Positions 1-64,000 of a stretch of 64,000 bases of DNA are shown one piece after another. The number at the start of each line of letters is the position of its first letter. Within the stretch, counting starts at the first letter, position 1. The notes under the pieces were generated by a model. It did no database searches and was not told the DNA's origin. It saw nothing but the letters and a program-made list of their open reading frames with translations. Position numbers and translations under genes: made by a program. Origin of the DNA: Sphingopyxis granuli NBRC 100800 (GTDB lineage Bacteria; Pseudomonadota; Alphaproteobacteria; Sphingomonadales; Sphingomonadaceae); the NCBI RefSeq assembly GCF_001591045.1, contig NZ_BCUA01000004.1, forward strand, positions 1 through 64,000, read 5' to 3'.

Positions 1-141
1 GGCGGCGCGCAGCGCGGCCGCCTTGGCGCCGGTCGTCGCGGCGGCGAGCCGCTTCGCCGCAGCGCGCGCGCGCGCGCCCAGGGTGGCGACCAGCGCGTCG
101 GCATCGGCAAAGGGCGGGGATTTCGGGGCTTCGGCGGTCAT
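1..141 (-). CDS. proA: Partial: probable glutamate-5-semialdehyde dehydrogenase N-terminus
   Basis: Only the first 47 codons lie in the window; the gene runs off the left edge. The minus-strand ATG is at 139-141. The visible peptide has a helical stretch, LVATLGARARAAAKRLAAA, followed by a second Ala/Lys-rich stretch. This resembles the N-terminal substrate-side helix of gamma-glutamyl phosphate reductase (ProA, second step of proline synthesis, NADPH-dependent). No catalytic residue is visible, so the call rests on the N-terminal pattern alone and another Ala-rich helical protein is possible. Confidence 0.5.
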   Translation of the reverse strand, partial: MTAEAPKSPPFADADALVATLGARARAAAKRLAAATTGAKAAALRAA

Positions 142-218
142 CGCGCGGCTCCTATCACGCTTTGGCGCGGCGGCGAAAGCCCCGTTGCGCCGCCCGCCTG
201 CGCTGCTACGAAGGCGCG

Positions 219-1343
219 ATGAGCGGGGATATCGAAGGCATCGGGGCGGCGGTGACGGCGGGGCTGGCGAGCCGCGCGATCGAGCCGCGGCACGGCGGCG
301 CAGGCGGCGGTCACGAAGGCACGCGCTGCCTCAATTGCGGCACGACGCTCGTCGGGTCGCATTGCCACCGTTGCGGGCAAAAGGCCGACGTCCACCGCAG
401 CTTCGGCGCGATCGGGCACGACCTCGTCCACGCCATCTTTCATTTCGAGGGCAAGCTGTGGAATACGCTGCCTTTGCTCGCCTGGCGGCCGGGCGACCTG
501 ACGCGCCGCTATATCCACGGCGAGCGCGCGCGCTTCATCTCGCCGCTCGCGCTGTTCCTGTTCGCGGTCTTCCTGACCTATGCGGTGCTGTCGATGGTCG
601 GCGCGGGCGGCGGCGTCGGCGAAGAGATCGCGCGCGCGGCCGCCGAACAGACGCGCTCCAACGCGATCCGTTCGAGCCTGCAGGACGAGGTCGAACGGGT
701 CGAGACGCGCCTCACGGACAAGAGCTTGCCCGCCGCCGAACGGCGGAAGTTGGAGAGCGCACGCGACACGCTCCAGAAAAGCGCCGACTATCTGGGCGTG
801 GCGCGCAGCCTGACCCGCGAGGAGCGCGCGGCCGGCCCGCCCGTCCTCGCCGATCCGGTGCAGCAGGTCGCGACCAGCGCCAGTTTCGCGACGCGCACGA
901 AGGCCGATACCGGGATTCCCGCCATCGATCACGGCCTGGATAAGGCGATCGCGAACCCTGGACTGCTCTTCTACAAATTGCAGGCCAATGCTTACAAGTT
1001 CGCCTGGGCGCTGATCCCGCTGTCGCTGCCCTTCATGTGGACGCTGTTCCCGTTCAGCCGCCGCTTCCACATGTACGATCATTTCGTCTTCGTGACCTAT
1101 TCGATCAGCTTCGTGCTGCTGCTGTTCGTCGTCGTGCGGCTGCTCAACCTGACGCTGATCGGCGAGGTCGCGACGCTCGGCGCGATGCTCTATCTGCCCT
1201 TCCACATGTATAGGCAGCTTCGCGGCGCCTATCGCCTGTCGACCGCCGGCGCGCTCCTGCGTACGGCGCTGCTGCTCTTCTTCAGCCTGTTCGCGGCAAT
1301 CAACTTCATTTTCCTGCTGCTCGCGCTTGGGCTGATGAGCTAG
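219..1343 (+). CDS. DUF3667 zinc-ribbon membrane protein
   Basis: A 374-residue protein if started at the ATG at 219; a TTG at 162 is in frame but less convincing. Near the N-terminus are two CxxC pairs (about Cys37/Cys40 and Cys49/Cys52) forming a zinc-ribbon knuckle. Then comes the DUF3667 core with a WRPGDLTRRYIHGERARFI motif and a first membrane segment. A charged helical region (about residues 130-250) and three or four hydrophobic C-terminal segments follow. This matches the family's usual layout. The biochemical role is unknown; it is predicted to sit in the inner membrane with its zinc ribbon in the cytoplasm. Confidence 0.85.
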   Translation: MSGDIEGIGAAVTAGLASRAIEPRHGGAGGGHEGTRCLNCGTTLVGSHCHRCGQKADVHRSFGAIGHDLVHAIFHFEGKLWNTLPLLAWRPGDLTRRYIHGERARFISPLALFLFAVFLTYAVLSMVGAGGGVGEEIARAAAEQTRSNAIRSSLQDEVERVETRLTDKSLPAAERRKLESARDTLQKSADYLGVARSLTREERAAGPPVLADPVQQVATSASFATRTKADTGIPAIDHGLDKAIANPGLLFYKLQANAYKFAWALIPLSLPFMWTLFPFSRRFHMYDHFVFVTYSISFVLLLFVVVRLLNLTLIGEVATLGAMLYLPFHMYRQLRGAYRLSTAGALLRTALLLFFSLFAAINFIFLLLALGLMS

Positions 1344-1352
1344 GATCGGGGC

Positions 1353-1760
1353 GTGGAGAATGAGGACAGCAGCGCATCGGACCTGATCGACGTCCGGATC
1401 GCCGCCCTCGGCGGCTGGCGCGGCGCGACGCTGGCGCGCATGCGCGCCCTGATCGCCGAAGCAGAGCCCGAGGTGGTCGAAACGGTGAAATGGCGCAAGC
1501 CGTCGAACCCGCTCGGGGTACCGGTCTGGGAGCGCGGCGGCATCCTGTGCACCGGTGAAGTCTATAAGGACAAGGTCAAGCTGACCTTCGCGAAGGGGGC
1601 GTCACTCGACGATCCCGCACGGCTGTTCAACGCCAGCCTCGACGGCAACACGCGCCGCGCGATCGACCTGTTCGAGGGCGATTCGATCGACGCGGCGGCG
1701 TTCAGGGCGCTGGTGCGCGAGGCCGTGGCCGCCAATGCGGCGAAGAAACCGCGGGGGTGA
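1353..1760 (+). CDS. DUF1801 (YdhG-like) domain protein
   Basis: A 135-residue soluble protein starting at GTG, 9 bp after the DUF3667 stop, so probably co-transcribed. No in-frame ATG lies near the start. The EVVETVKWRKPS stretch and the later VYKDKVKLTF strand match the DUF1801/YdhG family, small alpha-beta proteins of unclear function. There is no signal peptide or membrane segment. Confidence 0.75.
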   Translation: MENEDSSASDLIDVRIAALGGWRGATLARMRALIAEAEPEVVETVKWRKPSNPLGVPVWERGGILCTGEVYKDKVKLTFAKGASLDDPARLFNASLDGNTRRAIDLFEGDSIDAAAFRALVREAVAANAAKKPRG

Positions 1761-1812
1761 TAGTCGACCGGTGGGCAAGGCCCTGACTTCGATGGCTCTG
1801 GATTGACCGGTT

Positions 1813-1848
1813 CGTCATTGCGAGCGGCGAAGCCGCGCGGCAATGACG
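1813..1848. repeat. REP-like palindrome
   Basis: An inverted repeat with arms CGTCATTGC and GCAATGACG around a GC-rich centre (AGCGGCGAAGCCGCGCG). It lies between the convergent DUF1801 and enoyl-CoA hydratase genes. This GTCATTGCGAGCG-type palindrome is a common intergenic repeat in proteobacteria and may help terminate both transcripts. Confidence 0.7.
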
Positions 1849-1865
1849 AGGCCTTCCAACCGCGT

Positions 1866-2789
1866 CTAGCTATACGGCGGCGCGTCCTCGAACTCGGCGA
1901 ACCACGGATAGTCGTTCGCGACGCTGGCGGTGAAGTTCGGCGGGCGCTTTTCGAGGAAGCTGGTCACGCCTTCGGCCGCGTCGGGGCTGCGGCCGCGCGC
2001 GAAGATGGCGCGGCTGTCCCAGCGGTGCGCGCTCATCGGATGCGGCGCGCCGAGCATGCGCCACAGCATATGGCGGGTCAGCGCGACCGACACCGGCGCA
2101 CTGTCAGCGGTCATCTCGCGCGCCTTGGCGATCGCGGCGTCAATCAGGTCGCCGGGCGTGTGGACCGACTGGACCAGCCCCTTTTCCCGCGCCTCCGCGG
2201 CACCGATCAGCCGCCCCGAAAAGCACCAGTCGACCGCGGTCTGGATGCCGACGAGGCGCGGCAGGAACCAGCTCGACGCGGCTTCGGGGACGATGCCGCG
2301 CCGCGCGAAGACGAAGCCGTAGCGCGCCGTCTCGCTGGCGAGGCGCGCATCCATCGCCAGCGTCATCGTCGCGCCGATGCCGACCGCGGCGCCGTTGATC
2401 GCGCCGAGCACCGGCTTCCTGCTGTCGAAGATGCGCATCGACACGCGCCCGCCCGAATCGCGGATCAGCGGGTGCGACCAATCGATCGTGCCGTCTTCGG
2501 CGACCGGGCTTGCCGCCACCCCGTCGGGCAGCGTCGCCGCCTTGTCGGTGCGCTTGTCGTAATCGAAGGTCGCGGCCCCCTGGCCAAGGTCGGCCCCCGC
2601 GCAATAGGCGCGGTCGCCCGACCCGGTGAAGATCACCGCGCGCACCGCGTCGTCGGCGTCGCACTCGTCGAGCGCGGCGACGATCTCCAGCATCATCTGG
2701 GTGGTGAAGGCATTCATCCGGTCGGGCCGGTGCAGCGTCAGCAGTGCAATGCCGTCCTGCTTGTCGAGACGAATCTGGTCGAAGCTCAT
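1866..2789 (-). CDS. Enoyl-CoA hydratase/isomerase (crotonase family)
   Basis: A 307-residue crotonase-fold enzyme. The N-terminus has LLTLHRPDRMNAF. The oxyanion-hole strand reads DRAYCAGADLGQG, and a second oxyanion region reads GAAVGIGATMTLAMD. The GIVPEAASSW motif supplies the Glu usually used for hydration of enoyl-CoA. The C-terminal FLEKRPPNF helix is typical. The length is slightly above the usual 260 because of an insert around residues 75-110. It probably acts in fatty-acid or branched-chain acyl-CoA oxidation; the exact substrate cannot be told from sequence. Confidence 0.9.
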   Translation of the reverse strand: MSFDQIRLDKQDGIALLTLHRPDRMNAFTTQMMLEIVAALDECDADDAVRAVIFTGSGDRAYCAGADLGQGAATFDYDKRTDKAATLPDGVAASPVAEDGTIDWSHPLIRDSGGRVSMRIFDSRKPVLGAINGAAVGIGATMTLAMDARLASETARYGFVFARRGIVPEAASSWFLPRLVGIQTAVDWCFSGRLIGAAEAREKGLVQSVHTPGDLIDAAIAKAREMTADSAPVSVALTRHMLWRMLGAPHPMSAHRWDSRAIFARGRSPDAAEGVTSFLEKRPPNFTASVANDYPWFAEFEDAPPYS

Positions 2790-2936
2790 ATCACTCTCCT
2801 TGGGGCTCGGGACATGGTTGCAAGCGGGACGGGTGAAGGCAAGTGCTAGTTGACGTGGACGTAAGCGTAAACCCGTGCAGCCTGCCTGCGCGGTCGGTTC
2901 GGGACCGGGCTCATCCTTTTCTTCGACAAGAAATCG

Positions 2937-3007
2937 TTCCCCGGCGAAAGCCGGGGTCCAGATGGTGCAGCGCTGCCCCGCGTGGACCCCGGCTTTCGCC
3001 GGGGAGC
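2937..3007. repeat. Long palindromic intergenic repeat, copy 1
   Basis: Two long arms, each containing CCCCGGCGAAAGCCGGGG or its complement and ending in GTCCA/TGGAC, face each other around a short centre. A second copy lies at 7101-7170. The remaining gap between the hydratase and purC (2790-3221) holds further short GC-rich stem sequences near 3120-3185 and no convincing gene. Repeats of this form are common between genes in sphingomonad genomes. Confidence 0.85.
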
Positions 3008-3221
3008 AGGTCGGGCCTGCCTGAGCAGCATACGGACCTGATGCGTTCGGGGTGACGGGCGCGAGGCACGCATCTTTCCTACCTTTCCGCCCCGGCGACG
3101 CGAGGGATGACGCGCCGCGACTTTGCCGCTATAGGCCGCCTCGTCGCCCCGGCGCCGCGCCTCGCCTGAGTCGCTTGTCGCCGGGGTCATTCTTTTGGTT
3201 CCGGCAGAAAGTGTTTGCGCC

Positions 3222-3998
3222 ATGGCCCGTCGCCGCCAGATCTACGAAGGCAAAGCGAAGATCCTCTACGAAGGCCCCGAACCGGGCACGCTGATTCAGT
3301 ATTTCAAGGACGACGCGACCGCTTTCAACGCGCAGAAGCGCGGGACGATCAACGGCAAGGGCGTGCTCAACAACCGGATTTCGGAGCATGTCTTCACGCT
3401 GCTCGGCAATATCGGCGTGCCGCATCACTTCATCCGCCGGCTCAACATGCGCGAACAGCTGATCCGCCAGGTCGAGATCGTGCCGATCGAGGTCGTCGTG
3501 CGCAACGTCGCTGCGGGTTCGCTGTCGAAGCGGCTGGGGATCGAGGAGGGGACGCAGCTTCCCCGCACGCTGATCGAATATTGCTTCAAGGACGACGCGC
3601 TCGGCGATCCGCTGGTCGCGGAGGAGCATATCGCCTGCTTCAACTGGTGCAGCCAGGACGAACTGCACGACATCCAGGACCTGGCGATCCGCATCAATGA
3701 TTTCATGAGCGGCATGTTCGCGGCGGTCGGCATCCGCCTGATCGACTTCAAGCTGGAGTTCGGGCGCCTGTGGGACGGCGACTACAGCCGCATCATCCTG
3801 GCCGACGAGATCAGCCCCGATGGCTGTCGCCTGTGGGACATGACGACGAACGAGAAGCTCGACAAGGACCGCTTCCGCCGCGACCTCGGCGGCGAGGTCG
3901 AGGCGTATCAGGAGGTCGCGCGGCGGCTGGGGCTGATGCCCGAGGGCGGAGATACCGCGGTGCTCGACCTTGAAAGCCACCGCAAGAAAAAGGGATAG
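3222..3998 (+). CDS. purC: SAICAR synthetase (purine biosynthesis)
   Basis: A 258-residue phosphoribosylaminoimidazole-succinocarboxamide synthase. It joins aspartate to CAIR using ATP in de novo purine synthesis. I chose the ATG at 3222 because the family starts with the [16 protein letters not shown] strand; an in-frame GTG at 3195 would add nine untypical residues. Visible family signatures are [13 protein letters not shown], the [14 protein letters not shown] signature around residue 100 and [10 protein letters not shown] near residue 180, followed by LADEISPD. It is a complete bacterial-length enzyme. purS and purQ lie about 5 kb downstream, so purine genes are loosely clustered. Confidence 0.97.
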
Positions 3999-4091
3999 TC
4001 CGCGGTTCGCGGCGGACGCCGTTCGTCGAAGGATCGCGCGGCCGGCGCTTCCGCGGCTTGACGGGCGGGAAATCGCGGCCAGAACGGACGC

Positions 4092-6986
4092 ATGACGCTT
4101 CGCCTGATCCGGCGCGCTTCGGCCGCGCTGTCGCCCCTTCTCCTGCTTGTCGCTCTCGCGCCGCCGACTTTCGCGCGCGCCGATGGCGCGCCGCCCGCCG
4201 CCTCCGCCGCCGTCAATCCGCAGACCGACGCCGCGCGCGCGTGGAATTTCGCGGCGAGCGACATAGCGGTCGATCCGAACATCGTCTTTGGCGTGCTGCC
4301 GAACGGGATGAAATATGCGCTGCTGCGCAACACGACGCCGAAGGACAGCGTCGTGATGCGCCTGCGCTTCGACGTCGGCAGCTTCGCCGAGGCCGACGAC
4401 CAGCGCGGGCTCGCCCATTTCCTCGAGCATATGGCGTTCAACGGTTCGACCCATGTGCCCGAAGGGGAGATGGTCAAGCTGCTCGAGCGCAAGGGGCTGG
4501 CGTTCGGCGCCGACACCAACGCCTCGACCGGGTTCGACGAGACGATCTACAAGCTCGACCTGCCGGGGGCCTCGGACGACCTGATCGACACCGGGCTGAT
4601 GCTGATGCGCGAGACGGCGAGCGAACTGACGATCGACCCGGCGGCGGTCGACCGCGAACGCGGCGTTATCCAGTCCGAACGGCGCGCCGGCGACAATTAC
4701 CAGCGGCGCAACACGCTCGATCATTTCGCCTTTCTCGCGCCGGGCATGACGATCGCCGACCGCTTCCCGATCGGAACCGAGACGGTGATCCGCACCGCTA
4801 CCGCGGCGCGCATCCGCGACCTCTATAACCGCTATTATCGGCCCGAGCGTGCGACGCTGGTGATGGTCGGCGATTTCGACCCGGCGGCGGTCGCGGCGAA
4901 GATCGAGGCGCGCTTTTCGGACTGGGCGGGGCGCGGCCCCGCCGGGCTCCATCCCGATATCGGCACGATCGACTATGCGCGGCCGTCCGCCGCCGACGAT
5001 TTCGTCGACCCGGCGGTCGCCGATACCGTGACGCTGGCGATGTTCAAGCCGTGGGTCGAAGAGGCCGATACGCGGGCGAAGCGCGCCCGCTCGCTCGCCG
5101 AATCGGTGGGCGAGGCGATCGTCGGCCGCCGGCTGTCGAAGATCGCGCTGCGCGAGGATTCGCCGATCGTCGGCGGCTCATTCAGCGAGGCAGCGGGCTG
5201 GAAGGTCTTCGACCAGATCACGCTGAGCGCGGTCGCGAAGGAAGGCGCGTGGCGCGAGGCGCTCGCCATCCTCGAACAGGAATATCGCCGCGCGGTCGAG
5301 CACGGCTTCACCCAGGCCGAGGTCGACGAACAGGTCGCGATTCGCCGCACCGCGCTGCGCAACGCGGTGGCCGGCGTCGACACGCGGCGCAGCGCGACGC
5401 TCGCCGACACGCTGGTCAAGGCGGCGAAGGGCGATTTCGTCTTCGTCCGCCCCGAAACCTCGCAGACCTTGTTCGAACAGGTCGCACCGACGCTGTCGGC
5501 CGCGGCGGTCGCCGACGCCTTCCGGGGGCGCGTCGCGGGGATGAGCGCGCCGCTCGCGCGCGTGACGTCGAAGACGGCGATCGAGGGGGGAACCGATGCG
5601 ATCCTCGCCGAACTGCGCGCCTCGCAGCAGGTCGCGGTGGCCCCGCCGGCCGAGGCGGCGACCGCCGCCTTCGCCTATCAGCATTTCGGCACGCCGGGGA
5701 CGGTGGTCGCCGACGACCGCGTCGAGGATCTCGGCATCCGCCGCGTCCGCTTCGCCAACCATGTGATGCTGAACATCAAGCGGACCGATTTCCAGAAGGA
5801 TCGCGTCTATCTGTCGGTGCGCGTCGACGGCGGCGACCTGCTCGCGACGCGCGACGACCCGACGAAGGTGGCGCTTGCCGGGTCGCTCTCGCTCGGCGGG
5901 CTCGCCGCGCACAGCCTCGACGAACTGCGCAGCATCCTCGCCGGCCGGACGGTCAGCCCCAGCTTCGGCAGTGGCACCGACGCTTTTGGCGGCAGCGCAC
6001 TGACCTCGGCGGAGGATTTCGCGCTGCAGGCGAAGCTGATGGCGGCTTTCGTGACACATCCCGGCTATCGCGCCGACGGGCTCGCGCTGATCCGCCGCTA
6101 CCTGCCGCAGCAATATGCCGCGAACGATGCGACCGCCGCGGCGGTGATCGCGCGCGACGCCGCGGGCATCGTCGCCGACGACGATCCGCGTGCGCAGACG
6201 CCGCCGCTCGACCGGCTGATGAGGCTCGACTGGTCGCAGCTCGAACCCGCGATCGCCGACAGCCTGGCCCACGGCGCGATCGAGATCGGCGTCGTCGGCG
6301 ACATCGACGAACAGGCGGCGATCGACGCGATCGCGGCGACCTTCGGCGCGCTGCCCGACCGCCGCGCCGCCTTCGATCCGCGCACCACGGCGCGGGTGCG
6401 GCATTTCGCCACCGACCGCAGCGAACGCACGCTGATCCACAAGGGCGCCGCCGAGCAGGCCGAGCTGCGCGTCTATTGGCCCGCCCGCGACGACAGCGAC
6501 CTGGCCGAGGCGATGCGGCTCAACCTGCTCGCGCGCGTGATGCAGCTCGAACTGGTCGAGGAGCTTCGCGAGCGGCTGGGCGAGACCTATAGCCCGGGGG
6601 CCGGCGCCAGCCTGTCGGACGAATATCCGGGATTCGGCTATCTGGTCGCGGCCGGCAATGTTGATTTCAAGGATCTCGCGACGACGCGCGCCGCGATCTT
6701 CGCCATTGCGAAGGCGCTGCGCGACAAGCCGGTCGACGCCGACATGCTCGACCGCGCGCGCCGTCCGCTGGTCGAGGCGATGACCAGGGCGCGACGCGAG
6801 AACAGCTATTGGCTCGCCTATGTCGCCGAGGCGACGAGCCGCGCCGACCGCCTCGACTGTAGCCGCAACGGAATCGCGGAAGTCGAGGCCGCGACCCCCG
6901 TCGATCTGCAGGCGCTCGCGCGGCGTTATCTGGTCGACGACAAGGCGCTGGTGATCCGGGCGGTGAGCGACAAGGCGGGGTCCTGA
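4092..6986 (+). CDS. Periplasmic M16 family zinc metallopeptidase
   Basis: A 964-residue insulinase/pitrilysin-type protease. The N-terminus has a signal peptide (basic MTLRLIRRAS, a Leu-rich core, cleavage likely near FARA), so export to the periplasm is expected. The inverted zinc motif HFLEH is at residues 109-113, with the downstream Glu in the TIDPAAVDRERGVIQSE region. Two M16 halves follow: an active N-terminal half and an inactive C-terminal half ending with the YSPGAGASLSDEYPGFGYL segment. It is the usual length for two-repeat bacterial M16 enzymes and is likely a general peptide-degrading protease. Confidence 0.93.
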   Translation: MTLRLIRRASAALSPLLLLVALAPPTFARADGAPPAASAAVNPQTDAARAWNFAASDIAVDPNIVFGVLPNGMKYALLRNTTPKDSVVMRLRFDVGSFAEADDQRGLAHFLEHMAFNGSTHVPEGEMVKLLERKGLAFGADTNASTGFDETIYKLDLPGASDDLIDTGLMLMRETASELTIDPAAVDRERGVIQSERRAGDNYQRRNTLDHFAFLAPGMTIADRFPIGTETVIRTATAARIRDLYNRYYRPERATLVMVGDFDPAAVAAKIEARFSDWAGRGPAGLHPDIGTIDYARPSAADDFVDPAVADTVTLAMFKPWVEEADTRAKRARSLAESVGEAIVGRRLSKIALREDSPIVGGSFSEAAGWKVFDQITLSAVAKEGAWREALAILEQEYRRAVEHGFTQAEVDEQVAIRRTALRNAVAGVDTRRSATLADTLVKAAKGDFVFVRPETSQTLFEQVAPTLSAAAVADAFRGRVAGMSAPLARVTSKTAIEGGTDAILAELRASQQVAVAPPAEAATAAFAYQHFGTPGTVVADDRVEDLGIRRVRFANHVMLNIKRTDFQKDRVYLSVRVDGGDLLATRDDPTKVALAGSLSLGGLAAHSLDELRSILAGRTVSPSFGSGTDAFGGSALTSAEDFALQAKLMAAFVTHPGYRADGLALIRRYLPQQYAANDATAAAVIARDAAGIVADDDPRAQTPPLDRLMRLDWSQLEPAIADSLAHGAIEIGVVGDIDEQAAIDAIAATFGALPDRRAAFDPRTTARVRHFATDRSERTLIHKGAAEQAELRVYWPARDDSDLAEAMRLNLLARVMQLELVEELRERLGETYSPGAGASLSDEYPGFGYLVAAGNVDFKDLATTRAAIFAIAKALRDKPVDADMLDRARRPLVEAMTRARRENSYWLAYVAEATSRADRLDCSRNGIAEVEAATPVDLQALARRYLVDDKALVIRAVSDKAGS

Positions 6987-7020
6987 TCGGGGGACTGGTT
7001 CGAATCGGGCGCCGATCGCC

Positions 7021-7044
7021 TCCCTTCCCGCTTGCGGGAGGGGT
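7021..7044. repeat. Short palindromic intergenic repeat
   Basis: CCCTTCCCG-CTTG-CGGGAGGGG forms a stem-loop just after the M16 protease gene and is followed by a G-run. This kind of CTCCCGCAAGCGGGAG palindrome is frequent in sphingomonad intergenic DNA and could act as a terminator or mRNA-stabilising structure. Confidence 0.6.
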
Positions 7045-7100
7045 GGGGGGGAGGGCCGGCGGCCTTGCGTCGGTTGGCATCCCCTTTCGACAAGTAGCTG

Positions 7101-7170
7101 TTCCCCGGCGAAAGCCGGGGTCCACGCGGGGCAACGCAATGCCATCTGGACCCCGGCTTTCGCCGGGGAA
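7101..7170. repeat. Long palindromic intergenic repeat, copy 2
   Basis: A near-perfect long inverted repeat made of the same arms as the copy at 2937-3007: each arm holds CCCCGGCGAAAGCCGGGG or its complement plus TCCA/TGGA, here with perfect 24-base arms. Both copies are preceded by TTCGACAAG. The rest of the 6987-7284 gap shows no gene. Confidence 0.85.
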
Positions 7171-7284
7171 CAGGCCCTTACGTGTGTGAAGGATATATAC
7201 GCCCCTGCGTCTGCCCACCCCGCCGCGGGTAGCGAGCAAGGTTCGCAACTCTTGCTGTCCCGCTCGCAAGCGTGGGAGTTCGAT

Positions 7285-7713
7285 TCAGCCTCCCCCGACG
7301 CTTCCCGGCGCTCTGGCGCGCAGGAAATTGCCGAGTGCGACGAACAGCATTTCGCGGGCGTCGCCGCCGAGCATCTCGCCGCTCAGCCAGTCGAACTGCG
7401 CGCGGTTGCCGCGCGCCACGGCGCCGATCATCGTCGCGAGCAGCGCCTCGTCGAAGCTGACGCGCGGGCAGCAGGGCGGGGCAACCGCGAAGGGATCGGG
7501 CCAGATCTGGCCAATCGCCTCGACCACCAGCCGGTAACGCCGCGCGGCGAGCACATTGCCCCAGCGCCGTTCGAGTTCGGGCATCGGATCGCGCTCGCTG
7601 CGGCGGCAGAGAATGCAATAGCGCAGCGCGAGCACGGCCTGCGCGGCGTCGACGGGCAGGTCGCGGACCAGCGGTTGCGCGGTAAGCCGGCGAACCAGCG
7701 TGCTGCTTTCCAT
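7285..7713 (-). CDS. Unrecognised protein with CCxR motif
   Basis: A 142-residue, mostly helical soluble protein I cannot assign. It has a CxxC pair (ILCRRSER context, around Cys34-Cys37) and a central APPCCPRVSFDE segment. The Cys residues could bind metal, but this is inference. It starts at ATG 7713 with GGGAGG a few bases upstream. A candidate Fur box and an attenuator-like hairpin lie in its leader, so iron-responsive expression is plausible. It shares no operon with the neighbours: bfr lies upstream on the same strand behind a terminator. Confidence 0.6.
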   Translation of the reverse strand: MESSTLVRRLTAQPLVRDLPVDAAQAVLALRYCILCRRSERDPMPELERRWGNVLAARRYRLVVEAIGQIWPDPFAVAPPCCPRVSFDEALLATMIGAVARGNRAQFDWLSGEMLGGDAREMLFVALGNFLRARAPGSVGGG

Positions 7714-7771
7714 GGTGCCTCCCGTCGCGGCCCGGTCGCCTTGCAGTCCTCCCGCCGGGTCCGAAAAAGGT

Positions 7772-7799
7772 GCCGGCTGCCGCTTTCGCAGCAGCCGGC
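7772..7799 (-). promoter_or_regulatory. Leader hairpin followed by U-run
   Basis: On the minus strand GCCGGCTGC and GCAGCCGGC pair around a TGCGAAAGCG loop and are followed by ACCTTTTTC. It lies in the 5' leader of the gene starting at 7713, downstream of the candidate Fur box. It looks like an intrinsic terminator or attenuator inside the leader, or the end of a very short transcript. Confidence 0.45.
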
Positions 7800-7823
7800 A
7801 GGAGGTGACTGCCTCACCGTGCT

Positions 7824-7842
7824 ATTGAGAATTAATCGCAAA
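7824..7842 (-). promoter_or_regulatory. Candidate Fur box
   Basis: The minus strand reads TTTGCGATTAATTCTCAAT, close to the 19-bp Fur box pattern of alternating AT-rich hexamers around GATTAATTC. It lies about 110 bp upstream of the gene at 7713. Neighbouring iron-storage genes make iron control plausible. No experiment or matrix scan supports it here. Confidence 0.45.
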
Positions 7843-7849
7843 TACAAGC

Positions 7850-7877
7850 AAAAAAAGAGGCACCATGAAGGTGCCTC
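7850..7877 (-). terminator. Intrinsic terminator after bfr
   Basis: On the minus strand GAGGCACC-TTCAT-GGTGCCTC forms an 8-bp stem followed directly by seven T. It lies about 60 bp beyond the bfr stop. A second hairpin, GGAGGCGCC-GCGAA-GGCGCCTCC (7901-7923), lies between it and the stop. Confidence 0.85.
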
Positions 7878-7935
7878 CGATTCTCGCGGAAATCCGTGCC
7901 GGAGGCGCCTTCGCGGCGCCTCCTTGCGGGATGCG

Positions 7936-8418
7936 TCAATCGTCGCCGGCGGGCTTCGACTGGAGTTGGACGTAATTTTCCATCCCCATCCGCTCGATCA
8001 TCTCGAACTGCTTCTCGAGTTCGTCGACATGATGCTCCTCGCTTTCGAGGATGTCGGCGAACAGGTCGCGGCTGACATAGTCGCGCACGCCCTCGGCATG
8101 GGCGATCGCGTCCTTGAGTAGCGGGATCGCCTCCTCCTCGAGCGCGAGGTCGGCCCTCAGTATCTCCTCGACCGTTTCGCCGACGCGCAGCCGGCCGAGC
8201 ATCTGGAAGTTGGGCAGGCCGCCGAGGAAGAGGATGCGGTCGGCCAGCTTGTCGGCGTGTTTCATTTCGTCGATCGATTCCTCGCGCTCGAAATGCGCGA
8301 GCCGCGCGACGCCCCAATTGTCGAGCATGCGATAGTGCAGCCAATATTGGTTGATCGCGGTCAGCTCGTTCTTGAGCGCCTCATTGAGGAAATCGATGAC
8401 CTTTTCGTCGCCCTTCAT
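7936..8418 (-). CDS. bfr: Bacterioferritin
   Basis: A 160-residue ferritin-fold protein that stores iron in a 24-subunit shell and oxidises Fe2+ at a di-iron site. Visible ligands: Glu in LKNELTAINQY, Glu and His in REESIDEMKHADKL (ExxxxxxxH pattern), Glu in LALEEEAIPLL, and a late ESEEHHVDELEKQ pair. Met52 of the family (heme ligand) corresponds to the Met in IDEMKHADK. It is full-length. The upstream same-strand gene is bfd, separated by 99 bp with a hairpin between them, so the two probably form one operon. Confidence 0.96.
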   Translation of the reverse strand: MKGDEKVIDFLNEALKNELTAINQYWLHYRMLDNWGVARLAHFEREESIDEMKHADKLADRILFLGGLPNFQMLGRLRVGETVEEILRADLALEEEAIPLLKDAIAHAEGVRDYVSRDLFADILESEEHHVDELEKQFEMIERMGMENYVQLQSKPAGDD

Positions 8419-8450
8419 TTTCTTGTCCTGTCATTGTCCGGGTGGGATGG

Positions 8451-8472
8451 CGGGCGGCATCATAGCCGCCCG
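8451..8472 (-). promoter_or_regulatory. Intercistronic hairpin between bfd and bfr
   Basis: CGGGCGGC-ATCATA-GCCGCCCG is a perfect 8-bp stem in the 99-bp gap between bfd and bfr. It has no T-run, so it more likely adjusts the relative amounts of the two products than ends transcription. Confidence 0.5.
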
Positions 8473-8517
8473 GACCCGGTCAGGCCAAGGCTAAAAAGAA
8501 CGGAAATCCAAGGAAAA

Positions 8518-8691
8518 TCAGGCAGTCGCCGCAGCGTCGCTGATGATATTGCGAGCGAATGACAGGCACTGGCCGCACTTGGGTTTGCGACCCAATTGCG
8601 CATAGGCGGCCTTGGCGCTGCGCAACTCGCCGCTCCGCGCCACATCGCGCAGTTCGCGTTCCCTTATTGCGTTGCAGACACAGACGACCAT
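8518..8691 (-). CDS. bfd: Bacterioferritin-associated ferredoxin
   Basis: A 57-residue [2Fe-2S] protein that reduces the ferric core of bacterioferritin to release iron. Starting at the ATG complementary to 8689-8691, it shows CVC near residues 4-6 and a later KCGQC pair around 39-42: the C-x-C and C-x2-C ligand pattern of Bfd. A much longer open frame extends upstream through the purS-purQ region, but it lies antisense to real genes. It precedes bfr on the same strand. Confidence 0.93.
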   Translation of the reverse strand: MVVCVCNAIRERELRDVARSGELRSAKAAYAQLGRKPKCGQCLSFARNIISDAAATA

Positions 8692-8729
8692 GTGCGAATC
8701 CCTCTCAACAACTCTCCCTCTAGAGATAG

Positions 8730-8744
8730 TGCGAAGGATTCGCA
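8730..8744. promoter_or_regulatory. Candidate iron-responsive operator (bfd promoter)
   Basis: TGCGAA-GGA-TTCGCA is a perfect 6-bp inverted repeat 39 bp upstream of bfd. Its minus-strand form, TGCGAATCCTTCGCA, resembles the TGCGAAT-x-ATTCGCA style of Fur-regulated promoters seen in sphingomonads and is similar to the box at 7824-7842. Fur or another iron regulator is an inference. Confidence 0.4.
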
Positions 8745-8895
8745 ACAGCAAAGATGCGACTGGTTCGCAATCCCGGTTCGTGGCGCGCCGCGGTTCTTTC
8801 GCTCGCCGCCCTCTTTCGCCGCCCCTTGCCCGCGCGGCGATTCGCGGGCATAGGCGCGGTCCTTCTCCCACGCTGCTTCGCAAAGGTCCGCCGCC

Positions 8896-9126
8896 ATGAA
8901 AGTCCAGGTTCATGTGACGCTCAAGCCCGGGGTGCTCGACCCGCAGGGCAAGGCGATCCACCACGCGCTCGAAGGGCTGGGCTTTGCGGGCGTCGAGGAC
9001 GTTCGCGCCGGCCGCTTCATCGAACTCGACGTCGCCGACGACGTGACCGACGCCGACCTCGACGCGATGTGCGCGAAGCTGCTCGCCAATACCGTGATCG
9101 AAAACTACCGCATCACCCGCGCCTGA
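8896..9126 (+). CDS. purS: Phosphoribosylformylglycinamidine synthase subunit PurS
   Basis: A 76-residue subunit of the three-part FGAM synthase (PurS-PurQ-PurL). It bridges PurL and the glutaminase PurQ in step four of purine synthesis. It begins MKVQVHVTLKPGVLDPQGKA, ends with NPVIENY-like NTVIENYRI, and has family-typical length. purQ follows after 27 bp; purL is not in the window. Confidence 0.96.
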   Translation: MKVQVHVTLKPGVLDPQGKAIHHALEGLGFAGVEDVRAGRFIELDVADDVTDADLDAMCAKLLANTVIENYRITRA

Positions 9127-9153
9127 CCGGCCGATATCGAAGGAGCCACGCCC

Positions 9154-9819
9154 ATGAAGACCGCCGTCATCGTCTTTCCGGGCTCCAACTGCGACCGCGA
9201 CATGGCGGTCGCGCTCGAAACCGTGACCGGCCGCGCGCCGGCGATGGTCTGGCACCGCGAGAGCGAACTGCCCGCGGGCACCGATTTCATCGCGCTGCCC
9301 GGCGGCTTTTCCTATGGCGACTATCTGCGGTCGGGCGCGATGGCGGCGCGCTCGCCGATCCTGCGCGCGGTTGCCGAGGCCGCGGGGCGCGGCGTTCCGG
9401 TGCTGGGCGTCTGCAACGGCTTTCAGGTGCTGACCGAGGCGCAGTTGCTGCCCGGCGCGCTGATGCGCAACGCGGGACTGAATTTCGTCTGCCGCAGCGT
9501 GCGGCTGACCGTCGAGAACAGCCAGTCGCTGTTCACCGCCGGCTATCGCGCGGGCGAGACGATCACGATTCCGGTGGCGCACCACGACGGCAATTATTTC
9601 GCCGACGATGCGACGCTCGACCGGCTCGAGGGCGAGGGACGCGTCGCCTTCCGCTATGCCGATGCGGTCAACGGATCGGCGCGGCGGATCGCCGGGGTGC
9701 TCAACGATGCGGGCAATGTGCTGGGCATGATGCCGCACCCCGAGCGCGCGATCGACCCCGCGCACGGCGGCACCGACGGCCTAAGGCTGTTCGAGGCCGC
9801 GCTCGGCGTCCTCGCCTGA
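9154..9819 (+). CDS. purQ: FGAM synthase glutaminase subunit PurQ
   Basis: A 221-residue class I glutamine amidotransferase that releases ammonia from glutamine for PurL. The nucleophile is Cys87 in [11 protein letters not shown]. The His/Glu of the triad lie in GMMPHPERA near residues 195-197. The start [16 protein letters not shown] is typical and the length is normal. Its last 39 bp overlap the tail of a convergent membrane-protein gene. Confidence 0.97.
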
Positions 9820-10179
9820 GGCGACCGGATCGAGCGCCTCGGGCGCATCGCCGTGTGGCGGGTGCAGCCAGCGCCCGACGAGCAGCAGGATCGTCGGCCA
9901 GAACATCGTGTTCCAGATGTCGTGCCAGTGCGCCGCGTCGGGCTGGACCGCGGCGTCGCTCGCCTCGACCGTCATGTCGAGCCATTCGCCGCCGCACGCC
10001 ATCGTGAGCACCGCCAGCCAGGCGACGAACCAGCCGCCGCGCCAGCGCCAGATCAGCCGGACGAGCAGGAAAAGCGCGAGGCCGAAATAGATGTGCAGCG
10101 CATCCTTGTCGAGCCCGGTCGCCTCGATGACCGAGACCTTCCGCGCCTCGAACAGCGAGGCCAGTTCGATCAGCGTCAT
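9781..10179 (-). CDS. Small membrane protein of unknown function
   Basis: A 132-residue protein with three probable membrane helices (around residues 28-48, 50-70 and 92-112; cores [33 protein letters not shown]). The central GGEWLDM and DIWNTMFWP segments are conserved-looking polar/aromatic turns. I do not recognise the family with certainty. The 3' end overlaps purQ tail-to-tail by 39 bp. It is 6 bp downstream of the queuosine transporter gene, suggesting one transcript. Confidence 0.7.
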
Positions 10180-10185
10180 GCCGGT

Positions 10186-10947
10186 TCAGCCTCTGGCGCC
10201 GAAGGGATTGAAGTCTGTGCCTTCGTCGAAGACGTCGACGCCCTCGCGGCGCTTCAGCGTCCCGACCACCCAATAGGTGAGGGGGGTCAGCGCGGCTTCC
10301 CAGCCCGTCTTGATCAACCATTGCGACAGCACGACCTGCATCAACTGGTCGGGCGGCCATCCGGCAAGCCCGTAAAAGGCGAGCGGGTAGAAAATCAGGC
10401 TGTCGAGACCCTGGCCGACGATCGTCGACCCGATGGTGCGCATCCACAGGAAGCGCCCGCCGGTCCACAGCTTCATCCGCGCGAGAACATAGGAGTTGGC
10501 GAATTCGCCGGCCCAGAAGGCGGTCATCGAGGCGATGACGATGCGCCAGCTGTTGCCGAAGACGAATTCGTAGCTCGCCTGCCCCGGCCAGCCGTCGGCG
10601 GGGGGCAATGCGACGACGACCCACGCCATGAAGGCCATGAAGGCGAGCGCGGCGAAGCCCGTCCAGATCACCCGCCGCGCGCGTGCATAGCCATAGACCT
10701 CGGTCAGCACGTCGCCGATGATGTAGCTGATCGGAAAGAAGAGGACGCCGGCGCCGAACGCCCACTGGCTGCCGTCGGGCATCGGGATGTAGCTGGGTTT
10801 CGAGGCGCCGATGATGTTCGACAGCAGCAGGATGGCGACGAAGGCCGCCATCACCAGGTCGTAATAGCGGAAGTGCCGGACGCTGGCGGCGCTGACCTGG
10901 GCGGGCCGGGCCGAAGCGGCCGAAGGGGCGACGGGGGAGTTGGGCAT
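10186..10947 (-). CDS. Queuosine precursor transporter (YhhQ/VUT family)
   Basis: A 253-residue inner-membrane protein likely importing preQ0/preQ1 for tRNA queuosine modification. I used the ATG at 10947 (MPNSPVAPS); an upstream in-frame ATG at 10983 is less likely. Family marks include LLLSNIIGASK, FPISYIIGDVLTEVYGY, FWAGEFANSYVLARMK and IGSTIVGQGLDSLIF, with about six membrane helices. It lies next to a tRNA gene, which is coincidental as far as the sequence shows. Confidence 0.93.
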   Translation of the reverse strand: MPNSPVAPSAASARPAQVSAASVRHFRYYDLVMAAFVAILLLSNIIGASKPSYIPMPDGSQWAFGAGVLFFPISYIIGDVLTEVYGYARARRVIWTGFAALAFMAFMAWVVVALPPADGWPGQASYEFVFGNSWRIVIASMTAFWAGEFANSYVLARMKLWTGGRFLWMRTIGSTIVGQGLDSLIFYPLAFYGLAGWPPDQLMQVVLSQWLIKTGWEAALTPLTYWVVGTLKRREGVDVFDEGTDFNPFGARG

Positions 10948-11019
10948 GGCGTTGCTGCTTAACCTGCTTTGCGCGATGCGCAAACCACGCTATGCGCCAG
11001 CGGGCACCGACCGCGCCGC

Positions 11020-11096
11020 GCGCCCGTAGCTCAGCTGGATAGAGCACCCGCCTTCTAAGCGGGTGGTCGCAGGTTCGAATCCTGCCGGGCGCGCCA
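11020..11096 (+). tRNA. tRNA-Arg (TCT anticodon)
   Basis: A complete 77-nt cloverleaf. The acceptor arm is GCGCCCG/CGGGCGC with G discriminator and encoded CCA. The D arm is GCTC...GAGC. The anticodon stem CCCGC/GCGGG carries loop CTTCTAA with anticodon TCT. The T arm is CAGGTTCGAATCCTG. The gene is intact; a Tn7-like transposon begins 7 bp after its last base. Confidence 0.98.
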
Positions 11097-11097
11097 C

Positions 11098-11102
11098 ATT
11101 CT
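11098..11102. repeat. Target-site duplication, left copy
   Basis: ATTCT immediately precedes the transposon terminus TGTCCGG. The right copy at 51696-51700 is TTTCT: four of five bases match. A 5-bp duplication is the rule for Tn7-like elements. The mismatch suggests one later mutation. Confidence 0.65.
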
Positions 11103-11250
11103 TGTCCGGTTTCATTTGAGATGCACCTACGGTGCACAAGAATGGACCGGTTTGTTCGATTGAACGACAAGCATTGAGGCAATGCGAAATTTTCGGAGGG
11201 GCGATCGTGTCCGGCGCAACAATGCGAAGGTCCACCGATTACGCGAAATT
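11103..11250 (+). repeat. Transposon left end with TnsB-like sites
   Basis: Four similar blocks face inward: TGTCCGGTTTCA (11103), TGGACCGGTTTG (11143), TGTCCGGCGCAAC (11208) and GGTCCACCGATTA (11229). This spread arrangement of several transposase sites resembles a Tn7 left end. A nested hairpin (GCACC-TAC-GGTGC, 11123-11135) lies between the first two sites. The stretch 11097-11385 contains no convincing gene. Confidence 0.65.
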
Positions 11251-11385
11251 TCCTTGATTTGTGCACTTGAAGAAGGCGACTAGAGGTTATCTGCTGCGAT
11301 GCTTCGACGGCGGCCGCCTCAGAGCTCAGCCCCGAGCTTCAGGGGATAGAGGATTCCTAAACTGCACTCTCCGAGAGTTGATCGG

Positions 11386-12207
11386 TCATCGAGCCAGGCC
11401 GCCCGCACCGACGATGATCGACAACAAATGGCTTGTCAGCGCAGACGCGCCCTTTCGGTAAGCAATTTCACCCCAATCATCCCAACGGTGCACTCGCTCG
11501 GCGAGCCAGGCGAAGAGGTCATCGCGCGAATTTGCGTCGACGAAGGACTGCGACCACGCGATATTTCGCGTCGGCATCCGCGCGCCAACCTTAAGTCCGG
11601 TCAACGTCACCAGGTATCGAATTCCCAAATCTTCGCGCGCGAACAGATGGCGGCGAAACCCAATCTGTTGCTCAAAGGTGATCAGCGCCCGCTCTCGTGC
11701 CTCGGCGTCGAGTCCCGCGCTAGCACTTACCGCGGCGACAACCGCCGACATTGGCAAGCGCTCGAATTCCGGCTCGCGCGTGGCCTGCAGCATCATGAGG
11801 ACCGACTTGCCCAACGAGGTCAGTCCCCCGCCGAGAAAATCCCTCCCGTTCGAATTCTCGACCATGCCGATGCTGGCGAGCCAGCACAGATAGAATCGCC
11901 AGAACATCATGTCCCCGCCGAAAACATCGTGGTTGCTCTCCGTGCCAAACCAGCGCGCATCGATCGCGGTCATGACCCTCAGCATCAGTTCATGCTGTTC
12001 GGGTGCGAAGTGGACCGGCGGAAATCCAAGTTCTCCCTCCCAGAAGGCGTCCCTGACGCTTGCCCAATTTCGCCCAGACGCATCCTCGTAGCCGCGCGGA
12101 TTGGCTCGAAGCCACCAGCCCCACGGGAGTTCGCCGACGTGACGCTCAAAGTCAGCCACGGCCACCCCCGAGACGAGGGTCGAGGCCGAGCGGCGGCGGC
12201 GCGCCAT
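11386..12207 (-). CDS. Unknown cargo protein, 273 aa
   Basis: A predicted soluble protein starting at the ATG complementary to 12205-12207; the open frame extends further upstream but would overlap the preceding gene more. It is rich in Trp and aromatic residues (ELPWGWWLRANPRGYED, FWRFYLCWLASIG). I recognise no enzyme motif. Its start overlaps the 3' end of the same-strand gene at 12152-13018 by 56 bp, so the two are probably translated together. Confidence 0.6.
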   Translation of the reverse strand: MARRRRSASTLVSGVAVADFERHVGELPWGWWLRANPRGYEDASGRNWASVRDAFWEGELGFPPVHFAPEQHELMLRVMTAIDARWFGTESNHDVFGGDMMFWRFYLCWLASIGMVENSNGRDFLGGGLTSLGKSVLMMLQATREPEFERLPMSAVVAAVSASAGLDAEARERALITFEQQIGFRRHLFAREDLGIRYLVTLTGLKVGARMPTRNIAWSQSFVDANSRDDLFAWLAERVHRWDDWGEIAYRKGASALTSHLLSIIVGAGGLAR

Positions 12208-13018
12208 CGCGCGCGGGCGCCGCGCCTCCTTCAGCGATTGCTCGCAGCTGAGCTGCGAGGGCGATCGTTTCCCTGACAACATAGGCATCGTCCCGATAGA
12301 TCCGTGCAAGCTCCGAAGATTTCGATCCGGAGGAATTCGGCCCATCGCTCGGAATAAGATCGTAGGCATGATCGCAACTGAAGCCGAACCACCACGCATG
12401 CGAATCTTCGACGCGGTGGTCGGTTGCGTGTTCGACCGGATGGTAAACCGCCGGTCTTAGTGTCACGTGGCAGATGCGTCGCGCCTCGACGGCTAACCGA
12501 CGCGTCGGACTCGGACCTTCTTCGCACAGTCTTGAATAAGTCAAACCGCCATGCACATCGATCCCGATGTCCGGCGGAACTGCGTTTGCATCCCAGCCCC
12601 AGAGAGGGTGATCCTTCGGAATGCCGACATATCCGCAGAGAAAGCCATTGTCCGTGTTACGCAACATGATGCAGTCGTATCCACTCGCCGTATCGCGCCA
12701 GCTGACCTTGTCCGCCTCTCCGAGCCACACCCCCTTGCCACCGGGCCGCGCGTCCTGATCGTAGAAAATTTCTTCTGCGGGAACGACGCATTCGCGAGTT
12801 GCATAGGCGCGGCCGGTGACGAGACCGACGCCGCCCTCTCGCGCGACTTCGCCTCCAACGCCGATTAGTTTTGCCAGAGCGAGTTCGGAGTCGACGATCG
12901 ACAGCAGCGTGTCGTCCGTCGCGGGCGTAACCGCAAGCGTGGCGGCCTTTCGTTTGACGGGCGCCTTATGCCTGCCGGTCGGGACGAGCGCGTTGGACTT
13001 GGTGGACCTTTTGGTCAT
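12152..13018 (-). CDS. Unknown mobile-element protein with VHGGLTYS motif
   Basis: A 288-residue protein. Its centre carries GYVGIPKDHPLWGWDA, DVHGGLTYSRLCEEG, ICHVTLRP and WWFGFSCDHAYDL. This pattern recurs in hypothetical proteins of phages and mobile elements, with no known activity that I can name. The conserved His/Asp/Cys residues hint at a metal site, but that is inference. Residues 1-30 are basic and Ala/Lys-rich. It is followed by the 273-residue unknown gene with a 56-bp overlap. Confidence 0.65.
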   Translation of the reverse strand: MTKRSTKSNALVPTGRHKAPVKRKAATLAVTPATDDTLLSIVDSELALAKLIGVGGEVAREGGVGLVTGRAYATRECVVPAEEIFYDQDARPGGKGVWLGEADKVSWRDTASGYDCIMLRNTDNGFLCGYVGIPKDHPLWGWDANAVPPDIGIDVHGGLTYSRLCEEGPSPTRRLAVEARRICHVTLRPAVYHPVEHATDHRVEDSHAWWFGFSCDHAYDLIPSDGPNSSGSKSSELARIYRDDAYVVRETIALAAQLRAIAEGGAAPARDGAPPPLGLDPRLGGGRG

Positions 13019-13073
13019 GCCTTTTCTCCAGTCTAATTAGGGGTGTCGATGCGCATAGTTTCGGGCAGAGCAT

Positions 13074-13991
13074 TCATGCCGGTCGGTTCGATGGCACTGT
13101 TGGTGCGTAGCGTTCCCGCCACGTCAGCCGCTCGATGATCGGTCCAAGAGCTCGGGGATTGGCATCCAACGAGTAGACATGACTGGCGAGCCACCATTCC
13201 TCCTCGGCGCGACGGGCGTCAGGCACTTCTCGCCACCAGCATTTCGGATTGCTCGCAGCGTCCCATCGGTAGCCCCGCATTCGAAGCAAGTCCTTCACCT
13301 CGAAGGAGGCGCCGACCGCGCGGAAACGCCAGCTGGGCGCACGGGCGGTGGTGAGCATCTGGGCGAGCGCAGTCGTGCCATCAGGCATATTCTGTCGTAG
13401 AATTTGGATCACCGCGTCGACATCGTCCACGGCGCGGTGCGCACCGTGAAAGTATCCGCTCTGCGCAAGAAGCCACCCCAGCGACCGACCGTCGAAACCA
13501 TTGGCGCGCCAGTCGATGTCGTTGCAGCTGCAGCACCACGCGAGCCCCGCAGCCTCTGGTAGCCGGCGTTCGACATGACGACGGTCGAAGGAGGCATTGT
13601 GCGCGCAGACAAATGTAGCGGATTTGAGAAGTCGCAGGGCCACCCCGTCGTCGATAGATTTGCCGGCCAGGTCGATGTTGGTGATGCCAGTTAGGCGCAC
13701 AATGTCCTCGGGCAGTTCGCATCCCGGATCCTCTAACCACGAGTATGGCCGGTCGATCTTGACGATCACGCCAGCGGGGTCGACGCGAAAGCGCCGCAAT
13801 GCGAGTTCGATGATCGCGTCCTCATCACCGATACCAGTTGTCTCGCAGTCGACGGCAACGCCGATAAAGGTATCGACCCGGCCGCCGACGCCGGTCTCTC
13901 CCTCGCGGACATCGAGCCGGCGCAGCAGGCGCACATCGTCATCGCCGTTCGGCACGCATAGCGCCGCCGGATCAGGAACCTCGTCCTGCAT
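13074..13991 (-). CDS. DEDDh 3'-5' exonuclease (DnaQ/RNase T superfamily)
   Basis: A 305-residue protein starting at the ATG complementary to 13989-13991, with GGAG upstream. All five DEDDh residues are visible: Asp48 and Glu50 in AVDCETTG, Asp136 in CAHNASFD, His185 and Asp190 in GAHRAVDDVD. A C-terminal region (about 215-305) has Trp-rich motifs (RGYRWD, NPKCWWREV, EEEWWLASHVY) seen fused to similar standalone exonucleases. It could trim DNA or RNA. As cargo on a transposon it may serve defence or repair. Confidence 0.88.
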   Translation of the reverse strand: MQDEVPDPAALCVPNGDDDVRLLRRLDVREGETGVGGRVDTFIGVAVDCETTGIGDEDAIIELALRRFRVDPAGVIVKIDRPYSWLEDPGCELPEDIVRLTGITNIDLAGKSIDDGVALRLLKSATFVCAHNASFDRRHVERRLPEAAGLAWCCSCNDIDWRANGFDGRSLGWLLAQSGYFHGAHRAVDDVDAVIQILRQNMPDGTTALAQMLTTARAPSWRFRAVGASFEVKDLLRMRGYRWDAASNPKCWWREVPDARRAEEEWWLASHVYSLDANPRALGPIIERLTWRERYAPTVPSNRPA

Positions 13992-14153
13992 GGTTGTCTC
14001 CGATCGTTGAAGGAACTTTGCCTGAGCCGAACGCCCCCGTGAAGGACGGCTGATGTGGTCAGAAATGTTGTTAGGCCGCGAAGCGCTGCCTGAGGCTAAT
14101 GTTTTAACGACGCGTGCCGACATAGGCGCGGCGTCGACCATCCTCATTTCGGA

Positions 14154-14909
14154 TCAGACGTCGATGCGCTGCTCGATGGTTACTGCGAAATCATTGTGTA
14201 ATGGATGATCTGCCTCAGGCGCCACACGGCGGATAAGTTCCGCGACGGGCTCCTGCACCAATGCCATCGCCACCGGCGTCGATTGGTGAAAACCTTCGCG
14301 AATGTCGGCAACGTTTGCCGCCGAATGTCCAAAGCGTTCACACAATCGGGCTGAGATCTCGGACGGATCATGTGCGATGGAGGCATGGAACGCCTGCAGC
14401 ATCAGCTTTCGGTCAGAATAGATTATGGTGGCCGTGAACAAGCGGGGCGCTGCCAAAGGCCGATGGCCAGAGCGGTTACGCTTTTTCCCCGCCTTTCGTT
14501 TGGACGACGGGTATTGCCGTGATCGTCGGCGCTTGTCCTCTTCATCGTCTGAAAGAAGAGTATCAATAGCCGTTGGAGCGAGGTCGAGCCCAAGTGACAG
14601 CCCATGGACGAGAATGCTGCGCAAACAATGCTCGCGCTCGAGGCACGCGTCGATAGCCGCCCTGCCATCAAACAGCCGCCGCGGCGCGAGCATCCATGAC
14701 ATTGGGTCATGCTCGATCCCCTCGCGCTGGAAGCGGCCTCCCGTTTCTACCGCGACCAGCGCAACGCGTGTAATTGCACGTCGCGTGGTGATGATGGCGG
14801 TGTCACCGTAGGGACAGTCTTCCGCGAGTGGATCGAGAACGATCGGCTTTACTTCGATTGAGGCAGCATTGCCGGGGATGGTTTGCGGGGCAATGGTCAT
14901 GAGGTCCAT
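14154..14909 (-). CDS. Unknown cargo protein, 251 aa
   Basis: The start is the ATG complementary to 14907-14909, with AGGAGA upstream. The centre contains SWMLAPRRLFDGRAAIDACL followed by HGLSLGLDLAP, weakly reminiscent of the toxin-binding domain of Xre/MbcA/ParS antitoxins, but I would not assign it. A very basic linker (KRKAGKKRNR) precedes a C-terminal domain. About 97 bp upstream lies an operator-like palindrome also present before the arsR gene at 33327. Confidence 0.55.
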   Translation of the reverse strand: MDLMTIAPQTIPGNAASIEVKPIVLDPLAEDCPYGDTAIITTRRAITRVALVAVETGGRFQREGIEHDPMSWMLAPRRLFDGRAAIDACLEREHCLRSILVHGLSLGLDLAPTAIDTLLSDDEEDKRRRSRQYPSSKRKAGKKRNRSGHRPLAAPRLFTATIIYSDRKLMLQAFHASIAHDPSEISARLCERFGHSAANVADIREGFHQSTPVAMALVQEPVAELIRRVAPEADHPLHNDFAVTIEQRIDV

Positions 14910-15005
14910 TGGAAGTCTCCTGGTCGCCGAAGTGGCAATTCCTCTTATGCAAAAGCGGGGCGACACCGCTGACGAATGACCATATGGAAACTTCAATTTA
15001 TATTT

Positions 15006-15045
15006 CAATACTTCGTGAAGTATTGTATGTTAAGATCGGTTAACT
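15006..15045. promoter_or_regulatory. Operator-like palindrome pair, copy 1
   Basis: CAATACTTCGTGAAGTATTG is a perfect inverted repeat, followed by a second one, GTTAA-GATCGG-TTAAC. The same double palindrome recurs at 33231-33270 before the arsR-type gene, with 33 of 40 positions identical. It sits between the start of the unknown gene at 14909 and the end of the metallophosphoesterase gene. The gap 14910-15180 holds no other gene. Confidence 0.65.
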
Positions 15046-15180
15046 AGGATTGCGAAAACCCTCAGTTTAAGCGCTCCCAAAGGGCACATCGCAAAAACGA
15101 ATGTCCGATGGGCAGACAACTCTGCTCATTGATCGCGTCAAAAAACGGCTCGAGTTCGGCTCTACCGATCCTGGCAAGGG

Positions 15181-18100
15181 CTATGTCTTGCCGCGCTTCA
15201 TTTTCAGCAGCAATTGTTCACGCTGCAAGCGCGCCATTTGTTTGCTCCGATTGTCGGATCGTTCCTTCTTGGACCCTCCACCGAGATCTGCGATCGCAGA
15301 AGCGGTCGGTGGCATCAGTGCCCTCACGTGATCTTCACGAATGCGGTCATGGCGCCGCAAATGGCTGAGATGGACCACGAAGGACCAGAGTAAATACATG
15401 TTGTCACGGAAGGTGCTTACGAGGTCGCTCACCGCGCCCGGGGTTTCGTCCAGCCGCAATTCAGTGATCAGCCCCACCCTGAACATCTTAATGATCTTCG
15501 GTTCCAGTCCCTCCTCCAAGTCAGGTTCGATCAACTGCTTACGCAGCTTCTCGGTGCCCATATTGGTCGCGATCATGCGGATCATCGCATGGGGCAGCGT
15601 AAGCAGCATCTGCTTGAGCACAGCTGCATCACTCATGCCTTTGGGTGCTTGCAGTTCATAAAGAATGCCGTTCATGCGGACTTTGCGCTCCGATGCGAGT
15701 CGTGGAGCAAGCCGCGCACTTTCCAGCATTACCGTTCCCCAACTGCGCCAAATGTGGCCCATATGCTCTCGCTTTTTCGCGTCGGTCATGTGCTCGAAAT
15801 TGCGCAGCAGCCCCGAGTAGAGCATCAGCGAGAACATCAAGGCTTCATGAACGTCCGTGATCTTCGGTCGGAAAACTTCCTGCCTGCCTTCCTCGTCCTT
15901 CGGCATATCAACGTCGAACTCTTCGTCTTTCTCTTCTGGCGTGAGCGGCGGGGTTGCAATCCTCTCCGCCGCATCTTCGATCGTTTCTCCCCCGTCATCC
16001 TTCGGCAAGATATAGGTGTCGAAGATGTTCAGATCGATCGGCTGAAGATGCTTCGTGGCCTCGCCGAAAATCTGCATATGCCGATCTCGCACGAGGTCGA
16101 TCAGGCGCGGATCATTCCTCGTCTTGCCGGCATAGTAGAGCAGCTCGTTCACGAATGTAAGATAGCGGTCATCCTCCATGACCCACTCCTTGAACGCCGG
16201 ATCGACCGTCATCCGATAAGCGATGAAATACTCCATCACCCCGCGATAACGGAACGCGACCCGGTCATCGGAACGGCGTTCGAAAATCTTCGCGGACAGA
16301 AATTCATCCATCAGTTCGTCGAGCGGGGGCGCATCAAGCCCCATCTCGTCAAGACATTTCCGCATCGCTCCGCGCACATCCTCGCGAAGGGGCACATACT
16401 GGTTCTCGCGTGCCATCCAGGCGGCGACGTATGAAAGGAGGTTGGCCTTGTTGTTGAAGTCAAACGTGGCCCGGTAGCTTTGGTTCTCGGCAGCCTTCTC
16501 CAAGGTTGTCTCTACGAACTGTTCCATCAGGACTGCGCGATTGACCGGCGCGAACTTTCCGTTCGAGCCGAATATCTCCAACAGGATGGTCCCGTTAGCA
16601 GCCGTGAACGGCAGGTTGATCTCGCGGAACTGGTCCTGCAGCCGGTCCAGCCAGCCCTCTACGTCGTCGCAGTGCTCAAATTTGGTGATGAGCTGGCGCA
16701 TATTTCGGCGCTTGAGTTCCTGCAGCTCGATGAAATCGAACCGCACCGGCATTTCTGGATTTATCTTTGCACCGAACCTGTAGACGGCGTCCCTGTTGCT
16801 CGAGAACACATACCTCGCCTTGGGATATGCCTTCACGAACTCACGCAGCAATTGCATGCGCCGGCTATCGTCGAACTGCACGTCATCGACCATGACACAC
16901 AGGTGGCCCAGCTTGAGAAGGCCCTCCGCATCGTGCCCATCCGGCAATGGGGCAGCACCTCCCCGTATCAACCCAAGCACCTTGTTCACATTCTGAGCGA
17001 CCTGCGAAAAATCGATTATGACAGGAAGACGTGGAAAATCCTTGCCCTCGATATCCCGCACCATACGATGCCGCAGTTCTCGAAGGAGGCTTGTGCGGCC
17101 GTATTCGGGACGTGCATAGATGATCGAGTTCCCGCTGCTCGAAACGAGGTCCCCAAAGGAAACCGGCTCCTCTATTTCCGCCGGTGCATCGGTCATTTTC
17201 GTATCGATAATCGACGTCTTCATCATCGGCGGTTCGACGAACCGATGATGCAATTCAGCGTCGCCGCCTGGCGCCGCATCCTCTTCGTCCAGCCGGCGCT
17301 TGAACTCTCCGCTCAGATGGGCCTTGAACTTTTCGAAATCGACCGGAGCTGCGATCTTCCGGAAGTGCTGACGGGCGTCATTGTCCTTATACCATTTCCC
17401 CCCTTTATGAATGTCGGTGCCTTCATCGAACTCGTTCCGCTCCTTGTAATAGGAGCGGATCAGGACCTCGGTGTGGTCGGTCGCTCTGTCGATCGTGATC
17501 AGTGAGTATCCGTTGTAGTATTCTTTCCTCGCAGTGAAGATCGCCCCCGCCTGATCGGTGAAGACTTCGCCCCGCAGGCCCGACACACTCCTCGGCTTAG
17601 GATCGTGCATATGGCCGAACAGGTGGTAGTGGGCGTGTTCAGCAATCTGGTCTTCGAGGTAGCGCGAGGTGGCCTCGCTGAGCGAAGCCAGTGGATGGTG
17701 CGTCGTGAAGATCCGCAGTGACTTCGGGGTTAACGCCTTCACGGCCTCCATGATTGCATATTCGGGCACGGCCAGATTACGCTCGTCGCCATCGAACTTG
17801 TCGCTTCCTCCAGTAGAGAACACGGCGGTATTGAACGTTACGATGTCGACATTGAGCGACTCAACCCGATCGACGCGAACGAAGGCGTTCTCCATTTTAC
17901 GGACATGTTCGTGGTCATCCCCGCGCAGATAAGCCTGAAGGTCGTTGAACGCTGCGAACTTCTCTCTAGTCAGCTCGTCATATTCGCCGGCATCGAACCG
18001 CTGATTTAGCCGGGCCATTTCATCGCCCTTGCCCAAGTCTCCCCGCCACTCAACGTGGGTTTCAGCCGCGTCCTCGGTGACTCCACGCGAAAGATCGTGG

Positions 18101-18375
18101 TTGCCGGGCGTGAGGAAGATCCGGTCGTCGCTCGTTCCCGTGGCTTTCGAAATGCGCTCAATGAAAAAGTCATACGCCTCGTCGTGCGGATCCACGCCGG
18201 CTGCCTGAACCAGATCACCTGTGAAAAGGATCAAGTCGGGCTGGCGATGCCCGATGCACAGCCTCTTCAAATCATCGATCAAAGCGTCGACAACGATGCC
18301 CTGTTCCCGCGCCTTGCGCTGGGCATAGTGGAAGTCACTGATGTGCAGGACGGTGATGAGATCAGGATCAGTCAT
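15181..18375 (-). CDS. Metallophosphoesterase-STAND NTPase fusion
   Basis: A 1064-residue protein, using the ATG at 18375. The N-terminal calcineurin-like metallophosphoesterase has HISDFH (Asp14, His16), FTGDLV, PGNHD (90-94), TTHHPL and FGHMHD (253-258). A STAND-type NTPase follows: P-loop-like EYGRTSLL at 424-431, with Arg where Lys is usual, and Walker B VMVDDV (494-499). A long helical C-terminal part presumably senses a trigger. Phosphoesterase-STAND fusions are known among predicted antiphage proteins, where the N-terminal enzyme is the effector. It is divergent from the DUF4062 gene, suggesting a common function. Confidence 0.85.
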   Translation of the reverse strand: MTDPDLITVLHISDFHYAQRKAREQGIVVDALIDDLKRLCIGHRQPDLILFTGDLVQAAGVDPHDEAYDFFIERISKATGTSDDRIFLTPGNHDLSRGVTEDAAETHVEWRGDLGKGDEMARLNQRFDAGEYDELTREKFAAFNDLQAYLRGDDHEHVRKMENAFVRVDRVESLNVDIVTFNTAVFSTGGSDKFDGDERNLAVPEYAIMEAVKALTPKSLRIFTTHHPLASLSEATSRYLEDQIAEHAHYHLFGHMHDPKPRSVSGLRGEVFTDQAGAIFTARKEYYNGYSLITIDRATDHTEVLIRSYYKERNEFDEGTDIHKGGKWYKDNDARQHFRKIAAPVDFEKFKAHLSGEFKRRLDEEDAAPGGDAELHHRFVEPPMMKTSIIDTKMTDAPAEIEEPVSFGDLVSSSGNSIIYARPEYGRTSLLRELRHRMVRDIEGKDFPRLPVIIDFSQVAQNVNKVLGLIRGGAAPLPDGHDAEGLLKLGHLCVMVDDVQFDDSRRMQLLREFVKAYPKARYVFSSNRDAVYRFGAKINPEMPVRFDFIELQELKRRNMRQLITKFEHCDDVEGWLDRLQDQFREINLPFTAANGTILLEIFGSNGKFAPVNRAVLMEQFVETTLEKAAENQSYRATFDFNNKANLLSYVAAWMARENQYVPLREDVRGAMRKCLDEMGLDAPPLDELMDEFLSAKIFERRSDDRVAFRYRGVMEYFIAYRMTVDPAFKEWVMEDDRYLTFVNELLYYAGKTRNDPRLIDLVRDRHMQIFGEATKHLQPIDLNIFDTYILPKDDGGETIEDAAERIATPPLTPEEKDEEFDVDMPKDEEGRQEVFRPKITDVHEALMFSLMLYSGLLRNFEHMTDAKKREHMGHIWRSWGTVMLESARLAPRLASERKVRMNGILYELQAPKGMSDAAVLKQMLLTLPHAMIRMIATNMGTEKLRKQLIEPDLEEGLEPKIIKMFRVGLITELRLDETPGAVSDLVSTFRDNMYLLWSFVVHLSHLRRHDRIREDHVRALMPPTASAIADLGGGSKKERSDNRSKQMARLQREQLLLKMKRGKT

Positions 18376-18493
18376 TCTAACCGCATAAGGAACAGTCAGT
18401 GAACATGCAATATGGCTGGAATCTCGAAACCACTTGTTTGGCAATAGCAATTCGACGTCCTACAAGGTTGGTCAAATTAGGGAGAATTCGTGC

Positions 18494-18643
18494 GTGACGA
18501 TCGAGAAGACATTGTTCGCAGACGAACATAAGATGCGCGGCGCTATGGACGCAGGTGAATATCCGCGCGCACTCACTACCGAAGCAGTGAAGACCAACAT
18601 TCGACAGGCCGAAGCGCTCGCTGGCGAGATGAGAGCAGGATGA
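18494..18643 (+). CDS. Small ORF resembling an HsdM N-terminal fragment
   Basis: A 49-residue ORF starting at GTG 18494 with GGAGAA seven bases upstream; its stop overlaps the next gene's start as ATGA. The segment LFADEHKMRGAMDAGEYPRAL resembles the helical N-terminus of type I methylase HsdM (pattern L-x-LRG-x-MDA-x-x-Y). It could be a relic reused as a coupled leader peptide, or chance similarity. It clearly drives translational coupling to the DUF4062 gene if translated. Confidence 0.5.
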   Translation: MTIEKTLFADEHKMRGAMDAGEYPRALTTEAVKTNIRQAEALAGEMRAG

Positions 18644-19749
18644 AGGTCTTCGTCAGCAGCGTCATGAACGGGTTTGAGGACTACCGAGAGGCAGCCTTCG
18701 CCGCGATCCTGAGTCTCGATCACGATATCCTCCGTGCTGAGGACTTCCCGGCTTCGACCATTCCGTCACGCGTGGCATGCCTGCAGGGTGTGCGGGAAGC
18801 AGACCTCGTCGTCCTGATACTTGGCGAACGGTATGGTTGGTCCGAAACTCAATCGGGTATCTCGCCTACGCACGAGGAGTTCCGCGAAGCGGCAGCAGAG
18901 GGGAAAGTCATTCCGTTCGTGCAGTCCGGCGTGAGGCGCGAGGAGGCACAGCAACGGTTCGTCGACGAAGTCGAGGACTATGATTCTGGGATGCACCGCG
19001 GCCGAACTTTCCAGTCGCCGGAGGAGCTACGCACCGAAGTGACGCGTGCAATCGCCAGGCATCAACTTTCTGCTGCCACCACGCCGGTGGACGTCCCCGC
19101 GTTAGTGGGAAAGGCACGAAGCATGATTCCTCCCGAGGAATGCGGCATCGTGCGGATGTCCGGCCCCCTGCTGCATCTCGCGGTCGTCGGTGGTCCAACA
19201 CAGACCATCCTGCGCCCCAGCGAGATTGAGGATCAGTCGCTGGTGGACGGGATGGTCGCAGACCTGTCCTCCCCCAACGGCTATTTCTCATACCGGCGTC
19301 GGAGCGAACCGCGTTTCGATCACGGCGCACTCTGCATCGAGCAGGAGAATGGGGCCGGCCTGCGCATCGATGAGGCTGGCGCGTTGCTTTTGTCCGTGCC
19401 GATTGAGGAAGCGACTGGGCACCTCAAGCCCCTGATCGAGGAACATGTCGGTCAGGCGATCAAGGAAGGGCTCGCCTTTGCGGACAGGATGCTAGAGAAG
19501 TTCGACCGCACGCAGCGGTTAACGCGCATCGTAATCGCTGCCGACATCAGCTCGAGCGGCGTGTTCGGATGGCGCACGGCCAGCCAGCAGGCGGCCAGTC
19601 CCGATTCCATGCAGATCGCGATGGACAGATCAGCGTCGGGTCCCGTCATGTTCAATCCGCCCGATCAGGCGCGGATGGTGTTACGGGCCGAGCGTAACCG
19701 CATGACCGAGGACATGCTTGCGCTACTCCGGCGTAAATACAAGAGCTGA
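18640..19749 (+). CDS. DUF4062 domain protein
   Basis: A 369-residue protein. Residues 1-90 match DUF4062: MKVFVSSVMNGFEDYREAA, SRVACLQGVREADLVVLILG and ERYGW, a Rossmann-like fold related to TIR/nucleoside-binding domains. DUF4062 is often the N-terminal domain of STAND defence proteins. Here it is a separate protein with its own unknown C-terminal domain (about 150-369). It lies divergent from the metallophosphoesterase-STAND gene. Together they look like a two-part sensor/effector unit; that is inference. Confidence 0.8.
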   Translation: MKVFVSSVMNGFEDYREAAFAAILSLDHDILRAEDFPASTIPSRVACLQGVREADLVVLILGERYGWSETQSGISPTHEEFREAAAEGKVIPFVQSGVRREEAQQRFVDEVEDYDSGMHRGRTFQSPEELRTEVTRAIARHQLSAATTPVDVPALVGKARSMIPPEECGIVRMSGPLLHLAVVGGPTQTILRPSEIEDQSLVDGMVADLSSPNGYFSYRRRSEPRFDHGALCIEQENGAGLRIDEAGALLLSVPIEEATGHLKPLIEEHVGQAIKEGLAFADRMLEKFDRTQRLTRIVIAADISSSGVFGWRTASQQAASPDSMQIAMDRSASGPVMFNPPDQARMVLRAERNRMTEDMLALLRRKYKS

Positions 19750-19876
19750 CAGACCGTCATTCTCGCACCTTAAATAGGCGCGTTACATGGACAAGTCGAT
19801 GCGAATCATAGACCACGAACAGGCTGCTGCAGCGACTGCGTAAGGCGTAGCGGGCGTTCCAATCTCATGGCTAATC

Positions 19877-21475
19877 TTAGCCAAATGAATCGCTAAGCCG
19901 CGTAATGCCTTTTGAGAATGCGTAGCGCACCACCATCTCAATGAAATGGACATTGTCGACGTCCCTGTAACTCAGTGCAGCCGACGCCTTCGACCCCTCG
20001 GGCCCGTTGATTATGAATGAACCGGAAAAGGTCGTCACCGTCACGTCGCCCCAAGCGTATTCAGCGGGCTCGTCCCCCAAGAATTTCTTCCGGCGTAGAA
20101 TGACAGAGGTGTCCTTTATGATCGCATTGCCGGCATGCAACGCGCGGCCGCTACGCAAATGCGATAAGATCCCGCTGACAATTTGTTCCATCAGCGCCTT
20201 CCATAAGCACCCGATAAACGCCTCGAAAATGCGACGATTGCTAAACTCGACCTTCGTGGTCTGACTGCCATCATTCCAAGAAATCAAATATTCGGTTCCA
20301 GTCGGGATACCATTGACCGAATTGTTAACTCCGCCCCAGCGCACGCTTCGAACGTCTTCCAAAGCTGTTACTTTGCCATTCCATTCAAGTCCCGAGGGAC
20401 TAATCGCCAGCCGGGTTTTGAAAATCTTGCCAACGTCAGCTGCATAGGAAATCTCGGCTTCACGCGCGCTGGCCTGTGTCTCGAGATCATCGAGGGCAAT
20501 GCCATCTTTGGCAATTGCTCCCGCAACTTGTGGAAGAGCCGAGAAGCTGGAACCCACCATTTCCGAGATTTGGCGCGACTCGTTGATAAGATTATGCTTG
20601 TTGAAGAGATCGATCGAAAGGTCGCGAATCATAAACGCCAGATTTTCGCTATCTCTGTCTTCCCGTCCCCGCAAAGTCGCGCTCATTTGCATTGGGTAGG
20701 TCAGCTCCTCCCACGTAATCAACAACGCAGCTAGTGCATTGATGATTGGCGGAAGAGCATCGGGACGATCGCCAGCCAAGGTGCGGGCCTTTTCGATTAG
20801 CCTCTCAGCCGTTGCGACCTCTTTCGCCAAGAAGGGTTGGGCGCGAAGTGCGTAGTCGTCGATAATTTCATGCAGGAAACGCGGAAAGAAATGTGCGCCA
20901 GCTGCATCCTTTGCCAACTCATACATGGCTTCCGCCATTTCCGCTGTAGGAGCTTGATCGAGAGCAGTGATAACGGCTCTTCGCCAAGCATGTTGTCTGG
21001 ACTGAAACGCGTCGGCAGTGATCTGCTCATTTGATATCGCCGGCAGTCCGGCGATTTCGCGATCCTCGTTAATTTCACGAACAACCTGATCAAGCTGGGC
21101 TTCTTCGACCGCCGATACGACTTTAGTAACAAATCGCCTAAGCTCCGACATGGACGCCGGCGGCACCTTCGAAGCTACCATGATCAAGGCATTAGCCAGA
21201 GCCAATCCAGACAACGGGAGATTTTCTACCTCGCCAATACTGGTTGCCTCAACTGCCTTCATCGCAGTGCCAGGGGCGACACCGGGAAACCAACCAAATT
21301 CAGCTTCGACACGCCGCCTCGGATTGATCAACGTTGCACGGGCTTGCTGGCAGGTATCGGGATCGTGGTAGAGCGACTGATTGTCAGCTGCTTCCATGAT
21401 ACGATGGGCGTTGTCTCGGGTGCTTACGGCAAGTAATGCGAACGGATTCACTGCCAAACTGGTATCACTGGACAC
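19877..21475 (-). CDS. Divergent J-domain-like co-chaperone
   Basis: 532 residues from a GTG at 21475 with GAGGGG upstream; the frame also extends to 21514. The N-terminus (NPFALLAVSTRDNAHRIMEA ... INPRRRVEAEFGWFPG) looks like a degenerate J domain: NPF.LL start, helix with Arg/His, and a terminal NPRRR..E..W motif as in DnaJ-type helices. No HPD triplet is evident, although YHDPDT occurs nearby. The C-terminus has a WNDGSQTTKVEF/YRDVDNV PH-like region repeated twice. It is the last gene of the GrpE-Hsp70-AAA operon. Confidence 0.6.
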   Translation of the reverse strand: MSSDTSLAVNPFALLAVSTRDNAHRIMEAADNQSLYHDPDTCQQARATLINPRRRVEAEFGWFPGVAPGTAMKAVEATSIGEVENLPLSGLALANALIMVASKVPPASMSELRRFVTKVVSAVEEAQLDQVVREINEDREIAGLPAISNEQITADAFQSRQHAWRRAVITALDQAPTAEMAEAMYELAKDAAGAHFFPRFLHEIIDDYALRAQPFLAKEVATAERLIEKARTLAGDRPDALPPIINALAALLITWEELTYPMQMSATLRGREDRDSENLAFMIRDLSIDLFNKHNLINESRQISEMVGSSFSALPQVAGAIAKDGIALDDLETQASAREAEISYAADVGKIFKTRLAISPSGLEWNGKVTALEDVRSVRWGGVNNSVNGIPTGTEYLISWNDGSQTTKVEFSNRRIFEAFIGCLWKALMEQIVSGILSHLRSGRALHAGNAIIKDTSVILRRKKFLGDEPAEYAWGDVTVTTFSGSFIINGPEGSKASAALSYRDVDNVHFIEMVVRYAFSKGITRLSDSFG

Positions 21476-22232
21476 GACGGCGCCCCTCTGATTCAAGGAT
21501 ATAACGACGCCCATTGACGTTCGCTTCGGCTAGCGGGCGCTGCGAAGCGCGAATTTGCCGGTTCGAGCATGCGCCGTTGTATTTTCTGACGGCTGCGTTG
21601 AAGTCGTCAACGTTCCGATTGAAGCGGTCAGAATCTACGCCTTGTAGACTTTCAATCTCCGATTTTTGCGCCGACAATCTAATGTCTTCCGCCATACAAT
21701 ATTGCATCTCAGCCATAGTGAGAGTTGCGCCGCCGGGAGCAGGCATCATCTCTTCGGATGGAGCCGCAACTGGCACGTAATCCGATGTCGAGTCTCCGTC
21801 GTAAGGCGTATCTATGCCAGCGCCGCTTTCGACGCCATTGGTCGGCGCAGCCGATCCATCGGTCGCCATGTATTCGCCGGAAGCGTCAGTGGTGTCATCT
21901 TCGCCGTCGGATGCGGTTGAGTAGTCTTGCGCCGTTTCGTCATAATCAGGTGAAGATACGTCATCTACTACGGCGCGTGTGCCAGCGAAGAAGCAAGATT
22001 TGATCGCTAGGATTAGCGCGATTGCAATGACCCATCCTCCGATCTTCTTAATCCCGCTATACAACGCGCCTCCATCTTGATCGACTGGCTCAGAAGGTGG
22101 TCCGGCCCGCGGAGTTGGGGTCTGCAGAGGACGGGGAGCGGCTGCAATTTTATCAGCGGAAGCGATCGCCGCGTCGGCATCCGTCGCGAACGATGAGAGG
22201 CCGTCGAAACCAGTGGATATAGGTGGCAACAT
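21465..22232 (-). CDS. Single-pass membrane protein of the chaperone operon
   Basis: A 255-residue protein. A Pro/Ala-rich N-terminal segment is followed by one membrane helix at about 66-84 (GGWVIAIALILAIKSCFFAG). A long acidic Asp/Ser/Thr linker (90-165) leads to a C-terminal domain with MQYCMAEDIRL, DRFNRNVDDFN and YNGACSN. That two-Cys domain is common at the end of small zinc-ribbon/membrane proteins. It starts 3 bp after the AAA gene stop and overlaps the J-like gene. Confidence 0.75.
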   Translation of the reverse strand: MLPPISTGFDGLSSFATDADAAIASADKIAAAPRPLQTPTPRAGPPSEPVDQDGGALYSGIKKIGGWVIAIALILAIKSCFFAGTRAVVDDVSSPDYDETAQDYSTASDGEDDTTDASGEYMATDGSAAPTNGVESGAGIDTPYDGDSTSDYVPVAAPSEEMMPAPGGATLTMAEMQYCMAEDIRLSAQKSEIESLQGVDSDRFNRNVDDFNAAVRKYNGACSNRQIRASQRPLAEANVNGRRYILESEGRRRVQ

Positions 22233-22234
22233 CG

Positions 22235-23599
22235 TTAGAAACCTATGCGTCGCTTATCTTCAGGATGTCGAGATGGACACCGCGACAATGCGGTCCCGAT
22301 TTCCTCGTCTCCCACGCGATCTTTGCGCGCTTTGGCGGCTAGGCGACCTGCTTCTCGCACGACGAACGCCGCATCAGACAACGGTCGATCTGCCAGCCTT
22401 TGAGCGAGGCGCGGCACATCAGTGACGTTATTTGGAATATTTTCAAGCAGCGCTTCGAGCAGACCGGCAACCTCATCCGCGCCTGCATGATCGACGTGAA
22501 TAACGTGATCAAAGCGGCCTCGCCGGAGGATCGCTGAATCGATCGCGTCGATCTGGTTCGTCATGCCTATCACGAGAACCCGATTAGCGCTCGCTTCTGG
22601 AATGCGCCTTAAAAACTCGGCAATCTCTTCAACATTGTGTTGATGCGCCCCGGATTCCCGCCTGTTCAAAAAAGCATCCATTTCGTCAATAATGACAACT
22701 GCCGGGGCCGACTTCATCGCTTCAGAAAAGATTTCGGCAACCTTGCGTGAAGTCTCGTGGATGTAGGGACTAGCGACACTTGATGCTTCAATAGAATAGC
22801 TGGGCCAGCCGAGGTGCTCGACCAGGCGTTCAACCGCATAGGTTTTGCCGCAACCAGTCGGCCCCTCAAGGACAATGCCGCCTGGAAATCCGATGCCCAT
22901 CGCAGCATAACGATCCTCGTCGGCGACGATGTCCACCACGTGCTCATTAAAGAACGCGGAGAGTTCGCGGCGGCCAGGTAGGGCGAATGGCCCCAATTGC
23001 TTTACGCTGTCAGAATTATGAAGCCCCGTGTGCGGCTTGGTCGATGCCTTCCGGCTGCGTCCGAATGGCGTCTTTGGAGCTATTCCCGCAATACCTAAAA
23101 GATTGGAGATTTGCTCGTCCGTCGTCATTGGCATGATTTTCTGGAGAGCAACCACGTCGTCAGCTGATATATCGACCCCTCCGGTCAGATATGCTCCGAA
23201 TACTTGCGCTTTGCTTTTTCGCCTGGCGTTCTCGGATGCGATCAATACAAACGCCTCGAATTCCTCGACGAAAATTGCCTCCTCGATCGTTCCGGATACC
23301 CGTGACAATGCCCTAGCGAAGGCCATCGCAGCGTTGGCAGATCGAGGTCGAGGCAGTTTCGATACCGACTCCACGATACCGGTCGCCAATATGAAACGAT
23401 AACCCCTCCCGCTATAGGTGAGATGGGACCATTCGAGTTCATCCTCTCCGATCAGCGACGAGGGATCTGCGACAATGACTGCACGTCTGCCGTCCCTGGT
23501 CACATGGATCCACGCTACCTCGTCAAAAGTAAATGTCGCGCGGCCGAGCTGAACACCATCTGGCAATTGGAAGCCTTGAGGAAACGGAGATCCCTTCAT
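22235..23599 (-). CDS. AAA ATPase of the chaperone operon
   Basis: A 454-residue protein with one classical AAA module: Walker A GPTGCGKT (246-253), Walker B VVIIDEMD (301-308), sensor-1 Asn in GMTNQID (about 348) and arginine-finger motif LRRGRFD (359-364). The first 230 residues form a unique region. It resembles FtsH/Cdc48-type ATPases but lacks a protease domain, so it may unfold or remodel proteins. Its start and the Hsp70 stop overlap by one base (TGATG), so production is coupled to Hsp70. Confidence 0.85.
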   Translation of the reverse strand: MKGSPFPQGFQLPDGVQLGRATFTFDEVAWIHVTRDGRRAVIVADPSSLIGEDELEWSHLTYSGRGYRFILATGIVESVSKLPRPRSANAAMAFARALSRVSGTIEEAIFVEEFEAFVLIASENARRKSKAQVFGAYLTGGVDISADDVVALQKIMPMTTDEQISNLLGIAGIAPKTPFGRSRKASTKPHTGLHNSDSVKQLGPFALPGRRELSAFFNEHVVDIVADEDRYAAMGIGFPGGIVLEGPTGCGKTYAVERLVEHLGWPSYSIEASSVASPYIHETSRKVAEIFSEAMKSAPAVVIIDEMDAFLNRRESGAHQHNVEEIAEFLRRIPEASANRVLVIGMTNQIDAIDSAILRRGRFDHVIHVDHAGADEVAGLLEALLENIPNNVTDVPRLAQRLADRPLSDAAFVVREAGRLAAKARKDRVGDEEIGTALSRCPSRHPEDKRRIGF

Positions 23600-26076
23600 C
23601 AGCCCCTCACAATGTTGGCCATAGCGAGCATTTCCTCTTCTCCAATTCGCGTAAAGCGCATGTTGTCGAGCTGAATGAGGATATCGCGCAACTTATCGAA
23701 ATCTTGGCGTGCCAGGGCTGTCCGGCCTTTGTCTGTCAATCGTCCGTATTGAGCTTGATCGGCGAACTGCTCAGGGCTCTGAGCAAGCCATTGGAAGCGA
23801 GCAACGATAAACTCGTCCGAACGCCATAGGATGGCGATATTTTTGGAGCGAAGCTCAGACAAGTGGGATTCGAAGTCGTTTCCGTTGATGTCGATCGAAT
23901 GCTGCGCCGTGCGCACCAAGGCATCGAATGCTTGCTCTTCATCCGGACGCGCCAGATCGCGGGCCAAGCCATCGAAGCTCTCGATGATACCGTTCAGATC
24001 TACTTGGCGAATCAACTTCAGATGATCACGGCGCAGGATTGAGATGTCCTTCCGAGCCGCCCTAATTTCATCAAGCGCCTGCTTGGTTTCCTCCGGTTCT
24101 GCCCGGTCGACGTCGATTGCTCCCGCCTTGGCAATCCTGTCACGGATTTGATTTATGCGAGGGTCGTCGATGTGAGCCGCAAAAGCGTCCAGTCTCTCAA
24201 TGGTCGTCTCGGCCTCCACCGCGACAAGGGTCGCAGCTTGTCCGTAATCCAGCTGCGCGTCCTGACGCGCGTAGTAGTTGTGACCACTTGAGAACGAGCC
24301 GCCAATATCGGGCACCGAAATGTCGAGCCGAATGTTGCCTGCGTCAGTAATCTCGTATTCGCAATGAACCTCAGCGCCGGTTGCAATCATGCCTTCATCG
24401 AAGTCTGATCCGGAAACACGAAATGTGCCGATGAAGATATTATCTTCGATCGGTTCACGTATCGATCCCTCCCAAAGCTTGAAATTCAGTGCGCCCGGGC
24501 TTCCTGCTCGCAGGGTTTCGCCTGCGCGAAACTTAAGCACGCCCTTCTTCGGAAGCGGATCCCCTGCGCGCACGAGAGGCTCGAGGCCTCGCATTCCGTT
24601 CCGACCCTCAATTACCTCAATGCTGATCGTGTGCGATGCTGGAATTGCATCGATGGAAGCCGCGGTCCGGCTAATCGTGATACGATCGTCTGGGATGCTC
24701 ACTGGACCGCCGTCGGCGTCGAAAACGAAGACACGAAAGGCATTCTGCCCTGGCTTCGACAGAGGGAGGTCAATCGACGCACCATCCTTCAGCAATTGCC
24801 GACCGGACGACCAACCTGTGTCCAGACTGTCCACTTGGAATTCGCCGACCATGCCCCCGACTTTCCTCGCGACGATTTTAGCCGACGCATCAGGAGTCCT
24901 TGCGACATAGGCGAATTCGAGCCCGTTCGAAGAGAGCGAACTACGGGCAGATTTCCTGCCGCGACTTTCAGTTTCCCAATTGATCGATTCCGCGAAAATA
25001 GCTGCACCTTCTGCAACCGCCGTCATCGGGTTAACGTCAGTGGAGGCAGAAATGCCAAGCTCGAATGCAACCTTGTCGCGAAGCGGCTTATATTGTGTCG
25101 GACCTCCCACGAAGACTACCCGATCAACATCGTGTGCGCTGATCCCGGCCTGATCCAGTGTTTCGCGCGCCGAATGAATGGCTTTCTGCAAGATGGGGTC
25201 GATGAGCGCATCGAGACGGGCACGGTCTAGGGGGATGTCAACATAGACTTCCTCTCCTGACCGATCCCGGACTCCAATCTCAGTCTCGGACAGCGCGATG
25301 ACCGTATCTTCGGCGTGCGAAAGCTCGATCTTCGCTTTCTCTGCGGCCCAGGTCGCCATGCGGACCAACGTGTTGAACATCGGATTGGTCGCGAAGTCGT
25401 CACCGATGTCGAAGCTATCCACCAGCCAAGGCTTCACCACCTCATCCATGAGCGCGCGATCGATGTCGCGTCCACCGCACATTTCAACGCCGCCGTGAGC
25501 GAGCAGGCTGACGCGTCCCTTCATGCTCTGCGCGATTGCGATATCGAGCGTTCCTCCGCCCAGATCGAACACGAGAAACGTGCCATCACGGTTGCGCTGG
25601 CGCATGATGCTCATCACTGCGGCAACGGGTTCCTGCATGAGCGCGACGCGACCAATCCCAGCGCCCTCCGCGGCGGTCAATGTTGCGTCCTTCTGCATCT
25701 GATTAAATGCCGCCGGCACGGTAATTACCGTGCCCGTATCTCCGCCATTGCGCATTGACTCTGGTAGATACCCAAACAGGGTTCGTAAAATCTCGGCAGA
25801 GCATTCCTCGGGCGTCATTGTCTTATCGAGCGCCTTAAGTTTGATAGGCGTGCTGGTGCCCATCATGCGCTTAAAAAGAACCGCTGCGTTATCCGGATTA
25901 CGAGCCGCATTATTGTAGGCGCGCGTCCCGACGAACTTATTGCCTCGTCGATCGAGGAATATTGCGGACGGAGTCACATCATGCTGCTCCGGGCTTTTGT
26001 AAAGAGACACGGATTCGCCGTCAAAACTCGCGATGGCGCTATTGGTAGTTCCTAGATCGATGCCAACGTAATTCAT
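23599..26076 (-). CDS. Hsp70-family chaperone
   Basis: An 825-residue protein, clearly longer than DnaK (about 640). Nucleotide-binding domain: VGIDLGTTNSA (residues 4-14), TVPAAFNQMQKDAT, LVFDLGGGTLDIAIA and VVFVGGPTQYKPLR, all intact for ATP hydrolysis. The first substrate-domain part is divergent, and a long helical C-terminus (about 620-825) replaces the usual lid. It is coupled by overlap to the downstream AAA ATPase and follows the minimal GrpE gene by 4 bp. It is probably a specialised chaperone rather than the housekeeping DnaK. Confidence 0.92.
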   Translation of the reverse strand: MNYVGIDLGTTNSAIASFDGESVSLYKSPEQHDVTPSAIFLDRRGNKFVGTRAYNNAARNPDNAAVLFKRMMGTSTPIKLKALDKTMTPEECSAEILRTLFGYLPESMRNGGDTGTVITVPAAFNQMQKDATLTAAEGAGIGRVALMQEPVAAVMSIMRQRNRDGTFLVFDLGGGTLDIAIAQSMKGRVSLLAHGGVEMCGGRDIDRALMDEVVKPWLVDSFDIGDDFATNPMFNTLVRMATWAAEKAKIELSHAEDTVIALSETEIGVRDRSGEEVYVDIPLDRARLDALIDPILQKAIHSARETLDQAGISAHDVDRVVFVGGPTQYKPLRDKVAFELGISASTDVNPMTAVAEGAAIFAESINWETESRGRKSARSSLSSNGLEFAYVARTPDASAKIVARKVGGMVGEFQVDSLDTGWSSGRQLLKDGASIDLPLSKPGQNAFRVFVFDADGGPVSIPDDRITISRTAASIDAIPASHTISIEVIEGRNGMRGLEPLVRAGDPLPKKGVLKFRAGETLRAGSPGALNFKLWEGSIREPIEDNIFIGTFRVSGSDFDEGMIATGAEVHCEYEITDAGNIRLDISVPDIGGSFSSGHNYYARQDAQLDYGQAATLVAVEAETTIERLDAFAAHIDDPRINQIRDRIAKAGAIDVDRAEPEETKQALDEIRAARKDISILRRDHLKLIRQVDLNGIIESFDGLARDLARPDEEQAFDALVRTAQHSIDINGNDFESHLSELRSKNIAILWRSDEFIVARFQWLAQSPEQFADQAQYGRLTDKGRTALARQDFDKLRDILIQLDNMRFTRIGEEEMLAMANIVRG

Positions 26077-26080
26077 TCCA

Positions 26081-26455
26081 TCACTTCCTAAGCATCATCG
26101 TGCCAGTCCGGCGCACGCCATCGGCACCCATGACAACGGGTTCCATCATTTGGTCGACGAACAGATCATCCTCAGGGCCAAAGTCGGCAGCATTGAGCGC
26201 CGTGGCAGCCATGCCGGGCTCATACGGTTGCCCTTCAAGATCAACGATGCGCAATCCGAGTGGCGAGAGCGTGTCCTCCAGCTTGCGCTGAAAATAGCGG
26301 ATCTGATTGGATTGTCGTCCTGCCGATTTGATGTCCCGGGTATCGATCGATCGTTGAAACATGCGGCATAGTCGCCAGCTTTCGACTGCGAGGCCGATTA
26401 GCAAACCCTCGGTGTCAACTTGTCCGTCCACGTCCGCCCGCCCCTCAATTCGCAT
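26081..26455 (-). CDS. Minimal GrpE-like nucleotide exchange factor
   Basis: A 124-residue protein, the first gene of the chaperone operon. A helical N-terminal half (about 12-60) is followed by LGLRIVDLEGQPYEPGMAA and ends with VMGADGVRRTGTMMLRK. This parallels the GrpE beta-wing, where a G-x-x-F/Y-D/E-P motif and a final R-x-A-x-V strand contact Hsp70. The usual long coiled coil is shortened. Being next to a dedicated Hsp70 supports the assignment, but identity is low. Confidence 0.65.
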   Translation of the reverse strand: MRIEGRADVDGQVDTEGLLIGLAVESWRLCRMFQRSIDTRDIKSAGRQSNQIRYFQRKLEDTLSPLGLRIVDLEGQPYEPGMAATALNAADFGPEDDLFVDQMMEPVVMGADGVRRTGTMMLRK

Positions 26456-26522
26456 TCAATAGTTACTTAAACCGTGGCATTGTTTTAGGTTGGAACCATG
26501 CACTTCGCCAAGAGCATAGCTG

Positions 26523-27176
26523 CTAAATCTGAAGATTTTTATTTGGCGTAAGCGCCTTACGGGCGAACCATGGATCATCGGTGCGCTCCACCCTTAGCTT
26601 CGCCGCCGGATATTGCGTCACGACGGTCATTGCCTCCTCCGCGTCAGCGCGCAGCCATGTCTCGTGCGCGTCAGGGTGCAAGATCACCGGCATTCGATCG
26701 TGAATGTCCCAAAGTTCTTTGGTCGCATCGACCATTACGCCGGTATATGCGTTGCCCCATTCATCAGTGGGTCGCCAAAGTCCGGCCCATGCTGCAACCG
26801 GCTGGTCTGCAACGCTGATCCAGGTTCGGGTCATCTTACCCGCTTCGCCCTCTGCCTCTGCAAATGACGTGAATGGGATCAGACATCGTTGAGCTGGATC
26901 GGTGAACCACTGGCGCCATATGGTCCATAATTTATCGTCCCGAGCGTTGTTAGTCGCTGTCGGCTTGTTGGGCTTGCCGGTTCGCTTGTTGTTCGAGTGC
27001 CTCGGGAAACCCCAGGTCATCTGCTCGAGCACCCGCTCCCCGTGAACTTCGCGAACGACAATGCCGGGATACTGCGGATAGACGTCGGCGGGCACATTGA
27101 AACCGTAGGTCGCAGGTGTCGCGAAAAGCGAAGCCATTTCCTGCACCGTCGATTTGTTGGTGTAGAGATTGCACAT
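26523..27176 (-). CDS. SRAP/HMCES-type DNA-protein crosslinking protein
   Basis: A 217-residue SOS-response-associated peptidase (YedK/HMCES) family protein. It captures abasic sites in single-stranded DNA by a thiazolidine link through Cys2. Visible: MCNLY start (Cys2), the NNAR motif near residue 78, a Glu in the SFAEAEGE segment and the active His in IHDRMPVIL. It is full-length. Mobile elements often carry copies, probably to protect single-stranded DNA intermediates. It starts a block of short unknown genes. Confidence 0.93.
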   Translation of the reverse strand: MCNLYTNKSTVQEMASLFATPATYGFNVPADVYPQYPGIVVREVHGERVLEQMTWGFPRHSNNKRTGKPNKPTATNNARDDKLWTIWRQWFTDPAQRCLIPFTSFAEAEGEAGKMTRTWISVADQPVAAWAGLWRPTDEWGNAYTGVMVDATKELWDIHDRMPVILHPDAHETWLRADAEEAMTVVTQYPAAKLRVERTDDPWFARKALTPNKNLQI

Positions 27177-27270
27177 GCGAATAGACTGGCGCCGGGTCGA
27201 GGTCTGTCAACTGTTTCGATGTGGGAAGACGACGTAAGTTTCCAAACTTTCGAGTTGCAGCGTGTCGCCT

Positions 27271-27921
27271 TCATGGTTCTGGCAGTTTGAGGTCAAACTC
27301 TGACCGCCACCATTCTCGGTTCTCGGGCGTGTTTGTTCCGCGGCTTCCCGGGCGATCCAAAGTTGGGTTGGATATTATACTGATTGCCCGGCGCAGTCCC
27401 GACAACCACCGAAAGCACTTCTGCAGATCCTCCCATGTGATGGAATGCTTTTCGCCGTTAAGTTCCCAATGCAGTTGGGCTGGCTCCTGCCCATTTTCCG
27501 CCGAGATGCCGACCAGCCCGTGACATAAGCCATTTCGCATATCGAGGGGGCCTTGCAACTGACATCGCACGACCTTGGCCAACGAAGGGCACAGTGAGGT
27601 GCCTGGATGCGCCGCGATCACTGCGCTTTCCCAAGTTCGCACGACGGCTGCAATGCCGTGAGCCCGTGGCGGCAGGGAGCCATGAAAGCGAATGACTTCG
27701 TCGCGCAAAGACTTTTCCAGCCTTGACCATACCAACAGCAGCGATCCCAATGAAGCGCTGATCCTGTCATAGTTCACTTCCAACGTAGTGCGACCTCTGC
27801 TTTCGCCATCGTCGGATCGCCATATTACCCACGCCCTAATGATTGGTAATCTGCGGAAGGCGCCACTTAACTTCGCGGCCGCTGTGTTCCCTATCGGCGG
27901 CGCCTTAGCTGGCGCTTCCAT
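27271..27921 (-). CDS. HEPN-like unknown protein
   Basis: A 216-residue, largely helical protein. It contains an R-x4-H sequence, RNGLCH (129-134), after a long helical region with LVWSRLEKSLRDEVIRF. This pattern is the hallmark of HEPN ribonucleases and HEPN-like scaffolds in defence and toxin systems. No other domain is visible. The start overlaps the same-strand zinc-ribbon gene by 31 bp. HEPN membership is inferred from the motif only. Confidence 0.5.
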   Translation of the reverse strand: MEAPAKAPPIGNTAAAKLSGAFRRLPIIRAWVIWRSDDGESRGRTTLEVNYDRISASLGSLLLVWSRLEKSLRDEVIRFHGSLPPRAHGIAAVVRTWESAVIAAHPGTSLCPSLAKVVRCQLQGPLDMRNGLCHGLVGISAENGQEPAQLHWELNGEKHSITWEDLQKCFRWLSGLRRAISIISNPTLDRPGSRGTNTPENREWWRSEFDLKLPEP

Positions 27922-28202
27922 TCGATGATGTCGGGCATCGGCAACTGCCGCGTATGATCAATGTTCACCAGCTCGAGCGTTGCGAGCGTCCGCTTTCGTT
28001 TCGCAAAATAGCACTGCAGGCACCGCATACGCTTACGCACCTCGGGTAGCCGATCGTTCCAGCCTTTGCGCTCGAACAGATACCAGAGCGCGTGCGGATC
28101 GAAGATGCCAACATTCCCACACTTGCAAGACACCTGGACGGTATGATGCCTGCACGCGACGTCGAAAAGGTCGCTGATGGGGTTCACTAGCTGCCGACTC
28201 AT
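27891..28202 (-). CDS. Small zinc-ribbon protein
   Basis: A 103-residue protein from the ATG at 28202. It has a CKCG knuckle (about residues 26-29) and a CLQC knuckle near 60-63, enough for one zinc ribbon, separated by FDPHALWYLFERKGW. Proteins of this form are common hypothetical genes on alphaproteobacterial mobile elements. It is divergent from the 28268 gene. Confidence 0.65.
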   Translation of the reverse strand: MSRQLVNPISDLFDVACRHHTVQVSCKCGNVGIFDPHALWYLFERKGWNDRLPEVRKRMRCLQCYFAKRKRTLATLELVNIDHTRQLPMPDIIEWKRQLRRRR

Positions 28203-28267
28203 GACTCGACAAAAGAGAACGAAAGAGGAACAATGGGCAAGAGAGATTCGAGTCGGAGTGTGGAAAA

Positions 28268-28642
28268 ATGGATACGATCGACCGCAAATATCGCGGGCTG
28301 GAGATATGGGACGTCGATGACGTTGCACCCGAGATCAGAGACGAAGCGACCGCTGCCGCGTTGGCGGTGCTCGATCTAGAAGGCGTGTCGCCCCTGCAAG
28401 CTCGCGTTGCGCAGTTCACGCTAGAAGCGATGGATGACAAAGGCGTCCTCGATCGCGCTGATCCGTCAGACTTCGGCCTCAATATGGCGCACCTAAATGC
28501 TTGCCGAGAAGCTGAAGGCGCCGCCCGCCGATTGATTGAAAGGCTCGCGCCGAACCGCGCCGAACCCTATCTTATGCTCGGCGTCGCAGAATGGGCGCTA
28601 AGCGAATGGCAGACCCACGATACGGATCCGACCAAGTTATGA
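28268..28642 (+). CDS. Unknown 124-aa protein
   Basis: An acidic, helical, soluble protein with no recognised motif, starting at ATG 28268. It heads a run of five or six short plus-strand genes (28268-29743) joined by 1-4 bp overlaps or gaps. Its stop overlaps the next start as ATGA. Confidence 0.55.
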   Translation: MDTIDRKYRGLEIWDVDDVAPEIRDEATAAALAVLDLEGVSPLQARVAQFTLEAMDDKGVLDRADPSDFGLNMAHLNACREAEGAARRLIERLAPNRAEPYLMLGVAEWALSEWQTHDTDPTKL

Positions 28643-28815
28643 CACCCGGTCACAACGGTAAGCCAGAGGCGGACCGCATCGCCGATTACCTGGAAGGCAA
28701 GGCACAGCGGTTCAAGGATCGCGCAGGCCGAACGGGCGATGTTGATCTACGCACTCGCGCCTCGACCCTGAATGCAGCCGCGTCGGACATTCGCGCGCGG
28801 TTGTTTGACGACTGA
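28639..28815 (+). CDS. Unknown 58-aa protein
   Basis: A small helical protein (PEADRIADYLEGKAQRFKDR) started at ATG 28639, whose ATGA overlaps the preceding stop. An upstream in-frame start at 28591 would lie inside the preceding gene. No family is recognised. Confidence 0.5.
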   Translation: MTPGHNGKPEADRIADYLEGKAQRFKDRAGRTGDVDLRTRASTLNAAASDIRARLFDD

Positions 28816-28816
28816 C

Positions 28817-29098
28817 ATGCACCGTGTTGATCGCGATTATCTCAGCACCTGTATCTATGTAGCCATCAAAACGATGCGTGCCGGGAAGAATGGAAAAGGA
28901 AAACATCCGGTCCCCGAATTGCGGGATGACTGGAATGTGCAGAAGCTGGTCAGCGTCGTGCTGAACCAGGTGGACAACGACAGCACGTTCGTTTGCCGCG
29001 CCGGACCCGACCCCACTGACATCGCATTCGTCCCATCCTACTCGACGAGGAAATTCGGGATCGACGAGCGGTGGCCCGATGGTATCCAACCGCGATGA
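28817..29098 (+). CDS. Unknown 93-aa protein
   Basis: Begins at ATG 28817, one base after the previous stop. It contains TCIYVAIKTMR and LVSVVLNQVDNDSTFVCRAG; no family is recognised. The last bases overlap the start of the SNase-like gene. Confidence 0.5.
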   Translation: MHRVDRDYLSTCIYVAIKTMRAGKNGKGKHPVPELRDDWNVQKLVSVVLNQVDNDSTFVCRAGPDPTDIAFVPSYSTRKFGIDERWPDGIQPR

Positions 29099-29526
29099 TG
29101 TTCACACTCCTGCTTGCCGCTGCCATCGTCCCCGCGGGGCAGGCCTTCGATTGCACCCCAACCGCGGTGTGGGACGGCGATGGACCAATCTGGTGCGCGG
29201 AAGGTCCGCACATACGCCTCTCCGGTATTGCCACTCGCGAGATGGATGGGACATGTCGTCCAGGGCATCCTTGTCCCGCCGCCGATCCCATCGCGGCACG
29301 AGATCATCTTGTCCGCTTGCTCGGCGACCGTGGCGGTGTGCGCCCCACAGGTCACGTCATTGTGGTCGGGCCGGTTATGCGATGCAGGTCAGCTGGTTCG
29401 GCCGGCGGCAATCGCACGGCCGCATTTTGCACTTCGCCCCGATCGGGTGATATTTCCTGCGCGATGGTGCGAGATGGCTATGCTGCGAAATGGGATCGCT
29501 ATTGGAAAGGTCATCGCTGCCAGTGA
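29095..29526 (+). CDS. Secreted SNase-like (thermonuclease-fold) protein
   Basis: A 143-residue protein from ATG 29095 with a signal peptide (MMFTLLLAAAIVPAGQAFDC). The mature part follows the staphylococcal-nuclease fold order: VWDGDGPIW, IRLSGIATREMDGTC, ARDHLVRLLG and MVRDGYAAKWDRYW. The catalytic Arg/Glu/Arg set of true nucleases is not obvious (IRLSGIA with ATREMD is partial), so activity is uncertain. This Cys-rich version is common on sphingomonad mobile elements. Confidence 0.75.
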   Translation: MMFTLLLAAAIVPAGQAFDCTPTAVWDGDGPIWCAEGPHIRLSGIATREMDGTCRPGHPCPAADPIAARDHLVRLLGDRGGVRPTGHVIVVGPVMRCRSAGSAGGNRTAAFCTSPRSGDISCAMVRDGYAAKWDRYWKGHRCQ

Positions 29527-29645
29527 AAGATGATCCGGAGGAGAAATCGCTGGCGTTCGCGATCGAATACTGGATGCTGACGGCATTGGTCGCCGGATCG
29601 TTCGTAGTCGGTATGATATCCGCAGTGAAATATCAGCTCAAATGA
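29523..29645 (+). CDS. Small single-pass membrane protein, 40 aa
   Basis: GTG at 29523 overlaps the preceding stop as GTGA. The peptide has an acidic start (KDDPEEKS) and one hydrophobic helix (MLTALVAGSFVVGMISAV) with a basic tail. It is too short for routine gene calling; the overlap on both sides and the clear membrane helix support it. Confidence 0.5.
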   Translation: MKDDPEEKSLAFAIEYWMLTALVAGSFVVGMISAVKYQLK

Positions 29646-29743
29646 TTGATCTTGAATGCCCGCGTGGGGGATGTAGCGCGGAGTATCGCGATCGCGTCCG
29701 CCCATATCGTATTTGTCGGAGTGATCCGGCACTGACAAGGTAA
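29642..29743 (+). CDS. Candidate 33-aa Cys-containing peptide
   Basis: ATG 29642 overlaps the previous stop as ATGA and the ORF stops 8 bp before mcrB. The peptide has ECPRGGC and a later RIC, enough for a small metal site. The overlap is the main argument; the peptide could be chance. Confidence 0.3.
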   Translation: MIDLECPRGGCSAEYRDRVRPYRICRSDPALTR

Positions 29744-29751
29744 GCTACGCC

Positions 29752-31989
29752 ATGGTTGACACACTGGATCTAAATACAACTTACCAAGCGATCATTTCGG
29801 CGGCAAAGGCACGCAAATTCATAGCCTATGGCGAAATCGCAAAAGCGCAAAGCCTCGATTGGCAAAAGGTGCGCTATGTCATGAATAGTCATCTTGAGAC
29901 TTTGCTGGGAATAGCCGCCGCCAACGATTGGCCCCTACTGACGGCAATTGTGGTGAATCAGGACGGACTTCAATCGGGCAGTATGGTCGACAGCGCGATG
30001 GAAGGGTTCGTTGCGGCGGCGAAGCGAAATGGACGCTCGGTATCTTCGCCTGCTGATTTCGTTCGCGCCGAACAAGAAGCTACATTCGAATGGGCGCAAA
30101 CTGCTCCAGAAAATCTTCCCGACGAAGTCGGTGCCTCATCAGCGCTAAAGGGGGCAGCGGGCCCAAGGTTCGTTCAATATTTCCCACATGTGCTCGATTT
30201 CCTGCGTGCGCATGGCGGCTCAGCGGAGCCGCGCGATGTATATGCTGCGCTGCCCAGTATGACTGAAGTTGGCGAGGACGAACTCACCAACAAGACTAAA
30301 GGCGGGCAATCTAAATTCGAGAACAAGGTCGGCTGGGCGCGGTTTTACCTCGCCAAGGCCGGACTTATTGACGGCAAGGATCGAGGCGTGTGGTCCCTGA
30401 CGCCAGAGGGACGCGAAACCCACCTCGATCACGCGTCTTCTCTTGCTTTGTTCAAAGACGTTCAGTCGCGTTTCAAGGTGAAAGGCGGCAGCGATGTCGA
30501 TGATGATGCACCCGCACCCACGATAATTGATGACACGCTACTTTTCGACGATCCCAACCGCCGATTCTGGTTTGTAGGTGCCGCGTGGGGTGGCAACGAC
30601 GATCAAACTGATCGGTTTGTCGACGAAGGAATCTGGCAGAACGGTTACGACGACAAATTCTCAGAGCACGTGCAGCGGATGCAGGTTGGCGATCGCATCG
30701 CAATCAAGGCGGCATTCACGCAAAAGTATAATCTGCCGTTCGACAACGCTGGGAAGACGGTTTCCTGCATGCGGATCAAGGCTATCGGGACGATCACCGA
30801 AGCTTCAACCGACGCCAAAACCGTGAAGGTTGAATGGCAAAAGCTCGATCCGCCGAGGGAATGGTATTTCTACACTTATCGGGTGACCGTTGTGGAAGCG
30901 AATGCATCAGATGACATGGCGAGGCAACTGATCCAGTTCGCGTTCGGCGATCATCAACAAGACTATGAATTCTGGCTGCGCACGCCTGCTTTCGCCAAGA
31001 AGTATCGCCCCCAAATTGCGTTGGGCCTTGAACCGTTTTTCAGAGACGAACAGGACGAGACTGAGATCGAAAGTGACGAGTCCGCTTTCGAAGGGTATGA
31101 TTTAGACACAATCGTCCAAGAAGGCTGCTTCCTTGACGATCACGAGCTTTCGGATGCGTTCGACCGGTTGAAGGCGAAACGAAACCTCATATTGCAGGGA
31201 CCGCCTGGAACTGGAAAAACGTGGCTGGCGAAGCGGTTGGGATACGCGCTCATCGGAACCAAGGATCGCAAGGTCACGCGAAGGCGCCTGCGTTCAATTC
31301 AGTTTCATCCATCACTGTCTTACGAAGATTTTGTGCGTGGCTGGCGTCCCCATGGGAACGGGAACCTCTCACTGGTCGACGGCTTGTTTCTTGAGGCTGT
31401 CGAAACTGCGCGCGCTGAGCCTGACCGCCCTCTGGTTGTGGTCATCGAAGAAATCAATCGAGGCAACCCAGCGCAGATTTTTGGCGAGATGCTGACGCTG
31501 CTCGAACGGGATAAGAGGCGCGAAGAAGAAGCCATTGAGCTAGCGTATCGTCGAACCGAGGCCGAGCGCGTATTCATTCCGGAAAATCTCTATTTGATCG
31601 GGACGATGAATATCGCTGATCGCTCCTTGGCCCTTGTCGATCTCGCGTTGCGGCGCCGCTTTGCGTTTGTCACGCTCAGCCCAAGACTTAATGATCGATG
31701 GAAAGCCTGGTGCAGCGAGCACGCGCAAATTGACGAAGCGTCCATCGCCCTGATCCAGCAGCTCTTCACCGAGCTGAACGCGGAGATTGCTGGCGACCGG
31801 TCACTCGGTCCGCAATTTCAGATTGGGCACAGCTACGTCACGCCAGCAATATCGGAGGTCGTCAATGATCCGCGGGAATGGCTACGGAAGATTGTGACCA
31901 CCGAAATTGCGCCGCTGCTCGAAGAGTATTGGTATGATAATCCAGACCGCGCTCGGAAATTGACGGGGCGACTGTCAGAAGCGCTGTGA
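29752..31989 (+). CDS. mcrB: McrB-like GTPase of a type IV restriction system
   Basis: A 745-residue protein. An N-terminal region is followed by an Mrr_N-like winged-helix (about 140-225, FPHVLDFLRAHGG to GVWSLTPEGRE). Then comes a probable modified-base reader region (about 265-410, FWFVGAAWGGNDDQTDRF). The AAA+ motor has Walker A GPPGTGKT (483-490), VVVIEEINRG Walker B and the McrB signature MNIADR (619-624). With McrC it cuts DNA carrying modified cytosine or other modifications. mcrC overlaps by one base. Confidence 0.93.
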   Translation: MVDTLDLNTTYQAIISAAKARKFIAYGEIAKAQSLDWQKVRYVMNSHLETLLGIAAANDWPLLTAIVVNQDGLQSGSMVDSAMEGFVAAAKRNGRSVSSPADFVRAEQEATFEWAQTAPENLPDEVGASSALKGAAGPRFVQYFPHVLDFLRAHGGSAEPRDVYAALPSMTEVGEDELTNKTKGGQSKFENKVGWARFYLAKAGLIDGKDRGVWSLTPEGRETHLDHASSLALFKDVQSRFKVKGGSDVDDDAPAPTIIDDTLLFDDPNRRFWFVGAAWGGNDDQTDRFVDEGIWQNGYDDKFSEHVQRMQVGDRIAIKAAFTQKYNLPFDNAGKTVSCMRIKAIGTITEASTDAKTVKVEWQKLDPPREWYFYTYRVTVVEANASDDMARQLIQFAFGDHQQDYEFWLRTPAFAKKYRPQIALGLEPFFRDEQDETEIESDESAFEGYDLDTIVQEGCFLDDHELSDAFDRLKAKRNLILQGPPGTGKTWLAKRLGYALIGTKDRKVTRRRLRSIQFHPSLSYEDFVRGWRPHGNGNLSLVDGLFLEAVETARAEPDRPLVVVIEEINRGNPAQIFGEMLTLLERDKRREEEAIELAYRRTEAERVFIPENLYLIGTMNIADRSLALVDLALRRRFAFVTLSPRLNDRWKAWCSEHAQIDEASIALIQQLFTELNAEIAGDRSLGPQFQIGHSYVTPAISEVVNDPREWLRKIVTTEIAPLLEEYWYDNPDRARKLTGRLSEAL

Positions 31990-33158
31990 TGCTAACCGCG
32001 GAAATCGATAGCCCGGATGAGGAGGCTGACGGTCTGGTCGGCAAGATTCCGATCAAGAACGTCTGGCTTCTGTTTCTATATGCTTCTGGTCTTGCGCAAT
32101 TTCGCGATCGCTTTGATGCAGAGGTCGAGCAGTCTCCCGACCTCAAATCCCTGATCGCGCGCCTCCTCTGCTATGCAGTGGAAAAACGACTTCGCCGAAA
32201 TCTCAGCTTTGGTTATCGAAACCGAAACGAGGTTCTGAAGCGCATCCGAGGTCGCATCGATATTCTACAAACCGTCTCGGGAAATCTCCTCCGGCGCGGT
32301 GAAGTCGCATGCCGGTTTGAAGAACTTACGATTGACACTCCACGCAATCGATTGGTCCGGACAGCTTTGGCGCGTTTGTCATCGATTCTCGATGACTACG
32401 ATCTCGCGCACCAATGCCGAACTTTGGCAAACGATCTCGGGCGCGTAGGTGTTTCTGGCCGCGAGCCCACACGATCGGAGATGGCAGCCGATCAAGTTGC
32501 ACGCCATCAGGGCGATGATCGCCTTATGGTGTCACTTGCGACCGCCGTGTTCGATTTGGTCTTGCCCATGGAAGCGGCCGGCTCGCGCGCGGTGCCAAAG
32601 GCGGAGCGCGAAGAGACAGAATTTCGGAAACTCTTTGAGAAGGCCATCGGCAACTTTTTCGCCGCCGAACTTGATCGTGATGATGGCTGGAGGGTTTATC
32701 CCGGAAAGCATTATAGGTGGCCCGTTCAGGCAGCGTCGCATGGCCTAGCAGAATTCATGCCAATTATGATCACCGACATTATCATTGAGAACGAACGGCA
32801 ACCGCGCCGGATCATTATCGATACCAAATTTGCGAACATTTTGACGGTATCAAACCACAGTGCTGAGCGGTTCAAGACTGGGCACCTCTACCAGCTTTAC
32901 GCCTACCTACGTAGCCAGGAAGAAGACCACGATCCGGGATCATGGGATAGCGAAGGGTGGTTACTTTATCCGTCGATAGGCAAGGATGTCGACGAAGCCG
33001 CGACAATCCAAGGACATCGCGTTCGGTTGGTCACCATCAATCTGTCGCTGCCCAGCAGCGAGATCATCGCCCGTCTCAGAAATCTTCCGCTGCGTAGCGC
33101 GGTATCATACTATCATACGGCGAGGCCGCCGCAAGGAGCGCCCGCTGAACCAATGTAG
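31989..33158 (+). CDS. mcrC: McrC nuclease subunit
   Basis: A 389-residue partner of McrB. The start ATG at 31989 overlaps the mcrB stop (TGATG). N-terminal GKIPIKNVWLLFLYASGL is the family's opening. The C-terminal PD-(D/E)xK nuclease is visible as ITDIIIE followed by IIIDTKF (Asp278, Lys280). Length and order are typical of McrBC operons. Confidence 0.93.
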   Translation: MLTAEIDSPDEEADGLVGKIPIKNVWLLFLYASGLAQFRDRFDAEVEQSPDLKSLIARLLCYAVEKRLRRNLSFGYRNRNEVLKRIRGRIDILQTVSGNLLRRGEVACRFEELTIDTPRNRLVRTALARLSSILDDYDLAHQCRTLANDLGRVGVSGREPTRSEMAADQVARHQGDDRLMVSLATAVFDLVLPMEAAGSRAVPKAEREETEFRKLFEKAIGNFFAAELDRDDGWRVYPGKHYRWPVQAASHGLAEFMPIMITDIIIENERQPRRIIIDTKFANILTVSNHSAERFKTGHLYQLYAYLRSQEEDHDPGSWDSEGWLLYPSIGKDVDEAATIQGHRVRLVTINLSLPSSEIIARLRNLPLRSAVSYYHTARPPQGAPAEPM

Positions 33159-33230
33159 GCGGAATTTTGCCGCGAACCGCGGCCAAGCGACGCAATGAAT
33201 CGTCGATCGGCGCGGCTCAAATTTTTGTTC

Positions 33231-33270
33231 CAATAGTTCGCGAAATATTGTAGGTTAACGTCTCTTAACT
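33231..33270. promoter_or_regulatory. Operator-like palindrome pair, copy 2
   Basis: CAATAGTTCGCGAAATATTG followed by GTTAA-CGTCTC-TTAAC, 57-96 bp upstream of the arsR-type start. It matches the copy at 15006-15045 in 33 of 40 positions. ArsR-family repressors bind short inverted repeats in their own promoters, so this is a likely autoregulatory site. Confidence 0.65.
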
Positions 33271-33326
33271 ACGGAATGCGGACTCCTGCCGCTTGCGGGA
33301 TCTGCGCTTTCGTTTCAGGAGGCGGA

Positions 33327-33620
33327 ATGGAAAAGAAGAGGGCCCGGATGGCGATGAGCGCTTTGAGCCAGGAAACGCGGCTCGCAGTGTTCATGCTGCT
33401 GATTGACGCAGGCGATGCGGGTTTGGCGGCAGGCGCAATCTCGGAAACGACGAAGACATCGCCCACGGCAATGAGCGCGCATCTTGCCATACTGTCCCAA
33501 GCTGGACTGGTTAAATCAAAAAAGGTTGGTCGCAAGGTGATCTACCGGGCACTGCCTCGGATTGCAGATGAACTGGCCGACTTTCTCAGAAATATCACCG
33601 GGTCCGATGCACGCCCCTGA
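33327..33620 (+). CDS. ArsR-family winged-helix regulator
   Basis: A 97-residue regulator starting at ATG 33327 with AGGAGG upstream. The winged helix is clear: SQETRLAVFMLLIDAGDAG, the recognition region TSPTAMSAHLAILSQAGLV and wing KKVGRKVIYRAL. No Cys metal site typical of arsenic sensors is seen. It is placed between mcrBC and hsdMSR and behind the palindrome pair, so it probably controls restriction genes and itself; the 15006 copy points to a further target. Confidence 0.88.
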   Translation: MEKKRARMAMSALSQETRLAVFMLLIDAGDAGLAAGAISETTKTSPTAMSAHLAILSQAGLVKSKKVGRKVIYRALPRIADELADFLRNITGSDARP

Positions 33621-33767
33621 TAATCGGAAATTTTGAATTCGTTCCACGGCTGGCACGCTTTGTTTCTCAGGCAAAGCTAGACCTGGATAATGATCGTGGT
33701 TTGGCTCGATTCTGCGAGCATCCTATAAGGAAATATTCCGCTTCCGCGGAACGATTGGAGAGTATGA

Positions 33768-35792
33768 GTGGCAACGCAATTGACTGGTCAAAGCACTACG
33801 CTAGCTTCCTTTATCTGGAAGAACGCGGACGATCTCTGGGGCGACTTCAAGCATACCGATTTCGGCAAGATCATTCTTCCTTTCACCCTGCTGCGCCGCC
33901 TGGAGTGCGTGCTGGAGCCGACGCGCGAAGCAGCGCAGGAAATCTGCGCTAATCTGGCAGGTGAGGACATCGACCTCGGCATCATCTTGCGCCAGACTAC
34001 CGGATTCCCGTTTTACAATACCTCGAACTACACGCTGGGGACTCTCGGAGCGACGCGGACGCGCCAGAATCTCGAGGACTACATCTCCAAGTTCAGTGAC
34101 AACGCGCGCGTGATCTTCGAGCAGTTCGACTTTGCGAACACCATCGCCCGCATGGATAAGCAAGGCGTCCTCTATCGTATCTGCCAGAACTTTGCGGACA
34201 CCGACCTGCACCCAGATGCCGTGCCCGAGCGCGTTATGAGCAACATCTACGAGGATCTCATCCGTCGGTTCGGCGCTGAAGTGAATGAGGCGGCCGAGGA
34301 CTTCATGACGCCCCGCGACGTCGTTCATCTCGCCATTGAGCTGTTGCTTGATCAGGACGACGAATTGTTCGTCAACAACCCTGGCCTCATTCGCACGCTC
34401 TACGACCCGACTTGCGGCACGGGCGGTTTCCTGTCGGACGGCATGGAGCACGTTCAGAGCCTGCGGGATCGCTACAACATCGCGCCAGTCGTCGTGCCGC
34501 ATGGCCAAGAGCTTGAGCCCGAGACGCATGCTGTCTGCCTTGCCGGCATGCTCCTCAAGACACTGGAATCCGATCCTGGCCGCGATCTCTCGCAGAACAT
34601 CAAGCTCGGCAGCACGCTGTCCAACGACCAATATTCGGATGAACGGTTCCACTACTGCATTTCGAACCCGCCATTCGGAAAAAAGTGGGACAAGGACCAG
34701 ACTGCTGTCTTGCGCGAGCACAGCGAGAAGAAGTTCGAAGGGCGCTTCGGTCCCAAGCTGCCTCGCGTTAGCGACGGCTCGATGCTGTTCCTGCTGCACC
34801 TAGTCAGCAAGCTCGAAACGCCGGAGCGGGGCGGTGGCCGCGCTGCCATCGTGCTTTCGGGATCGCCGCTGTTCAACGGCAACGCTGGTCAGGGCGAATC
34901 TGAGATCCGGCGTCACCTTCTGGAGAACGATTATGTCGAGGCGATCATCGCTTTGCCAACCGAGATTTTCTTTCGCACCGGCATAGGAACTTACATCTGG
35001 CTGCTGTCGAACAAAAAGCCGGGAACGCGCCAGGGCAAGGTGCAGTTGATCGATGCCACCAGGCTCTACACGCCCATGCGCAAGAGCGAGGGCAACAAGA
35101 AGCGCGCCATCAGCCCCGACCAGACCCGCCAGATCGTCGCCAGCTACTCAGCCTTCGAACCGACCAAAACTTCGAAAATATTCGACTACGAGGAGTTCGG
35201 ATACCGTCGGGTCAAGGTATTGCGCCCGCTGCGCATGAAAATCTTGATCACCGAGAAGAGCTTCGAACAGCTCGAGGCGGACTCGGCGTGGAACAAGCTT
35301 GCCGACGAGCAGAAGGAAGCCTGGACCTCGACCCTGATCGCCCATGCGGGCCGCGAGCAGGCCTATGACTGGCTGGAGCCGTTCGCCAAAGCTGCCGCCA
35401 AAAAGAACAAGGCGCTCGGCAAGGTGGGCAAGCCGCTGATCAAGGCGTTTGTCGGCGCCTTCGGCGTGCGCGATGCGGAAGCGGATCTCGTTGTCGACAG
35501 TAATGGCGATGTGGTGGCCGACGATACTCTGACGGACTTCGAGAACGTGCCGCTTGGTATGACGATTGAGGACTTTATGGCGAGCGAGGTGCTGCCTTGG
35601 GCCGGTGACGCCTACGTTGATCGTAGCTATCGGGATGAGCAGGACAAAGGCATCGGCGTGGTAGGCTACGAGATCAATTTCAACCGCTATTTCTACGAGT
35701 ATCAGCCGCCCCGCGACCTCGAAGCGATCGATGCTGATCTAAAGGCTGTCGAGGCGGATATCGCGTCAGTGCTAGCGGAGGTGACAGAATGA
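33768..35792 (+). CDS. hsdM: Type I restriction-modification methylase subunit
   Basis: A 674-residue N6-adenine methyltransferase subunit. I chose GTG 33768 with GGAG upstream. The N-terminal helical domain (TLASFIWKNADDLWGDF) is followed by SAM motif DPTCGTGGFL (213-222) and catalytic NPPF (300-303). A roughly 200-residue C-terminal extension makes it longer than classical HsdM (about 520) but like other long forms. The hsdS start overlaps its stop by 4 bp. Confidence 0.96.
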   Translation: MATQLTGQSTTLASFIWKNADDLWGDFKHTDFGKIILPFTLLRRLECVLEPTREAAQEICANLAGEDIDLGIILRQTTGFPFYNTSNYTLGTLGATRTRQNLEDYISKFSDNARVIFEQFDFANTIARMDKQGVLYRICQNFADTDLHPDAVPERVMSNIYEDLIRRFGAEVNEAAEDFMTPRDVVHLAIELLLDQDDELFVNNPGLIRTLYDPTCGTGGFLSDGMEHVQSLRDRYNIAPVVVPHGQELEPETHAVCLAGMLLKTLESDPGRDLSQNIKLGSTLSNDQYSDERFHYCISNPPFGKKWDKDQTAVLREHSEKKFEGRFGPKLPRVSDGSMLFLLHLVSKLETPERGGGRAAIVLSGSPLFNGNAGQGESEIRRHLLENDYVEAIIALPTEIFFRTGIGTYIWLLSNKKPGTRQGKVQLIDATRLYTPMRKSEGNKKRAISPDQTRQIVASYSAFEPTKTSKIFDYEEFGYRRVKVLRPLRMKILITEKSFEQLEADSAWNKLADEQKEAWTSTLIAHAGREQAYDWLEPFAKAAAKKNKALGKVGKPLIKAFVGAFGVRDAEADLVVDSNGDVVADDTLTDFENVPLGMTIEDFMASEVLPWAGDAYVDRSYRDEQDKGIGVVGYEINFNRYFYEYQPPRDLEAIDADLKAVEADIASVLAEVTE

Positions 35793-36991
35793 CTTTTTCA
35801 CCTAGTCAGCATCTCAATGAGAGTGCGGTAAAATCTTGGAACCGAATCCGTGCAAAAAGCATCATTCGAGAAGTTGATGACCGATCCATGGACGGCGCTG
35901 AGGAACTTCTTGGTCTGTCAGCGGCACGGGGTGTTCTAAAAAAATCAGATATCGCACATCGATCCGCCGACGCTGAGAGCCTTATCGGATATAAACGAGT
36001 CAGCCAGGGAGACCTTGTCTGCAATAAGATGCAGGCTTGGAATGGCGTCTTTGGAATTTCTCCATACGCCGGAATAACTAGCCCCGATTATGCTGTTTAT
36101 CGCTTTTATGAAAATTGTGAGCCAAGCTTCATTGAATACCTCGTCAAAACGCCTCTTTATGCAACTGATTTCAAGTGTCGATCGAATGGTATTGGCACGG
36201 GGTTTATGCGTCTGAATCCCTCTGAATTTCTTGATACCGATTTCTGGCTTCCGTCGATGGACGATCAACGTGCGGTCGTGCAATTCATCGACATCAGAGT
36301 CAATCAGCTTGATCAATTGGTCGAACGGAAAAACAAATTCATTCGACTTTTGGCCGAGCGTATGACGTCCAGTGTGATTGAAGCAACGAAGCCGAGGGCA
36401 GAGTGGCACAGTAGGCCGTTTTGGACGATTGCACAGCCGAAGAGCATTTCGGGCCAAGTGGGCGAAGCTCTCCTCTCTGTTTACCTAGATCGTGGCGTTA
36501 TTCCGTATTCAGAGGGCGGCGGCCTCGTTCATAAGCCAGCAGAAAGCTTGGAAAAATATCAGCTCGTTGAGCCGGGTGACCTCGTCATGAATAATCAGCA
36601 AGCGTGGCGAGGCTCGCTCGGCGTATCCGAGCACCGGGGCATTGTCAGCCCGGCATATCTAATCTTCGAGCTCGATGGCGAGGAGTTAGACTCGGCGTTC
36701 GCCAACTACGCATTCCGTAGTCGTCACTATGTCGACCAGTTCATGCTCGCGTCTATGAGCGTCGGCGACATCCAGCGGCAGATCAAGTGGCCCCATCTGC
36801 GTCGCGTCATGGTTTCGCTGCCGCCTCTCTCCGAGCAGAAGCGTATCGTTGAAGAACTCAACACTCGCCTTTCCCGACTGGAAGGGCTCATCGCCAGCAC
36901 GCGCCTGAGTGTGACGTATCTGCAGGAAAAGCGCACCGCCCTCATTACCGCCGCTGTAACCGGCAAGATCGACGTCAGGAATGCCGCATGA
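35789..36991 (+). CDS. hsdS: Type I restriction specificity subunit
   Basis: A 400-residue protein with two target-recognition halves. Each ends in a conserved helix: LPSMDDQRAVVQFIDIRVNQ near residue 165 and LPPLSEQKRIVEELNTRL near 350. It sets the DNA sequence recognised by the methylase and nuclease. Base composition dips within the first recognition domain (about 35800-36400), as often seen after exchange of recognition domains. Overlaps hsdM and hsdR by 4 bp. Confidence 0.95.
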   Translation: MTFSPSQHLNESAVKSWNRIRAKSIIREVDDRSMDGAEELLGLSAARGVLKKSDIAHRSADAESLIGYKRVSQGDLVCNKMQAWNGVFGISPYAGITSPDYAVYRFYENCEPSFIEYLVKTPLYATDFKCRSNGIGTGFMRLNPSEFLDTDFWLPSMDDQRAVVQFIDIRVNQLDQLVERKNKFIRLLAERMTSSVIEATKPRAEWHSRPFWTIAQPKSISGQVGEALLSVYLDRGVIPYSEGGGLVHKPAESLEKYQLVEPGDLVMNNQQAWRGSLGVSEHRGIVSPAYLIFELDGEELDSAFANYAFRSRHYVDQFMLASMSVGDIQRQIKWPHLRRVMVSLPPLSEQKRIVEELNTRLSRLEGLIASTRLSVTYLQEKRTALITAAVTGKIDVRNAA

Positions 36992-39900
36992 GCGACCTTC
37001 ACCACGAAAAGCACCTCGAGGCCTATATCGTCGACAAGCTGGACCAGCAGGGCTGGCTCGTCGGTGCCTCGACGGATTACGACAAGGACTTCGCGCTCTA
37101 CACCGACGACCTCGTCGAATGGATCAAGGAAACGCAACCGGCCAAGTGGGACAAGCTCGTCGCGCTAAACGCAGACAACGCACTTCAGGTGCTGAAGAAC
37201 CGGCTCGATCAGGCGCTGGAAAAGCACGGAACCGTCCAGATCCTGCGCCGTGGTTTCGACATTGCCGGTTGCGGTCACATCGACGTAAGCGAGGCCGCCC
37301 CGGAGGATCAGCGCAACCAGGATGTGGTTGCCCGCTATGCTGCAAACCGCCTGCGCGTGGTTCCGCAGCTGCGATACCATCACGGCGCAGACTACGAGAT
37401 CGACCTCTCTTTTTTCATCAACGGCTTGCCGGTCGCGACGGTCGAGCTCAAGACCGACTTCGTGCAGTCAGTCGAAGCGGCCAAGCAGCAGTATCGCGAA
37501 GATCGCCTGCCGGTTGATCCGCGCACAAAGCGCAAGGAGCCGTTGCTCGCCTTCAAGCGGGGCGCCGTGGTGCATTTTGCGATGTCCGACAGCGAAATCT
37601 GGATGACGACCAAACTGGCCGGCGAGAATACGTTCTTCCTGCCCTTTAACAAGGGCAACAAGGATCGCGCCGGCAATGAAGCGCGAGACGACGGCGAATA
37701 CCCTGTCGCCTACTTCTGGGAGGATGTGTTGCAGCGCGACGCATGGCTGCGCATTTTCCACAGCTTCGTCTATGTTGAGAAGAAAGAGGTCGTCGACCTC
37801 AAGGGCAACTGGTCGATCAAGGAAACGCTGATCTTTCCGCGCTTTCATCAGTGGGCCGCCGTGAACAAGATGATCGCGGACGCCAAGGAGAAAGGGCCCG
37901 GGCAGGCCTATCTTTGCGAACATAGCGCTGGATCAGGGAAGACGTCGACCATTGCGTGGACTGCCCACGATCTCGTGAAGCTACGCCAGGACAATGGCAC
38001 GCCGATCTTCGACGCCGCCATCATCGTCACGGACCGTAACGTGCTCGACAGTCAGCTGCAGGACGCGGTCCAGCAGATCGATCACCAGTCCGGCCTGATC
38101 GCAGCAATCGACCGGGAGACCAGTTCGAAGTCGAAGAGCCAGCAGCTCACCGACGCGCTGCTCAAGGGCGTTCCCATCATTGTGGTCACGATCCAGACTT
38201 TCCCTTACGCGATGGAAGCCATCCTCACCGAGAAGTCGCTCAAGGAGAAGAACTTCGCGGTCATCATCGATGAGGCGCATACGTCGCAGACCGGCACCAC
38301 TGCCTCGAAACTCCAGGCCACCCTTGCGCTGAGCTCGAAGCAAGCCATGGACAAAATGACTGTCGAAGACCTACTGGCTGAAATTCAAAACTCACGGGCG
38401 CGCCCGAAGAATATCTCGCAGTTCGCGTTTACCGCGACACCCAAGCACTCGACGCTGATGTTGTTCGGGCGCCCGGCCGACCCAACAAAGCCGGTATCGG
38501 ACGACAACAAACCGGAATCGTTTCACCGATACAAGATGCGGCAGGCGATCGACGAAGGCTTCATCAAGGACGTGCTGGAAGGCTACATACCGTATCAGAC
38601 GGCATTCAACCTCGGCAAGGATATGGTCGATGCCAAGCGCGTCGACGGCAAGGCCGCCAAGCGGGCCCTTGCAAAATGGATGACGCTACACCCGACGAAC
38701 GTGACCCAGAAGGTTCAGTTCATCATGGAGCACTTCACCAAGAACGTCGCGCACCTGCTCGAGGGCAAGGCGAAGGCCATGGTGGTGACAAGCTCACGCT
38801 CAGCGGCGGTCCGCTACAAAAAGGCATTTGACGCCTTCATTGAGAAGCACCCGCAGTATGGCGATATTTATGCGCTCGTGGCTTTTTCAGGCCAGCTTAC
38901 CGGCAAAGAGGTGATGCACGTCGATGATGCGAAAGCGCCAGGCGAGACCTTCGTCGTCGACGAGGACACCACCTATAGCGAAGACTCCATGAACCCGGCC
39001 GTCCGCGGTCAGGATTTGCGCCTCGCCTTCGATCGCCCCGAGTATCGAGTGATGCTAGTCGCCAACAAGTTCCAGACTGGCTTCGACCAGCCAAAGCTGA
39101 CCGCGATGTATATCGACAAGAAGATCGCGAACGACGTCGAGATTGTGCAGACCCTTTCGCGACTCAACCGGACGTTTCCTGGCAAAGACCGGACCTTCGT
39201 TATCGACTTCGTGAATGATCCCGCGGTCGTGCGAGCTGCTTTCGCTCAATATGACGATGGCGCCCAGATCGAAGAGGTCCAGGACCTCAATGTTATCTAC
39301 GAAATGCGCGACCGTCTGGATGAGGCAGGCATCTTCCACGCTTCCCATCTCGAAGCGTTCAAGCGAGCCCGGTTCAAGACGGCGCAGGCGATTACCTCGA
39401 ACCAGGACGCGCAGCACAAGGAACTGTTCGCCGCCACTCAGGAGCCGACGGATACATATAACGTGATGCTCAAGGACGCCCGAAAGGAGGCTCAGGCAGC
39501 CGAAGCAGAATTCGAGAGGGCCAAGGAAAAGGGAGATGAGGACGGCCAGAAGGCTGCTGATCACCGCCGGGACCTTGCCGCTGCGCAAATCGGCGGCCTC
39601 ACCGATTTCAAGGCGGGCCTGGATCGCTTCACCCGAACCTACGCCTATATCGCTCAGCTCGTCGAGCTAGGGGATCCCGAACTCGAAAACGTCGCGACCT
39701 TCGCCAAGCTCCTTTCGAAGCGCCTCGATGGCGTGACGCCCGACACCGTCGACCTCCGCGGGATCACGCTGACCGGTTTCGAAATTAAGGAACGGAAGGG
39801 CGATGGCAGCAATGCGCCTGATCCTGACGAGCCGCTCGTCCTGACCCCCGTCGGCGCTGGCGGATCTCCCGCACCTGGCAGCAAGCCAGTTTACCTACAG

Positions 39901-40227
39901 GAGATCATACAGCGTCTAAACAGCCTGTTCGGCGAGGCGGCGCCGCTTAGCGACCAAGCTCACTTTGTGAACCAGATCGCGTCGATAGCGCAGGAAAACG
40001 AAGTGGTGATGGCTCAGGTGAACCAGAGCGACAAGGCGCTGGCCATGAAGGGCAATCTGCCCGGCTCGGTGCAGAACGCGGTCGTAAGGTCGCTGACGTC
40101 GAACAAGAGCCTCGCGTCACTGCTTCTCAAGGAAGATCGCCAGGCGATGGGGATCCTGACCAACATCATCTACGATATCCTGAAGTCAGGCGAAAAGCTG
40201 GATGCAGAAGCTCTAGCCCTCGAGTGA
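36988..40227 (+). CDS. hsdR: Type I restriction endonuclease/translocase subunit
   Basis: A 1079-residue HsdR. The PD-(D/E)xK nuclease lies near the N-terminus, with VELK at 152-155. The SF2 motor has Walker A GSGKT (315-319) and DEAH (428-431), then a QTGFDQP motif V/VI region. It translocates and cleaves unmodified DNA with HsdM and HsdS. It is full-length and in frame, so the system appears functional. Confidence 0.96.
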   Translation: MSDLHHEKHLEAYIVDKLDQQGWLVGASTDYDKDFALYTDDLVEWIKETQPAKWDKLVALNADNALQVLKNRLDQALEKHGTVQILRRGFDIAGCGHIDVSEAAPEDQRNQDVVARYAANRLRVVPQLRYHHGADYEIDLSFFINGLPVATVELKTDFVQSVEAAKQQYREDRLPVDPRTKRKEPLLAFKRGAVVHFAMSDSEIWMTTKLAGENTFFLPFNKGNKDRAGNEARDDGEYPVAYFWEDVLQRDAWLRIFHSFVYVEKKEVVDLKGNWSIKETLIFPRFHQWAAVNKMIADAKEKGPGQAYLCEHSAGSGKTSTIAWTAHDLVKLRQDNGTPIFDAAIIVTDRNVLDSQLQDAVQQIDHQSGLIAAIDRETSSKSKSQQLTDALLKGVPIIVVTIQTFPYAMEAILTEKSLKEKNFAVIIDEAHTSQTGTTASKLQATLALSSKQAMDKMTVEDLLAEIQNSRARPKNISQFAFTATPKHSTLMLFGRPADPTKPVSDDNKPESFHRYKMRQAIDEGFIKDVLEGYIPYQTAFNLGKDMVDAKRVDGKAAKRALAKWMTLHPTNVTQKVQFIMEHFTKNVAHLLEGKAKAMVVTSSRSAAVRYKKAFDAFIEKHPQYGDIYALVAFSGQLTGKEVMHVDDAKAPGETFVVDEDTTYSEDSMNPAVRGQDLRLAFDRPEYRVMLVANKFQTGFDQPKLTAMYIDKKIANDVEIVQTLSRLNRTFPGKDRTFVIDFVNDPAVVRAAFAQYDDGAQIEEVQDLNVIYEMRDRLDEAGIFHASHLEAFKRARFKTAQAITSNQDAQHKELFAATQEPTDTYNVMLKDARKEAQAAEAEFERAKEKGDEDGQKAADHRRDLAAAQIGGLTDFKAGLDRFTRTYAYIAQLVELGDPELENVATFAKLLSKRLDGVTPDTVDLRGITLTGFEIKERKGDGSNAPDPDEPLVLTPVGAGGSPAPGSKPVYLQEIIQRLNSLFGEAAPLSDQAHFVNQIASIAQENEVVMAQVNQSDKALAMKGNLPGSVQNAVVRSLTSNKSLASLLLKEDRQAMGILTNIIYDILKSGEKLDAEALALE

Positions 40228-40407
40228 TGCGGCTATCACCACATGAGCGAGGCCCACCTTGGCCGTTACTGCTGCGAGTTCGATCTCCGCTACAACACCC
40301 GCAGCATGACCGATGGCGAGCGCGCTGCCGCTATCGTCAAGGGCATGAGCGGCGGCCGCCTCACTTATCGGCAGATTGACACAATCGGAGCCTATATGGT
40401 TCGATGA
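40228..40407 (+). pseudogene. IS1595-family transposase C-terminal remnant
   Basis: Directly after the hsdR stop, one frame reads GYHHMSEAHLGRYCCEFDL, then RYNTRSMTDGERAAA and GGRLTYRQID. This is the C-terminus of an ISXO2-like (IS1595 family) transposase, which normally has HLGRY..EFDFRYN and LTYR. Only about 55 residues remain and no catalytic part is present. Confidence 0.75.
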
Positions 40408-40488
40408 CCCCCGCGTGATCGGGGAGCGTCGCAAGCGCTGGACTCGTTAGTTCACCTGTCGCATTTTCTCTCGTTGGAGGGAAGCAAC

Positions 40489-40992
40489 ATGCTGGCAGAA
40501 CTAACCGCGGGCTATCAGGCCACGAAGGCGGCGCTCGACATTACGAAGGGCATTCAGGCGCTCAAAACCGAGGCCGAAGTAAATGCTGCGATCATCGACA
40601 TTCAACGGCTGACCATCGAAGCCCAGCATAGCCTTATGCAGGCCCAAGCGAGCCATACGGCGCTAATTGGACGCATAACGGAGCTTGAACAGGAAATTGT
40701 GCGCCTCAAAGACTGGGAAACTGAACGCCAACGCTACCAACTTCGCCAGATTGATAGTTCGGCCTTCGCTTACATGCACAAGCCGGGAATGGAAAACGGC
40801 GAGCCAGCGCATTGGCTTTGCACACAGTGCTTCGATAGCGGTCATAGGAGCATTCTCCAGCCTTACGAGGCTGGCGGCAGTCAACGCGGTGGCGCGCAGA
40901 TGCGGCATAGATGCAACCGTTGTAGCGCCGTTGTTAGCGTATTTTACCGCCGTAGGCCTGAGCGCCCTTACGTGACCGACGAGCCTGCTTAA
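40489..40992 (+). CDS. Coiled-coil protein with C-terminal zinc ribbon
   Basis: A 167-residue protein from ATG 40489 with GGAGGG upstream. Residues 10-85 are a long helix/coiled coil (RITELEQEIVRLKDWETER). The C-terminal third carries CTQC and CNRC pairs for a zinc ribbon. Similar proteins are frequent in prophages and mobile elements; function is unknown. Confidence 0.7.
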   Translation: MLAELTAGYQATKAALDITKGIQALKTEAEVNAAIIDIQRLTIEAQHSLMQAQASHTALIGRITELEQEIVRLKDWETERQRYQLRQIDSSAFAYMHKPGMENGEPAHWLCTQCFDSGHRSILQPYEAGGSQRGGAQMRHRCNRCSAVVSVFYRRRPERPYVTDEPA

Positions 40993-41091
40993 GTGGCTCA
41001 TGCGGCTTGTGCGGGGTCGCGAACATCTGCGGTAGCGCGGTCTCGCGGCGGCGCTCGGTTTTGGCCTAAGCGTAAGTCTCAGTCGCTTTGC

Positions 41092-41883
41092 TCAATGTCT
41101 TGTCGCCTGTCCAAAGCCGAGCGCTTCCAACTCGATCCGCGTGATAGCCGATGGCTCGTCGCCACGGTAATAAGGCAGTGCGGCCAAGCGATTTGTTGCG
41201 CGGCGGCGTAGCTCGTGATTGATGACATTTTCACGTTCCAAGAGGGCTACCACCCGCACATCTTCATGGGCCTCGTAGAGAGCCTGCATCTGCAAAAATA
41301 TGGCATCATTTACGCGCTGTGGGGACGACCCGAAAAAGACGGCTACCGGGCTTCTGTCGGGCGCGCGGATTACCATGTCGGGGATTGTATCCGACAAGAT
41401 CGGGCTGACTGCGACATCTTGGTCAACTTCCGCTCGCCCTTCGAGCCTTTCTAGAATCCTGGCAGCAGCATCCTCTTTGAATGTGCTGGCGACCCTATCC
41501 CTTGTGAGAAGCAGGAAATCGTTGATGCGCAGCATAAAAGACAGGAAGCGCATGGCCGCTTTGGGCAAGTCCGCTTCGCGCATCGATTCAGTGTGAAGCA
41601 GCATCTCATCTTCATCGAACTGCACGCCGTGGCTGTCCAAAAGCGACGCAAACGCATCGGCGCGAGTCTCGGTGCTGAACTCTACGCCAGAAGCCTCTAG
41701 GAACGGCACAGTCGCCCCATCGTCCTCGATACGATAATTGCCGGGGCGCGACTTATCGCGGACAATGTAGAAGGCCACAGAGTCGCCATCATCCCGGCGG
41801 AATGTGGTCGTGACAGCGTAGCCGACTGGAACGTCCGTCAGCTTCAAATCACCACAGAAGGCTTGGCAAAGCGCCTCTTTCAC
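41092..41883 (-). CDS. DUF1828/DUF1829 protein
   Basis: A 263-residue protein. The N-terminal half fits DUF1828 (VPVGYAVTTTFRRDDGDSV, YRIEDDGATVPFLEASGVEF). The C-terminal half fits DUF1829 (FFGSSPQRVNDAIFLQMQAL). Families with this pairing have no established biochemistry. Its start overlaps the stop of the upstream same-strand gene (41880) by 4 bp, forming a two-gene unit of toxin-antitoxin or defence-like format; that is inference. Confidence 0.75.
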   Translation of the reverse strand: MKEALCQAFCGDLKLTDVPVGYAVTTTFRRDDGDSVAFYIVRDKSRPGNYRIEDDGATVPFLEASGVEFSTETRADAFASLLDSHGVQFDEDEMLLHTESMREADLPKAAMRFLSFMLRINDFLLLTRDRVASTFKEDAAARILERLEGRAEVDQDVAVSPILSDTIPDMVIRAPDRSPVAVFFGSSPQRVNDAIFLQMQALYEAHEDVRVVALLERENVINHELRRRATNRLAALPYYRGDEPSAITRIELEALGFGQATRH

Positions 41884-42389
41884 CCGAACACATCCTTATC
41901 GAGCCGGAAGAATCGCACGGTTTCGGACCAAAGGAAAGCCTTTAACCCACCGTGCGCTTCTCGGTTGAACGTAGTTCGTCGATGCGACGCGCGTGCCGCC
42001 GGCAGCCTTTTTACCCAAGGCCCGTGAACCAAAGTGCCTCTCGGCGCCGTGTCAATTTCGTTCTGTTCGCCGCACAGCGTATGCAGATGCCAGCCCGTGA
42101 CGTGATCGGCGTGATATTCATAGCAACACACGACGGTCGTATCATTGCCCTGCTTCAGTCCAAGATGGATATGGGCCTTGCTCTTATCGTCGCAGACCAA
42201 GATACGAATAACGAACTGTCGCCCTTCGCATGTAAACTCCGCGAAACGCCACTCCCACGCTGATCCAAAAGACCAAGCTTTCTTGCCCGCTTTCGACAGC
42301 GGGAACTTCGCCTTGGGCGCTTTGCCACTGCCCCAGTCACCAATGGACAGGTTTAGCTTTTTCCCCCGTATGATGTCTTGAACCCGCAT
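41880..42389 (-). CDS. Unknown partner of the DUF1828 protein
   Basis: A 169-residue protein, first gene of the pair. It has WEWRFAEFTCEGRQFVIRILV, then HIHLGLKQGNDTTVVCCYEYH and GWHLHTLCGEQNE. The His/Cys-rich strands may bind metal, but no family is recognised. A 4-bp overlap couples it to the DUF1828/DUF1829 gene. Confidence 0.65.
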   Translation of the reverse strand: MRVQDIIRGKKLNLSIGDWGSGKAPKAKFPLSKAGKKAWSFGSAWEWRFAEFTCEGRQFVIRILVCDDKSKAHIHLGLKQGNDTTVVCCYEYHADHVTGWHLHTLCGEQNEIDTAPRGTLVHGPWVKRLPAARASHRRTTFNREAHGGLKAFLWSETVRFFRLDKDVFG

Positions 42390-42563
42390 CTCGGCATGAC
42401 TGCGCGAATTGACCCCCGCTAGTCAAACCAAACTTCAAACCGGCCTGTCACGCTGCTTCGATCTGAGACTCGAGCGATGCTATGTCAGGCATATAATTGT
42501 CGTTGCATCGACCGCGAAAACGTTTCGCAAAATTCGAATAAACCCAAAAAAGGACATTAAAAA

Positions 42564-43514
42564 ATGAATTCACCCGACTTCTCGGGGATCGACCCGCTGC
42601 GCGTTCCTGAAGCTCGCCGCCGTGTTGCTGCTCTGAACGAATACCTGAGCCTTCCCAACCCGTCGTCAAATGATACCTTGCGTATCGCGGCTTCGATCGG
42701 TCTCAGCCGAAGCCAGTTTTGTCGCTTAACGCGAGTATGGCGGGACCATCAGGACGCCAGCCTGCTAGTCGTAGGGAAGCGCGGTCCGGCTAACCGAAAG
42801 TATAATGTCGATCAGCGCGCCGTCTCGATTGCCCAAGAACTGCTGGCCGAGGCTGGTCCGACTGCAAGTCTTGCGCTGATTGCTCCCCAAATCGAAAAGC
42901 GATGCGCTGAAGCAGGTATCTCACCGCCAGCTCGATCGACAATCAATAACTACATAAAGGCCGCTCGAGCTGGAACAGCGGCGCCAGCGGCGGGGCCTCC
43001 TCGCATCGTGGTTGGTCGTATGTGGTTTCATATTCCAATTACCGCAGCCGGCTCCGATGATATGCCCACCCTTCTCACCGCGGTTCTCCTCCCAGAGCGT
43101 ATCGTGGTAGCGCACGGAATCTCAGCAGATCCATTGTCGCCGCCGTCGGTAAATGACCTGATCGACAGGCTGGCCGGTGTCAGTTCGTCCGATAGCGAGG
43201 CACGGGAGCTTCTACTTGATCCCGATGATCGCCGCGTCGGCAGTGAGGCCCTCGCGCGCGCGGGCCTCGGCAGCACAAGATCCTACAATCGCTCAGTCCA
43301 ACGAGAATTGTCGAAGGCGTTCGGGGGCTCACTTGGCCCACTTGCTGTCATCCATCAACGCGGAATGGCGCGCCCTGCGACCAAGCGGGTAATTACCCGT
43401 CATGACGAGCCGCTGCCTGTTGAGAATGCAATGGAAATCATAGAAAATGCAGTGCTTTCCCATAATGCATCCATCGGCATGGCCCCAGTCAGGTTTTCGT
43501 TGGCACCATATTGA
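42564..43514 (+). CDS. Transposase-derived HTH protein A
   Basis: A 316-residue protein. Two N-terminal DNA-binding regions are visible: RIAASIGLSRSQFCRLTRVW (about 35-55) and a second helix-turn-helix at about 95-135 (PPARSTINNYIKAAR). The layout is that of TnsB/TniA-like transposases, but the following region lacks a recognisable DDE triad. It shares the architecture of the convergent gene at 43599-44708. It is probably a regulator or targeting protein derived from a transposase; this is inference. Confidence 0.6.
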   Translation: MNSPDFSGIDPLRVPEARRRVAALNEYLSLPNPSSNDTLRIAASIGLSRSQFCRLTRVWRDHQDASLLVVGKRGPANRKYNVDQRAVSIAQELLAEAGPTASLALIAPQIEKRCAEAGISPPARSTINNYIKAARAGTAAPAAGPPRIVVGRMWFHIPITAAGSDDMPTLLTAVLLPERIVVAHGISADPLSPPSVNDLIDRLAGVSSSDSEARELLLDPDDRRVGSEALARAGLGSTRSYNRSVQRELSKAFGGSLGPLAVIHQRGMARPATKRVITRHDEPLPVENAMEIIENAVLSHNASIGMAPVRFSLAPY

Positions 43515-43528
43515 CAGATAGGAGCAAC
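43511..43528. repeat. TTGACAGATA repeat, copy D
   Basis: TTGACAGATAGGAGCAAC overlaps the stop of the 42564 gene and matches 12 of 14 leading bases of repeat B at 44774. It lies in the 84-bp convergent gap, so one such repeat stands at each side of the 43599 gene. Confidence 0.45.
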
Positions 43529-43598
43529 CGCTCGTCGGCGTGCCTGCGCGTTAACGTCAGATATACTTGTCTTCAAGGCCAATCGGAGTTCGACGTTA

Positions 43599-44708
43599 TC
43601 ATGTAGCGAGAACGCGGAGCGCCTTTGCCAAGCCGTCCGGCATCACCGAACGCCCGGAATATTGACCCAATCTTCCCAAAATGTCGGTGTTGTGTTGCTC
43701 GACCGCAATGGTTAGCGCCGTGCGCGCGGCATCATCGGTCCAAGGGGTCATGTCGCCATTGTCAGGAGAAGCCTGACCCTTTTCAGTTCGTCCAGGAGTA
43801 ATCTCGATGCGACCAATGCGGGGTCCGACGAGCTTCCGGAAGTAGCGTCCGTAGCGGGTGGGCGCGATGTTAATTCCTGCACCGAGATCAGCCTCTATTA
43901 GCCGCGACCGAAACGCAGCAGACCGCTCGCGGTCGTCCCCCACCTCAATGTCGATCCTAGTCAGCCGGTCGGCCCATTTTAACTCGGACAACATGCCTTC
44001 AATCCGCTCGATCGCGTTCCGAGCAGCTTGCCGATAGCCTTCAATTTCGTTGGTTGTGCCGCCTGTCCATGCGCCGAGGATCAGTTGGGTGCCCTCGTCG
44101 ATCAACGTGAAAAGAATGTGAGGTCGTCCGTCCGCCCGCGGGAGATTGATTGCAGATAGTCCCAGCTTAACTGCATGTCCGGCCTGTCCGGTCGCCTGCT
44201 TGCGGCGCAATTCTGTCTCCACGATGCTGCGCAAGCGGGTCGACCCAGGGAGCTTTTGCTCATCGATATCGGCGGCGTCGACCAGTAAGCGGACAAGTTC
44301 ACTGACGCTCGCGCCGTCATTCATCGCAACCACGTCAGCGACCACAGCCTGTAGTGCATTTATTGCCTCTGGGTCCAAGCGCTGGCGCGATGCCGGGGAC
44401 CCGGCGAACGCGCCCAGTGACGCCAGAGTTCTCGATTCGCGGAATTCCGCCGATATCGTATAGAAGCGGGTGCGGCTAAGGCCGGACGCTTCGAGCGCCG
44501 ATCCCAAAGTTATGTCGCCAGCCTGCCAAGCAAGAATGGCTTCCAACCGTCGGCGCGCTCTCGTGCGCTGCGCTGGCGTCATCGCGGTCCAGACCGCGAG
44601 ATCCGAATCGGAGAGTGATTCGGGGAAAGCGCCTTCTGAGGTTTCCTGATTCTGACCGCTCAAATTCAAATCCAAGATTTTGCTGCCATCGGGCTCACTG
44701 CGAAACAC
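43599..44708 (-). CDS. Transposase-derived HTH protein B
   Basis: 369 residues if started at GTG 44708; the frame extends to ATG 44828, but that would run through the direct repeats at 44750-44810. It has LGSALEASGLSRTRFYTISA (first HTH) and a second HTH near SVSELVRLLVDAA. A degenerate RNase-H-like core follows: FTLIDEGTQLILGAWTGG and RIDIEVGDDRE with Asp residues, but no convincing Glu of a DDE triad. It stands divergent from the tns operon, so it may repress transposition; inference. Confidence 0.6.
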   Translation of the reverse strand: MFRSEPDGSKILDLNLSGQNQETSEGAFPESLSDSDLAVWTAMTPAQRTRARRRLEAILAWQAGDITLGSALEASGLSRTRFYTISAEFRESRTLASLGAFAGSPASRQRLDPEAINALQAVVADVVAMNDGASVSELVRLLVDAADIDEQKLPGSTRLRSIVETELRRKQATGQAGHAVKLGLSAINLPRADGRPHILFTLIDEGTQLILGAWTGGTTNEIEGYRQAARNAIERIEGMLSELKWADRLTRIDIEVGDDRERSAAFRSRLIEADLGAGINIAPTRYGRYFRKLVGPRIGRIEITPGRTEKGQASPDNGDMTPWTDDAARTALTIAVEQHNTDILGRLGQYSGRSVMPDGLAKALRVLAT

Positions 44709-44749
44709 CCTACGGGTGATACATTGAAATTTCGGCGCTGCAAACCAAT

Positions 44750-44810
44750 TTACAGATGAGAATGGGATTTTGATTGACAGATAAGAACGGGATTTACATA
44801 TAAGAATGAA
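44750..44810. repeat. Three direct repeats in the divergent tns promoter region
   Basis: TTACAGATGAGAATGGGATT (44750), TTGACAGATAAGAACGGGAT (44774) and TTACATATAAGAATGAA (44794) follow one another at 20-24 bp steps. They lie between the start of the transposase-derived protein B gene and the tns operon. They could be operator sites for that protein or internal TnsB sites. Confidence 0.6.
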
Positions 44811-44830
44811 CTCAGCTCGGAGGTTCAATC

Positions 44831-45076
44831 ATGTCCCGTCAAATTTGCGAAATCTCATCCCTTCAACCTGACCGCGATGAAGCAAGCAGAAGCGCCGACC
44901 CAGTCGAAACGCACGAAGCGGGAAATTTTGCCGTGGAAGGTTTCGATCACGATGCGGCTCAATGTGACAATCAGAATTTGGATGAGCGGCGTCGCCGTTC
45001 ATGGACGCGACGTCGTCCCAGATGCCGAACCTCGTGGTTTCGGATTATTTACAAAGCCGGAGGACCCCACTCATGA
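44831..45076 (+). CDS. Candidate 81-aa leader gene coupled to tnsA
   Basis: ATG 44831 is preceded by CGGAGG at ideal spacing, and its TGA overlaps the tnsA ATG as ATGA. The product has an acidic N-half and a strongly basic C-half (ERRRRSWTRRRPRCR). No family is recognised. A competing frame, 44877-45098, has higher GC at third positions, so which frame is translated is open. Confidence 0.4.
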   Translation: MSRQICEISSLQPDRDEASRSADPVETHEAGNFAVEGFDHDAAQCDNQNLDERRRRSWTRRRPRCRTSWFRIIYKAGGPHS

Positions 45077-45945
45077 GCGCAATTGTTGGCAGCGTTGACG
45101 GACCGTTCGCATTCCATCCTGTTGGTGGGGAAGCCGGTGAGCGGATTAAAATACCTCTCTCGCAGAAGGTCGTGCGCGGAGTTGAAATCCATCGTCGGCT
45201 GCGAGATGTATCGTTCGTGCCCGATCGCACCCGGTTGGTCCCGCGAGTTGACTTGCCCGTCGCAGATGAACGTCTGGCGAGCATGGGCGAGATAATCATG
45301 GAGGCCAATGGGGGCTCGATCCGCACCCGCTCCGGCGATCGGGCGCATGAGAATGGCTGGTGGCCGTCTCGTAAGCGGGGTCGATTGCAACACTGGGAGG
45401 GGACTGCCCAGCGCTTCGCTCTCCTCGCAATGGAATGTGATTTTACGGTGGAGTGGGCTCAGTCCGAGCCTTGCCTTCTTCGGTTTCCAATCGGCGATGA
45501 GTGGTTTGAGTGGTATCCGGATTTGCTTGTTCGGCGGTTCAACGCTCCTGATGAATTGTGGGAAATTAAGCGTGACGAACGCCAGCTTGAAGACGAACGC
45601 TACCGACTCAAGCTTGCAGGGGCTGATGAGATTTGCCGCCGTGTAGGGATCCGCTTTCGCCTTGTCATGGCGCACGAGATCGTTGCCGATCGCTTTCACC
45701 GGGATAACCTCGAACTCTTCGCAGCACGCCGGTTCGTGAACATTCGGCCAGAGCACATGCGCCGCTTCGAGGCATTTGGCATTCAGAATGGCCCAAGCAC
45801 AACATATGGCGAGCTTGCCCGGGTCATCGATCCGCAATGTCCCACCCGGGGCGCCGCCATAATCCAGGGACTCACGGTCCTGCGCCGGGTCGAAATAGAC
45901 CTGCGCCCATTACTCACAAACCGAACACCGCTCTGCATCCATTGA
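45073..45945 (+). CDS. tnsA: TnsA-like transposon endonuclease
   Basis: 290 residues from ATG 45073 with GGAGGA nine bases upstream. The restriction-endonuclease-like core is visible: Glu109 in HWEGTAQR, Asp150 in WYPDLLV, then Glu164 and Lys166 in LWEIKRD. TnsA makes the 5' cuts so that the element moves by cut-and-paste rather than by replication. A C-terminal helical domain (about 180-290) would contact TnsC. It is the first tns gene. Confidence 0.88.
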   Translation: MSAIVGSVDGPFAFHPVGGEAGERIKIPLSQKVVRGVEIHRRLRDVSFVPDRTRLVPRVDLPVADERLASMGEIIMEANGGSIRTRSGDRAHENGWWPSRKRGRLQHWEGTAQRFALLAMECDFTVEWAQSEPCLLRFPIGDEWFEWYPDLLVRRFNAPDELWEIKRDERQLEDERYRLKLAGADEICRRVGIRFRLVMAHEIVADRFHRDNLELFAARRFVNIRPEHMRRFEAFGIQNGPSTTYGELARVIDPQCPTRGAAIIQGLTVLRRVEIDLRPLLTNRTPLCIH

Positions 45946-46112
45946 TCGGATTCACTGTGTGACTTGATCCCGATGCCACCCGTGGGTGGCGACCCTCAGA
46001 AATCGTGGCGTCATTTGGCGTCCCGTTCCGGGTTTGCAGGCTCGGTTCATTCGAGATCGTGCCTGCGGTCGGCGACATGCTGACGCACGCTCTCCTCACG
46101 AGGAGAAATAGC

Positions 46113-48437
46113 GTGAACGATCTGCCTTTGCCCGAGTATAATTATCCCGTCGGCACAATCATTGAGATTGACGGCCGCCCACATCGACCGCCCGTCCAGC
46201 ATATACCTGGCCGACTTACAATCATCGATTGTCACACCGGCCAGCCGTTCCTTGTGCCAGATGGCAACGGCGGCACTATGATGCCCACTCATGACGATTT
46301 CGATCGCCTTCTCATCGACGATCGTATCGAGGTCAAGTTCGCGCAGAATGTCCTCGCGTCGAGGGCGCTCGCCACGAGAGCCGAATGGGACCTGTCGGAT
46401 CTAGAAGAGTTCGATCCGGGCATTCGCAAGGTTATTGCACAGGTCGAATTGCTCGACTCTAAAGGCGTAAAAAACGGTGTGCTCGCCATTGCGAAAGGTC
46501 TGGCTGAACACTGGAGGGAGGAACTGCGGGAGCAGTTTGGCGACCCCGATCGTCCCGAGAACATAAAGCGCTGGCGGATGAAGAGCGGCAAACCAGGTGC
46601 CCGCGATTTGCGCTTGCTTGTCCGCCTCAGTGGTAACGTTGCGCGCAGGCCCCACGACGCCGAGATACCAAAAGAGATCCGCAACAAACACGCAATGGCT
46701 GCAATGGCAGCCAACGACAGAATCAACATGAAAGCGGCATTTTCGCTCGCCCAAGCAGAGTTGATAGAGGTGAATGAGGGGCGCAGTGCGCTGTATGGGA
46801 AGCCTGAAACTCCATACCCGCTTTTCAGCTATGCTACTTTTCGTCGCGACTGCATTGCAATCGATGGGTCAGAATTCGTTGCAGAGCGCGATGGCAAGCA
46901 GATGGTGGAAAGCGCGATGCGCGGGGGCGGGAAGCCGCTCACGGCGAGCCGAATTCTTGAGAAAGTGATCATCGATCACACTCCTTTGGACGCGTTCGTC
47001 GTCGTTGACCTAGAGCGCGATGTTGTCGCCGGCCGTCCTTGGCTGACATTGGCAATCGATGTTTATAGCCGAGCCATCGTTGCTTGGGTCATAACCTTTC
47101 GCCCACCCAGCTACTGGACGGTATGTGAGTGCCTTCGCCGCATGAACCTTCCGAAACGGCCTCCAGCTGCGGATGCCAATAGATATCCTATTCTCAAACG
47201 TATTTGTGGGAAACCGACAGAGCTGATCCTTGATAATGCAAGCGAGTTCACCGGTCATGGCCTCGAGGACGCGGCGAAGTGCGGATCATTCTCCGTGCGC
47301 TTCTGTCCGATAAAGAAGCCGCGCTACCGCGCAATCGGCGAGCGGGCGATCGGCACTTTCCAGCGTCGCATGCTCGAGCACCTGCCGGGCGCGACCCGAC
47401 CTATCGCTGAGACAGACCGCTCTGGTCACGATGCCGCAGACAAGGCAGTGGCCACCATGAATGAGTTGGAAGCGCTCGCAAACAAGACGGCGGCGGAATT
47501 TCACGTTGAACCGCATGAGGGCATCAACAATCTGCAGCCTGCTCTTTTATGGCAGCGGTCAGCAAACCGCCACGGCATCGACGTGATGGCTGATCTTCGC
47601 CGATTCCGCCTTGAAACCTTCGAGACCAAGTCGAACGTAAAGGTCACGAAAAGCGGGGTGCGCGTATTTAATGGCCTTCGGTATCACTGCGCCATTGGCG
47701 TGCCGCGCCTGATCAACAACTGTCTGCGCTTTGAACCTCGACGCCAAAAACGCGTCGATGCAACGATCCATACCAAGATTAAGTTCGATCCAGATAACAT
47801 TGCCGTCATCCACGTGTGGGACAAGACGACAAAAACCTACGTAGACCTCAAATGCGCTGACGAGACCTATGCCGATGGCATGCCTCTCTGGTTTCACAAA
47901 GAACTGGTGGAACTGGCCAAAGCGGATGCCACTGGCGCCCCCAAATCATCCGCAGTTTCTCGCCGCAAATCCACGCCTCAAAAGGCAGATGCCGAACTCA
48001 AACGCATCGCCGAGACCGAGGACGACGAAATCACCCCCAAGGGCTTTAATACCGAGGCAGAGCGGCTAGAATCTCGCGCACGTCGGATTGCGGCCATTCG
48101 AGCGATCAAACCGGGTGCCAAGCATCGCGAACGATTAACGCTGGCTCGACTCTACGATATTCCGCGGGTTCGCGCGATTACCGGCAATATTGTCCATCTC
48201 GACACCGATTTTGCGCGATCGGCCACTACCGACGACTTTATAGCCCATGATGTCTCAGCACTAACGATGCTCGATCAAGAAATCTTGGCGCCACGCCCCG
48301 GTGTTTCTGCCGCGCGGCCTCGCACAGGGAAGGGGGACCGGCGCGCGCTCGGCGCACCGCGCAAGTCCGAAGTTCCGTTTGACCAGAATACGTCGGCAAC
48401 CGCGACCCGAAGCCGCCGCCGCAACGCTCGCGGATAA
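46113..48437 (+). CDS. tnsB: TnsB-like DDE transposase
   Basis: 774 residues from GTG 46113, preceded by GAGGAG; an in-frame GTG at 46005 lacks a good ribosome site. An N-terminal DNA-binding part is followed by the integrase core with Asp288 (IIDHTPLD), Asp374 (LILDNASEF) and Glu410 (AIGERAIGTF). The spacing of 35 residues between the last two is canonical. A beta-barrel and a long basic C-terminal tail follow. It binds the end repeats and joins 3' ends to target DNA. Confidence 0.93.
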   Translation: MNDLPLPEYNYPVGTIIEIDGRPHRPPVQHIPGRLTIIDCHTGQPFLVPDGNGGTMMPTHDDFDRLLIDDRIEVKFAQNVLASRALATRAEWDLSDLEEFDPGIRKVIAQVELLDSKGVKNGVLAIAKGLAEHWREELREQFGDPDRPENIKRWRMKSGKPGARDLRLLVRLSGNVARRPHDAEIPKEIRNKHAMAAMAANDRINMKAAFSLAQAELIEVNEGRSALYGKPETPYPLFSYATFRRDCIAIDGSEFVAERDGKQMVESAMRGGGKPLTASRILEKVIIDHTPLDAFVVVDLERDVVAGRPWLTLAIDVYSRAIVAWVITFRPPSYWTVCECLRRMNLPKRPPAADANRYPILKRICGKPTELILDNASEFTGHGLEDAAKCGSFSVRFCPIKKPRYRAIGERAIGTFQRRMLEHLPGATRPIAETDRSGHDAADKAVATMNELEALANKTAAEFHVEPHEGINNLQPALLWQRSANRHGIDVMADLRRFRLETFETKSNVKVTKSGVRVFNGLRYHCAIGVPRLINNCLRFEPRRQKRVDATIHTKIKFDPDNIAVIHVWDKTTKTYVDLKCADETYADGMPLWFHKELVELAKADATGAPKSSAVSRRKSTPQKADAELKRIAETEDDEITPKGFNTEAERLESRARRIAAIRAIKPGAKHRERLTLARLYDIPRVRAITGNIVHLDTDFARSATTDDFIAHDVSALTMLDQEILAPRPGVSAARPRTGKGDRRALGAPRKSEVPFDQNTSATATRSRRRNARG

Positions 48438-48445
48438 TTCACGCA

Positions 48446-48470
48446 CCCGCCCGCACCGGTTGCGGGCGGG
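48446..48470 (+). promoter_or_regulatory. Intercistronic hairpin between tnsB and tnsC
   Basis: CCCGCCCGCA-CCGGT-TGCGGGCGGG is a perfect 10-bp GC stem in the 49-bp gap, followed by GGCACCAAAAAAGG. It lacks a T-run. It probably protects or attenuates the transcript, changing the TnsB:TnsC ratio. Confidence 0.6.
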
Positions 48471-48486
48471 GGCACCAAAAAAGGGC

Positions 48487-49641
48487 ATGTTCATGACGTA
48501 TCAGATTGAAGATTTTCGCGACGATCCCGATCACGACGAGCAGCAGATTCGAGACCTTGCGGTCGCCGGAAACCTGAATGCAACCAGCTTACCCAATAAT
48601 CGAAACCGTAGGAAAACCGTTCGTCAGCTTATCGCGGAACGCCGCTTGGCAGTTCGCTCCATCCGTGTGGAATATGGCCCGCAAGTGGAGTTGGAGGACG
48701 CATTCGACGAAATACTCGACGGCGCGCGTCTGCTGCGCAAAGCTAAGCTTCCGCAGCCGGCGGTTCACCTGCTTGCCGAAAGCTTCTCGGGAAAGAGCGT
48801 AGGCGCTATCAGTTACGTGCAGAAGCGCGCCAAATGTGGCAGTGAACATGATGGCATTACGCCCGTCGCCTATTGCCGGATCGACACTGACGGCACAATC
48901 GGTTCCGTTGCGGCGGATATACTGAAGGCACTTGGGGAAAAGCGGCCAGACGCCTTGGCGCCCGATAAACGTTGGGACAGGGCCCGCCACGCGATCCGTT
49001 CCCACGGCGTTTCTCTCCTAATCTTCGATGAGTTCCAGCGCGCGGGTCGTCGCCCCACAATTAGCCCCTCAATCGCTGGCAAAATCCTGGACATAATGGA
49101 TAGCGGAGATTGTGGCGTGGCATTCCTTGGCAAAAGGGACGCCATTAATGTGTTTAAGTCCTGCCCCGATTTGATGAACCGCTTGGATGCACCAGTCCAA
49201 ATTCCACCGCTTCGTTGGGCAACAGACCGAGAAGAATTCGTGGCGTTTGCTGACGCATTCGATCAGGCTCTGGTTGACGCTAATATCACCAAGTTCAAGT
49301 CAGGACTGGGGGAGTGGGCCACCGCGCAAAGGCTACTCGAAGCGTCAAACGGTCTTATCGGTCAGTTTAGCCGAATAGTCGAGACCGCTGTCATAATGAT
49401 TACGCGCGATGGTAACGACGCTATCACTCAGGATGATCTGCGCGACGCGGTTCAGGAATGGTCAATTGGCAACCAGCGCATCAGTTATAATCCATTCGTT
49501 ACGTCATTATCGGACATGGATGCCACCGAAAATACCAGTCCGACGGGATCGAGTTTTGAGGAATTCGGAAAGGCCAAATTTAGTTCTGGCCCGCGCAGGC
49601 GAGCCGCGAACGGTTCCAATCACGGTGAGGGCGAGCTGTGA
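48487..49641 (+). CDS. tnsC: TnsC/TniB-like AAA+ regulator
   Basis: 384 residues from ATG 48487. It is an AAA ATPase of the TniB/TnsC type: Walker A AESFSGKS (97-104, Ala instead of the first Gly), Walker B LLIFDEFQ (177-183) and a sensor region with GVAFLGKRDAI. It links TniQ-marked targets to the TnsAB transposase and enforces target immunity. The last bases overlap tniQ as GTGA. Confidence 0.9.
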   Translation: MFMTYQIEDFRDDPDHDEQQIRDLAVAGNLNATSLPNNRNRRKTVRQLIAERRLAVRSIRVEYGPQVELEDAFDEILDGARLLRKAKLPQPAVHLLAESFSGKSVGAISYVQKRAKCGSEHDGITPVAYCRIDTDGTIGSVAADILKALGEKRPDALAPDKRWDRARHAIRSHGVSLLIFDEFQRAGRRPTISPSIAGKILDIMDSGDCGVAFLGKRDAINVFKSCPDLMNRLDAPVQIPPLRWATDREEFVAFADAFDQALVDANITKFKSGLGEWATAQRLLEASNGLIGQFSRIVETAVIMITRDGNDAITQDDLRDAVQEWSIGNQRISYNPFVTSLSDMDATENTSPTGSSFEEFGKAKFSSGPRRRAANGSNHGEGEL

Positions 49642-51518
49642 GTTCGCAAGCAAAGCCAGAAAAAGAGTTCGCATTCATTGAAGGTGAATCTTTCAATGGT
49701 GCGGTAGCTCGCTGGGCGGCCACGGCTTGGGTGGATCGTATGCTCGACCTTACCCGCGCCGCGGGAGTCAGAAGTTACCTTAGACACACGGCAGCTGGCG
49801 CATCCGCAGCGAATATCCGTTGGCTGGCAAAAGAAATGGAGGTTGATCCTCAGGAATTGCACTGTCGCGCCACACCGCAGGTTAATGGCGACAACGTCAC
49901 CAATGGGCAACGAGCCTTTTATGGTCTGCTCGTGCCAGCCACCATGATCGAAGGGCTCGCACGCCGCTATGCTCCTGCAGCATTCTGCTTGCCAAACGGA
50001 GAATATCACCGCGCGCTTTGGGACCTTCGCCTCTTTCCCGTCTGCATAGAGACGGGCCAGCCGTTACAAACTCGATGTCATGACCCGAACTGCGGTAATC
50101 GCCGCGTCGGATGGCAGCGCCCACTTGGAATAGCGACCTGCGAACATTGCATGGCCGACCTGTCTGATGCTCAAGTTGACGCGATCTCACCAACTTTGCT
50201 GAACGCACTCAAGCCTGTCGCTGGGTTATTTCAACCTACAATGCGAAGCGCTTCCCTGGCGTTGCTGCCTCCCGCAATTACATCCGATGGCGGGCAGCTT
50301 GCCGTTGACCTTCTGATCCAACTTGTTCCGGTTATTAATCCCGCGCTGACCCACATCCGCAGCGGATTACATCGGACTGATCCCGTGCAAGCGTGCGAAG
50401 CGCTGGTTCAAGCGTGGGATTTGATGAAGGGATGGCCGGACCGCTTCCAGGACTTTGCGTTGACCCAAGTGCTGTCGCGCGGGCCCGGACGCGGTGATGG
50501 AAATCGAGGGAGAACTGTGCGGTTCCTCAAAATGAAACCCCAGACGACCCGGTCTGCCGCGTTGGTGGGTCTTGCCACTGGGGTGCGCGAGGCGATCGAC
50601 TTGCTCGGACCTAATGCCCAAGCGATCTCCTCCTCGACCTGTTCGATCAAGCGTGCTGCTTCCATGTTAGGGCTCGGGACGCAAGAAGTGGCAACGCTAA
50701 GGCGCCAACAGGCTCTTCGATCACGGCTCGTTCTTAGCGGCTATCGTCTCCAACCTGTCTTCGATCGTGCTGAACTCGATCAGCTTGCTGTGGGCATCGC
50801 TGGCCGGCAGGGGTTCGCCTCCATCGCCTCTCACCTCGGAATCTCCCATCACGGGGTTGAACAGCTTGCCGACATGAAACTGATCGAACTTCATGAGCAT
50901 CCGTTTTTCTTGGAGCGCTACAAGATGCATCAGAGCACGGCAGCATCGTTCATGGAGCTAGAGAGAACACTAAGGGATCGACAGACTGACCTTTCTCGCG
51001 CTTCCAGCATAACGCTTGCTCAGGCAATGAAATCTGTGGGTGGACGGCTCAAACCGTGGGGACCAGTGATAGCCGAACTGCTCGAGAAACGCATACCATA
51101 TCAGATTAAAACAGGGCCGGATTCGTTGGTTAGGCGCATTTGCATTCGAGTTACGGATGTAGCGAGCGTCTCCGAACTCACCTTCAACGCCAGTGCGGTC
51201 AGGCGATTTGCCTTCGCTAAAATGATGTCGAAGAAAGATGCGATGGAGGCCCTCAACATAGGTCCTAGGCAGGGCACTAAATTGTTCGCGCCTGTGGAAA
51301 CTGAAAAGGGTTGCCGCGCGAAAACAGTCGATATTCAGTGGACGTTGGATCTCGCCGCGCGCTGCATTTCGGTGGCCGAACTTGCGGCGCGTCGAGGAGT
51401 GCCCGCCCGGACAGCGTATTGCGATGCAGTGCGCGCTGACATGCCCTGGCTATGCGAAGCCGGCTTTTGCCGATCAGCAACCGAAGCAAGATTCCTGCCC
51501 CAAGTTCTGACCCGCTGA
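49638..51518 (+). CDS. tniQ: TniQ/TnsD-like target selector
   Basis: A 626-residue protein. The TniQ domain has a zinc-binding cluster: Cys136, Cys147, Cys152, then CEHC at 168-171. A long C-terminal region (about 230-626) with several helix-turn-helix-like segments (GLGTQEVATLRRQ, HLGISHHGVEQLADM, AARRGVPARTAYCDA) follows, as in sequence-specific TnsD rather than short TniQ. The element sits next to a tRNA-Arg gene, so TniQ probably recognises it; this is inference. The stop is 177 bp from the right end. Confidence 0.9.
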   Translation: MSSQAKPEKEFAFIEGESFNGAVARWAATAWVDRMLDLTRAAGVRSYLRHTAAGASAANIRWLAKEMEVDPQELHCRATPQVNGDNVTNGQRAFYGLLVPATMIEGLARRYAPAAFCLPNGEYHRALWDLRLFPVCIETGQPLQTRCHDPNCGNRRVGWQRPLGIATCEHCMADLSDAQVDAISPTLLNALKPVAGLFQPTMRSASLALLPPAITSDGGQLAVDLLIQLVPVINPALTHIRSGLHRTDPVQACEALVQAWDLMKGWPDRFQDFALTQVLSRGPGRGDGNRGRTVRFLKMKPQTTRSAALVGLATGVREAIDLLGPNAQAISSSTCSIKRAASMLGLGTQEVATLRRQQALRSRLVLSGYRLQPVFDRAELDQLAVGIAGRQGFASIASHLGISHHGVEQLADMKLIELHEHPFFLERYKMHQSTAASFMELERTLRDRQTDLSRASSITLAQAMKSVGGRLKPWGPVIAELLEKRIPYQIKTGPDSLVRRICIRVTDVASVSELTFNASAVRRFAFAKMMSKKDAMEALNIGPRQGTKLFAPVETEKGCRAKTVDIQWTLDLAARCISVAELAARRGVPARTAYCDAVRADMPWLCEAGFCRSATEARFLPQVLTR

Positions 51519-51591
51519 CGCGAGGCATGCTCTCGTTGCTCGTAGTCAGGTGTGTCACTGTGCAGCAGTCGTCCGACAAGAGTAGGTCCAC

Positions 51592-51695
51592 GGTTTGATC
51601 AAACGGTGGCACGTTAAGTCCACGGTATGCAACTTTCGTTCGATGCAAACTTGGAGATATCCAAGGGAGCGGGTCATCGTTAGTGCAACCGGACA
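51592..51695 (-). repeat. Transposon right end with clustered TnsB-like sites
   Basis: Four related blocks face the end: TTTGATCAAACGGTGG (51594), CGGTATGCAACTTTCG (51623), CGATGCAAACTTGGA (51641) and TTAGTGCAACCGGACA (ending 51695). They share TGCAA/TCAAA followed by C-x-x-GG and match the complemented left-end blocks. The dense packing resembles a Tn7 right end. The gap 51519-51873 otherwise holds no gene. Confidence 0.65.
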
Positions 51696-51700
51696 TTTCT
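51696..51700. repeat. Target-site duplication, right copy
   Basis: TTTCT directly follows the right terminus ...CCGGACA. The left copy is ATTCT (one mismatch). Confidence 0.6.
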
Positions 51701-51873
51701 CTTGGACGTCAACCCCCGCGCCGTGGGTTCTATCGCGACTTCGGGCTATTCGCGAGGCCTCGCCCGGCCAGGCCGGATCGATGGTGGTGTCGAAGCTGGC
51801 AAGGATCGACGGTGCACCTGTTCGTATCGAACCGATTCCCTATTGCCGGTCAGCGATCCCTGAGCGCTGCAGC

Positions 51874-52545
51874 TCAACCATTCGCGAGGTGTCGGAACGC
51901 CGCGTCGAGCGCCGCCATGAGCCGCGCCGGCCGTTCCAGAGGTATCAGATGGCCGGTCCGATCGACGATCGTCATCGTCGATTGCGGGATATGCTCGTGC
52001 AGCGCCACGCTTTCCTCGACGGACCTCAGCTCGTCATTGGCCGCGACGACGACGAGCGTCGGGCACTGGATCTCGCCGAGGCGCGCGGTGTCGTCGTCGC
52101 GGCGGAGCCGGGACTGGCGATCGAAGACGTCGCCGCCTAAACGGCTGCTCATCCGCTGAACGCGCGCAATCAGTTCGTCGCTGCGATGCGCCGGATGAAG
52201 GGAGCGGCTGACCGCGCTGCGGCTGAGTTCGCGAAAGCCCGTCCGGCCCAGCCGCGTGGGCGCGCGCGGGGCGCTGCTGCGGGACGATGTCGCGATCAAC
52301 GCAAGGCCAAGGACCCGTTCCGGCGCCCGATACGCGATCTGCCGGGCAACATATCCGCCCATCGAAAAGCCGACCAGCAGGGTGGGTCCGGTCATCGACC
52401 GAACGGCGCGGTCCGCCATCGCCTCGATCGAGCCGTCCCGCGTCGTATCGGCATCGACGACATGGCCGAGACGCGCAAGGCCGGGACGCATATCGCTCCA
52501 CAGATCGGCGTCGAGCATGAAGCCGGGAAGGAGAAGAATATCCAT
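51874..52545 (-). CDS. Alpha/beta-fold hydrolase
   Basis: A 223-residue hydrolase with the nucleophile elbow GFSMGGY (Ser near residue 61), DELRSVEES supplying the acid and DRTGHLIPLE the His. It begins directly with the first strand (MDILLLPGFMLDADLW), so it has a minimal core. The substrate is unknown. It is the first gene after the transposon and has core-like high GC. Confidence 0.88.
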   Translation of the reverse strand: MDILLLPGFMLDADLWSDMRPGLARLGHVVDADTTRDGSIEAMADRAVRSMTGPTLLVGFSMGGYVARQIAYRAPERVLGLALIATSSRSSAPRAPTRLGRTGFRELSRSAVSRSLHPAHRSDELIARVQRMSSRLGGDVFDRQSRLRRDDDTARLGEIQCPTLVVVAANDELRSVEESVALHEHIPQSTMTIVDRTGHLIPLERPARLMAALDAAFRHLANG

Positions 52546-52652
52546 CGGCCCGCTTTGGCACGGCCGATGCCCTCCGTCACCAGCGCGACGCGCAGTATCC
52601 CATTACCACGCCCTGGGGCGCGGTTTCGGCCGTGCCCTCCGCTGCGCGGCCG

Positions 52653-54353
52653 TCAGTGCGCGCTGCCGCCCAGCGCCGCCAGCGGGACGTGCCGCCAGAG
52701 CTGGCGAATCTCTTCGTCGTGGCCGGTGAGATCGTATCGCAGCAGCGAGACCGGCAGGCGGCCGGTGTTCATCAGATAATCGTGATAATCGCGGATCGAG
52801 AATTTGTCGCCGAGCTGCCGCTTGCGGTCGACGAGCAGCTTCTGCAACTGCATCGCCCCGATCGTGTAGGTCATCCCATAGCCGGGCGGACGGCGGATAT
52901 AGATGCCCGCGTCGACGCGCGCGACATTATCGTCGAGATAGGGTGTCCATTCCTTCCAGAAATTCATCGTCTGCTCGACGCTCATCTCGTTGCGCTGCAT
53001 CTTCACGTCGCCGATCGTGCGCGCGGCGCGGAACAGGCCGAAGATGTAGATGAGCTCGCGCGTCCGCGGCCGGTCGTCGAACAGCCCGAGCTGGAGCGCG
53101 GTTTCCTCGAGGTAGAAGCCCCACCCCTCGGTCCGCCCGCTGTCGCTGACGAGGCGGCGGATCGGGTGCGTCACGCGTTTGCCCGTCATGCCGTCGAACC
53201 GGTGCCCGGGGAAGGTGGCGTGAAGATGGTCGGGCGAGGCGTCGCGGAACTGCACCTGTTCCCAGAACATCGGGCCGTTCGGCCGGACGATCCACGGGGC
53301 GTTGAAGCCCACCTCCTGATAACTATCCGGAATATAGTCGGGGATCGAGATGATCTCTTCGTCGCGCAGCCATTTGCGGATCTTGGCGTCGGTCCCGGCG
53401 AGCTGCGCCTCATATTCCTCGGCCGATCGGGGCAACTGCAGCTCGGGCAGATTGCGGTTGCGGTGCCGCTCGGTCGTGTAGTTCGCCCAGTGCCGATCGA
53501 GCTCGCGCTCGGCGAGCGTGACGATCTGGTCCGAATCATAGGGCATCAGCCGGACGTTCTTCAGGAACCAGTCATAGGCGGGCTTGCCGACGCCGGCCTG
53601 CGCCGTCATCGTCGGCCGCGATGCGACGAGCCAGTCGCGAAAGCCCGCGATCGCCTTTTGCGCCGCGTCGATGTCTCCTACCAGAGCGGGCTGCTGTGTC
53701 GCGGCACGCCCGCGCAGGTCGGCGAACCAGCCGATCAGCCCCTCGGGCTCCACCGCGCGATAGGGCATGCCGTGACCGACGCCGTCGCCATGCGACAGGC
53801 TGTGGATCGCCAGGTCGGCATAATCGGCAGCGACCGAATCGAGATTGACCCGCGCCTGCGCCAGATAGGCGGGAATGGTCCGCAGCCGCGCCCGGAACGC
53901 CGTCAGCGCGTCGCCCTTCAGTGGCAGGTCGGTGTAGGCGAGGCGCTGCAGCTCGTCGACATACATGCCCGGATCGCGCGCCCACGGCTTGGTGACGTTG
54001 AGCGTGAAGTCCATCAGGTCCATCTGCGCGCGGACGGCCAGATAGTCGACCTGCCGGTGGCGGTCCCAGCGCGCGACCCCGAAATCGGGCAGCTTCGCCT
54101 GAAAGGCGCGCAGCTCGGCGCGGCGCTTCTCGACGGTGGCGGGGCTGTAATCCACGACGCCGTTCACGGCTGTGGGCGTCTTCCATTCGGTGAAGGCGGC
54201 GAACAGTGTGACGAGATCGTCGTAGCTGCCCTGGCCGTCGGGTGGGCTGTCGGGGCCGGGCGCCGCCTGTTGGGTGGCCGCGGCGGCGACGGGGATCGGG
54301 CTGCTCGCGCCCGCCAGCAGCGCCGCGATGGCCAGGATGGGTGCCTTGCGCAT
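52653..54353 (-). CDS. DUF885 family protein, secreted, altered active site
   Basis: 566 residues from ATG 54353 with a signal peptide (MRKAPILAIAALLAGASS). DUF885 proteins are thought to be zinc peptidases with a HE-x-x-PGH motif. Here the motif reads HATFPGHRF, with Ala in place of Glu, while the downstream EGWGFYLEE is present. The enzyme may be inactive or altered. It is divergent from the TonB receptor at 54816. Confidence 0.85.
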   Translation of the reverse strand: MRKAPILAIAALLAGASSPIPVAAAATQQAAPGPDSPPDGQGSYDDLVTLFAAFTEWKTPTAVNGVVDYSPATVEKRRAELRAFQAKLPDFGVARWDRHRQVDYLAVRAQMDLMDFTLNVTKPWARDPGMYVDELQRLAYTDLPLKGDALTAFRARLRTIPAYLAQARVNLDSVAADYADLAIHSLSHGDGVGHGMPYRAVEPEGLIGWFADLRGRAATQQPALVGDIDAAQKAIAGFRDWLVASRPTMTAQAGVGKPAYDWFLKNVRLMPYDSDQIVTLAERELDRHWANYTTERHRNRNLPELQLPRSAEEYEAQLAGTDAKIRKWLRDEEIISIPDYIPDSYQEVGFNAPWIVRPNGPMFWEQVQFRDASPDHLHATFPGHRFDGMTGKRVTHPIRRLVSDSGRTEGWGFYLEETALQLGLFDDRPRTRELIYIFGLFRAARTIGDVKMQRNEMSVEQTMNFWKEWTPYLDDNVARVDAGIYIRRPPGYGMTYTIGAMQLQKLLVDRKRQLGDKFSIRDYHDYLMNTGRLPVSLLRYDLTGHDEEIRQLWRHVPLAALGGSAH

Positions 54354-54815
54354 GGATCGTCTCCTCCCGTGTATCTGCCGTGACCGGGCCGGCAGTTTCA
54401 ATTTAGTTCTAAAAACGCGTGAATTTGGTTATGATGTAATGCTTGTGGCGCGAGGTCAAGGGACCATTTACTGCTGGGCGGCGGCATCGGTCGCGCCGGG
54501 CGAAGGACGGCCGCCGCAGCAAGCGATAGGTGGCGGCGGTCGCGGCGTGGACGGGACGGTCTTTTCCTGTATGGCTTTGCATATCAATCCATTATCCGGC
54601 TTGCATCCCCCGGCGGAGGGGAAAGAATCTCTCGTCCGAGAAGGCTGTCCGTTCCAAAAATGACAGTTTTCACATTTTTTTATGGCGCGGAATTGACTGT
54701 CGCTTCACATTATGCTCAAAATCACGCAACTGTTCACGGGAATGGCGGTAATCAATGCCGGCGACCGTGGAAGTCACAGACGGGTTTCCAGTTCGGGGAG
54801 TTTAGGAGCATGGGT
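54354..54815. other. Divergent intergenic region
   Basis: Separates the DUF885 gene from the TonB receptor. It is more AT-rich around 54660-54740 (including TTGACT near 54693) and probably carries both promoters. I see no Fur-box-like palindrome and no gene I would support. Confidence 0.5.
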
Positions 54816-57659
54816 ATGAAGCGGGTTGCAGGCATTCGGGCGGGATTGCAGGGCGGATCGGCGCTCTTCCTGTCGATGGCGGTAATGGGGACGGCCATGG
54901 CCCAGGCCCCAGTTTCCGAAAATGACGGCATCGCCGACGACAGCGCGGGCATCGTCGTCACCGGGTCGCGCATTCCGCGCCCCGACGTCGATTCGAACAG
55001 CCCGGTCAACGTGGTCGGCGAGAGCGAGATCAAGCTGGCGGCGACGGTCGAGAGCGAGCAGCTCCTCAACGCGCTGCCGCAGGCCGTCTCGGGGTCGGGC
55101 GCGCAGTCCAACTCCGGCAACGGGTCGGCGACGGTCAACCTCCGCAACCTCGGCGCCGTGCGCACGCTGGTCCTCCAGAACGGCCGCCGCATCGTCGGCG
55201 CGTCGCAGGACGGCGTCGTCGACCTCAACATGATCCCGCCCTCGCTGGTGTCGCGGGTCGAGGTCGTCACCGGCGGCGCTTCGGCCGTCTACGGTTCGGA
55301 CGCGATGGCGGGCGTCGTCAACTTCGTCACCAAGGACGATTTCGAGGGACTCGAGATCGGCGGCTCCTACGGCATCAGCGACGAGGGCGACGCGCAGCGC
55401 TACAACGTCGACCTGACCGTCGGCGGCAACTTCGCCGACGGCCGCGGCAATATCGTCTTCCACGGCAGCTATTACGATCGTGCGATGGTCAAGGGCGCGG
55501 CCCGCGATCATGCGGTCGTCTATCTGGCCGACGCCATCGTCGACGGAAAGCCGGTGCTGATCCCGTCGGGCAACGGTGTGACGCCGCAGGGCACGATCTT
55601 CAGCCCGCAGCTGGTTGGCCTCACCGATCCCTATGGCAACACCATCGGCACCGCGGGCATCTTCTTCGCGCCCGAGGGGTGGCGCGCCTATCGCGCGAGC
55701 GACGGGTTCAACGACCGTCCCTACACCAATCTGCAGATGCCGATGCAGCGCTGGCAGGGGTCGGTCATCGGTCATTACGACGTGACCGACGACGTCACGG
55801 CCTTCTGGGAAGGGTCGTACGTCCACAGCAAGATCAACTCGACGCTGGGCGCCGTGCCGATGAGCAGCTCGGGCTTCATCCCCGGGTTCCAGCTCGACCT
55901 GCGCAATCCCTATCTCGCGCCGACGCTGCGCGATTTCCTGAGCGCCAACATGGATGCCGACGGGGATAATCTGGTTCCTGTGAACATCAACCGGCGTCTG
56001 CTCGACGGCGGGTCGCGCACCAGCGACCAGACGCGCGATTTCTATCGCTTCGTCGTCGGCCTGCGCGGCAATCTGACCGACCGGCTGAAGTGGGAGGTCT
56101 TCTACAACCAGGGCGAGACCAAGGTGACCGACGTCCAGGGCGGCGGCGTGCTCATCGACAATTTCGCCAACGGCTTCCTGACCGATCCGACCGATCCCTA
56201 CAAGTGCGCGGTCGCCGATCCGAAGTGCGTCGTTCTCAATCCCTTCGGCCTCAATTCGCTGACGCCGGAGATGATGAACTATATCTACACCGACCTCACC
56301 AACATCACGACGATCCGGCAGAAGCAGGCCGGCGCGAGCGTGACGGGGTCGCTCTTCTCGCTGCCCGCCGGCGACGTCGGCATCGCGCTGGGCGCGGAAT
56401 ATCGCAAGGAAAGCTCCGCCTTCGATCCCGATCAGCTCTATGTGCAGGGCAAGGCGCTGTCGCGTGCGGCGGGGCTCAGCCCGACCGCGGGATCGTTCGA
56501 CGTCTCCGAACTCTATGGCGAGCTCTATGTGCCGATCCTCGCCGACATGCCGGGGATCCAGCTGCTCGCGTTCGAGGGCGGCCTGCGCTACTCCGACTAT
56601 TCGACCGCGGGCGGGGTCTGGTCGTACAAGCTGGGCGGCGAATATTCGCCGTTCCGCGGCCTGAAGCTGCGCGGCCTCTATCAGCGCGCGGTGCGTGCGC
56701 CGAACGTCGTCGAACTCTATTCGGGTGCGACCAACACGGCGCCGCAGGCGGTCGACTTCTGCAACGCGACGCCCGAGCGCACGGCGGCGGAGCGCGACTT
56801 CTGCGTCAACTCGCTGGGCGTTCCGGGGGCCGTCATCGACGTGTTCCAGCAGGAAAACCAGCAGATCCGCGCGATCACCGGCGGCAATCCGAACCTTCAG
56901 GAAGAAACCTCGGACACTTGGTCGGTCGGCGCGGTGGTTCGTCCCGACTTCGTCCCGAACCTTCAGTTGACGGTGGATTATTACAATATCCGCATCAAGG
57001 ACGCGATCGGATCGTTCGGCGGCGGCCTGCAGTCGGTGATCAACGCGTGCAATGCCAACATGTCGATGAGCAACATCTTCTGTCAGCCGCTCAGCAAGCG
57101 GACCCCCGACGGTCAGCTCTATGACGTTGCGCTGCTCAACGCGAACATCGCTAACATGAAGGCGTCGGGCATCGACTATCGTATCGACTACCGGCACAGC
57201 CTGGGTTCGGGTAGCCTCAGCTACTATCTGGCGGGCACCTATCTGATCGATTCGATCACGCAGGGCAGCCCGATCGCGAACCCGGTCAATTGTGCCGGCT
57301 TCATCGGCGGCGGCAGCTGTTCGACGGCCAACCCCAAGTGGCGCTTCACGCAGCGCCTGACCTGGGAAGTCGACAAGCTGCAGCTTTCGCTCCGCCACCG
57401 CTTCATCGGTTCCGCGAAGGATGGTCGAATCGCGGGAGCAAAGGCTTCGGGCGCGGCGATTCCCTTGCTCGCCGTGCCCGAAACCGGCGACGTCCATTAC
57501 TTCGACCTCAGCGCCAACTATGACGTGATGGACAATTTCAGCTTCTTCGCGGCGGTCGACAATCTGTTCGACCGTGATCCGCCCTACTACCTCTACGAGC
57601 GTGAAACCTACGACGCCATCGGTCGCCGGTTCACGATCGGGTTCCGGGCGAACTTCTGA
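54816..57659 (+). CDS. TonB-dependent outer-membrane receptor
   Basis: 947 residues from ATG 54816, seven bases after AGGAG; an ATG at 54810 is also in frame. Signal peptide ends near AMAQA. A TonB-box-like VVTGSRIPRPD leads to the plug domain (RNLGAVRTLVLQNGRR, VVTGGASAVYGSDAMAG), and a 22-strand barrel ends in TIGFRANF with a terminal Phe. It is a member of the large sphingomonad group with ASAVYGSDA in the plug. Neighbouring peptidases suggest import of peptides or related compounds. Confidence 0.95.
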   Translation: MKRVAGIRAGLQGGSALFLSMAVMGTAMAQAPVSENDGIADDSAGIVVTGSRIPRPDVDSNSPVNVVGESEIKLAATVESEQLLNALPQAVSGSGAQSNSGNGSATVNLRNLGAVRTLVLQNGRRIVGASQDGVVDLNMIPPSLVSRVEVVTGGASAVYGSDAMAGVVNFVTKDDFEGLEIGGSYGISDEGDAQRYNVDLTVGGNFADGRGNIVFHGSYYDRAMVKGAARDHAVVYLADAIVDGKPVLIPSGNGVTPQGTIFSPQLVGLTDPYGNTIGTAGIFFAPEGWRAYRASDGFNDRPYTNLQMPMQRWQGSVIGHYDVTDDVTAFWEGSYVHSKINSTLGAVPMSSSGFIPGFQLDLRNPYLAPTLRDFLSANMDADGDNLVPVNINRRLLDGGSRTSDQTRDFYRFVVGLRGNLTDRLKWEVFYNQGETKVTDVQGGGVLIDNFANGFLTDPTDPYKCAVADPKCVVLNPFGLNSLTPEMMNYIYTDLTNITTIRQKQAGASVTGSLFSLPAGDVGIALGAEYRKESSAFDPDQLYVQGKALSRAAGLSPTAGSFDVSELYGELYVPILADMPGIQLLAFEGGLRYSDYSTAGGVWSYKLGGEYSPFRGLKLRGLYQRAVRAPNVVELYSGATNTAPQAVDFCNATPERTAAERDFCVNSLGVPGAVIDVFQQENQQIRAITGGNPNLQEETSDTWSVGAVVRPDFVPNLQLTVDYYNIRIKDAIGSFGGGLQSVINACNANMSMSNIFCQPLSKRTPDGQLYDVALLNANIANMKASGIDYRIDYRHSLGSGSLSYYLAGTYLIDSITQGSPIANPVNCAGFIGGGSCSTANPKWRFTQRLTWEVDKLQLSLRHRFIGSAKDGRIAGAKASGAAIPLLAVPETGDVHYFDLSANYDVMDNFSFFAAVDNLFDRDPPYYLYERETYDAIGRRFTIGFRANF

Positions 57660-57742
57660 GTGGAAAGGCACCGGCCGCGGCGGCATCATTCCGTCGCGGC
57701 CGGGCCGCCGTGCGAAGTGCGTTCAAGCTGGGGTTGCGATAG

Positions 57743-59980
57743 ATGAACAAGATGGGTCTGTTCCGGTCGGTCGGCGTTGCGCTGGCGTTGGCTCTTTCCT
57801 CGACGGCGGCAAGCGCGCAGGATCGTCCCGCACCGCATGCCCCCGTCCACGGCGGCGCGAAGGTGGCGGGGACGTCGCTGTCGATCGACGAACTCTATCG
57901 CACCAAGAGCCTGATCGGAACGACGCCCGAAGGCTATAGCTGGGCGGCGGACGGTGACACGGTGTTGTTCCTGTGGAACGACGAAGGTTACAGCTTCCGC
58001 GACATCTGGTCCTATTCGGTCCGGACGGGGAAGAAGACGCGGCTCACCTTCCTGGGCCGCGACAGCAAGCCCGAAGCCGAGCAGAAGGGGATCGCGCAGG
58101 CGGTCGCGCTAGACCGGGGGCGGGTGGCGTTCACGCTGGGCGGACAGCTTCATATCCGCGAGGCGAACGGCACGGTCACGCCGGTCGAAACCGACAAGCA
58201 GGCGGTCCGCAAGCTTGCCGTGTCGCCCGACGGCACGCGGCTGGCCTTCATTTCGGGCAACCCCGTCGATACGCGCAATCGCGTGACGCTGGGCGGCGTG
58301 CTCTGGGTCCGCGACGTTGCGGCGAAGGGCGGCAATGCCGCGCGCCGCGTCGCGGGGGACGACGATCCCAAGGTCTATATCGGCGATTTCCAGTGGTCGG
58401 CCGACGGCAAGGCGATCGCCTTCGAGCAATCCGACGACCGCGCCATGCCCGAGCGCGACATCTATTATTACGCCAAGGGCGGCTTGCAGAACAATCGCGT
58501 CATCCGGGCCTTTCCGGGCGACGAGACAACGAAGGCCACGGTCGGCGTCGTCACCCTCGCGTCGGGCGACGTGCGCTTTTTCGAACGCCCGAACGCCAAG
58601 GATCATATCTGGGACTATGGCCTGTCGAACGACGGCAAGCGCCTGTTCGTCAGCGGCTCCGACATGGAGACGAAGGAACATAGCATCTATGTCTTCGACG
58701 TCGCGAGCGGGACGCGCGAAACCTTCTATCAGCTGCGCGAGGCGAAGCATCTGCGTCCCGACTGGAAGGTCGCATGGGCGCCGCGCGACGACGGGCTGAT
58801 CATCCTGACCGACCGCGACGGCTGGCTGCACCTCTATCACCAGCGCGCCGCGGGCGAAGCGCCGCGCCAGATCACGAGCGGCCGGTGGGAGATCGAATCC
58901 TTCGCGGTCGACGGCAAGCGCGGCCAGCTCTATTTTACCGCGAACGAATCCTACATCCCCGACCGCCAGCTCTATCGCGTGCCGGTCGCGGGGGGTGCGA
59001 TCGAGCGGTTGAGCGGTGCCGCGGCAGGGACGCACCAGCCGGTCTATTCGCCTGATTTCCGCCATATCGCCGACTGGTACAGCAACGACACCACGCCGCC
59101 CGAGCTTTTCCTGATCGACACGGCGAAGCCGGGCAAAGCGGTGCAGGTTACCAAGTCGCCGCAACCCGAATTCTATACCCAGACCTGGGCGAACATCGGC
59201 TATGTCGAGTTTCCGAGCCATGTCGACGGCACCAACCTTGTCGCGCGGCTGAGCCTGCCCGCCAACTATGATCCCGCGAAACGCTATCCGGTGATCGTCG
59301 GTTCGGTCTATTCGGACGCGGTGCGCAACCAGTGGGGCGGCCGCCGCGCGCACCCGACCTGGGGCCTCGACCAATATTTCGTCGCGCAGGGCTATATCGT
59401 CCTCAACGTCAATATCCGCGGATCGTGGGGGCAGGGACGCGACCACAACCAGACGCAATATCAAAGCTATGGCGAGACCGACATCAACGACCTGGAAAGC
59501 GGCGTCCGCTATCTGGTCGAGAAGGGCTATGCCGATCCCAGGCGGATCGGCATCTGGGGGTCGAGCTATGGCGGGCTGATGACGATCATGTCGCTGGCGA
59601 AGAAGCCCGGCGTCTATGCCGCCGGCATCGCCGGGGCGCCCGCGACCAACGTCTGGCACGCCTATCCGTCGCAGATGTGGATCATGGGGCCGCCCGACGG
59701 CGCCGACATGCCGGCCCGCTACGAAGCGCAATCGGCGCTTTATCAGGCCAAGGGCATCAAGGACCGGCTGATGATCATCCACGGAACGCGCGACCCGGTC
59801 GTGCTCTATTCCGACACGATCGCGCTGATCGAGGGAATGATCCAGCGCGAGCAGATGTTCGAACTCGTCACGCTGCCCGGCGCCAATCACGCTTGGGCCA
59901 GCGACAACCTGCCGCAGGCGCGTTTCGCCTTCAAGAAAATGGTCGATTTCTTCGACCGCAACGTGAAGAACAGGGAGTGA
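57743..59980 (+). CDS. S9 family (DPP IV/prolyl oligopeptidase-like) peptidase
   Basis: A 745-residue exported serine peptidase. Signal peptide LALALSSTAASAQ, a beta-propeller (about 60-480) with DPP4-type blades, and a C-terminal hydrolase with GSSYGGLM (Ser near 610), Asp in GTRDPVV (near 684) and His in GANHAWA (near 715). It probably cleaves short peptides in the periplasm. The next gene starts 1 bp later. Confidence 0.94.
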   Translation: MNKMGLFRSVGVALALALSSTAASAQDRPAPHAPVHGGAKVAGTSLSIDELYRTKSLIGTTPEGYSWAADGDTVLFLWNDEGYSFRDIWSYSVRTGKKTRLTFLGRDSKPEAEQKGIAQAVALDRGRVAFTLGGQLHIREANGTVTPVETDKQAVRKLAVSPDGTRLAFISGNPVDTRNRVTLGGVLWVRDVAAKGGNAARRVAGDDDPKVYIGDFQWSADGKAIAFEQSDDRAMPERDIYYYAKGGLQNNRVIRAFPGDETTKATVGVVTLASGDVRFFERPNAKDHIWDYGLSNDGKRLFVSGSDMETKEHSIYVFDVASGTRETFYQLREAKHLRPDWKVAWAPRDDGLIILTDRDGWLHLYHQRAAGEAPRQITSGRWEIESFAVDGKRGQLYFTANESYIPDRQLYRVPVAGGAIERLSGAAAGTHQPVYSPDFRHIADWYSNDTTPPELFLIDTAKPGKAVQVTKSPQPEFYTQTWANIGYVEFPSHVDGTNLVARLSLPANYDPAKRYPVIVGSVYSDAVRNQWGGRRAHPTWGLDQYFVAQGYIVLNVNIRGSWGQGRDHNQTQYQSYGETDINDLESGVRYLVEKGYADPRRIGIWGSSYGGLMTIMSLAKKPGVYAAGIAGAPATNVWHAYPSQMWIMGPPDGADMPARYEAQSALYQAKGIKDRLMIIHGTRDPVVLYSDTIALIEGMIQREQMFELVTLPGANHAWASDNLPQARFAFKKMVDFFDRNVKNRE

Positions 59981-59981
59981 C

Positions 59982-61655
59982 ATGCTGCGGCGTGCGATTT
60001 CCCTGATGATCGGCGGCGCGGCGCTGCTGTCGGCGACGGGCGCCGCGGCGCAGGCCGAGGTGCAGGCGCTGGGCGCCGACTTCTGGGCGTGGCGCGCCAC
60101 GACCCAGCCGGCGACGAGCGACGACATTCCGCGGATCGTGCGCCCCGAAAAATGGACGCCCGACTGGTCGCCCGCCGCCGTCGACGCCCAGAAGCGGCAG
60201 CTCGCGGCGTTCGAAACGCGGTGGAAGGCGCTCGCGCAGGCGCCGCAGTCGGTCGGCGAGACGGTCGATTACCGGCTGGTCGGATCGGCGCTGGCGCGCG
60301 TGCGCTGGGAACTCGACCATGTCGCCGCGTGGCGGCGCCAGCCGCATTTCTATGTTGCGCAGGCGCTGAACCCGATCTTCGAACTGTTGTTGCCGCCGCC
60401 CCCGCTCGAACGGGCGCGGATCGACGACGTCATCCGGCTGCTCGGCCACGCGCCGACGACCCTCGCTGCGGGCAAGGCCAACCTCACCGACATGCGCGGG
60501 CCGTTCGTCGACGCTGCGCTCGCGCAGGTCGCGCAGGTCCCGTCCAGCCTGAACGGCATGGTCGCCGGCATCGATCCCCACGCGACGCCGGGCCAGCGCC
60601 GGCAGCTCCGCACCGCGGCCGACAAGGCGATCGCGGCCTTCGCCGATTTCGAAGCCTTCCTGAACGCCCGGCGCGCCGGCTTGTCCGATGCGACCGCGGT
60701 CGGCCGCGACAGCTATCGCTATTTCCTCGGCAGCGTTGCCCTCTATCCCTATTCGCCCGAGGAACTGCAGGTGATGGGGCGGCAGGAATGGGCGCGCTCG
60801 GTATTGTTCGAGGAACTCGAGCGCAACCGCAACGCGGGGCTGCCCGAACTGCCGATCGGCGCATCGATCGACGCGGTGACGGCGAAGCTCGACGCCGACG
60901 AACGCAAGGTCCGGGCCTTTCTGCGCGACCGCAAGCTGCTGACCGTGCCCGAATGGGTGGGCCATTATAACGCCCAGCCCTTTCCGGCCTATCTGGCGCC
61001 GATCGGCTGGCTGGGGCGGACCTTCGACCTGACGAGCCGGACGCGTGTCGGACAGAATGCGACCGTCTATCTTCCCGAACCGTCGCCCGGGCTCGGCTAT
61101 TTCAACCTGTCGATCACCCGCGATCCGCGCCCGATCATCGTGCACGAAGGCGTGCCCGGCCATTTCTTCCAGCTCAGCCTGGGCTGGAAGCATCCGAACC
61201 CGCTGCGCCGCCACTATTACGACAGCGGCGCAAACGAGGGGACGGGCTTCTATGCCGAGGAGATGATGCTTCAGGCGGGCCTATGGGCCGACGCGCCCCG
61301 GACGCGCGAGATCATCTACAATTTCGCCCGGCTGCGCGCGCTGCGGGTCGAGGTCGACGTGAAGCTGGCGCTTGGCGACTTCAGCATCGCCGAGGCGGCG
61401 GACTATCTGGAAAAGATGGTGCCGATGGACCGCGCCACGGCGGAAGAGGAAGCGGTCTTCTTCGCCGCCGCGCCGGGACAGGCGATCAGCTATCAGATCG
61501 GCAAGATGCAGACGGCGGAATTCCTGGCCGAGGCGCGGGTGCGCGAGGGCAAGGATTTCGACCTAAAGCGCTTCCACGATTATCTCTGGCTCAACGGCAA
61601 TGTGCCCATCGCGCTCCAGAAGCAGGAGTATCTGGCGATGGTGGACGGGAAATAG
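59982..61655 (+). CDS. DUF885 family secreted peptidase, intact motif
   Basis: 557 residues, signal peptide MLRRAISLMIGGAALLSATGAAA. The motif is HEGVPGHFF with a downstream EGTGFYAEEMML, an intact zinc-peptidase-like site. It is a paralogue of the gene at 52653, whose motif is altered. It lies 1 bp after the S9 gene and 8 bp before the DUF3830 gene, so these are one operon. Confidence 0.9.
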   Translation: MLRRAISLMIGGAALLSATGAAAQAEVQALGADFWAWRATTQPATSDDIPRIVRPEKWTPDWSPAAVDAQKRQLAAFETRWKALAQAPQSVGETVDYRLVGSALARVRWELDHVAAWRRQPHFYVAQALNPIFELLLPPPPLERARIDDVIRLLGHAPTTLAAGKANLTDMRGPFVDAALAQVAQVPSSLNGMVAGIDPHATPGQRRQLRTAADKAIAAFADFEAFLNARRAGLSDATAVGRDSYRYFLGSVALYPYSPEELQVMGRQEWARSVLFEELERNRNAGLPELPIGASIDAVTAKLDADERKVRAFLRDRKLLTVPEWVGHYNAQPFPAYLAPIGWLGRTFDLTSRTRVGQNATVYLPEPSPGLGYFNLSITRDPRPIIVHEGVPGHFFQLSLGWKHPNPLRRHYYDSGANEGTGFYAEEMMLQAGLWADAPRTREIIYNFARLRALRVEVDVKLALGDFSIAEAADYLEKMVPMDRATAEEEAVFFAAAPGQAISYQIGKMQTAEFLAEARVREGKDFDLKRFHDYLWLNGNVPIALQKQEYLAMVDGK

Positions 61656-61663
61656 GGAGCGCC

Positions 61664-62143
61664 ATGCGTATTATCCGACTGACCGAACCGCAGTCCGGCC
61701 TGTCCGCGCGCTGCCGCCTGATCGAGGATGCGGCGCCCGAATCGGCGGCCTTCCTGTGGGACCTCGCCGAACGCCGCGCGGCGTTCGAAGCCATGCATGC
61801 GATCTGGACCGGCCCCGAGATCTCCGTCCCGATGCCGGCCAGCACGCTGCCGGCCGGGATGGCGCAGCCCGCCATCCCGGCCGAGAACGCGACCTCCTAT
61901 CCCGAGGCGGGCGACATCGTCCTCGCCTATCTCGCCGCGGGCAGCACCAAGGGGCTGCCGCCGGGACCCTTCTACGACATCGGCCTCTTCTATGGCGGCG
62001 GCGGGCGCCTGCTGATGCCCTTCGGGTGGATCCAGGCGAATGTCTGTGCCCGCATCCTCGACGAGGATCTGGCCAAGGCGCAGGCCGACTGCCGCGCCAT
62101 CCGGCGCAACGGCGCTTGCACCCTGACGATCGAAACCGCCTGA
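61664..62143 (+). CDS. DUF3830 family protein
   Basis: A 159-residue protein from ATG 61664 with GGGAGC upstream. It has the cyclophilin-like DUF3830 pattern: LIEDAAPESAAFLWDL, ENATSYPEAGDIVLAY and GPFYDIGLFYGGGGRLL. Activity of the family is unknown. It is conserved in operons with amidohydrolase- or peptidase-type genes, as here. Confidence 0.8.
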   Translation: MRIIRLTEPQSGLSARCRLIEDAAPESAAFLWDLAERRAAFEAMHAIWTGPEISVPMPASTLPAGMAQPAIPAENATSYPEAGDIVLAYLAAGSTKGLPPGPFYDIGLFYGGGGRLLMPFGWIQANVCARILDEDLAKAQADCRAIRRNGACTLTIETA

Positions 62144-62155
62144 GGACGCCCGCCC

Positions 62156-63055
62156 ATGACCTATGACGATCTGATGTCCTTGCTGGGCAACTGGCTGCTT
62201 CCGGGATCGCTGGTGGCGATCATGGTGTCGATGGGCCTGTCGCTGACCGCCGACGATTTCCGGCAGGTGTTCCGCAACAAGCGCGCGCTGATCTTCGGCG
62301 TCTGCTCGATGCTGGTCGTGCCGCCGTTGATCGGGCTCACGCTCGCGCTGACGGTGGTGCCCACCGCGGCGCTCGCGGTCGGCTTCGTCCTGCTCGCGAC
62401 GACCCCCGGCGGCATGTTGTCGAACCTGTTCACGGACATGGCGAAGGGCGATCTGGCGCTGTCAATGTCGATGACGCTGATTCTCAGCATGATCTATATC
62501 TTCGTGGTCCCCTTCTACGCGCATTTCGCGCTGCTCCATTTCATGGGGCTGGAGGCGGACGTGCAGGTGCCGCTTGCCTCCTTCTTCTGGGACATCTTTT
62601 CGATCACGGTGCTGCCCGCAACGGTGGGCTTCGCGATCCGCGCGTGGCGGCCCGATTTTGCGATCTGGTTCAAGCGCTACCTGAAGAATGCGGCGACGAT
62701 CGTCCTGTTCAGCTCCTTCGGCGTGATCCTCTACGACCAGGTTCCGGTGCTGCGCGAAAATCTGGGGGCGCTGTTCTGGATCACGGTCGCGCTCAATCTG
62801 ACCATGGTCGTCGTCGTGATGACCATCGTGCGCTTTGCCGGCTTCTCGCGGCGCGAGAATGTCGCGATCGGGATCGAGCATCTGATGCGGCAGGAAGGCA
62901 CCGCGATCTTCATCGCCGTTTCGATCGTCGGCAACAACGAGATGTCGTTGCCGATGATCATGAACACACCCGTGGCGCTTTGTTTCGTGCTGCTCTTCGT
63001 TGCCATCGCGCGGCGGACGGGGCGGCCGGAGCAGGGCGTTCCAGCCACGATCTGA
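62156..63055 (+). CDS. Bile acid:sodium symporter (BASS) family transporter
   Basis: A 299-residue inner-membrane carrier with about nine to ten helices. Family marks: MVSMGLSLTADDF near the start, LLATTPGGMLSNLFTDMAKGDLALS (unwound helix and sodium site) and HLMRQEGTAIFIAVSIVGN. It probably moves an organic anion with sodium across the inner membrane, here perhaps the product of the peptide locus. Confidence 0.9.
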   Translation: MTYDDLMSLLGNWLLPGSLVAIMVSMGLSLTADDFRQVFRNKRALIFGVCSMLVVPPLIGLTLALTVVPTAALAVGFVLLATTPGGMLSNLFTDMAKGDLALSMSMTLILSMIYIFVVPFYAHFALLHFMGLEADVQVPLASFFWDIFSITVLPATVGFAIRAWRPDFAIWFKRYLKNAATIVLFSSFGVILYDQVPVLRENLGALFWITVALNLTMVVVVMTIVRFAGFSRRENVAIGIEHLMRQEGTAIFIAVSIVGNNEMSLPMIMNTPVALCFVLLFVAIARRTGRPEQGVPATI

Positions 63056-63194
63056 ACCATAGCAAGATAGAGCGCCCGGCAAACGGGCGAGCAGGAAAGT
63101 TCGCAGTTATGACAGTGTCCCGAGTTGTGGGCGTCGCGACGGGGTCTCTCCCGCTCGTCGCGATGGGCACCCTCTTCGTCGCTTCGACGGAGCG

Positions 63195-64000
63195 ATGATG
63201 CAGCATCGATCGATCTCCCGCGCCGCTCGCAAGGATAGTGTCACGAGCCCGCTGTGGACGGCGACCGCCGCCCCGGGGCCCGCGCTGGCGCCGCTGTCGG
63301 GCCATGTCGAGACCGACGTGCTGGTCGTCGGCGGCGGCATCGCCGGAACCGCGACGGCGCTCCATCTGGCCGAAAAGGGTGTCCCGGTCGTGCTGGTCGA
63401 AGCGGGCCAGCCGGGCGACGGCGCGACCGGGCAGAGCGGCGGACTCGTCGCACCCGACTATATCCGCCATTCGCCCGATTCGGCGCGGCAGGCGTTCGGC
63501 GCGGAGGACGGCGAACGGCTGAACCGGATGATCGGGGCCTCGGGCCGCTTCGTCTTCGACCTTATCGCGCGGCACGCGATCGATTGCGACGCGCGCCCGG
63601 ACGGCTTCTACACCCCCGCGCACACCGAGGCGCTCGCCGACAATCAGCGCCGCTCCGCCGACCAGTGGCGGTCGCGCGGCTATGCCGTCGATTTCGTCGA
63701 GGGCGCAGAGGTCCGGCGGCTGTTCGGCGCCGAACGCTATTGCGGCGCGCTGCGCTTCGGCGACGGCGGCAGCCTCAACCCGCTCGCCTATGTCCGCGGC
63801 CTTGCCCGCGCGGCCGAGCGCGAAGGCGCGCGCCTGTTCGCGAACAGCCCGGTCGCCGCGCTCGAGCGGACGACGGACGGCTGGCTTTGCCGCACGCCCG
63901 GCGGGACGGTGCGCGCGGACCGCGTCGTTCTGGCTGCCAACGGCGGCAACGGTGCGCTGCACCCGGCGATGCGGCGGACGACCCTGCCGCTGCACGTCTT
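63195..64000 (+). CDS. Partial: FAD-dependent amino-acid-oxidase-type oxidoreductase
   Basis: At least 268 residues, running off the right edge without a stop. Two adjacent ATG codons (63195, 63198) are possible starts. The dinucleotide-binding motif VVGGGIAGTATALHLAE (near residues 46-62), then EAGQPGDGATGQSGG, marks a DAO-family flavoprotein. The visible part contains no frameshift. It may oxidise the amine or amino acid released by the upstream peptidases; inference. Confidence 0.88.
   Translation, partial: MMQHRSISRAARKDSVTSPLWTATAAPGPALAPLSGHVETDVLVVGGGIAGTATALHLAEKGVPVVLVEAGQPGDGATGQSGGLVAPDYIRHSPDSARQAFGAEDGERLNRMIGASGRFVFDLIARHAIDCDARPDGFYTPAHTEALADNQRRSADQWRSRGYAVDFVEGAEVRRLFGAERYCGALRFGDGGSLNPLAYVRGLARAAEREGARLFANSPVAALERTTDGWLCRTPGGTVRADRVVLAANGGNGALHPAMRRTTLPLHV

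What the first reader, a model, noticed from the sequence alone, without database searches (positions are those of the whole stretch)
19877..26455. GrpE-Hsp70-AAA-membrane-J operon: candidate undescribed chaperone-based system
Five tightly coupled genes encode a minimal GrpE, an 825-aa Hsp70, an AAA ATPase, a single-pass membrane protein and a divergent J-like protein. This is a self-contained chaperone machine with a membrane anchor, carried among defence genes on a transposon. I know of no named defence system with this composition. A function in phage sensing, abortive infection or protein quality control is inferred.
Basis: partly seen in the sequence, partly recalled or inferred. Interest (0 to 1): 0.85.

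Follow-up and report, generated by a model that had tools for sequence, protein, structure and literature searches.

The report
Wall-tethered Hsp70 operon in defence islands
Some bacteria carry, among mobile anti-virus genes, a dedicated protein-handling machine built from an unusual Hsp70 chaperone, a motor protein and membrane proteins that touch the cell wall; it looks like an untested way of stopping viruses.

Summary
The five-gene operon is real. Relatives fill 80 kept loci from other genomes. Of 51 loci with 6 kb or more downstream, 51 have the J-like gene and 50 the AAA gene. It is sporadic: 5 of 397 genomes of its family, 3 of 398 of its phylum (both counting its own), 1 of 5,426 E. 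coli genomes by DNA search. Flanks of 20 loci gave 281 PADLOC model matches against 10 in same-contig controls.

New here: the membrane proteins share an N-terminal tag (GFxGLSSLVSD) in 43 of those 51 loci, two or more tagged proteins in 10, and some carry wall domains (PG_binding, SLT). In four sister loci AAA and tag are both absent; in three the J-like protein is fused to the membrane protein. Hsp70 keeps its catalytic residues but lacks the J-docking Arg167 (30 of 30 sequences), and the J-like partner lacks HPD (66 of 66).

Best reading: a mobile, probably anti-phage chaperone/unfoldase acting on tagged wall-binding proteins. Mechanism inferred, untested. Nearest published kind: predicted GAP1-N2 GTPase/HSP70/GrpE systems.

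The parts
26081..26455 (-). 124-aa GrpE-like small protein, first gene
   Evidence: Found just before Hsp70 in 75 of 80 loci by clustering, in 79 of 80 loci by HMM. GrpE likeness remote: hhalign 70%, E 4e-5, reversed-profile control 0.1%; best PDB profile hit GrpE 4ani, E 0.62.
23599..26076 (-). 825-aa Hsp70
   Evidence: Pfam HSP70 1.4e-58; PDB profile match to DnaK, best 2.1e-82 over positions 1-362.
24988..26076 (-). Hsp70 nucleotide-binding domain, residues 1-363
   Evidence: Catalytic D8, K70, E171, D194, T199 (DnaK numbering, recalled) kept in 30 of 30 aligned sequences; R167 is Ala in 29 and Val in 1, N170 is Gln in 30.
24277..24987 (-). Inserted stretch of about 100 residues, then SBD-beta-like region (residues about 364-600)
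   Evidence: Alignment with the genome's own DnaK puts its VLLLD linker at window residues 472-476; SBD-beta match to DnaK in the PDB alignment is not significant (domain 2).
22235..23599 (-). 454-aa classical AAA ATPase (one AAA module, FtsH/PAN-like core, no HExxH protease site)
   Evidence: PF00004 3.9e-30; Walker A, Walker B and RxGRFD in 68 of 68 homologues of 400-600 aa, HExxH in 0 of 68, 61 matches to a SPYIHET-type stretch.
21465..22232 (-). 255-aa tagged single-pass membrane protein
   Evidence: TM residues 59-77; family in 64 of 80 loci by HMM; alignment A3.
22173..22211 (-). N-terminal tag of the membrane protein, residues 8-20 (GFDGLSSFATDAD; usual form GFxGLSSLVSDVD), cytoplasmic side inferred
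   Evidence: Tag found in 55 of 80 loci; in 43 of 51 loci with at least 6 kb downstream, two or more tagged proteins in 10 of 51.
21468..21743 (-). C-terminal (inferred periplasmic) domain with two invariant cysteines, C179 and C222
   Evidence: Invariant columns in A3, 20 sequences.
19877..21514 (-). 545-aa J-like protein
   Evidence: Family present in 51 of 51 loci with at least 6 kb downstream; no Pfam match at E 1.
21275..21451 (-). J-like N-terminal region of the 545-aa protein (NPFxxLGxTxRD...LTNPRxRLxAExAWLPG), no HPD
   Evidence: A9 alignment of 24 sequences; HPD in 0 of 66 homologues; hhalign against DnaJ 1.2%, not above controls.
45001..49641 (+). Tn7-like transposition module in the same window (TnsA-like, TnsB-like rve, TniB/TnsC-like)
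   Evidence: TnsA-like N domain 0.0021, below cut-off; rve 2e-6 (below cut-off) and TniB 2e-10; TnsB similarity to the Shewanella element 1e-9.

Best explanation
A horizontally mobile, envelope-tethered chaperone/unfoldase system, most likely anti-phage. Shown: a dedicated Hsp70 with an intact ATPase site and a changed J-docking face; a remotely GrpE-like and a HPD-less J-like partner; an AAA ATPase; and one or more single-pass membrane proteins with a shared N-terminal tag and, in some, wall domains; all in defence islands. Inferred: (1) Hsp70, GrpE-like and J-like proteins form a dedicated complex using a contact other than HPD-Arg167; (2) the tag lies in the cytoplasm and is the handle held by the J-like/Hsp70/AAA complex, which is why tag and AAA are both missing where J is fused to, or lies beside, the untagged membrane protein; (3) infection (phage proteins, or disturbance of the envelope during genome entry) shifts the Hsp70 cycle, and the AAA pulls on the tag; (4) this changes the state of the wall-binding or wall-cutting domain across the membrane, blocking phage entry or lysis, or killing the cell. 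Probability that the operon serves conflict with mobile elements: about 0.75. Probability of steps 2-4 as written: about 0.3.
For: First three genes conserved in order across most of 80 loci. Sporadic: 5 of 397 family genomes, 3 of 398 phylum genomes (both include the window's own), 1 of 5,426 E. coli. Identity disagrees with taxonomy: 62% to a gammaproteobacterial copy (L007), 59% to copies from Sphingobium and Croceicoccus. Defence context: 281 PADLOC model matches in 153 flank proteins against 10 in 175 same-contig control proteins; next annotated gene after Tn7-like tnsE in Shewanella and Aeromonas plasmids, between Zorya and BREX-2 in Polaromonas, beside rdrB and a dptF remnant in E. coli HeN100, beside Gabija-like genes in Sinorhizobium. 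Tag in 43 of 51 loci, also on a divergently transcribed SH3 protein. Wall domains PG_binding_1 and SLT. J-TM fusions (3) or neighbours (1) without AAA and tag in 4 of 4 loci. Catalytic residues kept, R167 and HPD lost.
Against: No phenotype data. Chaperones are generic, and chaperones also travel on mobile stress-tolerance islands (recalled). Tag and AAA are not perfectly linked: eight of 51 loci show no tag by my pattern, seven of them with an AAA (one, L067, does show a tag in alignment A3), the Vibrio rumoiensis plasmid has an AAA and a TM255-type protein without a matching tag, and two of five viral-contig loci show none. GrpE and J assignments are remote; J is not above its controls. No complex or fold could be predicted. 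Of seven tagged-family proteins scanned, two had no Pfam match and one only a sub-threshold one, so wall domains are not general. PADLOC counts are models, not independent genes; mad2 matched in the controls too.
Confidence: 0.5

Rival explanations
1. A mobile protein-quality-control island that protects the envelope or cytoplasm against stress (heat, oxidants, toxic metals), comparable in role to mobile Clp/FtsH/small-Hsp islands (recalled, not from a call), and merely carried in the same integrative elements as defence genes.
For: Hsp70, GrpE-like, J-like and AAA parts are the classical composition of quality control; in the Aeromonas plasmid mercury resistance genes lie just upstream of the tns genes.
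Against: Flanks are rich in defence models; I did not run a matching census of stress genes. Loss of HPD and of Arg167 argues against a general folding cycle; the seven tagged-family proteins scanned show wall domains or nothing clear, no protease or small-Hsp domain apart from a HycI match in L050.
Confidence: 0.2
2. An envelope-assembly or export machine: the cytoplasmic chaperones keep the tagged single-pass proteins unfolded and insert or assemble them into a wall-spanning structure of unknown use, for example adhesion or transfer.
For: Several tagged membrane proteins in 10 of 51 loci, wall-binding domains in some, further downstream genes including an RDD membrane protein in the Shewanella and Aeromonas versions.
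Against: The window version has one small membrane protein and no pilus, pore or secretion match among its five proteins; sporadic and defence-linked distribution.
Confidence: 0.15
3. An accessory of the mobile elements themselves (for example stabilising transposition or conjugation) rather than host defence.
For: Next annotated gene after tnsE in two plasmids; Tn7-like module in the window.
Against: The carriers differ: Tn7-like elements, an integrase island in E. coli, a conjugative plasmid, chromosomal contigs; Shewanella Tns queries at E 1e-5 found no Tns gene in the held flanks of the 80 genome loci, many of them short.
Confidence: 0.08

Closest known systems
GAP1-N2 GTPase-centric conflict systems, HSP70/GrpE/DnaJ theme (Kaur et al. 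2020, PMC7159879; passages and section 29 read)
   Same: Predicted conflict system with HSP70, GrpE and a DnaJ-bearing protein, and membrane components carrying wall-binding domains such as SH3.
   Different: Built on GTPases, GAP1 and FNIII proteins, this theme mostly in actinobacteria and firmicutes; here an AAA ATPase, no GTPase match in the five proteins, no HPD, a shared tag, mostly Pseudomonadota.
Type III CoCoNuT (CnuD Hsp70-like; PMC11090510, passages read)
   Same: Hsp70-like protein in a predicted restriction/defence operon.
   Different: CnuD is tied to McrB-type GTPase and CnuC, and is predicted to hydrolyse ATP poorly; here catalytic residues are complete and no McrB/CnuC belongs to the operon (an McrB/McrC-like pair lies elsewhere in the window).
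Zorya (zorAB; neighbouring in Polaromonas)
   Same: Membrane protein anchored to the wall linked to cytoplasmic ATPases (Zorya's working is recalled).
   Different: No PADLOC Zorya match in the five proteins; works-like analogy only.
IetAS (AAA IetA plus protease IetS)
   Same: AAA core similar: PADLOC IetA 5e-20.
   Different: Match limited to residues 220-440; the NCBIfam anti-phage ATPase model is far below its cut-off (63.6 against 510 bits); no protease partner by Pfam.
DnaK-DnaJ-GrpE with ClpB-type disaggregase
   Same: Composition of Hsp70, NEF-like, J-like and AAA proteins.
   Different: One AAA module rather than ClpB's two (recalled); HPD and Arg167 lost; dedicated membrane partners.

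Membership tests
Hsp70 (DnaK-type) | Nucleotide-binding domain with catalytic residues D8, K70, E171, D194, T199 | tested here: met
   30 of 30 aligned sequences (window, 27 of 80 loci, 2 plasmid loci); Pfam HSP70 1.4e-58
Hsp70 (DnaK-type) | Hydrophobic interdomain linker VLLLD directly after the NBD | tested here: not met
   After an insert of about 100 residues the aligned letters are mostly A-A-(S/T)-(I/V)-D
Hsp70 (DnaK-type) | Substrate-binding beta domain | tested here: inconclusive
   Alignment with own DnaK looks in register; PDB profile domain 2 not significant
Hsp70 (DnaK-type) | J-docking residues R167/N170 | tested here: not met
   Ala in 29 and Val in 1 of 30; Gln in 30 of 30; role of R167 is recalled knowledge
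GrpE | Profile similarity to GrpE | tested here: inconclusive
   hhalign 70%, 25 columns, reversed control 0.1%, reversed DnaJ 3.0%; no Pfam hit for GrpE; PDB E 0.62
J-domain proteins | HPD motif | tested here: not met
   0 of 66 homologues; absent too from the first 90 residues of three J-TM fusions
J-domain proteins | Profile similarity to the J domain | tested here: inconclusive
   hhalign 1.2% against DnaJ, in register by eye over LTNPRxR, but 1.2% against GrpE and 0.6% against reversed DnaJ; no J domain among the five PDB hits at E 10
Classical AAA ATPase | Walker A, Walker B, arginine finger | tested here: met
   68 of 68 homologues of 400-600 aa
FtsH protease | HExxH zinc protease site | tested here: not met
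   0 of 68
IetAS defence system | AAA plus protease partner | tested here: not met
   Only AAA-core similarity; no protease family in the five proteins
GAP1-N2 GTPase/HSP70 conflict systems | GTPase, GAP1 and FNIII components | tested here: not met
   No GTPase or FNIII match in the five proteins by Pfam at E 1; the authors' own profiles were not available
Zorya | MotAB-like ZorA/ZorB | tested here: not met
   No PADLOC Zorya match in the five proteins
Anti-phage defence systems | Demonstrated protection | not testable with these tools
   Only genomic context is available

The most novel reading that the evidence does not exclude
A new class of bacterial immunity in which a dedicated Hsp70 machine with a re-wired, HPD-independent J partner and an AAA motor reads a short N-terminal tag on exchangeable cell-wall-binding or wall-cutting membrane proteins, so that the cytoplasm controls the wall across the membrane upon infection; the tag makes the effector end interchangeable.
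Probability: 0.35. Interest if true: 0.92.

Novelty: new variant of a known kind. Interest (0 to 1): 0.75.

Why it matters
Host chaperones are now known to matter for phage sensing (bNACHT25 needs DnaJ, PMC12169576, abstract read), and Hsp70-bearing conflict systems have been predicted; in the papers that my ten searches listed I saw none built on a dedicated Hsp70 that had been tested. This family is compact, clonable in laboratory E. coli, widespread and has clear mutable sites (tag, Walker A, Hsp70 K70 equivalent), so it makes the question directly testable. It also offers a natural Hsp70/J-like pair in which both sides of the HPD-Arg167 contact are gone, which is of interest to chaperone biology whatever the phenotype.

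Tried and rejected
J545 as an ordinary J protein was rejected on HPD. The 545-aa, 255-aa and 124-aa proteins have no convincing Pfam, NCBIfam or PADLOC match; the profile of the 255-aa family gives only VirB10 at E 0.56 in the PDB, taken as composition; the full J545 profile gives designed helical proteins and others, best E 0.0045, taken as helical chance. IetA membership was rejected (core-only match). A phage origin was considered: 42 phage records matched, none over 80% of the query; the ten listed match the NBD part only, three of them annotated DnaK. Five IMG/VR contigs carry relatives, four with all five genes and one that starts inside Hsp70; I did not check whether these are true viruses. 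The transposon ends were not found in a repeat scan with a 20-base minimum, whose lists were capped. The Shewanella Tns proteins found no relatives in the held flanks of the 80 genome loci, so Tn7 carriage is shown only for two plasmids and suggested for the window.

Limits of the counts. The 80 loci are the best 80 of 120, many on short contigs, two from one bin (L027, L029), and many from metagenome bins (for example L060, labelled Alistipes), so the phylum range beyond Proteobacteria and Desulfopila isolates is uncertain. The genome search scored at most 12 candidates a genome, and the E. coli search was by DNA with the Serratia gene, so these frequencies may be low. In one search the script missed the AAA of L066 (one search shows it) and the tag of L067 (one search shows it). 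Two of the five family genomes carry the AAA-less class (G411) or a fragment of it (G126). The proteins were picked by me for length and variety.
Full report
1. Observation. The five ORFs are at the stated coordinates on the minus strand and nearly touch or overlap. Pfam gives HSP70 (1.4e-58, residues 4-363) and AAA (3.9e-30); the other three proteins have no match near a cut-off. The genome also has a standard DnaK on another contig (930 bits against 195 for this one), so this Hsp70 is an extra copy.

2. The operon is a conserved unit. A scan of genome contigs with the Hsp70 found 120 encoding stretches, of which the best 80 were kept. By iterated profiles 79 of 80 loci have the 124-aa gene, 72 the AAA, 66 the 545-aa gene and 64 the membrane-protein family; many contigs are cut. 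The 124-aa gene precedes Hsp70 in 75 of 80 loci by clustering, and the AAA follows it in about 70; the order of the membrane-protein and J-like genes varies, and in a few loci (L066, L067, L075) the J-like gene is on the other strand. Among the 51 loci with 6 kb or more downstream, 51 have the 545-aa family, 49 by script the AAA (50 with L066), 47 the membrane family. Hsp70 identity runs from 50 to 79%, over nearly the whole length in most loci.

3. It is mobile and rare. In the window's own family 5 of 397 genomes have the 124-aa gene, the window's included and two of them with the AAA-less class or a fragment of it; the ten other same-genus genomes listed have none. In the phylum 3 of 398, again with the window's own. 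In E. coli 1 of 5,426 genomes by DNA similarity to the Serratia copy. Thirteen plasmid records carry a relative over at least 80% of the Hsp70, at 27 to 61% identity. Identity does not follow taxonomy: 62% to a gammaproteobacterial copy, 59% to Sphingobium and Croceicoccus.

4. It sits in defence islands. I compared ORFs of 220 aa or more around 20 loci (153 proteins, 295 kb, operon families removed) with ORFs from 20 stretches of 15 kb elsewhere on the same contigs (175 proteins, 300 kb). At E 1e-15 or better the flanks matched 165 + 116 PADLOC models, the controls 3 + 7. Among the 25 + 25 flank models shown are Type I methyltransferases, Hachiman HamA/HamB, ZacABC, TmtA and HEC-05, each with a best E below 1e-100; the best control match is 1.6e-34. 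mad2 matched in flanks and once in a control. These are counts of models, several of which hit one protein, so they show enrichment but not a number of genes. Named cases: Tn7-like tnsABCDE upstream in Shewanella and Aeromonas plasmids; between Zorya and BREX-2 in Polaromonas pPNAP01; with rdrB, a dptF remnant and integrases near tRNA-Phe in E. coli HeN100; beside UvrD-helicase/ATP-dependent endonuclease (Gabija-like, my reading of the names) and a methyltransferase in Sinorhizobium. In Aminobacter the flanks are mixed, with an ABC transporter and a relaxase. In the window itself: Type I RM, Mrr_N-McrB/McrC, a STAND metallophosphatase (PDC-S60 2.3e-92) and a TnsB/TniB module.

5. Hsp70. Against the genome's own DnaK, 30 of 30 sequences (window, 27 of the 80 loci, two plasmid loci) keep the catalytic residues; the residue equivalent to R167, known (recalled) as the partner of the HPD aspartate, is Ala in 29 and Val in 1; N170 is Gln in 30. 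The VLLLD linker is changed; about 100 extra residues lie between NBD and a region that aligns with the start of the substrate-binding domain. So ATP turnover is probably intact while the classical J contact is not.

6. J-like protein. Its first 80 residues (NPFxxLGxTxRDxRRRIxELAEExSLxLDxDxCxKARSxLTNPRxRLxAExAWLPG) resemble a J domain by eye; profile comparison is not above its controls (1.2% against DnaJ, 1.2% against GrpE) and the PDB search found no J domain. HPD is absent from 66 of 66. In a sister version the start reads more J-like (LSVTPSATKEEIAEAFDEKL in Aminobacter), though Pfam does not call it DnaJ. The loss of HPD together with the loss of R167 fits a pair that has moved to another contact; this is inference, and so is the J ancestry.

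7. GrpE-like protein. hhalign with 30 GrpE sequences: 70%, E 4e-5 over 25 columns round the GxPFDP stretch; reversed GrpE 0.1%, DnaJ 0.1%, reversed DnaJ 3.0%. Remote but plausible; Pfam finds no GrpE.

8. AAA. Walker A, B and arginine finger in 68 of 68; no HExxH; 61 matches to a SPYIHET-type stretch, which I read by position as an aromatic pore loop. It can probably thread polypeptides and does not carry its own FtsH-type protease.

9. Membrane proteins and the tag. Many family members share a short N-terminal motif GFxGLSSLVSDVD before a low-complexity linker and a TM helix; one TM is predicted in 66 of 79, none in 13. Tagged proteins occur in 55 of 80 loci, and in 43 of the 51 with 6 kb downstream, two or more in 10. 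Past the membrane the proteins differ: a two-cysteine domain, PG_binding_1 (L035, L020, L050), an SLT transglycosylase domain (L021), and a tagged protein annotated as SH3, divergently encoded in Polaromonas. Of seven tagged-family proteins scanned, three had PG_binding_1, one SLT, one a sub-threshold T2SSM_b match, two nothing. That the tag is cytoplasmic is inferred from the wall domains lying after the TM.

10. Natural fusions. Aminobacter pAM01, Sinorhizobium medicae T10 and an unnamed same-family genome (L188) encode one protein of J-like part, TM and two-cysteine domain; S. meliloti has the same parts side by side; a fourth fusion is seen as a fragment on a short contig (L156). In the four loci read in full (L089, L179, L180, L188) no AAA of this family and no tag was found. 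The fusion says that J-like and membrane proteins act together; the joint absence of tag and AAA suggests that the tag is the handle for the AAA or its docking on J. The link is not perfect: eight of 51 loci lack a tag by my pattern, seven of these with an AAA (one of the seven, L067, shows a tag); Vibrio rumoiensis also has an AAA without a recognised tag, and so have two viral-contig loci. Pseudomonas hygromyciniae pairs Hsp70 with a TPR protein whose C-terminal part matches the J-like family, and a Haliscomenobacter plasmid has Hsp70, AAA and TerB beside BREX genes, so the Hsp70 core has several partner sets.

11. Mechanism. Best reading: cytoplasmic Hsp70/GrpE-like/J-like/AAA complex held at the membrane by tagged wall-binding proteins; infection changes the chaperone cycle; pulling on the tag alters or frees the wall domain, which blocks phage passage or kills the cell. 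Parts and context are shown; complex formation, trigger and outcome are inferred.

12. Known systems. Ten searches of the open-licence library gave no description of this operon in the listings I saw; most subscription papers and bioRxiv are outside it. DefensePredictor's main text has no mention of Hsp70, DnaK, chaperone, GrpE, DnaJ or peptidoglycan (term search only). The nearest is the HSP70/GrpE/DnaJ theme of GAP1-N2 GTPase systems with wall-binding membrane parts (Kaur et al., section 29 read); our operon lacks the defining GTPases by Pfam. CoCoNuT Hsp70s differ. Hence: a new variant of a predicted kind, chaperone-based conflict systems, with a real chance of being a class of its own.

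Noticed in passing
window 15181-18450 (-): 1,089-aa protein with calcineurin-like phosphoesterase and nSTAND_NTPase4; PADLOC PDC-S60 at 2.3e-92, NCBIfam DS8_antiphage below its cut-off: a STAND-type defence candidate next to the operon.
   Followed up: no
window 18640-19749 (+): DUF4062 protein (9e-22) with no PADLOC match at E 0.1, convergent with the operon.
   Followed up: no
window 29752-33158 (+): Mrr_N-AAA_5 (McrB-like) plus McrC-like pair, followed at 33768-40227 by HsdM, a sub-threshold HsdS and HsdR genes of a Type I RM set.
   Followed up: no
window 2922-3010 and 7086-7174: Palindromic repeat of 89 bases, 81% alike, REP-like.
   Followed up: no
L085 19452-23259 and L086 19578-23385: Six further downstream genes (214-aa protein, secreted-looking proteins, a second tagged protein, RDD membrane protein); the 214-aa family occurs in 14 of 80 loci.
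   Followed up: partly
80 loci: The membrane-protein and J-like families fall into one BLAST cluster (130 members in 70 loci), and J-like proteins of about 670 aa have an extra N-terminal stretch of about 100-130 residues; the reason was not worked out.
   Followed up: no
L181 5345-12870: Haliscomenobacter plasmid: membrane protein with a possibly GrpE-like end (by eye), distant Hsp70, AAA and TerB genes beside BREX genes; a Bacteroidota analogue.
   Followed up: partly
L180 6344-10746: Sinorhizobium medicae copy with the Hsp70 gene interrupted by an ISNCY element.
   Followed up: no
L090 7513-12493: Pseudomonas hygromyciniae plasmid: Hsp70 with a small upstream gene and a TPR protein whose C-terminal part matches the J-like family; no AAA or tag found.
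   Followed up: partly
L190-L194: Five IMG/VR contigs carry the operon, four with all five genes; whether they are viruses or misfiled islands was not checked.
   Followed up: partly
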